IMG/VR virus record: IMGVR_UViG_3300008050_000148
Coordinates: 1 to 33,859 of that record
From: a virus
Reading direction: 5' to 3' (one strand)
Length of the DNA stretch: 33,859 nt
This document shows, piece by piece, positions 1 through 33,859 of this stretch. Position 1 is the stretch's first letter. Each line of letters opens with the position of its first letter. Made by a program: the position numbers and the translations under genes. The notes below the pieces were generated by a model that worked only from the letters and a program-made list of their open reading frames with translations, was not told the origin of the DNA and searched no databases.

Positions 1-3000
1 ACACCAGAAATTGCGGAAGCGGCCACCATGGCCAATTAAAAATTCAGGGTTGTAAGGGCTTTGACCACGACTATTGTCCATCCAAACACAGAAATTACGG
101 CCACTGGCTCCGGGGACTGTGCTATGTATTACAATACTGAAACCTTCATTTCCATTCCTATCTGTAACAACACGACCAATATGAGCACGTATGTAACCCA
201 TGTGACTACCACGGTCGTGACTCGCAAAGGATTGTTCAACATCCCAGAAGGGGGAGGGGTCGTGTGTACTACCAGTGGCTGCGAAATCTGCGTGAAGGTG
301 AGGAGCACTTGGGTCAACTAAACCCCCAGTGCGGTCTGTATGGACTCCGGGTGTGCCTAAATCTAAACGAGCCGTTTCTCCCAAATACTGAGAATTAGGT
401 CTTCTCTCGTGACTACGACCATTGAGTGCCCCGCCTTGATTGATGAGTCGAATGACTTCTCGGGCTGCTGCTTCAATATCAGTAACTCCTTCTTTGACCC
501 CTACTTCACCAAGGTCAACTGTGAGTCTACGAACGAAATCCATCTGTGTCCATTGAGGGAGATGTTGTAGGCGAGACTCTTCGTGTGCTGAGAGGTCTAA
601 TGTTGTTGAGCGAATACCTTTCAATGCAAGGAAAGCAGGGATGGCACGTGTACCGTCTGGAGTATCGAAAGTAGTAGCAACTTCTGTAGTCGTGCTATCT
701 ATTTCTTGATGTACATTAGCAGCATCAGTAGGGCAACAGGCCGATTCACTCGTTCGACTAATTGTGCCTTCACCTATGCAGCCACTATCTACAAAGTGTT
801 CATGAGAAGCACCAATTTGGGTTTCTGTGAATGGTATGCCATCTGCTGCTGTTAAATCTTGAGCGGCAATAGTAAACCAATTACTGGTACCAATACCTCC
901 TCCACCATGCCCATATGCTGCTTCCATAAATTCAGAGGCCTCAATACCTGATACCTTCTTATTTTCACTTAACTTACCATTGGCCACATCTAAGCCGACC
1001 TCATATGATAAATCACCATCAAGGTCACCATTAATGGTAGGCGCATCGGCCATTGTCTGAACTTGCATGAAGATGTCATGCATAGCAATGAATTCACGGT
1101 CATGTGCAGTATCATACAATAAAACTCGTGCAAAGTCCTCTGTTGATTGATAGGGGTCTATGTAAGCAACACGTGGAACAGTGTCGGTGCGGCCCAAAGT
1201 CGTCCAATTGAGTTCAATTGTTTTATTGACATGTTGAACAAAATTTTGCGCTGTTTCTAAACAAGTGTCACCAATCAAGAAATTCTCTATTGGGATGCTG
1301 TCTCTTGGGCGAGCAGTGGTGGTCCCCTCCCCCCCATTGAAATGTTTTGATATTTTAGTCTCATTATACACCCCTCGACTCTTTGCAAACAATCCTTCTA
1401 CAGCATGAGGGTTCGTGTAATGCATATTCATCCATACAGTGTCACCATCACGCAGACCGCCGGGTGAATATGGATTGAGCCATTTCTTATTGAGCACAAC
1501 ATTATCTATTTCAACAGGATATTTGCGCCGATATAATTGCTCATCGTCCGCTAATGCGTGTGCCGTGGCCCCATGGAAAGTAATAGTTGTAGAAGCCACA
1601 GCAGTTACTGTCAAAACCTCATTTCCAGCATAATCACACACCACATCCCCTACACTGAATTGTGTAGTGGCGTCAACATCATCCACTGTGATGGAACCAT
1701 AAACACCGGCAGCATATCCTGAACCATTGTTGACTAAAACGCCCGTGGCCGCCAATACATAGTAAAAACGATTGACGGTAATAATGTCCCCAGCACTTGG
1801 AGAAAAGCCACTTTCATTGGCAGTAGTGATTTCATTACCACTAATGTCTCCTTGCCCATATGTGGCAGTCCCTCCATCTTCTTCTATCAATTCAAATTGA
1901 TATCCACTATAATCCCCCTCAGCGTGACCTGTGGGTAATTCAGAGGCGTCCTCTACAACAAGTGTACCACTAGTGAATGTTACCACTTTCGCAGTACCCC
2001 TCTTTACTTTCACATGTGGTAAGTGGGGATTGGTGCGAGGACCGGCACGGAATTCAACAGCACTGACATATTGACGCAAACCATAATCGACATTTCCACC
2101 TTGAGTTTGTACATTTGAGCGGTCATAATAGTAGTGTTTGCGCACTTCTAATGCCACGCTATCAATAATCGGATGGTCACGCAATGGTGTCAAGGCCTCT
2201 TCATATCTTGAAGGGGCAGGGAAAATAGCCGAGCCTTTAGCGTTAGAAATGAAATTGCGACTAAAAGCAAATTTACTCCAAGCATCTGGTACTACTAAGT
2301 AACCATCACTATGTACACTTTGGTATAGAACTGATTCACCATCTGGTAAAAAGGCCCTATGAACACGTAAAGCAAAGTCTCGTCCTGCAATATCTACTGC
2401 TTCGCCTTCTATAGAGCCCACAAAAATATTGGGGTTGTCTACATAAATATCAATAGTATTAGAGGCCGATTCAACAATTTTTGTTACTCTGCTGGCCTTT
2501 ATCGCTTCACCTTTCAAATAAGCAATAGAGTGTGAATTGAGTACTTCTGGGTCACTGGGGTCAATATCAAAACAACGAGGACCTACAGGGTTAGGGGCCC
2601 ACGTATGTGCGGTGTGTGTAGCGTCTATTGTTAATTTTAGAGAATTATCAGGACCGGGGAATATACCTTGGTCTACATTATCGAAGAAAAGATTAGGAAA
2701 AAGAGGTATTTCTGCCAATGCACGAGTAGACGCATATTGTGTCCCTAATTGATAATCATGATTCACACCTGATTGATTTTGGAAAAGGCGGTCATTGATT
2801 GTGGTTCCATCAGCGCAAACACTGTCCTCATTGAAATCTTTGTCTATGAATAAATAATCTCCAACAGTAAGACCTGTAGCGGCAACCCATAAGGCCAATG
2901 AAGCGAAATCATTACCATCCTCATCTATGTAATTACCAATAGCAGTAGTGGCACCCATAGTAAAGGCGGTGCCCGTTTTACCATTATAGTAGGCCGATGC

Positions 3001-6000
3001 CCCACCACTAGTGTAAACTCTCCCTTGTTTTGGGAAACAATATGTTCCCCAACTTGCGAGGTCAGTGGCATCATTATTGAGAGGATAAACAGTGATACCC
3101 GGTGCCCCACCAGTAGCAATAGCACTTATCACAGCACCACAATCACGACGAGTATTCCAACCTAAACGAGCAAGGGGGCTTGGGTCCCACGTGGGTTTTG
3201 TGTTGATGGCCCCCTGTCCCGGCCCACCCAATGTCACACTGACAACAGGTGCACCCGGCATGATTTCCTTGACTACATGAGAATCAGGAGACCCTCTGCC
3301 CTCAAAATCAACATTGCGTTGAGCAAGGTCATTCATGATACCGATTGCCTCAATCGTGGTGCGGCGGTCTTCTCCTTCCGATTCAATAATTTGTTTGATG
3401 CGTGCTTTACTCATGTAATAGTGAATAGAACAAGTATTGGCTTCTTGGCCCGGTAAAGTTCTACTAGTTTTGATTTTACGTAATTGAGCAGTTCGATTAC
3501 GGTCACTAGGGTGAACAAGTAATGCCACTAATTGTTCATTTGATATAGCAGCGATATTATCAATGATGTCATATGTTTCAAATACATGAGTAGAAGTTGG
3601 AGCAGTTCCTATATCTGCTTCACCAGTTCCTGTTTTTGCTATAACAGGGTCACGAGTGACAATCAATTCATCAACATTGGCTAATTGCCCTTTAAGAGAA
3701 GAAGTTTGACTGTTAACGACCATTTGATGATGAATTGATTCATGAGTAGTTGATGCACCATCATTGCTTGTGATGAGTTGTGGGCTCACATTGGGCTCAT
3801 CACTATCTGTAGATGGGGTATAATTCGGAGGTGTGCGACTTTCATCAAAGATATCTTCAGTCTCTGAACCCCCACTATCATCTCCTTGTAGACTATGTGA
3901 ATCAATGATATGGTGTACATCGCCTTGGGCGCTGTCGATTCCTAAAGTGACAATACCTCCCGGTGCTGTTATTTTAGCACCAGCGGCGACAGCAGTGACG
4001 ATTTTATCCAGAATAGTATCTCCATCACCCAATACAGTGGTTTCTACAGGTACAACTTTATCCACAAGAAGACAAGGAGCAGAGAGACTCATGGATGCCC
4101 CTGTCAAATCAACAGCATTATAGTGAATTTCTACATATGGAGCAAGACCTTGTGCTTTCAAACCAGACACTTCTAAAATAGCAATACGCACATCTGTTGG
4201 TTTGAGATGGGTACTACGGGTGTCAGCATCTACATTACTCATATTCTCAATCATCGGTGCTCTAAGTAAGAATGGCCTTGGGTCAAATTCAGTGGACCCG
4301 CTCACACCACCGATAGCCAAGAGTTTGCGAACACTATCTCCACTCAAACCATTAGTCACGATTTGATAACATATACCTTGGTCTAGTACATCAATGGCTG
4401 CTGCTTTGAACGCTTCATGAAATACATCAATTTGACTATTCAATGGAACATGGTCCTTGAGACCACTATGTGAAGCATTGAATTCCAAAGTGACCATATC
4501 ACCTGTACCGTCAATTGATTGAGTAATGGTTTCTCGGTCAGCGTTCGGGTAACCTCGAAGATAATGATGCCCGTCTACAGCGGTGAGTGTGTGTCTCCCA
4601 CTATGCCCTAATTGTAGAGTCGAAGATAGAGTATTTGGCCATTCTACCGCAAAAGGACGGGTTGTGGGGGCACTGTCTAATGAATCATAGGTATCCATCT
4701 GTGATGAATATACAAAACCATGTTGTTCAGTCCCACTCTCATCTACGCACATCTGTCCCGCTCTATCAATGGCTTGAGATGCGAAATGTGGTGGTTGGTA
4801 GGGTTTACCACTCCCACCATCAATGAGTAAATCACCAGCCACAAGAACAAAATGGTCATCGACATCGGCTGTTCGATTATGGAGAATACCACGCCGAGGC
4901 TTACTAGAAAATGTATTACTTGAACTGAAATCCAAATGAATGCTCTCAACTGTGAGTACACCTGTAGTTCCATTCACTCCTAGTAATCTCAAACGCTCTG
5001 GAGGCTTACGATTTGGTACGTAGGTAGTGCGATTAATGCAATCAGGATTGAAAAGAATGTTGTAAGGAGTGTGAGCAATGGCTATTGTAGCATCAGTTCC
5101 CGGTGTACTAACTCTATCTGCCACGTCATAGGAACCTTGTGAATAAGGGGCATCTGTCAATGTCACAGAACTATTGGTTGTGGCGTCATAAGCAGCACCT
5201 GTAATGATACTAATCAAACTCTGTGCATGAGTGGTAGAGATAGTGATACTGTTCGTGGTCCCATCACTCACAGCAGTGAGTGCCCCACTATTGAAAATAG
5301 TCGATTCAGCCACCACAGGCTCTTCAAAACGCCAGAGACCCAAAGAAGCAGGAGACGCATAACACCCAGATGGTTCAATTAACTGATTAGTGGGACCAGC
5401 ATGAATATGAAATGCTTCTATATCACCACGAAACTCTCCACCTTTACCACCTATGTATAGGTCGTTACTAGTGTTCGCTATACGAAGAGAATCATTCATC
5501 TTGTGTCTCGCCACTATCTCAGTATTGACATACAATTTGATGAATGGAGGTTTGATTTCTGCTACGACATGTAACAGTTCTCTACCATTTATCGAAAGAG
5601 CAGATATCTCACTCTTGCCACTATCGAATGTGTTGTATGAACCATGAGCAGTTTCAATGTTGTGACGTGGGAAAATGAGACCGGACCATTTAGTGCTCTC
5701 TTTTAACGCTGTAGTCAATGTGATATTTTGATTCAAACCAGATTCATCTACGGCCACTACATTGAATGTCAAAGGGCCGGGCTCTGATATTGAACCAATT
5801 TTGAGTTGAAAAGACCCTTCTTTGGACGCTATAATGCCACCACAATCTGGTTTGACCCAAGCCTCGATAGAAAATATAGGAAAATCCGTGCTTCGCCCTG
5901 TGGGGTCTTGTTCTCCACCAGCGGTTTGACCCAATAATGTGCTGTCGTTCTTACCCAAGTTAGTAGGTGGACCAGTTTTTGAAAAGGTGGCTTGGGGTAT

Positions 6001-6063
6001 CATTAATGAGTCGTTGACTCCATTAAAACGCAAACTATGACTAGAGCGACCACTAACAGGCAC
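1..6063 (-). CDS. Giant tail-tip/adhesin-like protein with N-terminal LamG domain (partial, C-terminus beyond window)
   Basis: Reading the minus strand from a GTG at 6063 gives one frame with no stop for 2021 codons down to base 1, so the gene continues off the left edge. Residues about 8-200 look like a LamG/concanavalin-type jelly roll: SLRFNGVNDSLMIP near the start, FSIEAWVKP at 64-72, and later LYIGGKGGEFRGDIEAFHIH. Such domains bind carbohydrate or surface ligands in phage tail proteins. A beta module at about 1442-1513 recurs in two other virion proteins here. The start is 4 nt after the upstream stop (an in-frame TGA lies at 6073-6075). It carries only a weak GTGAT motif upstream, but the jelly roll begins right after this GTG, which favours it over the ATG at 6003. 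Position after the tape measure and distal-tail genes suggests a tail tip or host-recognition protein. That role is inference; the open frame is directly seen. Confidence 0.87.
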   Translation of the reverse strand, partial: MPVSGRSSHSLRFNGVNDSLMIPQATFSKTGPPTNLGKNDSTLLGQTAGGEQDPTGRSTDFPIFSIEAWVKPDCGGIIASKEGSFQLKIGSISEPGPLTFNVVAVDESGLNQNITLTTALKESTKWSGLIFPRHNIETAHGSYNTFDSGKSEISALSINGRELLHVVAEIKPPFIKLYVNTEIVARHKMNDSLRIANTSNDLYIGGKGGEFRGDIEAFHIHAGPTNQLIEPSGCYASPASLGLWRFEEPVVAESTIFNSGALTAVSDGTTNSITISTTHAQSLISIITGAAYDATTNSSVTLTDAPYSQGSYDVADRVSTPGTDATIAIAHTPYNILFNPDCINRTTYVPNRKPPERLRLLGVNGTTGVLTVESIHLDFSSSNTFSSKPRRGILHNRTADVDDHFVLVAGDLLIDGGSGKPYQPPHFASQAIDRAGQMCVDESGTEQHGFVYSSQMDTYDSLDSAPTTRPFAVEWPNTLSSTLQLGHSGRHTLTAVDGHHYLRGYPNADRETITQSIDGTGDMVTLEFNASHSGLKDHVPLNSQIDVFHEAFKAAAIDVLDQGICYQIVTNGLSGDSVRKLLAIGGVSGSTEFDPRPFLLRAPMIENMSNVDADTRSTHLKPTDVRIAILEVSGLKAQGLAPYVEIHYNAVDLTGASMSLSAPCLLVDKVVPVETTVLGDGDTILDKIVTAVAAGAKITAPGGIVTLGIDSAQGDVHHIIDSHSLQGDDSGGSETEDIFDESRTPPNYTPSTDSDEPNVSPQLITSNDGASTTHESIHHQMVVNSQTSSLKGQLANVDELIVTRDPVIAKTGTGEADIGTAPTSTHVFETYDIIDNIAAISNEQLVALLVHPSDRNRTAQLRKIKTSRTLPGQEANTCSIHYYMSKARIKQIIESEGEDRRTTIEAIGIMNDLAQRNVDFEGRGSPDSHVVKEIMPGAPVVSVTLGGPGQGAINTKPTWDPSPLARLGWNTRRDCGAVISAIATGGAPGITVYPLNNDATDLASWGTYCFPKQGRVYTSGGASAYYNGKTGTAFTMGATTAIGNYIDEDGNDFASLALWVAATGLTVGDYLFIDKDFNEDSVCADGTTINDRLFQNQSGVNHDYQLGTQYASTRALAEIPLFPNLFFDNVDQGIFPGPDNSLKLTIDATHTAHTWAPNPVGPRCFDIDPSDPEVLNSHSIAYLKGEAIKASRVTKIVESASNTIDIYVDNPNIFVGSIEGEAVDIAGRDFALRVHRAFLPDGESVLYQSVHSDGYLVVPDAWSKFAFSRNFISNAKGSAIFPAPSRYEEALTPLRDHPIIDSVALEVRKHYYYDRSNVQTQGGNVDYGLRQYVSAVEFRAGPRTNPHLPHVKVKRGTAKVVTFTSGTLVVEDASELPTGHAEGDYSGYQFELIEEDGGTATYGQGDISGNEITTANESGFSPSAGDIITVNRFYYVLAATGVLVNNGSGYAAGVYGSITVDDVDATTQFSVGDVVCDYAGNEVLTVTAVASTTITFHGATAHALADDEQLYRRKYPVEIDNVVLNKKWLNPYSPGGLRDGDTVWMNMHYTNPHAVEGLFAKSRGVYNETKISKHFNGGEGTTTARPRDSIPIENFLIGDTCLETAQNFVQHVNKTIELNWTTLGRTDTVPRVAYIDPYQSTEDFARVLLYDTAHDREFIAMHDIFMQVQTMADAPTINGDLDGDLSYEVGLDVANGKLSENKKVSGIEASEFMEAAYGHGGGGIGTSNWFTIAAQDLTAADGIPFTETQIGASHEHFVDSGCIGEGTISRTSESACCPTDAANVHQEIDSTTTEVATTFDTPDGTRAIPAFLALKGIRSTTLDLSAHEESRLQHLPQWTQMDFVRRLTVDLGEVGVKEGVTDIEAAAREVIRLINQGGALNGRSHERRPNSQYLGETARLDLGTPGVHTDRTGGLVDPSAPHLHADFAATGSTHDPSPFWDVEQSFASHDRGSHMGYIRAHIGRVVTDRNGNEGFSIVIHSTVPGASGRNFCVWMDNSRGQSPYNPEFLIGHGGRFRNFWC

Positions 6064-6067
6064 AATA

Positions 6068-7279
6068 TCACATCAAATAATCCACAGGAAGGAAAGTCAA
6101 TGTGAAATTATACACCGTTTCACCTGCTGAATAATTCATATCTAAACTCTGTACTGCGCCCAACAAACCAATATTTTGTGTATCATCTCCTTCGGGGCCA
6201 CTTTCGTGAGGAGCCAATGCTGCTTCTGCTCCTTTTTCGTTCTCTGACACACTGCTTCCAGTGGGCATGTGAAATACACGCACATCTGACTCTTGACCTG
6301 ATGTTGCATTCACAAAAGATTTGAATGGAATCTCAATCCCTCTGATATAATCACCAACATCCTCTCGCATTGCTGTCATCAGTAATGGGATACCTATTCC
6401 AATCGTCGCAGTAAGGGCACCTATCACACCTACAACCCCTCTCTCTATATTGGATATAGAATCATTGCTGTTATTCATGATACCTAACAGGTCTTGCACT
6501 TTGTCACCCGCAGACCGCCTTTTTACTTCTCGTGAACCCCTGTAAAAACTCCTGACTATTGGTATGTATGCTCCTTGAGGGCGCTGCCCAGTAACAACAA
6601 CATCGTCTGGAGCAGATTTTGTACTGAATACGTCAGGAGTTGATGTAGTGATTGCGCCTGCTACATCTGCTACTATGTGCACCAGATTAGGGAAGGGAGA
6701 GCCTGAGACAGTGGCTGTAAAAGAGTTTCCGGGTTTACTGCTATATGCAGTGCTGTTGATGATTGCTGCTAAATCGGTCACTATATCAGTTTTCGAGGTG
6801 TCAGATGGGCCATCCATAGTAATAGAAAAATAATCAGTACCACTAACATCAACAAAAGCCCAACTTACACCCCCTGAACCCGTTGTGCCTTTGATGAATT
6901 TGATAAAGAATTCATTACCAGAAGCGTCCTCTAATCGAATCCAATTTCCATCATAGGCTGTTCTGATATCATCATAGGAAATATCAGTCCCAAGAAACAA
7001 ATCCTGACCAAACCCAGTAACAAGCCCACTTGTGTTGAAATCAATATAACCACGTGGTGTAATATCTGTTGAACTAATTTTGTCATCTACGATAATACCT
7101 GAAGCCATTATCGTACAATTATTCATATTGAAATCCATACCGAACCGTTGACTCCCTCTCATCGGTAAAGGGATTTGGCCTACTTTACGATTAGTGGTTA
7201 TCTGCAATTCAGTCGCCATCAATTCGATACGTCGACCGCTTTCTTGCACCAGACGTATAGGAGTACCCGCTGCACCCAT
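6068..7279 (-). CDS. Distal tail / baseplate-type protein
   Basis: A 403-residue protein starting at ATG 7279, which overlaps the tape measure stop by one base (TGATG). A GTG one codon earlier is possible, but the ATG sits a suitable distance from a purine-rich AAGGGGTGG. The N-terminal 60 residues look like the opening beta strands of a distal tail protein (IRLVQESGRRIELMATELQI). The middle is a beta-rich, Gly/Ser/Thr/Asp-rich domain. Around residue 280-310 there is a hydrophobic stretch (GVVGVIGALTATIGIGIPLL) that could be a buried helix or a membrane-active segment. The C-terminus ends with a beta-hairpin-like NYSAGETVYNFTLTFLPVDY. The place directly after the tape measure is where distal tail and hub proteins are normally encoded. 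I recognise no specific family; the function comes from position. Confidence 0.68.
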   Translation of the reverse strand: MGAAGTPIRLVQESGRRIELMATELQITTNRKVGQIPLPMRGSQRFGMDFNMNNCTIMASGIIVDDKISSTDITPRGYIDFNTSGLVTGFGQDLFLGTDISYDDIRTAYDGNWIRLEDASGNEFFIKFIKGTTGSGGVSWAFVDVSGTDYFSITMDGPSDTSKTDIVTDLAAIINSTAYSSKPGNSFTATVSGSPFPNLVHIVADVAGAITTSTPDVFSTKSAPDDVVVTGQRPQGAYIPIVRSFYRGSREVKRRSAGDKVQDLLGIMNNSNDSISNIERGVVGVIGALTATIGIGIPLLMTAMREDVGDYIRGIEIPFKSFVNATSGQESDVRVFHMPTGSSVSENEKGAEAALAPHESGPEGDDTQNIGLLGAVQSLDMNYSAGETVYNFTLTFLPVDYLM

Positions 7280-8625
7280 CACAAGCCACCCCTTACTGAT
7301 GTGGACCCAACAGTGCGCCTTAATTCTGTGCGAAGCATTTGACTCACATCTTGGGCAAGTTTGCGCTTATCTGTACGGTCAGTGATACCTGACATATTGA
7401 ATGTCATGTTGAAGGTCTGATTACCTCCAGCCATTCCCCTTCCTTGACTATTCAAAGGCACAACTGCCTCAGGACCTGCCTCACCAATCATGGCTAAAGT
7501 TGGTGTATTGACAATACCACCTTCGGCCAAAAACGGAATATCGACGCTACCCACTAACTCTCTCAGCGACTTACCAATGATTGGAAGTTGGAAATCCACA
7601 ATAGCGTTGATTATACCACTGACTGCATCAACAACAGTAGTAATTGGTAACAAAAGTACATCCAATAGGCTTTCTAAAGTTGCACGTATTTCCTCACCAA
7701 TGTCGCCCTCTCCATCGAATAAACCAAAGACATTACTGAAGAAATCTATTATTGTCTGTAGAGGGGCGGGGATGCTTCCTGTGAATAGACCAGCAACATC
7801 AAAACCTGTGAATTCAAGGAAATCAAACCACCAACCAATAAGGCGACCTAAAACAGGTACATCCTCTAATTTACCCATAAATTTCTCTATTACTTTGACT
7901 TTGTTTGCATCATCCAAACTCTGAAATGCTTTCCAAAACGTAATCAGAGGCCCAATGACTGGTAAATCTTCCAATGCTCCCATAAATTTGTCTTTGAGCG
8001 CCACTTTGACTGCAGGGTTATTGAATGCATTCCAGAATGTGACAAGAGCGCCTATAAGAGGAATTTTCTTTAGAGCGCCTGCAAATTTGTCTTTGAGCGC
8101 CACTTTGACTGCAGGGTTATTGAACGCTCTCCAGAATGTAATGAGGTTGCCAATAACAGGCAAATCCTCTACAACACCTGAAAATTTACCAGCAATATCA
8201 ACAGCGCTATCTCTGAAAGCGGCCCATACATCGAGAAGTGGTTGTACTTTCTCACCGAAGAAATCCACCATGGCTCCAAAAACATCACCAATACTGACAT
8301 CGCCTTCTTTCAATGCCTTAATCCAAGAAACAATAGTTTGGAATAATTCACCATTAAATACCGTTAAAAGGGTATCAAATATAGAACCCCAAGCAGCACC
8401 TAGTGCTTCAACAATTGGTGTTAAAGGGTCAAGAAAGTCACCTATAGGGGTTATGACTTCGTCATTTATCCAAGTTCCAATATCTTTTGCCCATTGAATA
8501 ACGTCCCCAACTAAATCACTTATCCATTGACCTATCTCTTTGAGTTTACCAAGCCCTTTACTAAGCCCTTCAGCGAATTTAACACTAAGTTCAGTAAAGC
8601 CTCCCATTTTGCCGCCAATACCCAT
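7279..8625 (-). CDS. Tail tape measure protein (short)
   Basis: A 448-residue, helix-rich, very hydrophobic protein. Residues 366-391 carry the GG-I-V-x-x-PTLAMIGEAGPEAVVPL motif seen near the C-terminus of many tape measure proteins. Residues 153-253 are three tandem 33-35-residue repeats (LPVIG..ITFW.AFNNPAVKVALKDKF), followed by a diverged fourth at about 254-283. The protein sets tail length and is threaded inside the tube. At roughly 1.5 angstrom per residue, 448 residues would predict a tail near 65-70 nm, short for a siphovirus. Start: ATG 8625 with AGGAGGAT 8 nt upstream, preferred over TTG 8631. It lies just after the two chaperone-like genes, the classical order. No peptidase or lysozyme domain is visible. 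Confidence 0.93.
   Translation of the reverse strand: MGIGGKMGGFTELSVKFAEGLSKGLGKLKEIGQWISDLVGDVIQWAKDIGTWINDEVITPIGDFLDPLTPIVEALGAAWGSIFDTLLTVFNGELFQTIVSWIKALKEGDVSIGDVFGAMVDFFGEKVQPLLDVWAAFRDSAVDIAGKFSGVVEDLPVIGNLITFWRAFNNPAVKVALKDKFAGALKKIPLIGALVTFWNAFNNPAVKVALKDKFMGALEDLPVIGPLITFWKAFQSLDDANKVKVIEKFMGKLEDVPVLGRLIGWWFDFLEFTGFDVAGLFTGSIPAPLQTIIDFFSNVFGLFDGEGDIGEEIRATLESLLDVLLLPITTVVDAVSGIINAIVDFQLPIIGKSLRELVGSVDIPFLAEGGIVNTPTLAMIGEAGPEAVVPLNSQGRGMAGGNQTFNMTFNMSGITDRTDKRKLAQDVSQMLRTELRRTVGSTSVRGGL
7972..8169 (-). repeat. Tandem 99-nt (33-residue) direct repeat inside the tape measure gene
   Basis: Two adjacent 99-nt units (8071-8169 and 7972-8070) encode nearly the same 33 residues. The plus-strand stretches beginning at 8083 and 7984 are identical for about 40 bases (through the TTATTGAA before AACGC or AATGC). 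Identity at synonymous positions points to a recent in-frame duplication. A more diverged 105-nt copy follows at 7867-7971. Confidence 0.9.
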
Positions 8626-8627
8626 AA

Positions 8628-8879
8628 TCAATCATCCTCCTCGTCAAGGAAGACGAAATCGAGAGGGATGACGTCTTGCTTTGGATTTTCTTGTTTCTTT
8701 CTCTCTTCACTCTCAACTGTCTGAGCAGCGCTGGCTAATTCGGCGGCTTTGATGAACATGTCATAATCCATGTCAAATGCTTCTTGGAGCGATGTGCCAT
8801 AGTGCTTTGCTACCATGTAAGCCCACACATCCATTGATTCGACCATGCTTTTATCTTCGCCCTCTACTACTCCTCTCAT
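8628..8879 (-). CDS. Tail assembly chaperone, second-frame part (gpGT-like candidate)
   Basis: An 83-residue acidic protein just upstream of the tape measure, where the second tail assembly chaperone is usually found. It has a helical middle (VWAYMVAKHYGTSLQEAFDMDYDMFIKAAELA) and a charged C-terminus ending in DEEDD. The ATG at 8879 has no visible Shine-Dalgarno. The frame is open upstream to 8939, so it overlaps the end of the preceding gene. The frame relation is what a -1 ribosomal shift would need, so this may be expressed mainly as the C-terminal part of a roughly 208-residue fusion. The alternative is a separate, poorly initiated gene. The family call rests on position and size, not on a motif. 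Confidence 0.62.
   Translation of the reverse strand: MRGVVEGEDKSMVESMDVWAYMVAKHYGTSLQEAFDMDYDMFIKAAELASAAQTVESEERKKQENPKQDVIPLDFVFLDEEDD
8634..8641 (-). promoter_or_regulatory. Shine-Dalgarno site of the tape measure gene
   Basis: AGGAGGAT on the minus strand lies 8 nt before ATG 8625, within the last codons of the chaperone-like gene. It supports ATG 8625 over TTG 8631. Confidence 0.7.
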
Positions 8880-8902
8880 TTGTTTACGATAGCGCTGTAC
8901 TC

Positions 8903-8939
8903 TTAATTGCGAAACCCCGACGTCAACAAATCCCCCATA
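8903..8939 (-). other. Candidate -1 frameshift window between the two chaperone-like frames
   Basis: The second frame is open from 8939 (after a TGA at 8940-8942), and the first frame stops at 8903. Moving from the first to the second frame needs a -1 shift. Two G-runs fall in the window: 8932-8936 (codons ATG GGG GAT) and 8915-8918 (codons TCG GGG TTT). A Gly-tRNA on GGG could re-pair after slipping one base back. No canonical X-XXY-YYZ heptamer is present, so this is a candidate only. Confidence 0.4.
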
Positions 8940-9253
8940 TCATTTAATGATGGTAATGCCATAAGTATTTTCTGTGCTATTTCCGCAGGTAACAATTTCA
9001 AATCATCAGGTGTTAAATCGGGCTCAGTGCGAGATATCAACCTCGTGAAAAGGAAATCAAAAAGCGAGGCCAAATCCACTTGGGGGGTTTCACCATTAAC
9101 ATCAAGGACATTGTCAAGCAAATATTGCAAATCAAGAAATGTTAAAGGCTTGACATAGACGACGAGTATTTCGTCATCACCAACGTCAATCTCTATTCTC
9201 TCTTCACTTTTCTTCGCCAATAAACTGTTCTTCTCCACTATTTTCCGACTCAC
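8903..9253 (-). CDS. Tail assembly chaperone (gpG-like candidate)
   Basis: A 116-residue protein with an N-terminal beta part (RIEIDVGDDEILVVYVKPLTFLDL) and a helical C-terminal half, the general shape of tail assembly chaperones that coat the tape measure during tube assembly. It starts with GTG at 9253, supported by AAGGTGA 5 nt upstream, even though this overlaps the preceding gene by 50 nt. Later TTG starts (for example 9220) have no better signal. The last 36 nt overlap the open frame of the next gene, where two G-runs could allow frameshifting. Function is inferred from place (after the tube protein, before the tape measure) and fold tendency. Confidence 0.65.
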   Translation of the reverse strand: MSRKIVEKNSLLAKKSEERIEIDVGDDEILVVYVKPLTFLDLQYLLDNVLDVNGETPQVDLASLFDFLFTRLISRTEPDLTPDDLKLLPAEIAQKILMALPSLNDMGDLLTSGFRN

Positions 9254-9638
9254 TTACTTCACCTTCCGGTTCTACTTCATTGGACACAGCCTCTTCCGAG
9301 GGGGCATCCGAGGCCTCAGTTGCAGCCTCATCAGAGATAGGTATCTCTTCCGAGGGGGCGTCGTTGGCCTGTAGCCGAGCAATTAACTCGACCTTTGTCC
9401 CTGTAGCATCTAAGCCACGCTCCTTACAGAGCGACCTCAAATCATTGTAGGTCATGGACTCGTAATCTGTGATGTTATCTGGGAATGGGTCTTCTGTTGG
9501 TTTGGCCGCTTCTGGGTCAAACACATCAACCTCTTGCTCCAAAACTGGAGGCTCTTCTTTTACCACAACAGGAGTGGCCTTGGGTGTAGGTGCCATTACT
9601 TTGGCAGTTGTTGGGTTTTTGTAAAGACGATTTGGCAT
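9204..9638 (-). CDS. Small acidic virion protein with SAP domain
   Basis: A 144-residue protein. Residues about 60-92 match a SAP motif (YESMTYNDLRSLCKERGL, then TGTKVELIARL), a helix-extension-helix fold that usually binds DNA and occurs in phage structural proteins. It is flanked by disordered Pro/Val/Glu-rich (20-58) and Glu/Ser/Ala-rich (93-144) segments with repeated DAPSEE. Start: ATG 9638, five nt after GAGGGAT. A TTG at 9650 overlapping the upstream stop is less likely. It sits between the tail tube gene and the chaperones, an unusual place for a DNA-binding motif. The role is unknown; SAP-like motifs are also used for protein contacts. Confidence 0.78.
   Translation of the reverse strand: MPNRLYKNPTTAKVMAPTPKATPVVVKEEPPVLEQEVDVFDPEAAKPTEDPFPDNITDYESMTYNDLRSLCKERGLDATGTKVELIARLQANDAPSEEIPISDEAATEASDAPSEEAVSNEVEPEGEVSESENSGEEQFIGEEK
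9259..9264 (-). promoter_or_regulatory. Shine-Dalgarno site deciding the GTG start at 9253
   Basis: AGGTGA on the minus strand lies 5 nt before GTG 9253. It supports this start despite a 50-nt overlap with the SAP-domain gene. Confidence 0.6.
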
Positions 9639-9646
9639 ATTATCCC

Positions 9647-12169
9647 TCAATAATGGAAGATAGTATCTGTAGATACTACTTTGATAGTTTGTGGTACTAT
9701 CTTGAGAGCACTACGAATCATACCCTTATCTTCAGGTATAGGGATGGGTGCCTCTGCGATGAAATATTCATCAATGAAGATTGTTATCCGCTCACGTGTG
9801 TCTCCATCACCTTGCTTTGTGAAAGAGAGTTTAATACCATCTTTACTGGTACCTGTGCGAGTATTGAACTCATCAGTTGCCCTCATATGGTGGAAGAAAG
9901 TAGGGTCATCAGTAATGATTTCCATTGTCATATCGTATGTTGCCTTCCCTGCCACAGCAATGCTTGGGTTGCGTGAACCACCAAATGGCACTTGGTCAAG
10001 GCTCAGGCCACTTGTGGTGTTCGTGTTAGTAGCAAGAGGTGAAGCACCAATTGTATGTACATGGGTCACCCCAGTGTTACCCGTGAGAGAAAAAGTTGTT
10101 ACTTGTGCTACTGACTTCCCAGCAACTTCTATTGAACCATTATAGAAAAAGAATGGTTTTTGTGTTTTGGTTCCAATTCCTGCCTCAAGACGTGCAGTGT
10201 CTGTATTCGCAGTGTTCTCAAACATACGGTGTGCAGTATAACGGTCTCCCTTATTACTCACATCCAAACGACCAGTGTCTGTATAACAATGAGAAGCATT
10301 GAACCCAACAGTCAATTTAACAGCAGCATCTGTATCTGCCGACATTGTGAAACTACCCACTTTACAGCCTCGGAACACACGAGTGAGTTGTCCACTGTCT
10401 GTGGAACTGCCCGGAGCATTTGCACCGTCCTCTCCACTGTAAGAACCCGTGTCTCGCTTACGAACACTGGTTTCTAATGCAAAAGAGGGTAATTCTGTGT
10501 GAGTGAACATCAAATGATTCACAGCATTCTCTATTCTACCAAATCGAGAAGCAGTGGACCCTGCCTCAGTTGTGCTACCTGTTACGAAACTTGGTGAACC
10601 TTTTGTGTCTGTACCATATTGGTATAGAAGAATTGGTACACCCTTATCGTGAGAAAAGAGCAACGCATCATCAATATAAACACGAGTTCCAGATATTGCA
10701 GTCACTCGACGTATCTCAGAGCGGGATGATTTATCGAAACGGTTGCCGCTATCATCGTGTATCTCAGCATAAGTATTGAAATCACGCCCTCCAAAGAAAT
10801 CTTGAGTGGTGGCTTTATGTAAAGCGTCATTATCATCTAAACCACTTAAAAGACCACCAGCACCTAGTGTTATATTGGTATTACCTGTCATGTCCATAAC
10901 AACCCCCACAAAGTTTACATCTGCAGGTACACCAGCACCATCATCGAAAATACCTTCACCAATATTGAAACCGCTTTGAGGAGTGGGTGAAGCATCGGTC
11001 ACAATAGCAGTATTGGTGGCAACCTTAGCGCCATCAATAGTTACACTACTGGTACTTGTCGAAGTTGAAGTGTCCACACTTTTATGAGTAGGCACAGCAA
11101 GGAGGTTGCCACCATTAGTACCTGTGTGAATATCATAAATACAGATATAGTCCCCAACTGCTAATGTTTGTGAATCTGCACCATTAACTGTTTTCATGCT
11201 ACTGACTTGACTCAAATCTACATATGTTTGTCCAGCCGACGAGGCTACATTGAGTGAAGTGTCTGCTTTTGGTCGCATGAATAACTCTTCATCGTTTGCA
11301 ACAGCCACCGCTGTTCCTCCACCTACAGTGAGACTATCCGACCCCGTCGCTGTAAGGATTCCTATGGATGTGCCCGCACCGTTGAATAGAGTGTCTCCTA
11401 CTACCAAATGGTTGGTGTTAGGGTTAACACCATCAGTTGTCATGGCACTTGATGTACTTGAATTGTAACCACCAACATTGTTAATGAAAGTACCACTGGG
11501 GATTAATTGAGAAGGAATAGTTACTATACCACCAAGAGCATAGTAAAGCCATCGAGCACTGTGCATAGATACATCAAATGAACCGCCTTCATAGGAAAAC
11601 TTACCCGGTGCTTGAACTGCAACATCTCGACCAAGACCAACTACATGATATCGCTTGATATCTGCCTTGGTTTCAGGGAGTGTTACAGTACCTGCAAGAC
11701 CAAGAAATTGGTCTGTGAGAACTGTTTCATCGGCTGTTGTAGCAGCCGTAGTTGATAACATGCTTCTATCCAAAGAAGGGACACCAAAACCGTCAATGAT
11801 GATAATATCACCAGCCTCTGCACCGGTGGTGTCGGCTTCTTTCATCGCTGGTGTTACTTTGATATTCTGGAGGTGGTTTTCTATAATTGTGAAAACATGA
11901 CCATGATTAGCATAGTCATCATCAACAAAATTGCCTCCTCCGACAATTCTCAAACGAGCCCCCACTAACATATTCTTAGGGTAGAGTAAGTAACTAGAAT
12001 CCCCTGTAGGACCAGTTGTTGCCCCACTAAGGGCAATCGTAGTTGTATTATCATTATTCTGAGTAATAGACCAATCCAAAGATGTCGGAGTGCCATGTTC
12101 TAACACAATGCCAGTCTCGTGGCCGAACGTCACCTCTGCGAGGTCCCCTTTATACACAGTCGATGGCAT
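9647..12169 (-). CDS. Major tail tube protein (oversized, with inserted domains)
   Basis: An 840-residue protein, far larger than the usual 150-400 residues of a tube subunit. The N-terminal (1-220) and C-terminal (about 640-840) parts look like a split tube fold: DVAVQAPGKFSYEGGSFDVSM upstream, and GKATYDMTMEIITDDPTFFHHM then RERITIFIDEYFIAEAP near the end. Between them are Gly/Thr/Ser/Asp-rich beta segments that look like surface insertions, including a module at 223-299 (PSGTFINN..GY...TTDG, then ANDEELFM) also present in two other proteins here. Start: ATG 12169 with AGAGGA upstream. It follows the neck/completion genes and precedes the SAP protein and chaperones. A tail sheath is less likely because no separate tube gene is visible. 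Confidence 0.75.
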   Translation of the reverse strand: MPSTVYKGDLAEVTFGHETGIVLEHGTPTSLDWSITQNNDNTTTIALSGATTGPTGDSSYLLYPKNMLVGARLRIVGGGNFVDDDYANHGHVFTIIENHLQNIKVTPAMKEADTTGAEAGDIIIIDGFGVPSLDRSMLSTTAATTADETVLTDQFLGLAGTVTLPETKADIKRYHVVGLGRDVAVQAPGKFSYEGGSFDVSMHSARWLYYALGGIVTIPSQLIPSGTFINNVGGYNSSTSSAMTTDGVNPNTNHLVVGDTLFNGAGTSIGILTATGSDSLTVGGGTAVAVANDEELFMRPKADTSLNVASSAGQTYVDLSQVSSMKTVNGADSQTLAVGDYICIYDIHTGTNGGNLLAVPTHKSVDTSTSTSTSSVTIDGAKVATNTAIVTDASPTPQSGFNIGEGIFDDGAGVPADVNFVGVVMDMTGNTNITLGAGGLLSGLDDNDALHKATTQDFFGGRDFNTYAEIHDDSGNRFDKSSRSEIRRVTAISGTRVYIDDALLFSHDKGVPILLYQYGTDTKGSPSFVTGSTTEAGSTASRFGRIENAVNHLMFTHTELPSFALETSVRKRDTGSYSGEDGANAPGSSTDSGQLTRVFRGCKVGSFTMSADTDAAVKLTVGFNASHCYTDTGRLDVSNKGDRYTAHRMFENTANTDTARLEAGIGTKTQKPFFFYNGSIEVAGKSVAQVTTFSLTGNTGVTHVHTIGASPLATNTNTTSGLSLDQVPFGGSRNPSIAVAGKATYDMTMEIITDDPTFFHHMRATDEFNTRTGTSKDGIKLSFTKQGDGDTRERITIFIDEYFIAEAPIPIPEDKGMIRSALKIVPQTIKVVSTDTIFHY

Positions 12170-12204
12170 ATCAGTTCCTCTCAGAGTGGGTCAGCATTTC
12201 AATT

Positions 12205-12651
12205 CTACGGTATTTCTTCTGCAAATGTGATAATCTCGACTTGAAAAGTAATGCGAAACAGTTTCTTGGTCCTGTCTGACAAATCAGTGCGTGATTTGAA
12301 CAACAATCTGTCGTAGTTTTCCCCATCCCCTTTGCGTTTTGTATGAACAAGTCGCCTCAACTCATTCTCAAGTTTACGCAAACGTCCCCTACTATGAATG
12401 GAGCGGACATCTACAGTCATATTGATGCGAGTTGTGACGAAATCATAGAACAATTCAGGGGCTTCTTCATTGTGAGCAGTCTCATACAAGAGCACGTAAT
12501 CGTTTCTTTGGAGGTCAATCCTCTTTCCACGCTCTGGTGTGACCTCTGCGATGTCTTGAATGATAGGTTTGAGGTTGTCAGTATTACCACGATTCCAATC
12601 ATCAAGAACTCCCAATAAGGCAGGAATACTCTCTAATGCCGCAGATACCAT
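12205..12651 (-). CDS. Tail completion/terminator-like protein
   Basis: A 148-residue protein with an N-terminal helix (ALESIPALLGVLDDW). Strands and a long charged segment follow: LFYDFVTTRINMTVDVRS, then LRKLENELRRLVHTKR, then KKLFRITFQVEIITF. This alternation of a helix, strands and a central helix fits small neck or tail-terminator proteins that sit between connector and tube genes. Start: ATG 12651 one base after the upstream stop, with GAGGAT overlapping the end of the previous gene. A 35-nt gap separates it from the tube gene. The family assignment is by gene order and predicted secondary structure only. Confidence 0.62.
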   Translation of the reverse strand: MVSAALESIPALLGVLDDWNRGNTDNLKPIIQDIAEVTPERGKRIDLQRNDYVLLYETAHNEEAPELFYDFVTTRINMTVDVRSIHSRGRLRKLENELRRLVHTKRKGDGENYDRLLFKSRTDLSDRTKKLFRITFQVEIITFAEEIP

Positions 12652-12652
12652 A

Positions 12653-13024
12653 TCAAATCCTCAAAAACTCTTTCAATTTATTCTTGACATAAGGAGACAT
12701 CTGACTAAGAATCGGGCTTGAATTAAACATTTGAAGATTAACATTTTTTTCTATGCGCTTTTTATCCACATCACTCATTTCATTATCACCGGCTATAGAT
12801 TGTAAATTCTCAATCTCAATTTGTTTCAAACGCTCACGTTTCGTCAATGGCCTTTCTGTGACTTCTGTAGCCAATTGTCGCATAAAGTCAGGGTCTCTTG
12901 TGAAATCAACCTCTTCTATCATCTCTCTAACTTCATCTCTTTGGTCTATATCTTGTAATTCCACATATCGTTGTGGGTCAAACAACTTAGGGTCGTCAAT
13001 CATGCGTTTGATTTCTGGCTTCAC
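12653..13024 (-). CDS. Small charged helical protein of the neck region
   Basis: A 123-residue, strongly charged, mostly helical protein (RDEVREMIEEVDFTRDPDF, then KRERLKQIEIENLQSI, then VDKKRIEKNVNLQMF). No family is recognised. The chosen start is a GTG at 13024 that overlaps the stop of the connector gene by four bases (GTGA), typical of translational coupling in this cluster. An ATG at 13003 is an alternative. The position between the connector and a tail-completion candidate suggests a neck or head-completion role, but the sequence alone does not show it. Confidence 0.6.
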   Translation of the reverse strand: MKPEIKRMIDDPKLFDPQRYVELQDIDQRDEVREMIEEVDFTRDPDFMRQLATEVTERPLTKRERLKQIEIENLQSIAGDNEMSDVDKKRIEKNVNLQMFNSSPILSQMSPYVKNKLKEFLRI

Positions 13025-14601
13025 TCAAAAACCACCATCTCAGTATAACGTAAAAGTGTGGTTTCAGCGTCTTGTCTCCACATCGCAATTTTGTTAGCCA
13101 AAGGAACATTTTGACTTCCTTCAGGTATGAGCACACTTCTGTCATCACTCATGAGTAATTCGCAAGCCACTAACTTAGTACAGGCATCCTCAATGGCCTT
13201 CTCCAGATATCGCTCACCATAAATGTAAGATGCCTTGACTGCATTCCACTCAAAGAAAGGATATGAGTTATTGAAGTACACAATACCTGACTCTGGGTCC
13301 AACCACCAATCACGAAGACGGGCGTGGTCTCCAACACTTGTACCTCCTTGGAAATCAACTTGGAACTTGGTTTGTGTTGCAGTTGTTCCCGAGGTATTGA
13401 GAGTAGTCAAAGGAGTGCCGCTTACATTTGCACAACCTGTAAAGGATGTAGCAGTTGTTCCTGTGTAAGATAGAACCTCTTGACCGACCTGAATAAGCCC
13501 TCCCGATTCCACAAAACCACTCGTGCTTGCCACGTTCACAGTTGTGCTCGAAACTGAGGTGCTAGTTGTGCTCTCATTTGAACCCCCACTAATGGTCAAT
13601 CCTGTAGTATCGGTAGTGGCCACTGTACAAGTTTCACCAGAAGCACCATCTCGCATAGATGTGATTTTGATTTTCCCACCACCATAGTCTGAGTTGGCCG
13701 TTGCAAGGAATTCATTGTCCACGGCTACATTATCTGTGGAACCTTCTAATGTGAAGTTTGCGCTAAACTCTATTGCAGTCTTACCTACTCTGTCTTCTTT
13801 ATTGATGAGGTCAGCCAAATTCTGAGCAGTAGTCACTTTATCAAAATCCGAGCGCCAATTTGTTGTACCTGTGCCCACCGTCAATGTTCCCACAGAGCCA
13901 TTACCGGGGCTCAGATACAATGAATCTCCACTCAACACATTGTAATCTGAAACTTCTACACGCACTTCTGCAGATGCGACTTCACGATAATCATCCCCTT
14001 GCCATAACTCAAGCCTGAGCATCTGCTGTATATTACGGAACAATAGGGGCACTGTTCCAACATAATCAGTGTAATATCGACGCCTATAGGGCTTGTAAGT
14101 GTCGAAATTAAGGTATTCTGCGGTAACCATGTAAGGTCTCCAAGCATTGTGTGTTTTGTTATCAATGATATCTTGATAGCGCAAAATCAGATTCTCTACA
14201 TGGCTCTTCTTCGGTCCACGGGTTTTACCATTCGTGAAAGGTGCTTGATTTTGCACATATGTATTATCAGCACTTTGATAATCTGAGGTAGAAAATGAAC
14301 CTGTGAAATACAAAGCCACTCCATTAGCGCCCCCTTCAGCAATTGATGTGATTGTTTTCTCTATCCCCAATGCTTGAGCGTCACTGTAAATGAGGATGGT
14401 GTCATTAACTGAAAACCCAACACTGCGATAATCTGCACCTGTGACATATACTCTATCAGCCTCTGAATCAGCACTAACCGCAACTGCTTCGGCAGGTCCT
14501 ATTTCCAATAACTCTCCTACCTTAGCAGCAGTGGTGTAAACCACTTCGGTGGGATATAATGGACGAACTTCTGGCTCGCCGGGACTAAACACTGTGGGCA
14601 T
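13021..14601 (-). CDS. Head-tail connector (gp6-like) with large beta insertion
   Basis: A 526-residue protein. Residues about 130-165 (HVENLILRYQDIIDNKTHNAW) and the C-terminal 70 residues (ERYLEKAIEDACTKLVACELL) resemble the helices of gp6-type head-tail connectors, which form a ring under the portal. These proteins are normally 100-200 residues. Here the helices are separated by about 300 residues of Thr/Ser/Gly-rich beta sequence, including a segment near 345-385 (TSTSVSSTTVNVASTSGF, then IQVGQEVLSYTG) like a beta module common in tail proteins. Start: ATG 14601, nine nt after the preceding stop, with GAGGG upstream. Confidence is good for a virion connector role and moderate for the exact family. 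Confidence 0.62.
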   Translation of the reverse strand: MPTVFSPGEPEVRPLYPTEVVYTTAAKVGELLEIGPAEAVAVSADSEADRVYVTGADYRSVGFSVNDTILIYSDAQALGIEKTITSIAEGGANGVALYFTGSFSTSDYQSADNTYVQNQAPFTNGKTRGPKKSHVENLILRYQDIIDNKTHNAWRPYMVTAEYLNFDTYKPYRRRYYTDYVGTVPLLFRNIQQMLRLELWQGDDYREVASAEVRVEVSDYNVLSGDSLYLSPGNGSVGTLTVGTGTTNWRSDFDKVTTAQNLADLINKEDRVGKTAIEFSANFTLEGSTDNVAVDNEFLATANSDYGGGKIKITSMRDGASGETCTVATTDTTGLTISGGSNESTTSTSVSSTTVNVASTSGFVESGGLIQVGQEVLSYTGTTATSFTGCANVSGTPLTTLNTSGTTATQTKFQVDFQGGTSVGDHARLRDWWLDPESGIVYFNNSYPFFEWNAVKASYIYGERYLEKAIEDACTKLVACELLMSDDRSVLIPEGSQNVPLANKIAMWRQDAETTLLRYTEMVVFE

Positions 14602-14610
14602 TCACTGCCC

Positions 14611-15429
14611 TCACATCTGCTCTTGTTCTTCAAATGTTCTTCGTGCCTTAGGAGACAGGTGTTCTCTTGCTTGTGCTCCCACTTGACGTGCTTCTCGAAG
14701 TTTCAAATCATCTCTCATTCGTGCTGGAACAGGTGGAGTAATCTGCTGCACTGTATCTTTTTCAGGTATTCCCTCTCCTCGGTATGGAGCATCACGGTTA
14801 TACTCTGCTGCCATTTCTCCTCCAAACATTGCCGCTACAATTGATTTTGCTTGCGCTGGTGCCATTCCCTCTGCTACCAAGTTATCAAATTTTTCTCTTC
14901 TTATTTGTGGTATCCCCGATTCCCCCGCAAAGAAAGATTGAGGTAATGCTTTGAGTAAAAAGTCCCAAGCGGCGGTTAATCCGAGAGCATGTGACTTCAG
15001 CATCTTTGTTTTCAAACCAAAATCAGTCAGTTTGGTCTGACCGGGGTCATCAGGTGCCTGAGCAGAACCAGAATCAGACGTGGAGGTATCTTCAGTTGAT
15101 GATGACTGGGAAGAAGAGTCGTCCTCTCCGGCTCCGCTCAGACTGTGATGTGGGTATGCTTCTTGTACAGCGCTATTGGGGTCAGTTGTTTTTCCATCCC
15201 TATCAACAAATTTGACGCCATGTTTTGAGTCTGGTCCTAACAATTCATCTATAGAGACTCCCATTCTATTAGAAACACGCCCAACTGTGAGATGTTGTCC
15301 TTTTTTGTGTGAGGGGTGGATATCTACCACGTTTTTATGCCATTTCCCTTTGTTGTTATTTCGCCAATGTATTGGCTGATTTTTCACTGTTGGATTCCAA
15401 CTCTTTGTTACTAATATCATTCTACTCAT
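14611..15429 (-). CDS. Unknown virion-cluster protein with a disordered Ser-rich linker
   Basis: A 272-residue protein I do not recognise. The N-terminal part (1-75) is basic with Trp (WNPTVKNQPIHWRNNNKGKW). Residues about 95-130 are a disordered Ser/Asp/Thr/Gly linker. The C-terminal half is helical and charged (QIRREKFDNLVAEGMAPAQA, then DLKLREARQVGAQAREHLS). Start: ATG 15429, which overlaps the previous stop as ATGA, with GAGGCGAG just upstream. It sits between a zinc-finger protein and the connector. A structural or assembly role is only suggested by context. Confidence 0.6.
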   Translation of the reverse strand: MSRMILVTKSWNPTVKNQPIHWRNNNKGKWHKNVVDIHPSHKKGQHLTVGRVSNRMGVSIDELLGPDSKHGVKFVDRDGKTTDPNSAVQEAYPHHSLSGAGEDDSSSQSSSTEDTSTSDSGSAQAPDDPGQTKLTDFGLKTKMLKSHALGLTAAWDFLLKALPQSFFAGESGIPQIRREKFDNLVAEGMAPAQAKSIVAAMFGGEMAAEYNRDAPYRGEGIPEKDTVQQITPPVPARMRDDLKLREARQVGAQAREHLSPKARRTFEEQEQM

Positions 15430-15722
15430 AATCTCGCCTCATCGTCTCGGTGCCCAAGGTTAAAATCCATAGCATGGGTACACCCACGACACTTATCTAC
15501 CCAACAGAAATGAAGCAGCCCGCAATTTGTACACCTTGTGCCACTACCAATGTTGAGAACATCCTTAACTTTACTATATCGCTGCTTCTTCTTCGTGAAC
15601 CAACCCGGAAGTGTGTCTCGCTCTCCCTCAGGGGCCACAGCGGCCCCCTGTGCTTCAGCCTGACGAATACCACGCTTCTGTAAGCGTTGGATGTCTTTCA
15701 GGTCAAATGTTGCTTGTTCCAT
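15426..15722 (-). CDS. Small protein with C-terminal zinc-finger motif
   Basis: A 98-residue basic protein. The C-terminal part has Cys at residues 64, 67, 73, 78 and 81 (CTNCGLLHFC, then CRGC), a pattern expected to bind one zinc ion. The N-terminal half is helical and Lys/Arg/Gln-rich (LKDIQRLQKRGIRQAEAQGA). Start: ATG 15722, five nt after a GTGAT motif. A GTG at 15731 overlapping the previous stop (GTGA) is an equally reasonable choice and adds three residues. No known family is recognised. It could bind DNA or serve as an assembly factor. Confidence 0.62.
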   Translation of the reverse strand: MEQATFDLKDIQRLQKRGIRQAEAQGAAVAPEGERDTLPGWFTKKKQRYSKVKDVLNIGSGTRCTNCGLLHFCWVDKCRGCTHAMDFNLGHRDDEARL

Positions 15723-15727
15723 TTCTA

Positions 15728-16147
15728 TCACGTGTTATAGATTATAGTATAGGTGATTTCGCCACGAATGACATCAGATTCAAAAGCAAGTATTTTGGAA
15801 TTGTCAGTGACGCCCCGCTCAGCCATTTCTTTGTTAAGTATTCCATCAAGTCCAACATATAATTCATCATTATCTGTTAATGCATGAAGAAGACCTCCAC
15901 CAACGGCAATGGTATTAGCATCGCCAACAGCGGTAATTTTCCCCGCAAAAAGATAAGCACCTGCACTATTTTTGATATATATCTTGTAAAGAGCAGCCGC
16001 CGCTTTGAAAACTGTAGTGGCGTCGGTACCATCAACAGTCAGAGCACTTGTTAGACCCTTGGCATAGCCAGCGCTATTGTTGATAAAAATCCCTGACGGA
16101 TGAGCCCTTACTGGTGGGTAAGTGAATGTGTATGCGTCAAGTGCCAC
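15728..16147 (-). CDS. Small beta-rich virion protein made largely of the shared module
   Basis: A 139-residue protein. Residues 17-98 form a beta module (HPSGIFINNSAGYAKG, LTVDGTDATTVF, then ITAVGD, IAVGGG and HALTDNDELYVG) that also occurs once in the 840-residue tube protein and once in the giant tail-tip protein. The remainder (NKEMAERGVTDNSKILAFES) is mixed. Start: GTG 16147, preceded at 5 nt by GAGGTGAG, one of the best ribosome-binding sites in the window. The place in the small-gene set after the capsid gene suggests a capsid decoration or head-surface protein. This is inference from position. Confidence 0.72.
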   Translation of the reverse strand: MALDAYTFTYPPVRAHPSGIFINNSAGYAKGLTSALTVDGTDATTVFKAAAALYKIYIKNSAGAYLFAGKITAVGDANTIAVGGGLLHALTDNDELYVGLDGILNKEMAERGVTDNSKILAFESDVIRGEITYTIIYNT

Positions 16148-16152
16148 AAAAT

Positions 16153-16160
16153 CTCACCTC
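16153..16160 (-). promoter_or_regulatory. Shine-Dalgarno site deciding the GTG start at 16147
   Basis: GAGGTGAG on the minus strand lies 5 nt before GTG 16147. It is a long match to the GGAGGTGA consensus and supports a GTG start for the small shared-module protein. Confidence 0.7.
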
Positions 16161-16443
16161 AACGCTGTCCCAAAGCCCACCAAGAGCCAGTGTTGCTGGC
16201 TACACAGTCGAGTACTATTTTGTTTGGGTTTGCATCGGTCACTATTGCGAATGCGCCATCGACTCCCCCACCTGTAACATCACCGAATGTATCTCCAGTG
16301 ACCCCACAAGCAAAAATCTTGCTTAGGGTCTCTGATAGGTCTATTGTCCCTGTTGCAACGCTCGCCGCATTGAAAGTTCCAGTCATCATGAGCATGTTGC
16401 CCATTGCGTGTGTTCTTGTATCAATCGTGCTACTAAATGCCAT
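16159..16443 (-). CDS. Small unknown head-cluster protein
   Basis: A 94-residue protein rich in Gly, Thr and Ala with beta-strand tendency (MLMMTGTFNAASVATGTIDL, then GAFAIVTDANPNKIVLDCVA). No family is recognised. It starts with ATG 16443 nine nt after the previous stop, with a GGAG-type site upstream. It is encoded between the SAP/HeH protein and the shared-module protein. It could be a decoration or minor head protein, but no motif supports that directly. Confidence 0.6.
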   Translation of the reverse strand: MAFSSTIDTRTHAMGNMLMMTGTFNAASVATGTIDLSETLSKIFACGVTGDTFGDVTGGGVDGAFAIVTDANPNKIVLDCVASNTGSWWALGQR

Positions 16444-16452
16444 GTTCCATCA

Positions 16453-16833
16453 TTACTCCGTATTGTCCTCAACAGGTGTTGGATTTAGATGTTCCTCCAC
16501 CAGTGAGAGTAATTTTGCCTTGGTTGTATAGGTCCTTGGGACTGAAATTTCTTTTTCAGACAACCATTCTCGAATGGCCGCACGGGTCCATTCACTATCA
16601 GGAATACCATCAGTATCTGAGGCGGGAGGGGCGGCTTCTTCGACCACTTCAACTGGCGCAGGAGGGGCATCTTTGACTTCTGCCCCCTCAATAAGCCAAC
16701 ATTCTGCACGAAGATGTACAGAGTTAGCCTCTACCCATTGTGCGGTGACTTCTCTCGGAACCCTCCGCAGCCATTCTCTACCATCAAAGGCATTACGAGA
16801 ATACTGTGGACCAAGATATGTCACAGTGGCCAT
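16453..16833 (-). CDS. Small virion protein with C-terminal SAP/HeH-like domain
   Basis: A 126-residue protein. Residues 1-50 form a compact domain (VTYLGPQYSRNAFDGREWLR). Residues 51-77 are an Ala/Pro/Glu/Val-rich linker. Residues 78-117 look like a helix-extension-helix domain of the SAP/HeH type (DSEWTRAAIREWLSEKEI, then TTKAKLLSLVEEHL). Such domains occur near capsid genes in several phages. Start: ATG 16833, four nt after GAGGTGG. It lies nine nt after the preceding gene. A role in contacting DNA or capsid subunits is possible. It is the second protein of this kind in the window; the other follows the tail tube gene. Confidence 0.7.
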   Translation of the reverse strand: MATVTYLGPQYSRNAFDGREWLRRVPREVTAQWVEANSVHLRAECWLIEGAEVKDAPPAPVEVVEEAAPPASDTDGIPDSEWTRAAIREWLSEKEISVPRTYTTKAKLLSLVEEHLNPTPVEDNTE

Positions 16834-16842
16834 TTAGCCACC

Positions 16843-17280
16843 TCAACCTGCTATCAGGGTAATCAGCGTTGTGTCAGTCGCTCCACCAACAGTGAAACTC
16901 AGAGTACCTGACTCGTGTGCTACGACTGTAGCAGCGGCCAGAAGGGACTCATCGGTATCTGTATTGTTGATTAGAGAGACAACAGCGTAGATGTAGTTGA
17001 GGCTGCTATCATATGCTGCGACATCAAACACTTGGGTTGTTCCAGTGTCTCCAGTTACCATGCACGAGATAAGTCGTAGTTGGTGGCTGTCTTCAGTGGA
17101 TTCGGTGTTTGTTGCTGTGAAAGAGTCTAGGTTTCCGGGGTACGCAGTGCCCGCAGGGCCACGCTGCCAGAGCGTGTTAGCCGCTACAGTTCCATCCGCA
17201 TCTGGATAGTTGACAGGAGCACCATTATGGATACCAATGTCAAGATAGGTGGTCGTGACTGTCAGATTACTATGTGCCAT
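16843..17280 (-). CDS. Candidate capsid decoration/cement protein
   Basis: A 145-residue beta-rich protein immediately after the major capsid gene. It begins MAHSNLTVTTTYLDIGIHNG and ends with TLSFTVGGATDTTLITLIAG. It has high Thr/Ala/Gly/Asp, few Lys, and no transmembrane segment. Proteins of this size and composition directly downstream of an HK97-type capsid gene are often decoration or stabilising proteins, but no family motif is evident. Start: ATG 17280, eight nt after GGAGATG. Its GC-rich codon use resembles the capsid gene, which would suit high expression. Confidence 0.62.
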   Translation of the reverse strand: MAHSNLTVTTTYLDIGIHNGAPVNYPDADGTVAANTLWQRGPAGTAYPGNLDSFTATNTESTEDSHQLRLISCMVTGDTGTTQVFDVAAYDSSLNYIYAVVSLINNTDTDESLLAAATVVAHESGTLSFTVGGATDTTLITLIAG

Positions 17281-17321
17281 TATTTTTCATCTCCATTTTT
17301 TTTTTCTATTTCTCCAGACCC

Positions 17322-18452
17322 TCACTGCAAGTCTCGAACGCTCCCCTGTGCCCCAAAGAAAGAGCACCAGATTTCGCCCATTGTTCGATAGAGACCTTCC
17401 TGACCAAGTCGGTTGATGCCGAATGGGTCACCAGTCTCAATACCGGACTCAAAGTACTGGGTTGGAATTGCTGTGCTGAACCAGAGATAATCTGTATCAA
17501 GATAGTAGATTCTACCGATTCCGTCACTTGTCATGTCCTTGGTTGGGATGATTGGGACACCATTGTAGGTAGCCACGATGAATCCGGCTTCGACACCGGG
17601 AACGCCCTGTACACCATTGTAGGATGGAACCACTCTCTTCTCTTCCATGAAGCGCTGCTGGCTCTGGAGGAGTTGTTGGATTCTCATCAGCGTGTCGTAT
17701 CCAGTCAGCATAACCTTAGGGTTGCCACCACGAGTCCAGAGTTGCTGGAAAAGATTGTCAAGGTGGTCAAGACTCAGAGTTCTGTTTGTGCTGGCTGAGT
17801 TTGCCTCATCTTCTGCGAAAGCCCACGTGTTTGCACTGCGGTCGATGCTGAAGATATCCTCATCGGCTGCGTTGTAGTGAGTGCCAGAGGTCATCGAGGT
17901 GTTTCCAGTTGTGATTCTGTCAAGGGACTCGAAATTGTTCCCAGCGACCGTGGTCACATCAGTCAGAAGCATCTTGTTCACCATCTCAGCGTGGTGCTTG
18001 CCCATTTCTTCCTTCATGACTGCTCGAATGTCACCCAGACCGTCGTCCTTGTCAGCGAGGAAGATGGCAGTCTCCGACATGTCGAAGGTGTGAGCCACCG
18101 TCTTTGGCTTGGCTGCAACATTCTGGAATGTTGGACGAACCGTGTCAGGAAGAGTTGCATTCTCTGCTACTCCACCGTGGACTGTTCCAGAGTTTGGCTT
18201 GGCTGTAATAACTCTCCAACCACTTCGGTCCCATGGCTTCTTCGGCAGAATGCTGAAGGCGTTGAATTCTTGGTTCAGTTGAGACCACACTTTGCGGCCA
18301 TAGATGGCTTGGTAAGTACCTGCAGTGGTCGACAGCATTGGGCTGTCAGCCTTCAACAGTTCGCTACCGGAGTATGAGTACCCCATTGCGTTACCTGCAC
18401 CATAGTAGTAGCGTTCCAAATCTGTGACTGTCCTTACGTAGTTTCGTGCCAT
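17322..18452 (-). CDS. HK97-fold major capsid protein
   Basis: A 376-residue protein with HK97-type features. The N-terminal arm is followed by a strand region (VWSQLNQEFNAFSILPKKPW). A long spine-helix-like segment comes next (DIRAVMKEEMGKHHAEMVNKML). The C-terminal part has PKVMLTGYDTLMRIQQLLQS and then GVPIIPTKDMTSDGIGRIYY, typical of the A-domain. Start: ATG 18452, favoured over TTG 18458 because AGGAGG lies 8 nt upstream, inside the end of the protease gene. It follows a protease/scaffold gene and precedes small head genes, the standard order. Codons are richer in G/C at third positions than in most neighbours, which fits strong expression. The portal-protease-capsid linkage makes the call firm. 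Confidence 0.9.
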   Translation of the reverse strand: MARNYVRTVTDLERYYYGAGNAMGYSYSGSELLKADSPMLSTTAGTYQAIYGRKVWSQLNQEFNAFSILPKKPWDRSGWRVITAKPNSGTVHGGVAENATLPDTVRPTFQNVAAKPKTVAHTFDMSETAIFLADKDDGLGDIRAVMKEEMGKHHAEMVNKMLLTDVTTVAGNNFESLDRITTGNTSMTSGTHYNAADEDIFSIDRSANTWAFAEDEANSASTNRTLSLDHLDNLFQQLWTRGGNPKVMLTGYDTLMRIQQLLQSQQRFMEEKRVVPSYNGVQGVPGVEAGFIVATYNGVPIIPTKDMTSDGIGRIYYLDTDYLWFSTAIPTQYFESGIETGDPFGINRLGQEGLYRTMGEIWCSFFGAQGSVRDLQ

Positions 18453-18454
18453 TC

Positions 18455-19849
18455 TCAATCCCTCCTGATAACTTGGTTAGCAAGGTCATGAACTTCACTC
18501 CATGACATTCCTGCTAATTCTGCGCTCTCAGGGATTGGTATGTGGGAAGCACTCTCTCCGCCAGACTTCTGGATGGTGGTGCTCTGGGTTGATGAAAGAT
18601 TATCAATTCTGTCAGAAAGACCAGAGATTGCCTTGGTGATGTCTGCAAGAGGTCCACGTGCATCAAAGTCTTGTCGAGCGGCCATTTCTTGTTCATGCCT
18701 CTGTTCTTTATTGAGTCTCTCAGCGAAGAAACCACCGAGGTTCTCTTTGAACTGCTGCTCAGTGGATGCTGCCCTGTAGACTTCGTAAGCCTTCTCGATG
18801 TCAGCGTCTGTAACCTCATTTGGGCTAAGGAAACCTTTCTTGGCCTGCATTGTATCACTTCCACCAAGTCCCATATTCTTGATAGCATTGGTTGAAGGCG
18901 AACCACTCTCTTGGGCCCGTCCTTTGACTTGTCCAGCGAAGTAGTCAGCGCCATCTATTGAATCTGGATTATCGAATCCACCGAGTTGTGCCTTCTCCAT
19001 TGAATCTGGGTCAGCGAAGTGTGCTCGGGCCTTACCCACATCATAATTTGCAGATTTAGCGACACCCTCAAGGAAGTTAAGATATTCTTCACTGATGAAC
19101 TCATCATCAGACTTCTTTGCGTCATCTTTGTCTTTCTTCTCGTCTTTCTTTTCATCTTTCTCCTCGTCAGCCGCCTCTTCTTTTGCTTCTTCAATGAAGG
19201 GAGGGGCTTTCTTTTCTACTTCGTCACTCTTTTCCATAGAATCGAGGCGAGTTTCCAGTCGATTGAGAACGTCAGATAGTTCGTCCAAGGCTGTCATATG
19301 CTCCCCCTTGCTAACGTCTTCCTTAATAATACGGAAGGTCGACTCTGGATTGATTCCTTTTTCACAAATTGTGACCTCATGGAGTTCCAGTTTGCTGATT
19401 TCACGATAATCTCCGTGCTTAGAATCAGATTTATTCATTCTTTTGAACGCTTGGCCACCGATACTAAATCCACGCAAATTTCCCTTTCTTATTTCTGAGG
19501 CAACCTCTCGTGCCTTTTCTATGTCATCTCGTAGTTGCACTACTACAAACATACCAACATCATCAACTTCCGACTTCCAAACCTTACCTTGACTATCTAT
19601 GTATTCAGGAACGACACTACCAACTTGTATATTGGAGTGAGCCAATTGCACATTACTATACTCAGGGGCGGCCATATATTTCTTGAAAGCATCACGCAAT
19701 GCTTCACGTGTAATAAGGTCACCCTGTTTATCGACTAACTCCACACTGGCGTAACCAGCAACCACAAGGTCATCGGATTTCAACAATTGAATATCTTGCA
19801 AGGGCACTCGCATGTCTAACATAATATCATATGTGCGCAAAACTCTCAT
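18455..19849 (-). CDS. Prohead maturation protease fused to a scaffold-like C-terminal domain
   Basis: A 464-residue protein. Residues 25-175 match an HK97/S78-type prohead protease: VVAGYASVELVDKQGDLIT at 29-47, the probable catalytic His71 in QLAHSN, Ser129 in LRGFSIGG, and KLELHEVTICEKGINPES at 153-170. The C-terminal 290 residues are mostly helical and very acidic/Lys-rich (a DEKKDEKKDKDD-like stretch), ending in Gln/Ser-rich coils, like a delta-domain scaffold that is digested after assembly. It starts with ATG 19849, overlapping the upstream stop as ATGA. In-frame ATGs at 19822 and 19813 are alternatives. It would clip capsid subunits and itself inside the procapsid, and may also process the internal proteins encoded nearby. 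Confidence 0.88.
   Translation of the reverse strand: MRVLRTYDIMLDMRVPLQDIQLLKSDDLVVAGYASVELVDKQGDLITREALRDAFKKYMAAPEYSNVQLAHSNIQVGSVVPEYIDSQGKVWKSEVDDVGMFVVVQLRDDIEKAREVASEIRKGNLRGFSIGGQAFKRMNKSDSKHGDYREISKLELHEVTICEKGINPESTFRIIKEDVSKGEHMTALDELSDVLNRLETRLDSMEKSDEVEKKAPPFIEEAKEEAADEEKDEKKDEKKDKDDAKKSDDEFISEEYLNFLEGVAKSANYDVGKARAHFADPDSMEKAQLGGFDNPDSIDGADYFAGQVKGRAQESGSPSTNAIKNMGLGGSDTMQAKKGFLSPNEVTDADIEKAYEVYRAASTEQQFKENLGGFFAERLNKEQRHEQEMAARQDFDARGPLADITKAISGLSDRIDNLSSTQSTTIQKSGGESASHIPIPESAELAGMSWSEVHDLANQVIRRD
18461..18466 (-). promoter_or_regulatory. Shine-Dalgarno site of the major capsid gene
   Basis: AGGAGG on the minus strand lies 8 nt before ATG 18452, inside the last codons of the protease gene. 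It supports ATG 18452 over TTG 18458. Confidence 0.75.
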
Positions 19850-22800
19850 CTATTTAATACGGAAGCATTCTTCTCTTTCTTGCGTCTTTCATATTTTCTT
19901 TCTTCTTCTGCTTCTTTTTCTTCTGTATATTCACTATTAGAAGAATCCCAATCAGGCATGGTGGCCCCACCATCAATTGTAGTAGGACCACGGGGGGCTG
20001 CCTCTCCTGTCCCATGATTGATTGCTAAACTCTCAATACCAATAGTCGCCATACGCTCTTTAGCAATACGGTCCATCAATTTAGCAGCCAATGTGGCTGC
20101 TTTGATAGTCAAATCTTCCTCTGTTGGTTTATGGAAAGTGCCCGGCACTATTTTGGGCTCAAGAAATGGTTCATGGGGCTCAGGGTTATCGACTTTCTTA
20201 GGGGGTTCAGCCAATTTCTTACGGTCCTTTTCAGACATCTTAACTGCTATCTTCTTACTTTTGAGCAAAGCGGCAGCAACAGGCTCCCAATCATCACGTA
20301 TTGCTTCACATAGACGAATAACGTAATCACTATCGTTTTGGTCAGGAAGAGATACTTGTGGCTCTTGTAATTCAACTCCTAATTCATTAGGATACATCTT
20401 GTATAACACATCATTCTCTAAATGAGGTAATTCAATTTTCAAGAAATTCTCCTCAAGTGAAACTTTCGTAGGAGACCACACTGGTACAGATTTTGCTAAA
20501 ATGCCCAGTGTCTCAATACTCGCAGGGCCATCACCTTCACCGTGAATCTTTCCTCCCCGCACAGTAAACAAAGAGCGCCCCTTCTGCTTCTTTTCCTTTA
20601 CAGAAGCAACAGTGACTTTGACACTGTGTCCTATTTCATAACGCTGAGGTGAACGAAAAACCGTCCCTACATCCATGTAAGTATGCTTCTTAGTTTTCAC
20701 TGCTCGGGGGCCTAACCCTTCTGTGTCAAATATAGGGCCCGCCCCCAGTCTATAGGTATAGGTACCAGTTCCTGAACGGTCAAGAATGATGAGGTCAACT
20801 TTCTTTCCTTTCTGTAAAATAACCCACTTAGGATGTCTTAATTCTCCACGCATGTAGGTAGATTGGGCATCTCTTAACAGAATAGGTTGCTCTAATTCAG
20901 CAATAGCGTCCTCAAGACCGTCATCGTCAGTTGTGCGCAGAGTTGAAGGGGAAGGGGGTTGGAAATGCTCATGTGGCTCAAAGGTAGCCCTCAACAATCG
21001 GACTCGCTCTGTTGCCTTCATTTCATGAATATCATCATCTTCAACTTTGAGTACATCTATCACATAGAAGCGCTTCTTATGTAGCATTCCATCCAGAACG
21101 AAATCTTTCTCACTTGATTTCTTTGCATCCTTCTGTACCTGCTTAGGGACCTCTATTTTTTCATTAAGGGTGGTCTGGGCAGTGAAATTATCTCCTTTGC
21201 GTGTCAACATAATACGCTCACCCTTTGGCCAAGAAGTGACAACCCACTCTCCTGTGAACCCACGAAGAGAATCTAAATCATCAACATTGAAGATACGGTG
21301 CATAGGAAGAATGGGGTCAGGTCGAGGTGTTTTGAAGAAAACATTGTCTAATAGACCAAGAGTGTCGATTTCTTGAATTGAAGTTGCAAATAATCCTCCA
21401 CCATCTACACCAATGCCCACATCTCTCTGTGAATGCCCCGCAGAAGTAGGCCGTAGGCCTTGGGGGGAGGATATGTGCTCATCCCCAGTCAACATACCAT
21501 TTAATTCAGGAAATACATCGAATAAATACTTATGAGGAACTCTCATCAATGGTGTTTCTCGCACAGGGAGGTTTTTAATTGTAATATCTCCATTTTCCGC
21601 TAATCCTAATGTATAATCAGGCAACATGCCCCAACCCCAACTTAAGCGAGGGCCATTGAGTAAATCGTGCACTGAATGAGACCCCGGCTTCGATAAATCT
21701 ATAGGGGCTTCTCCCCAATCATTACCTGAATATTTTTGCTTCTTTTCCTTTGTGTGGTCAACTATGTCTGAAGGAGTGTATAATAAAACACTATCAAACA
21801 TTTTTGCAGCGTCTCTGAGTCTGTTTTTTACTTTAGTGTCTTGAGTCCCTGTTGTTTTACCTTCAATTACCCGACCACCTACCTTTTTCTGTGTACGACC
21901 ATCTTCTACAGAAGGACGATTTGGTGCATTTACCAATGTCAAATTGTTTCTTTGTAACTCATCAGGAGAAAAAATTAGTTTCAACTTTTTTGCAAGTTGT
22001 CTAAAGAAAAGAGGAGTAGGTTCTTTTCTGGTCTCTTTATTACGCATAACATCTTTAGATGTCAAAAAGTCCCCAATATGCTCTACATCTTTTGTGTGTT
22101 CACTAATATCATCTTTCACAAACCCATCCAATAAACCACTCATAAGTGCTTGACTTAATGTCATAGCCTGCACTGGTTCCTTTTTATTCATCTTCGCTTG
22201 TAGTTTTTGTACAATCTCTTGATGATGTTTATCTAAAGGATTGAAACCAAGAGTTTCAAACAACTCTCCCTTATCCATATTTTGAGAAATCACTCCTTGG
22301 TGTTCATTCAAGCCTTGTGCCAAATGAGACATAGGGTGTTCAATTATATCTTTATTAGATACTTCATCAGTTTCTTTTGGGACCATAGTGTGGCCCATTT
22401 GACCATGTACTTCATGGGGCGTGCTGAATAATGATAATTGGCCATTTCTGAATAATTCAAGTGCATTTGATAACAATGCTTGTGGGTCATTTTTATGGCG
22501 GGAGAAGAACTCAGGTTGTTGTTGCTCTATTTTTTCTCTAAGTGTTTTTGTTACATTCGTGATGGCATTCATATGACTATTAATGACTTTATCAAACTCT
22601 CTGTCATAGCGGCTCATGCCCCTTTCTTCTGACAAATCACCAGTTACCATTCCTCTTACATCAACTTCTCGTTGTTGCATAATATGGTGTAAACGGGGGT
22701 CAGATACTGCGTATTCTTCTGGGGGGACTTTATGAAATGACATAACTTTTGCATTTTTACCATAACGATTCTTGTATGGTCTTCCTCTTTGGTCTTTAAT

Positions 22801-25422
22801 TGATTGAAGAAAATCCCCAGAAGATAATATTTTTTCATGTTCCCCTCTATCGTGGTCTCTTTCCCATTTTGGAGACTGTCCGGGTGGTATTATCTGACGC
22901 AACAAAGTACGTAAAATATAACTTTGAATATGTTTATCTGACAAATGTGCAAAATCAGTTGGCTCTATAATTGGATTTGACATTCCACGAATTTTTCTCT
23001 CTCTGTTTTCTTTTTCCTCTACAGAAAGATTCTCAGGAATATGAAAAAGGTCAGGGTCAAAAAAACCAGATTGTTCTTGTATCTTTCGTTCTCTACCATA
23101 TCTGGATGGAAGACCTAAACCAGTAGTCAATATTTTACCTCGACCATCAAACCATGTTGTTGGTGAACTTGGTATTTTTGACTTACTGTGATATGGTCTA
23201 CCGAATTTTGGGTCATCTAACCATGCCTGAACAGCCGCACCATGAGGTGTTGAAATGTTAGCCCTTTGATTATGATTTGTTGTTGTGGAGAGTTCCTTTA
23301 ATTGATGGTTTTCATCAACAAAGGAATGGGATGCATTACCCATGGAAAGAATTTCATGTGGTTCAAGTTTACCGTGGACTAAACGCCGAGAGCCCAATAA
23401 TAATTTTCCTTCTTTATCGACCAATCCTTGCTTTCCTCCAATCATATCAGAATATTTGGGATTAGTAACTTCCTTACCCACACCAGCAGGGGCCCCCTTA
23501 GGTCCATACTCTATATTTTTGTGACCATGAACTGTTGGGTGCAAATTTGCTAACAAACCCGCCATATCATCTCGAAAACCAATAACAGGGTTCTCTATGT
23601 TTACTGATTGTAACCATCTATTCATTTGCTCTTCTGTTCTTACTTTTTCACCCACGGCAGCCTGTTGGCCCACTAAATCTGGTTGGGTTGTCTCTATTTT
23701 TATTGAAGACCTTTTAGGTCCCCTTTTTGTTTCATCTTCTGGATGAGCATCATGAAAACCATTTCCCAAAAATGAAAATGATTGATGTGTTGGCCCCCCA
23801 CCAACCCTTTCATGTTCCTCTAAAGGTGCATAAACTGTTGTTAAAAAATCATGTAACATGTCAATGTATGTTTCCTCCTCTCTCGCTATGCCCCCAGTTT
23901 GATGAAATGGCTCCATCCAATGTGAAGCAAAGGTACGAGAAAGGTCACCATGGTCGTGATAATAATCAAGGTCACCCTCTTGTGAAATAAACTCAGGGTT
24001 AGGACCAAACATATTACGATATGCCAAATAGGCATTACGAATGTCTTTTTGATGAGCAGCATATCCTTGCATATTCTTTGCCGTGTTTTTGAATTTTTCA
24101 ATAGTTTCAGGTTCCAAAACCTTTTTCCCTGTCCACTTTTCACCATATAAAGGGTGTTCTCCTTTGGGATATAAATTTCCATTTTCATCTAAACCCGCTA
24201 ACATATTAAATAAATCAGGATGCATTTGTCCCTCTTGGTTATCACCCCAATCACTATAGCCTTGTTTATAGCCCGGTAAAGGAGCATCATCATCATCTAC
24301 CATTTTACGATGATTGTTCCATAATCGTTCATAAACAGAATCACCCTCCTCTCCCTTCTTCCCAATTGTGTTTACCCCATGGGCGGCAACAGTGAAATAT
24401 CGTAAATTAACGTCTCCTCCTTTGTGTGATTTTTCATGTATAGGGGCCACATTAGGCCCAGAATTCATATCTGCACCAACCATCCAATTCTTTTCACCAG
24501 CAGTGCGTGAAATGAAATTGCGCTTTAGGCGTGCAGCAGCCATATGAGGTATTGCTTCTTCTCTATCAGAACCGTGTTTATACAAATGTCCAACAATTTC
24601 TGTTCTCCGTTCTGGGGGCATAAATTCGAGACCAAGATTATATCCTAACCAACCAAGTTTGCGTGAATGTAATCCATTTTCATCTTTATAATGTTCACCA
24701 CCAGTCCATTGCTCAGCACGTTGATTAAAATGCTCTTCACGTAATTTGTGTTTCATTTCATCATCTAATTCTGCCTCACCGATGTTTTGATTTTTCAACC
24801 ATCTCAAAAAATCAGTGTCATAATAATCATGAGCAGAGTGGTCGTCTTGTAAACTCCCCAAGAAGTTGTTATCAAAAGCCGGTGTATGCTTCCATCTGTT
24901 TTGATGTGATAATTCCATCTTGGCTTCTTTTTCTGCCAAAGATTCAGTATGGGGGTCTGGTCTCAAATAATATCCTCTTAGAACATCAACAAAACGATTA
25001 CCATGTAATAAGGGATGAATAGATTCAGAAAAGGGACTATGGTCCCTAAAGGGCCCTTCTGGGGTATTGCGACCCTGTATCAAATGAGTGGGGTCCATCT
25101 GTGGCCAAGCACCATGAATCAATCCTTCTTCTCCCTCTTCTTGCACCCCTTGTCCATAATCAATAGGTATTGCGGAATTAATGCGGCCACTAAATGGACC
25201 AAGAGGCACATCAGTGACATCTTTTAACAAAACCATATCACTGAAAACCCGTGCCATTACATCATCACTCTTAGTGATGTGAACAGCATCATGTCTCTGT
25301 AAATTACGCAGAGCAAAACGATAAGCAGCCGCAGAATCTACAGTATCTATGCCATCGAAAAGAGATTTGAGCACATCTGAGCGGGCTCTCAGATAGATTT
25401 CAACAGGTCCCTCGATTGACAC
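19846..25422 (-). CDS. 1858-residue virion-cluster protein with degenerate DNA-ligase-like region
   Basis: The first about 1300 residues match nothing I know. They are rich in His, Asp, Arg, Gly and Pro, hydrophilic, and without membrane segments. Residues about 1375-1640 resemble an ATP-dependent DNA ligase core. WPKGERIML (1398-1406) sits where the adenylation motif K-x-DG-x-R is expected. FVLDG (1441-1445) and FYVIDVL (1452-1458) match motif III/IIIa, and ERVRLL follows at 1472. ILLRD (1514-1518) and KWVILQKGKK (1532-1541) sit where motifs IV and V belong, then an OB-fold-like segment. The catalytic Lys position is Trp1398 and the motif Asp is Lys1400, so adenylation should be lost. The C-terminus is Lys/Glu-rich. 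Start: GTG 25422 just after GAGGT. It sits between portal-side genes and the protease. A packaged or internal head protein is possible. Confidence 0.75.
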   Translation of the reverse strand: MSIEGPVEIYLRARSDVLKSLFDGIDTVDSAAAYRFALRNLQRHDAVHITKSDDVMARVFSDMVLLKDVTDVPLGPFSGRINSAIPIDYGQGVQEEGEEGLIHGAWPQMDPTHLIQGRNTPEGPFRDHSPFSESIHPLLHGNRFVDVLRGYYLRPDPHTESLAEKEAKMELSHQNRWKHTPAFDNNFLGSLQDDHSAHDYYDTDFLRWLKNQNIGEAELDDEMKHKLREEHFNQRAEQWTGGEHYKDENGLHSRKLGWLGYNLGLEFMPPERRTEIVGHLYKHGSDREEAIPHMAAARLKRNFISRTAGEKNWMVGADMNSGPNVAPIHEKSHKGGDVNLRYFTVAAHGVNTIGKKGEEGDSVYERLWNNHRKMVDDDDAPLPGYKQGYSDWGDNQEGQMHPDLFNMLAGLDENGNLYPKGEHPLYGEKWTGKKVLEPETIEKFKNTAKNMQGYAAHQKDIRNAYLAYRNMFGPNPEFISQEGDLDYYHDHGDLSRTFASHWMEPFHQTGGIAREEETYIDMLHDFLTTVYAPLEEHERVGGGPTHQSFSFLGNGFHDAHPEDETKRGPKRSSIKIETTQPDLVGQQAAVGEKVRTEEQMNRWLQSVNIENPVIGFRDDMAGLLANLHPTVHGHKNIEYGPKGAPAGVGKEVTNPKYSDMIGGKQGLVDKEGKLLLGSRRLVHGKLEPHEILSMGNASHSFVDENHQLKELSTTTNHNQRANISTPHGAAVQAWLDDPKFGRPYHSKSKIPSSPTTWFDGRGKILTTGLGLPSRYGRERKIQEQSGFFDPDLFHIPENLSVEEKENRERKIRGMSNPIIEPTDFAHLSDKHIQSYILRTLLRQIIPPGQSPKWERDHDRGEHEKILSSGDFLQSIKDQRGRPYKNRYGKNAKVMSFHKVPPEEYAVSDPRLHHIMQQREVDVRGMVTGDLSEERGMSRYDREFDKVINSHMNAITNVTKTLREKIEQQQPEFFSRHKNDPQALLSNALELFRNGQLSLFSTPHEVHGQMGHTMVPKETDEVSNKDIIEHPMSHLAQGLNEHQGVISQNMDKGELFETLGFNPLDKHHQEIVQKLQAKMNKKEPVQAMTLSQALMSGLLDGFVKDDISEHTKDVEHIGDFLTSKDVMRNKETRKEPTPLFFRQLAKKLKLIFSPDELQRNNLTLVNAPNRPSVEDGRTQKKVGGRVIEGKTTGTQDTKVKNRLRDAAKMFDSVLLYTPSDIVDHTKEKKQKYSGNDWGEAPIDLSKPGSHSVHDLLNGPRLSWGWGMLPDYTLGLAENGDITIKNLPVRETPLMRVPHKYLFDVFPELNGMLTGDEHISSPQGLRPTSAGHSQRDVGIGVDGGGLFATSIQEIDTLGLLDNVFFKTPRPDPILPMHRIFNVDDLDSLRGFTGEWVVTSWPKGERIMLTRKGDNFTAQTTLNEKIEVPKQVQKDAKKSSEKDFVLDGMLHKKRFYVIDVLKVEDDDIHEMKATERVRLLRATFEPHEHFQPPSPSTLRTTDDDGLEDAIAELEQPILLRDAQSTYMRGELRHPKWVILQKGKKVDLIILDRSGTGTYTYRLGAGPIFDTEGLGPRAVKTKKHTYMDVGTVFRSPQRYEIGHSVKVTVASVKEKKQKGRSLFTVRGGKIHGEGDGPASIETLGILAKSVPVWSPTKVSLEENFLKIELPHLENDVLYKMYPNELGVELQEPQVSLPDQNDSDYVIRLCEAIRDDWEPVAAALLKSKKIAVKMSEKDRKKLAEPPKKVDNPEPHEPFLEPKIVPGTFHKPTEEDLTIKAATLAAKLMDRIAKERMATIGIESLAINHGTGEAAPRGPTTIDGGATMPDWDSSNSEYTEEKEAEEERKYERRKKEKNASVLNR

Positions 25423-25428
25423 ATGACC

Positions 25429-25818
25429 TCACCGAGAGCCACCGTCAACAAGTCTGTCTGCACCTGTCTTAGTGTGAGGATTCAGGTGTATAGAATCGAG
25501 ATTAACCGCTTCTTTCTTTGCTCCTTTATTGGTAACGTCTTCAGACTCAATTGTGTTACCATTAGTCCAATAAGGGGCGGTATGAACTTGCCCACCAGTT
25601 TCTGTTACAAAATGAGATGGGCCAACAGTTGACCCTTCTTTATGGCCAGTATATTCTGGTTGGGATTTCTCCATATAGCCTTCTTTGTCACAATTGCACT
25701 CTTTATCACATTTGGAGCATTTCTTATCTTTAGCCTTCTCAATGCGCTCATTCAAACGCAATGCCTTGAGCATCAAATCTTCTACTTCTGGTGATATTTC
25801 ACTGTACCTTGGTCTCAT
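25429..25818 (-). CDS. Small unknown protein with Cys cluster
   Basis: A 129-residue protein. Residues 1-32 are helical (SPEVEDLMLKALRLNERIEK), followed by Cys at 34, 37, 41 and 43 (CSKCDKECNCDKE), a possible metal site. The rest is polar and low in hydrophobic residues, with several His (HFVTETGGQVHTAPYWTNGN). Start: ATG 25818 overlapping the previous stop (ATGA). It ends six nt before the giant ligase-like gene. No family is recognised. Composition of the C-terminal half resembles the giant gene that follows, so it may be an assembly partner; that is speculation. Confidence 0.6.
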   Translation of the reverse strand: MRPRYSEISPEVEDLMLKALRLNERIEKAKDKKCSKCDKECNCDKEGYMEKSQPEYTGHKEGSTVGPSHFVTETGGQVHTAPYWTNGNTIESEDVTNKGAKKEAVNLDSIHLNPHTKTGADRLVDGGSR

Positions 25819-26186
25819 GCGTCTAACCCCGCTATTGATGGAACTGATTGGTCTGTTAGACCGAGTGATTTAGCATTGTCTGCCATGGCGTGAATATCGT
25901 CCCAACTCATTGCATGGAACTCTTCATTATTGTCTGGTACAGACAACTCATCTGTTCCCTTGAGTATAGAATCATCATCTCCACGGAAAGCATCAACAAT
26001 CATACCCTCAGCAAAAGGAGTGCTTGTGGAAACAAATCCCGCTTTACGCAAAAGAGCGGCTGGGTCCATAAGAATCTGTTTCAAAATGGTGTTTTCAGAC
26101 TGTAACATCTGAAGTTGTCCATCCATAGACTCCATCTTTGTGATAAGGGTCTCCATAAGACGGCTTGCACCATCTTCTTCACTCAT
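25815..26186 (-). CDS. Small coiled-coil head-cluster protein
   Basis: A 123-residue acidic protein. Residues about 8-42 form a clear coiled coil (LMETLITKMESMDGQLQMLQ, then SENTILKQIL). The C-terminal part is Asp/Ser/Ala-rich (MSWDDIHAMADNAKSLGLTD). A similar short phrase, MSWSEVHDLANQ, appears at the C-terminus of the protease/scaffold protein, so the two may share a terminal interaction motif. Start: ATG 26186, four nt after the previous stop. Candidate roles are scaffold or portal-associated assembly factor; none is proven. Confidence 0.62.
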   Translation of the reverse strand: MSEEDGASRLMETLITKMESMDGQLQMLQSENTILKQILMDPAALLRKAGFVSTSTPFAEGMIVDAFRGDDDSILKGTDELSVPDNNEEFHAMSWDDIHAMADNAKSLGLTDQSVPSIAGLDA

Positions 26187-26190
26187 ATAA

Positions 26191-26529
26191 TCACAAATCC
26201 CGTTGACTCAATTGCTTCATTGGGGAGCGCACAGTAGTTGCACGCACATATCCCGGTAGAACATTTGGATTGCTCTGATAACTACGCTCACTTTGCTTGA
26301 ATTTGCGCACTGGTACGCCACCAGCATATACATCATTAATGCCTATTGATTTCTCAGCCTTTGTAACTGCACTTTCAATATCGCTTGCTAAATATTGAGC
26401 AAACTTCTGTATTTCATTAATGTGATGTCGAGCGTTGCCTACATCACCTGAATCTATAGCCTTGTGAAAGGATTCTACTTCGGCCCCAAGTTTGCGAGCC
26501 ATGGGGTCCATCTTCGATAATTCGGTCAT
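26191..26529 (-). CDS. Small helical protein after the portal
   Basis: A 112-residue protein with a helical core (DPMARKLGAEVESFHKAIDS, then ARHHINEIQKFAQYLASDIE) and a basic, less ordered C-terminus. No family is recognised. Start: ATG 26529, chosen because GGAGTGAT lies 4 nt upstream. An in-frame GTG at 26577 would overlap the portal by 11 nt and lacks such a site. The position next to the portal suggests a head-assembly role, which the sequence does not prove. Confidence 0.6.
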   Translation of the reverse strand: MTELSKMDPMARKLGAEVESFHKAIDSGDVGNARHHINEIQKFAQYLASDIESAVTKAEKSIGINDVYAGGVPVRKFKQSERSYQSNPNVLPGYVRATTVRSPMKQLSQRDL

Positions 26530-26533
26530 ATCA

Positions 26534-26541
26534 ATCACTCC
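26534..26541 (-). promoter_or_regulatory. Shine-Dalgarno-like site deciding the ATG start at 26529
   Basis: GGAGTGAT on the minus strand lies 4 nt before ATG 26529, one base short of GGAGGTGAT. No comparable site precedes the alternative GTG at 26577. Confidence 0.55.
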
Positions 26542-26566
26542 AAAGGGCTCCCATGTTTCAATGTTC

Positions 26567-28282
26567 TTATGCCCCACGAGGTCGCCTTGCGTCCATCAGT
26601 GCCTTAGAATTTCGTTGCGCTGGTCCGGGTTGCGGTCCCCTTTGTTGAACACTTGAAACTGGCGAACCACTCACACCACTGCGGCTTTGTGGAGAAGCAG
26701 GTCCACGATTACGCAATCCTGCTCCTTCTCCTCCGGGCTGGGCACCGGGCATTGTCATGCTGCCATGTGGCATACCACCCTGCATTGGCATACCACCTTG
26801 CATTGGCATACCACCACCCTGCATTGGCATACCACCACCCTGCATTGGCATACCACCGCCCATACCGGGCTGTTGTCCTTCTTCTGGACTAGTGTAAACA
26901 AATCTCAAATCTTCTTCACCTTCTGATTTGAGTTCAGGTTTGAAACCAAGCATCATCATTCGCTGAGCGATGTTAACTTCCATCTCATCTCTACGCAGAC
27001 GTGTAATTTCATCTTCTTCTTCACTTGGATATAGAGCAAGTTTCCAATCTATAACACCCATCTCAGCGAGTATTTTAGGAAACAGAGTATCTGTGTACAC
27101 CTTTTGCCCAAATTCAACTGCTCGATTTGTGACCACCATTTGCATGCCCTCATTATTCAAACCACCAGATTTACCAGTGTCCATCATGAAAACATTGGAC
27201 ACACCATAGAAAGCAGCCATGCGCATACGAATTTCATCTCGCACTGCAATATACTGCATCTCCTCTAATGTATCCATAAATTTGACCCAATTGACCCCAC
27301 CTCTTCCACTGGAAGACTCAATGCCCACCTTAGGAACATAGTGGGGGTCTCTCTCCATCTTTTCATCTACTGCTTTCCAGAAGGATTTCATAGATTCCAA
27401 ATTGTCAGTTGTAACACTGATAATGCCTTTTGGAGTGCGTCGCTTCTGATAAGCAGTGTAAATGTAATTATCCATAGCAGTCAATGTCATTGCTTGACGC
27501 CATAGGGTGTTTACAGGAGCCTTACCATACAATTTACTTGGATTGTATTTGCTAACATGAAGCACCTCTCCTTTGATGAAATATTGTGTTTTTCCACTAC
27601 CCGCAGTGTTGACAAAGTGTACATCAAACATCTCATCCTCATCATAATCACTTGCTCCGGGGTAGATGGGTTTCACACGGTCTTTAAGACGAATTCGATA
27701 TTTGCCCCCTCTTACGCCTCTTTTATCTGCCACAATGCGCATGAAGATAGGGTCACCACGAACTACCTCTTTGACACGAGACATAATTGGTTGACCCTTT
27801 TCATCCAAATAATACTCCTTCACCAGAATCAAAAATGCATCATCGACCACATCAAGGTCATATTCAACTTCTCTGAGAACATCAAGAAAAGATTGTCCCA
27901 TTGAGTTGTCTTGTTGTAATAACCATTGAGGATAATTCAATTGTTCATGGTCAGGAGCAACAACTCCACCTCCACACTTATTGCACGCTTCTAAATCATG
28001 TTGAAACTCTTCATGGCATTGGTCACATTTTTTGACAAATTTTGGTAGCCAATAATAACCACGACGAAACATTTCTTGATTAATAGTAGTAAGAACTGTG
28101 CGCAAAATCAAATTCTCACTGGCCACTGCATACAAAGCAGGGATGGTAATCCCCTGTGCTAAAACTGGCTCTTGTATGCCAGTTGTCCACAAAGGCATGA
28201 TGGGTTCAGGAGTAGATTTACGCCGAAAGGGGCGAGTAAGGGCTGATATAACCCGTCTGACTGGTCCTTGCCTATCGCTCAT
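26567..28282 (-). CDS. Portal protein with inserted zinc ribbon
   Basis: A 571-residue portal. Portal-like segments include a helical stem region (LTAMDNYIYTAYQKRRTPKG), QYIAVRDEIRMRMAAFYGVS and TNRAVEFGQKVYTDTLFPKI, which is typical of the phage portal family. Residues 86-103 carry two Cys pairs (CDQCHEEF, then CNKCGG), a zinc ribbon uncommon in portals. The C-terminus (about 470-571) is disordered and contains tandem MPMQGG(G) repeats and Pro/Gly/Ser/Gln-rich sequence. Start: ATG 28282, overlapping the previous stop as ATGA. It forms the dodecameric ring through which DNA is packaged by the terminase encoded upstream. Family call is firm from the pattern and linkage; the zinc site is seen in sequence only. 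Confidence 0.88.
   Translation of the reverse strand: MSDRQGPVRRVISALTRPFRRKSTPEPIMPLWTTGIQEPVLAQGITIPALYAVASENLILRTVLTTINQEMFRRGYYWLPKFVKKCDQCHEEFQHDLEACNKCGGGVVAPDHEQLNYPQWLLQQDNSMGQSFLDVLREVEYDLDVVDDAFLILVKEYYLDEKGQPIMSRVKEVVRGDPIFMRIVADKRGVRGGKYRIRLKDRVKPIYPGASDYDEDEMFDVHFVNTAGSGKTQYFIKGEVLHVSKYNPSKLYGKAPVNTLWRQAMTLTAMDNYIYTAYQKRRTPKGIISVTTDNLESMKSFWKAVDEKMERDPHYVPKVGIESSSGRGGVNWVKFMDTLEEMQYIAVRDEIRMRMAAFYGVSNVFMMDTGKSGGLNNEGMQMVVTNRAVEFGQKVYTDTLFPKILAEMGVIDWKLALYPSEEEDEITRLRRDEMEVNIAQRMMMLGFKPELKSEGEEDLRFVYTSPEEGQQPGMGGGMPMQGGGMPMQGGGMPMQGGMPMQGGMPHGSMTMPGAQPGGEGAGLRNRGPASPQSRSGVSGSPVSSVQQRGPQPGPAQRNSKALMDARRPRGA
26771..26863 (-). repeat. Tandem 18/21-nt repeats encoding MPMQGG(G)
   Basis: Four units on the plus strand beginning CATACCACC and ending GCATTGG (26771, 26789, 26807, 26828; lengths 18, 18, 21 and 21 nt), plus a partial fifth. 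They lie in the disordered C-terminal tail of the portal. The two 21-nt units are identical, which suggests recent slippage or unequal exchange. Confidence 0.9.
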
Positions 28283-29610
28283 AGTTCATCCCGCCACTTC
28301 GCTACTGTATCAATGTTGACACCCCAATCAGTCAACATTTTCTGACTTTTTGACTCGTTATCTGACCAATTCTCATACTGAACCAATCGCTTGAGATTTT
28401 GTTTTCTCAAAGGGTCACTTTCATCAATGAAAGCAAGCACTGCCTTGGCTTGCATACCCTTTAGACGCAAATGGGGCTGTATGCCTACCAATAGTTTACG
28501 CATGTCATCTTTAGAGTAAAATTGTAGACGATGTTGACTCCTTTGACCATCTTTGTACACTTTCTGGTCAAGTTGTAGAACACCACATCCCAATGTTTTG
28601 TGTAACGCTTCACAATGTGCCCTACCCCGGTCACCCGTGGCTATGAACCCCGCTCTGGGCTCTCCTCTACCAGTAATTGAAATATAACCATCAGCATCAA
28701 GAAAACCAGCGGCATATGGCCAAGCCTCATCTTCTTTGAGAACTAATTCCCCCTTCTCTTTGAGAATATACTGGCCCTTACGGGCCCCTTTCATGACACC
28801 ATATTCATCCCCATACATTTTGAACAATAAGCCCAATCGCCGTGTTGTCAACATTCGTTTGAGATTACCAGATGACTTATCCAATATATTATCCAAAATA
28901 GTCGCAGCGTCCATTGCTCCCTTATCTCTTAATTCATCCATAGCAAGGGACATACATTCTTGTTCACTTTTATTCAACATATCACGAGGATTGAGAGCGC
29001 TTGTCCACGATTTCTTAGCACTTGTGCGCTCATCCATGGCCCATACCCATTTCTTTTGTTCGTCTTCACCCCAACCCCCTTCATGTTCTTCTAAGGTCTT
29101 GAGTAATGAGTCTGCCCGCTCCCAACGCCCACAAGCCCTCAATAGCACATCTTTACGCTCTATGCCCCGCAATCTCAAATTCTTTAACATCTTATCACTC
29201 AATCCCATATTGCGTATTGTGATTTGATGTTCTAATGCCCACCCTAATGATTTGAGAGTGGCCTCTACTTCCTCTTTTTTCAATTTACGAACACTACGTA
29301 TCACAATATCAATATCTTCTTTCATGTCTTTGTGTTGTCTACGAGCCTTACGAAGAGACCTCACAACTTCATTGGCTGAACGCCCCATATGTAATTCAAA
29401 CCATCCCTCACCTTCATGACCAAATGGTATGGGGGTTTCATAATCCCCAACACCTAACATTTCTTTGACTGATTTTGCCACCACATCAGGATATTTTGCA
29501 TAAAGTGGATGTCTAAGTAACTCCCCACACACTTCTGTCATCTCTTTGGAAATTGATTCAAAACGAGGAACATCCTCCATCTCATTCAATAAAGAAGATG
29601 CCCACACCAC
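28279..29610 (-). CDS. LAGLIDADG homing-endonuclease-type protein between terminase and portal
   Basis: A protein of about 443 residues. Near residues 296-395 it has a single LAGLIDADG-type domain: WPYAAGFLDADGYISI, with the acidic motif residue in AGFLDADG, then GFIATGDRGRAHCEALHKTL and LQFYSKDDMRKLL. A single motif predicts a homodimeric DNA nuclease. The first 290 residues are charged and helical and are not recognised; they may be DNA-binding or of another origin. The start is uncertain. The frame is open to ATG 29682, which would overlap the terminase by 71 nt. I chose GTG 29610, one base after the terminase stop; ATG 29577 is also possible. The stop overlaps the portal start. It is a free-standing gene, not an intein, since terminase and portal motifs are intact. 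Confidence 0.78.
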   Translation of the reverse strand: MVWASSLLNEMEDVPRFESISKEMTEVCGELLRHPLYAKYPDVVAKSVKEMLGVGDYETPIPFGHEGEGWFELHMGRSANEVVRSLRKARRQHKDMKEDIDIVIRSVRKLKKEEVEATLKSLGWALEHQITIRNMGLSDKMLKNLRLRGIERKDVLLRACGRWERADSLLKTLEEHEGGWGEDEQKKWVWAMDERTSAKKSWTSALNPRDMLNKSEQECMSLAMDELRDKGAMDAATILDNILDKSSGNLKRMLTTRRLGLLFKMYGDEYGVMKGARKGQYILKEKGELVLKEDEAWPYAAGFLDADGYISITGRGEPRAGFIATGDRGRAHCEALHKTLGCGVLQLDQKVYKDGQRSQHRLQFYSKDDMRKLLVGIQPHLRLKGMQAKAVLAFIDESDPLRKQNLKRLVQYENWSDNESKSQKMLTDWGVNIDTVAKWRDEL

Positions 29611-29611
29611 A

Positions 29612-31066
29612 TCAAACACCAAACCAAGACGGCTTTTTGGGATTACCCATGACCCAATCATCGAAACCCGGTAAATAATCATCTAACATCACAATACTGC
29701 CCTTGAACTCTTTTGTAGCCCAATTTGCTAACGCTAAGCCCATAGCAAGGTCATCGTGAGTACCCACACTCTCAAGTCGACCCCATTTTGTCATTCCAAA
29801 ACGATTGAGTTCGGTTTCTAACTTGTGCGTGAATCTCTTACTCTCTTCATCTCCATATGGAGTACGAATTTTACCTTGCTCAAACGCAAGAAGGAGGCTC
29901 ATAAACAAACTCTCTTTCTTTTGTCGAGTTGTCATGAATGTACGAATAGGAATGTCAGTATCCCTCATCTCCATTGCAAACATGCGCTGGAAGTTGTTAC
30001 CTTCTAATTCAATCAAATCCGCATGAAAACGATTGTTGAGCAACATCATCATACGACGCTGTGCTTGAGAATTCAATCCCTTTTCATGAACAGCATGAAT
30101 GACTTGTTTAATCTCATCATCAGGCATTCTCATGACAACCATGGCAGTATAATCAGCGTTTTTATCAGAAGCAATAGCAGGGTCCCAACCGACGAAATGT
30201 TGACCAAAAGGAGTGCCATCATCATTAGTTTCTGCCCTCTGTAATAGGCTTAACTCAGGGTCTCTTGCTGCCTCAAGTATGTCCATCGGGAACATACTGG
30301 CAACATCATGAATCGGCTCACACAGATACTCACGTGCAAACTGAATAGCAGGCATCGACATGCGCCGCTGGTCTAGCGCATCTAAGTCCCAACGCTCGGG
30401 CCAAAGGGCCTCACCATTTTCATTAATGGCGGGAAAAGTCTCGACCTTGAATGCATCCTTGCGCTCCAATTCAGAATACAGGTCACTATAACTAAATGGA
30501 GTCCCTACCATCATAAGACGCCCTGTGTGGTGCAGAACAGGGAGAAGAACTGAGTAAAACCAATCAGCAGTACGAGCCAACTCATTCACTGTGCTACCCC
30601 ATAGAATATCATCACATACAACCACATCAGGGTGGAAACCACGAGTTGCTCCACCAACCGATTTACCCATGATACGACTCTTGTTGGTGAAATCCAGATA
30701 AGATTTAGCCCAAGGGCGACCTTCTGGCTTGAGATGAGAAAGAACTGGATGAGTGACAATTTGTGTGCGAATGAATCTCATGTGCTCCAATGTCTGCTCC
30801 AATGAGTGAGAGAAAACCATGATATGGGTGCTAGGGGTGAATGCAGCCAGCCACAGTGCATATGACATGAACAGAGTGGATTTACCGTGGTCACGACTCG
30901 CTTTGACCACGTAATAGCGGTCCTTCTGCAGATTCTCTACCCATTGCTCATGATGATGACTGTAATGAAACCCCAAAACATCAGTAAAGAAGTAATGGAA
31001 TGATTTTGCACACATCTCACGGTCCACTTCAAGGACCATTTGTTGCATGTCGACTGCTTCAGTCAT
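29612..31066 (-). CDS. terL: Terminase large subunit
   Basis: A 484-residue protein with both terminase activities. Residue numbers here count from the TTG at 31069, so subtract one for the chosen start. The ATPase has a Walker A-like loop at 57-65 (ASRDHGKST), a Walker B at 149-155 (VVVCDDI) and the coupling motif VGTPF at 188-192. The RNase H-type nuclease has Asp296 in FVGWDPAIASDKNADYT, the acidic stretch ADLIELEGNNF near 350-360, and HDD at 438-440. It pumps DNA through the portal and cuts concatemers. Start: ATG 31066, overlapping the upstream stop as TGATG. A perfect AGGAGGT lies 5 nt upstream and rules against the in-frame TTG at 31069. No small terminase subunit is recognised next to it. 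Motifs are complete, so the gene appears functional. Confidence 0.95.
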   Translation of the reverse strand: MTEAVDMQQMVLEVDREMCAKSFHYFFTDVLGFHYSHHHEQWVENLQKDRYYVVKASRDHGKSTLFMSYALWLAAFTPSTHIMVFSHSLEQTLEHMRFIRTQIVTHPVLSHLKPEGRPWAKSYLDFTNKSRIMGKSVGGATRGFHPDVVVCDDILWGSTVNELARTADWFYSVLLPVLHHTGRLMMVGTPFSYSDLYSELERKDAFKVETFPAINENGEALWPERWDLDALDQRRMSMPAIQFAREYLCEPIHDVASMFPMDILEAARDPELSLLQRAETNDDGTPFGQHFVGWDPAIASDKNADYTAMVVMRMPDDEIKQVIHAVHEKGLNSQAQRRMMMLLNNRFHADLIELEGNNFQRMFAMEMRDTDIPIRTFMTTRQKKESLFMSLLLAFEQGKIRTPYGDEESKRFTHKLETELNRFGMTKWGRLESVGTHDDLAMGLALANWATKEFKGSIVMLDDYLPGFDDWVMGNPKKPSWFGV

Positions 31067-32022
31067 CAATTACCTCCTGTAAATTTACCTGTCGTCAGGT
31101 CGAATTGGTTGTTGAGAAACTCTTGTTGTGCTGCATTATTTTTCTTCTGCTGCTCCTGCTGCTCCTGCTGAGCCTGCTGCTGCTGTATTAGTAGAGCCTG
31201 TTTTTGGGCCTCTTCAGCAGCCTTTTCTTGTGGATTTGGTTGTCCCATCGCTGGTACTGGGGGACCAGATGGTGAGGCCGGTGGTGGTGACAGGGCAGGA
31301 GTAGTGGTGGGAGTAGTGGTGGGAGCAGTGGTGGGAGCAGTGGTGGGAGCAGTGGTGGGAGCAGTGGTGGGAGCAGTGGTGGGAGTAGGAGTTTGTCCCC
31401 CCACTTGACCTCCACCAACATTTACTGGTCCCGGCTCCTGTGCCCCTTCTTCTGCTAAGGTTTTCGCTTCTTCATCAAGTTCTGTTTGTTGTTGTGCTTG
31501 TTGTGCCGCCATTGCTTGCTCTGTTTCATAATCTTGACGAGCACCATACATATCTTGTGTGCGTTGTGAAAATCTATCTAATGGGCTCAAGGCCGCACCA
31601 GCCTGAAGATAACCAGATTGGGCAGCACCTAAAGTGCCCATTAAACTACCACTTTGCTGAGCATCAGCGGCTGATAAGGCTGCGGCACCTAATTGTCCTA
31701 ATAATTTACCACCACTCAATGCAGCACCTAAAGCATTTCTTCCTCGACCCGGTAAAGGTGGGGGAGTTTGTTGAACTGGGTCGTCTCCACGGAGAGGATA
31801 TTTTTTTTGTGCTGCTTGTTGTGCTTGTTGCTCCATAGTTGCCAAATGTTCACTTTTTGGTTTTCTTAATCGTGAAAACAAACCGGGGCCCTTTTTTCTT
31901 TTTTCACCACCCCCCATAGGTAAACTGAATTGAAGTCCGGGGGCTGCTTGTTGGACAACATTAAACCCACCACCATCTTGTTGCTTGAGCATGCCCCATG
32001 CATAATCTATTGGCTCACTCAT
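31066..32022 (-). CDS. Low-complexity Gln/Ala-rich protein upstream of the terminase
   Basis: A 318-residue protein. Residues about 75-140 are Ala/Gly-rich and mildly hydrophobic (LGAALSGGKLLGQLGAAALS), a pattern seen in some internal or pilot virion proteins. A Gln-rich coiled segment follows (YETEQAMAAQQAQQQ), then seven PTT(A/T) repeats, a Pro-rich stretch and a poly-Gln C-terminal helix. Start: ATG 32022, overlapping the previous stop as ATGA. A longer start at 32037 would overlap by 19 nt. The family is not recognised. A small terminase subunit would sit here in many phages, but no helix-turn-helix is evident. Confidence 0.6.
   Translation of the reverse strand: MSEPIDYAWGMLKQQDGGGFNVVQQAAPGLQFSLPMGGGEKRKKGPGLFSRLRKPKSEHLATMEQQAQQAAQKKYPLRGDDPVQQTPPPLPGRGRNALGAALSGGKLLGQLGAAALSAADAQQSGSLMGTLGAAQSGYLQAGAALSPLDRFSQRTQDMYGARQDYETEQAMAAQQAQQQTELDEEAKTLAEEGAQEPGPVNVGGGQVGGQTPTPTTAPTTAPTTAPTTAPTTAPTTTPTTTPALSPPPASPSGPPVPAMGQPNPQEKAAEEAQKQALLIQQQQAQQEQQEQQKKNNAAQQEFLNNQFDLTTGKFTGGN
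31072..31078 (-). promoter_or_regulatory. Shine-Dalgarno site of the large terminase gene
   Basis: The minus strand reads AGGAGGT five nt before ATG 31066. It is the strongest site in the window and fixes the terminase start. Confidence 0.8.
31301..31384 (-). repeat. Seven tandem 12-nt repeats encoding PTT(A/T)
   Basis: Plus-strand units G(T/C)AGTGGTGGGA occur seven times in register from 31301, with five GCA and two GTA variants. They encode a Pro-Thr-Thr-Ala/Thr linker in the protein upstream of the terminase. This is a perfect in-frame minisatellite likely to vary in length among relatives. Confidence 0.93.
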
Positions 32023-33818
32023 CGCACACACTTCCAAAATTTACGCAATTCATCTGAGCGTGCAAGTGCCTTTGCACTATCCCAACCAACAGAAGTAGTC
32101 TTCATCCAAGGACCCAATGTACCATCAGGAGTTGGCTCTCCTGTGGCCCAACGACGAGCCAATTCTTTTTCTTTATCATCGGCCTGTGTGTAAAGTGCTC
32201 CTAAATCTAATTGAGCAGACCCTTTTGGTACAGATGCGGGTGCGGGGGCTGGAGCAGGTGGACTGTGTCCATATACGCCCTGTTCCGCAAGATTGCGATT
32301 ATGTGACCCTACAAGTTGTTCGTAGGGAACCCCTTGAGTTGCGTCATAATGAGGTACTCCAGTTGATTGTTCTGGCCGTGGAGTATGATGCCCTAAACTA
32401 TTGGCAATCATATGCCCTCTTGCTAAATGTTCAATCAAAAGTCGTGCATCGTTTTCTTCGTCATGATTATCTGTATTCGCATGAAAATGTGCACGGTCTG
32501 CTCGCTCCGAATGTGGACCAAACACATTAGCCAAAGCAGCAATATCAGTTGTTATACCACGATGGGAAGCGGATTGACCCATACTTTGCTTATGGGCATG
32601 AAATTTCTGCATGCCTTCTTCATCTAATGAATTTACAAGACCTTGTACCATATTGTAGACTTGACTACCTTTTTTACGCCCATCTTCACTTTTCCCTTGA
32701 GTATATCCTCTACCACCAAACAATAATTTTGTTGCAGGTTTACGAGATATGTATTCTGCTAAAGCAGAAATTCCTTCAGGGTTGTTATAATCTGCCAACG
32801 TACCGCCACCGGGAACTTCTATTTGTGAAAAATGATTCAAAGCATCAGGATGTTGCATAATTCCAGTTATCTCTTTAGCAATACTCTCAGTATTCATGGC
32901 TCTCCCATCCTTACTGAAAAACTCGTAAGGGAGATGATGCATAATTTGTGATGCATGTAGCCCTTCTGGATGGTGCATTTGGTCTTCAAAACCAAATCTT
33001 CCTGCCATTTCACTCATATCCAATTTACCACTTTTACGTGTTGGAAAGCGATGTATCTCATGGCCGGGTTGAGAAGATAGTAGATGTGGATTGATGTAAT
33101 TACGCCCCATATCTTGTTGAAGATGTGCTTGAGAGGTCAACATCTCAGGTAGTGTACGTTCATTCATTCCACTGATAGATGTACCTGTTTGAGCCAAATA
33201 ACGAACTGCCTGCATGAAGGCTGAATTATTCAATATATCATGTAATTCAGGACCAAAATGTATTGCTCCAGACTCATATCCATATCCGGGGTCTTTACCA
33301 GAGGGAATACCCTTGTTTGACCAATAATTAACAATTGTTCTGTCATCATTCAATCGCACATTGCCCTTTTTGTCTCTATCAGGATAAATATCAATGGTGT
33401 TTTTTCTGTATTCGGGGGACTCTTTTGGTGGTAGTGGTTGATTAGGGTGCTTTTGATTGTGTAATCGAATCGCTTCATCGACGAGAGCCGACCCACTCCA
33501 ACCTTGTAAATCTTGTAACAAACGAGCGGCAGTCTCATCGCCCTGTTGTGCTCTTTCTGATAATGCTGCTCGATACTCCTCTAAACGACTATCGAGCATT
33601 TTGATGACTCCATCAATGGGATGTGCCCCTGTTTCTGCAGGTAACAAATTACCTTGTCCATCATGATGGAAAGCAGGGTGGTCTTCCCCTTCAGGATTAA
33701 TTGACTCCTCTGGTGGATGTATCATTGAATGAAGGTCACCATCAATATGACGGACAACCCCCATACCCTTGAGAATCTCATCTTCGGGCGACTTAGGGAT
33801 AAAACGAGTCAACAACAT
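32019..33818 (-). CDS. 599-residue His/Gly/Pro-rich protein of unknown function
   Basis: A 599-residue hydrophilic protein rich in His, Gly, Asn, Asp and Pro with no membrane segment or signal peptide. Segments include LHDILNNSAFMQAVRYLAQT, HHPEGLHASQIMHHLPYEFF and IAKEITGIMQHPDALNHFSQ, plus an Ala-Pro repeat linker near 525-535. The composition and short His-rich phrases resemble the N-terminal 1300 residues of the 1858-residue protein, so the two may be distant relatives; I cannot align them reliably by eye. Start: ATG 33818, sharing one base with the stop of the upstream frame (TGATG). It lies at the head of the packaging cassette. Function is unknown. Confidence 0.62.
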   Translation of the reverse strand: MLLTRFIPKSPEDEILKGMGVVRHIDGDLHSMIHPPEESINPEGEDHPAFHHDGQGNLLPAETGAHPIDGVIKMLDSRLEEYRAALSERAQQGDETAARLLQDLQGWSGSALVDEAIRLHNQKHPNQPLPPKESPEYRKNTIDIYPDRDKKGNVRLNDDRTIVNYWSNKGIPSGKDPGYGYESGAIHFGPELHDILNNSAFMQAVRYLAQTGTSISGMNERTLPEMLTSQAHLQQDMGRNYINPHLLSSQPGHEIHRFPTRKSGKLDMSEMAGRFGFEDQMHHPEGLHASQIMHHLPYEFFSKDGRAMNTESIAKEITGIMQHPDALNHFSQIEVPGGGTLADYNNPEGISALAEYISRKPATKLLFGGRGYTQGKSEDGRKKGSQVYNMVQGLVNSLDEEGMQKFHAHKQSMGQSASHRGITTDIAALANVFGPHSERADRAHFHANTDNHDEENDARLLIEHLARGHMIANSLGHHTPRPEQSTGVPHYDATQGVPYEQLVGSHNRNLAEQGVYGHSPPAPAPAPASVPKGSAQLDLGALYTQADDKEKELARRWATGEPTPDGTLGPWMKTTSVGWDSAKALARSDELRKFWKCVR

Positions 33819-33859
33819 CAGTGCTGCCCCACCAAATCACCGGGGCGAGCACCCCAAAA
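33818..33859 (-). CDS. 3' end of an upstream gene (13 residues visible)
   Basis: A minus-strand frame enters from the right edge, reads FWGARPGDLVGQH and ends with TGA at 33818-33820, sharing one base with the ATG of the next gene (TGATG). This stop/start coupling is the same as at other junctions in the cluster, which is the main support. Too little is visible to say what it encodes. Confidence 0.42.
   Translation of the reverse strand, partial: FWGARPGDLVGQH

Follow-up and report, generated by a model that had tools for sequence, protein, structure and literature searches.

The DNA ligase homologue of magroviruses is part of a giant head-cluster protein and lacks the catalytic residues of ligases

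An "ATP-dependent DNA ligase" has been counted among the replication proteins of magroviruses (PMC10768690, PMC12999244, PMC10160649), and these viruses are said to replicate with little help from the host partly through this enzyme. In the group A contig_156409, the gene labelled as ligase adjoins the prohead protease gene (PMC7318539). Ligases can also have a catalysis-independent role at DNA ends, as described for yeast Dnl4 (PMC3694833), and phages carry polyvalent, or injected, head proteins with a range of enzymatic domains, which enter the cell along with the DNA (PMC5512222). Whereas the published magrovirus ligase is reported as part of the replisome, the gene described here lies in the head cluster, and its product lacks the catalytic residues. 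Like the polyvalent proteins, this product is very large and is encoded beside portal-terminase genes; unlike them, it has as its sole recognised domain a ligase-like module that appears to be dead, and its packaging is hypothetical.

The window (i.e., the whole stretch of DNA analysed, 33,859 nucleotides) is a 33.9-kb virus record whose minus strand bears a tailed-virus head-tail module, including tail genes. The head genes are as follows:

29612-31069, minus strand: TerL
28279-29682, minus strand: endonuclease-like ORF (467 aa) between TerL and portal
26567-28282, minus strand: portal protein
25429-26577, minus strand: three small conserved ORFs (128, 123 and 129 aa) from portal to giant protein, in the same order in relatives
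19846-25422, minus strand: giant protein, 1858 aa, GTG start at 25422
18455-19849, minus strand: prohead (S78) protease
17322-18458, minus strand: major capsid protein, assigned on the grounds of its conservation, its position and a weak resemblance to an annotated HK97-like MCP

The 1858-residue ORF from which an earlier note on this DNA had started is present at 19846-25422. The portal protein is ~30% identical to those of the haloarchaeal Druskaviridae (HCTV-1, HVTV-1), and a search with the capsid protein found 389 IMG/VR relatives, many of them on contigs of marine origin as long as 100 kb. On the strength of these capsid relatives, of the PolB encoded by longer relatives and of the published gene pair of a ligase adjoining a prohead protease, the window virus is a magrovirus, one of the abundant marine viruses of the archaeal Poseidoniales (Marine Group II).

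Several other genes of the record deserve mention. The ORF at 28279-29682 has a C-terminal GFLDADG motif and matches the endonuclease-like phrog_5046 (E 2.9e-8); it possibly contains a homing-endonuclease-derived domain. A 148-aa protein in the tail-gene region (9204-9650, minus strand) carries a SAP DNA-binding domain (PF02037, E 1.6e-12), and a 126-aa protein near the capsid gene (16453-16833, minus strand) has C-terminal helices with weak HeH/LEM- and Ish1-like (SAP-type) similarity (E 0.04-0.06). Three internal repeats of ~45 residues (e.g., IPLIGALVTFWNAFNNPAVKVALKDKF) are found in a 450-aa protein (7279-8631, minus strand), possibly a short tape measure.

The position of the giant-protein gene is the same across magroviruses. 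In 169/169 loci (some of which overlap on the same contig), the prohead protease gene follows directly, the same small ORFs lie upstream in 124/124 loci away from contig edges, with the portal beyond them in the loci listed, and the gene is present in 72/72 magrovirus loci in which the capsid gene was found and at least 2 kb of upstream sequence was available. The earlier note had placed the gene between portal-side genes and the protease, away from replication genes; this is borne out, PolB being far away in the long records checked. The reading frame is open in all relatives, and its stop overlaps the protease start in a 4-nt ATGA, which suggests translational coupling of the two proteins. 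No cellular or proviral copies of the giant protein were found in GTDB contigs, where a capsid probe likewise found none, and the GenBank phage collection, from which records very near the window may have been left out, yielded no relatives either. The large proteins that halovirus HCTV-1 encodes at the same map position show no homology to the giant protein.

The giant protein can be divided into the following regions:

23743-25032, minus strand: ordered, mostly helical N-terminal region, residues ~131-560, pLDDT mostly 80-96 (AlphaFold)
22633-23742, minus strand: variable, mostly low-confidence linker, residues ~561-930
21493-22605, minus strand: second ordered region, residues ~940-1310 (AlphaFold)
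20803-21309, minus strand: pseudo-ligase nucleotidyltransferase (NTase) core, residues ~1372-1540 (Pfam, AF2, Foldseek/VIA-align)
20488-20802, minus strand: OB-fold region, residues ~1541-1645 (VIA-align, alignment of relatives)
19933-20022, minus strand: conserved C-terminal tail, residues 1801-1830

Taken alone, the window protein matches the Pfam family DNA_ligase_A_M (PF01068) marginally (E 0.083 for the full length, E 0.0042 for the domain). Among 41 aligned relatives, however, PF01068 matches all 41 (best E 8.2e-8) and NCBIfam dnl1 matches 32 (best E 1.1e-8), and a search of the PDB with the relatives' profile has a Thermococcus DNA ligase as its best match (E 9.5e-5) and human LIG3 next, with snurportin chains also turning up. 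In a control in which five true ligases (four plasmid, one phage) were placed among shuffled sequences, a plain profile search gave weak scores, the best true ligase lying barely above the best shuffled copy; the sequence evidence by itself is therefore modest, and the case for a ligase is carried by structure and curated profiles. An AlphaFold model of residues 1350-1735 has a mean pLDDT of 78.5, with most of the NTase core at 85-95. Its first Foldseek match is the Pyrococcus furiosus DNA ligase (2cfm; E 6e-14), and the same ligase is the first VIA-align match (Z 20.8, 269 residues, rmsd 3.8 Å), model residues 16-321 being aligned with residues 217-561 of the chain, covering both NTase and OB. 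Chance similarity is ruled out by the 41/41 Pfam matches together with the predicted fold, and we conclude that the NTase and OB region, residues ~1370-1645, is homologous to ATP-dependent DNA ligases. A similarity first noticed by eye is thus upheld by the two profile families and by a predicted structure that has both ligase folds rather than lacking them.

Within this region, the ligase motifs correspond to the following segments:

21214-21237, minus strand: motif I equivalent TSWPKGER, residues 1396-1403 (hhalign)
21229-21231, minus strand: codon of W1398, in place of the adenylated Lys
21085-21102, minus strand: motif III equivalent FVLDGM, residues 1441-1446, the Glu of DGE missing
21049-21069, minus strand: motif IIIa equivalent FYVIDVL, residues 1452-1458
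20869-20889, minus strand: motif IV equivalent QPILLRD, residues 1512-1518, with Arg1517 for the catalytic Lys
20824-20862, minus strand: family signature SxYMxGExxHPKW, residues 1521-1533
20812-20826, minus strand: motif V equivalent WVILQ, residues 1533-1537, the first catalytic Lys replaced by I/L/M/V

The register was obtained with hhalign from an alignment of the 41 relatives with four true ligases (three haloarchaeal, one actinobacterial). TSWPKGER lies ungapped over EYKYDGMR, with W1398 at the nucleophile Lys, K1400 at the motif Asp and T1396 at the preceding Glu, and HMMER places the protein in the identical register on the Thermococcus ligase 4eq5, which rules out a misaligned motif I. 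The motifs quoted in the earlier note stand in the order it claimed (SWPKGERIML 1397-1406, FVLDG 1441-1445, FYVIDVL 1452-1458, ILLRD 1514-1518, KWVILQKGKK 1532-1541), and its assignment of Trp1398 to the adenylated Lys is exact by both programs.

Residues were then counted in 136 distinct relatives, 134-136 of which are covered at each column. The nucleophile column holds no Lys in any of 134 sequences (M31 W28 Y23 F14 H14 L12 Q8 I4, with 2 gaps), its loss being universal. At the motif I Asp, the Lys1400 pointed out previously is correct for the window but is not a family trait: the column is mostly Glu (69) or Asp (52), and Lys occurs in just 3 sequences, the window's small clade. The motif III Glu is Met1446 in the window, as read earlier from DGM in place of DGE, and I/V/T/M/L/A, never Glu, across all 135 covering sequences. 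At the motif IV Lys, 132/135 sequences have Arg and 3/135 have Lys; the motif IV Glu (Q1512 in the window) is retained in 41/135. All 136/136 sequences carry L/M/V/I at the first motif V Lys, and the second (Gln1537 in the window) is Lys in 18 relatives. No conserved KxDG exists elsewhere in the ligase-like region across the relatives, and no intact K-x-DG that might have displaced the proposed motif I came to light. Judged by these residues, the module is catalytically dead. Invariant positions are the motif I Arg1403 (134/134), the motif III Asp1444 (135/135) and G, E, H, P, K and W of the family signature (136/136).

What the module shares with archaeal/eukaryotic-type ligases (2cfm, 4eq5; PF01068) is thus the NTase and OB folds, the motif order, the motif I DGxR (D/E in most relatives), the motif III Asp, an FD-type motif IIIa and the SxY...G...KW stretch. 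Unlike ligases, the giant protein is without the nucleophile Lys, the Glu of motif III and the first Lys of motif V, has Arg for the motif IV Lys, loses the OB in one clade, and fuses the module to ~1340 residues without recognised domains, among head genes. It is conceivable that the protein is a still-active nucleotidyltransferase with a relocated lysine, given that Lys1532 is invariant and position 1475 is Lys in 131/135; we hold this to be very improbable, as the Lys of motif IV, the first Lys of motif V and the Glu of motif III have gone too, and Lys1532 adjoins motif V, a place at which a Lys is present in the Thermococcus ligase as well, so that it is not a new nucleophile.

Snurportin-1 illustrates another use of this fold. 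Its m3G-cap-binding domain has, like the module, the NTase fold of the capping-enzyme/ligase superfamily, and this guanylyltransferase-like fold binds the m3G cap non-catalytically, i.e., members of the superfamily can be put to use purely as binders. By analogy, the old pocket of the module might still bind a nucleotide or a nucleic-acid 5' end without catalysis. Pfam SPN1_m3Gcap_bd matches 13/41 members (best E 7.9e-6), in line with the snurportin chains in the PDB search, and the nucleophile position is almost always aromatic or hydrophobic. The pocket residue varies, however (W/M/Y/F/H/L/Q/I), ligase models score better, the Pfam one matching all 41 members, snurportin-1 is a eukaryotic import adaptor with unrelated ligand and context, and archaeal mRNA is not known to have an m3G cap; we regard such a binder as improbable.

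When the window is compared with two relatives, dN/dS is 0.041 for the NTase and 0.037 for the OB region, whereas residues 61-1345 show 0.24-0.39 and the region of the C-terminal tail ~0.09; this contrast is a rough one, as dS approaches saturation in the variable parts. The ligase-like module is the most constrained part of the giant protein, and at the level of the family it and the C-terminal tail are the best conserved blocks. All tested catalytic residues are lost, as expected of a decaying, functionless ligase remnant, but this pattern of selection, with a dN/dS of ~0.04, a frame open in every relative and a gene found at 72/72 loci, essentially refutes decay. A module that has lost its catalytic residues and is yet the most tightly conserved probably has a non-enzymatic job.

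The OB region is present in 91/136 relatives and missing from one monophyletic clade of 45 (FastTree support 0.998), which implies that the protein can do without encircling duplex DNA in the manner of a real ligase. In this clade (e.g., L035, L087, L100 and L110), the OB loss is clean and the NTase remnant is kept. The NTase region has a negative net charge in most members (median -7), similar to true haloarchaeal ligases (-4 to -12). Negative charge and OB loss in one clade make a serious rival of the reading in which contact with DNA has been lost and the NTase fold is a protein-protein scaffold for the portal, terminase, protease or capsid protein. The loss of motif V along with the OB throughout that clade, the fixed position beside the protease and the invariant SxYMxGExxHPKW, which is family-specific beyond the ligase SxY/G/W residues, are also in its favour; the retention of Arg1403 and Asp1444 suggests, to the contrary, that the old nucleotide/DNA cleft still matters in part, and on balance we find a pure scaffold unlikely.

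Outside the module, the giant protein is far more diverged among close relatives than the adjacent head genes are. A model of residues 121-1320 (AlphaFold, 56 sequences, pTM 0.71), searched as one piece, gave no convincing fold match in the PDB, BFVD or a VIA second look. The N-terminal helical DNA-binding domain of ligases was likewise sought, and found neither by Pfam nor as a fold match to the 121-1320 model searched whole. The C-terminal tail (19933-20022) is short and strongly conserved around RGPTTIDGGATMPDWD; it is possibly a docking motif.

In 25 magrovirus records of 63-109 kb, PF01068 matches are confined to the giant-protein ORF (in record G017, the ORF is present but below the PF01068 threshold). 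Neither a second ligase with TIGR00574 nor an NAD-dependent ligase with PF01653 was found in 10 records, nor an RNA ligase (PF09414) in 17, although these long records may still be fragments; PolB is encoded in all 17 long records checked, so the replication module is largely present in them. The published ligase of group A contig_156409 is almost certainly the giant-protein gene, and we infer that the published magrovirus ligase label refers to the pseudo-ligase. Ligase homology in magroviruses was already known; what is shown here are the missing catalytic residues and the head-gene setting, and no account in the literature found notes the catalytic death. The giant protein might also serve replication or repair and simply have its gene in the head operon, for instance as a decoy recruiting the host ligase or sliding clamp. 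This would fit with its being the sole DNA_ligase_A_M homologue of PolB-encoding viruses and with published accounts that place the ligase with the replisome (PMC10768690, PMC12999244); it is quite improbable, given that the gene invariably stands between those of the portal and the protease and, in the long records checked, is remote from PolB.

The explanation that we favour, tentatively and as something short of probable, is that the giant protein is a core head-cluster protein whose C-terminal third carries a former archaeal-type ligase, no longer able to adenylate itself and kept as a non-catalytic, putative DNA-binding module. The protein would be made with the portal, protease and capsid protein in a late head operon, its NTase/OB module would bind, without sealing, either duplex DNA (at nicks or ends) or the packaging machinery, and its N-terminal two thirds and conserved C-terminal tail would tie it to the prohead or portal. 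Late head expression and DNA binding by the module are what we infer from the gene order and the fold. Nicked or end-bearing DNA is the favoured ligand, given the fold, the retained motif I Arg and motif III Asp, and the activity of dead ligases at ends. More speculatively, the protein may be packaged inside the virion and then ejected with the genome, which is plausible by analogy with the polyvalent head proteins of phages (PMC5512222). Counting against the favoured explanation are the negative net charge of the NTase, the loss of the OB in 45/136 relatives, the failure to recognise an upstream ligase DNA-binding domain and the lack of homology to HCTV-1. A bolder version, which we think doubtful, is that the magrovirus order has turned its only recognisable ligase into a non-catalytic DNA clamp that is housed in the capsid and enters the cell with the genome, nicks being sealed by the host.

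These results overturn a standard annotation: in 25 long records, the sole ligase homologue is without catalytic residues and lies among head genes. The published idea that magroviruses supply a DNA ligase of their own may be founded on a pseudo-ligase, and the prediction is that magroviruses need a host ligase. If the clamp reading were true, they would be viruses without the ligase credited to them, dependent on the host for nick sealing. In either case, they offer a testable case of a DNA-ligase pseudoenzyme that viruses keep under strong selection for a non-enzymatic job.
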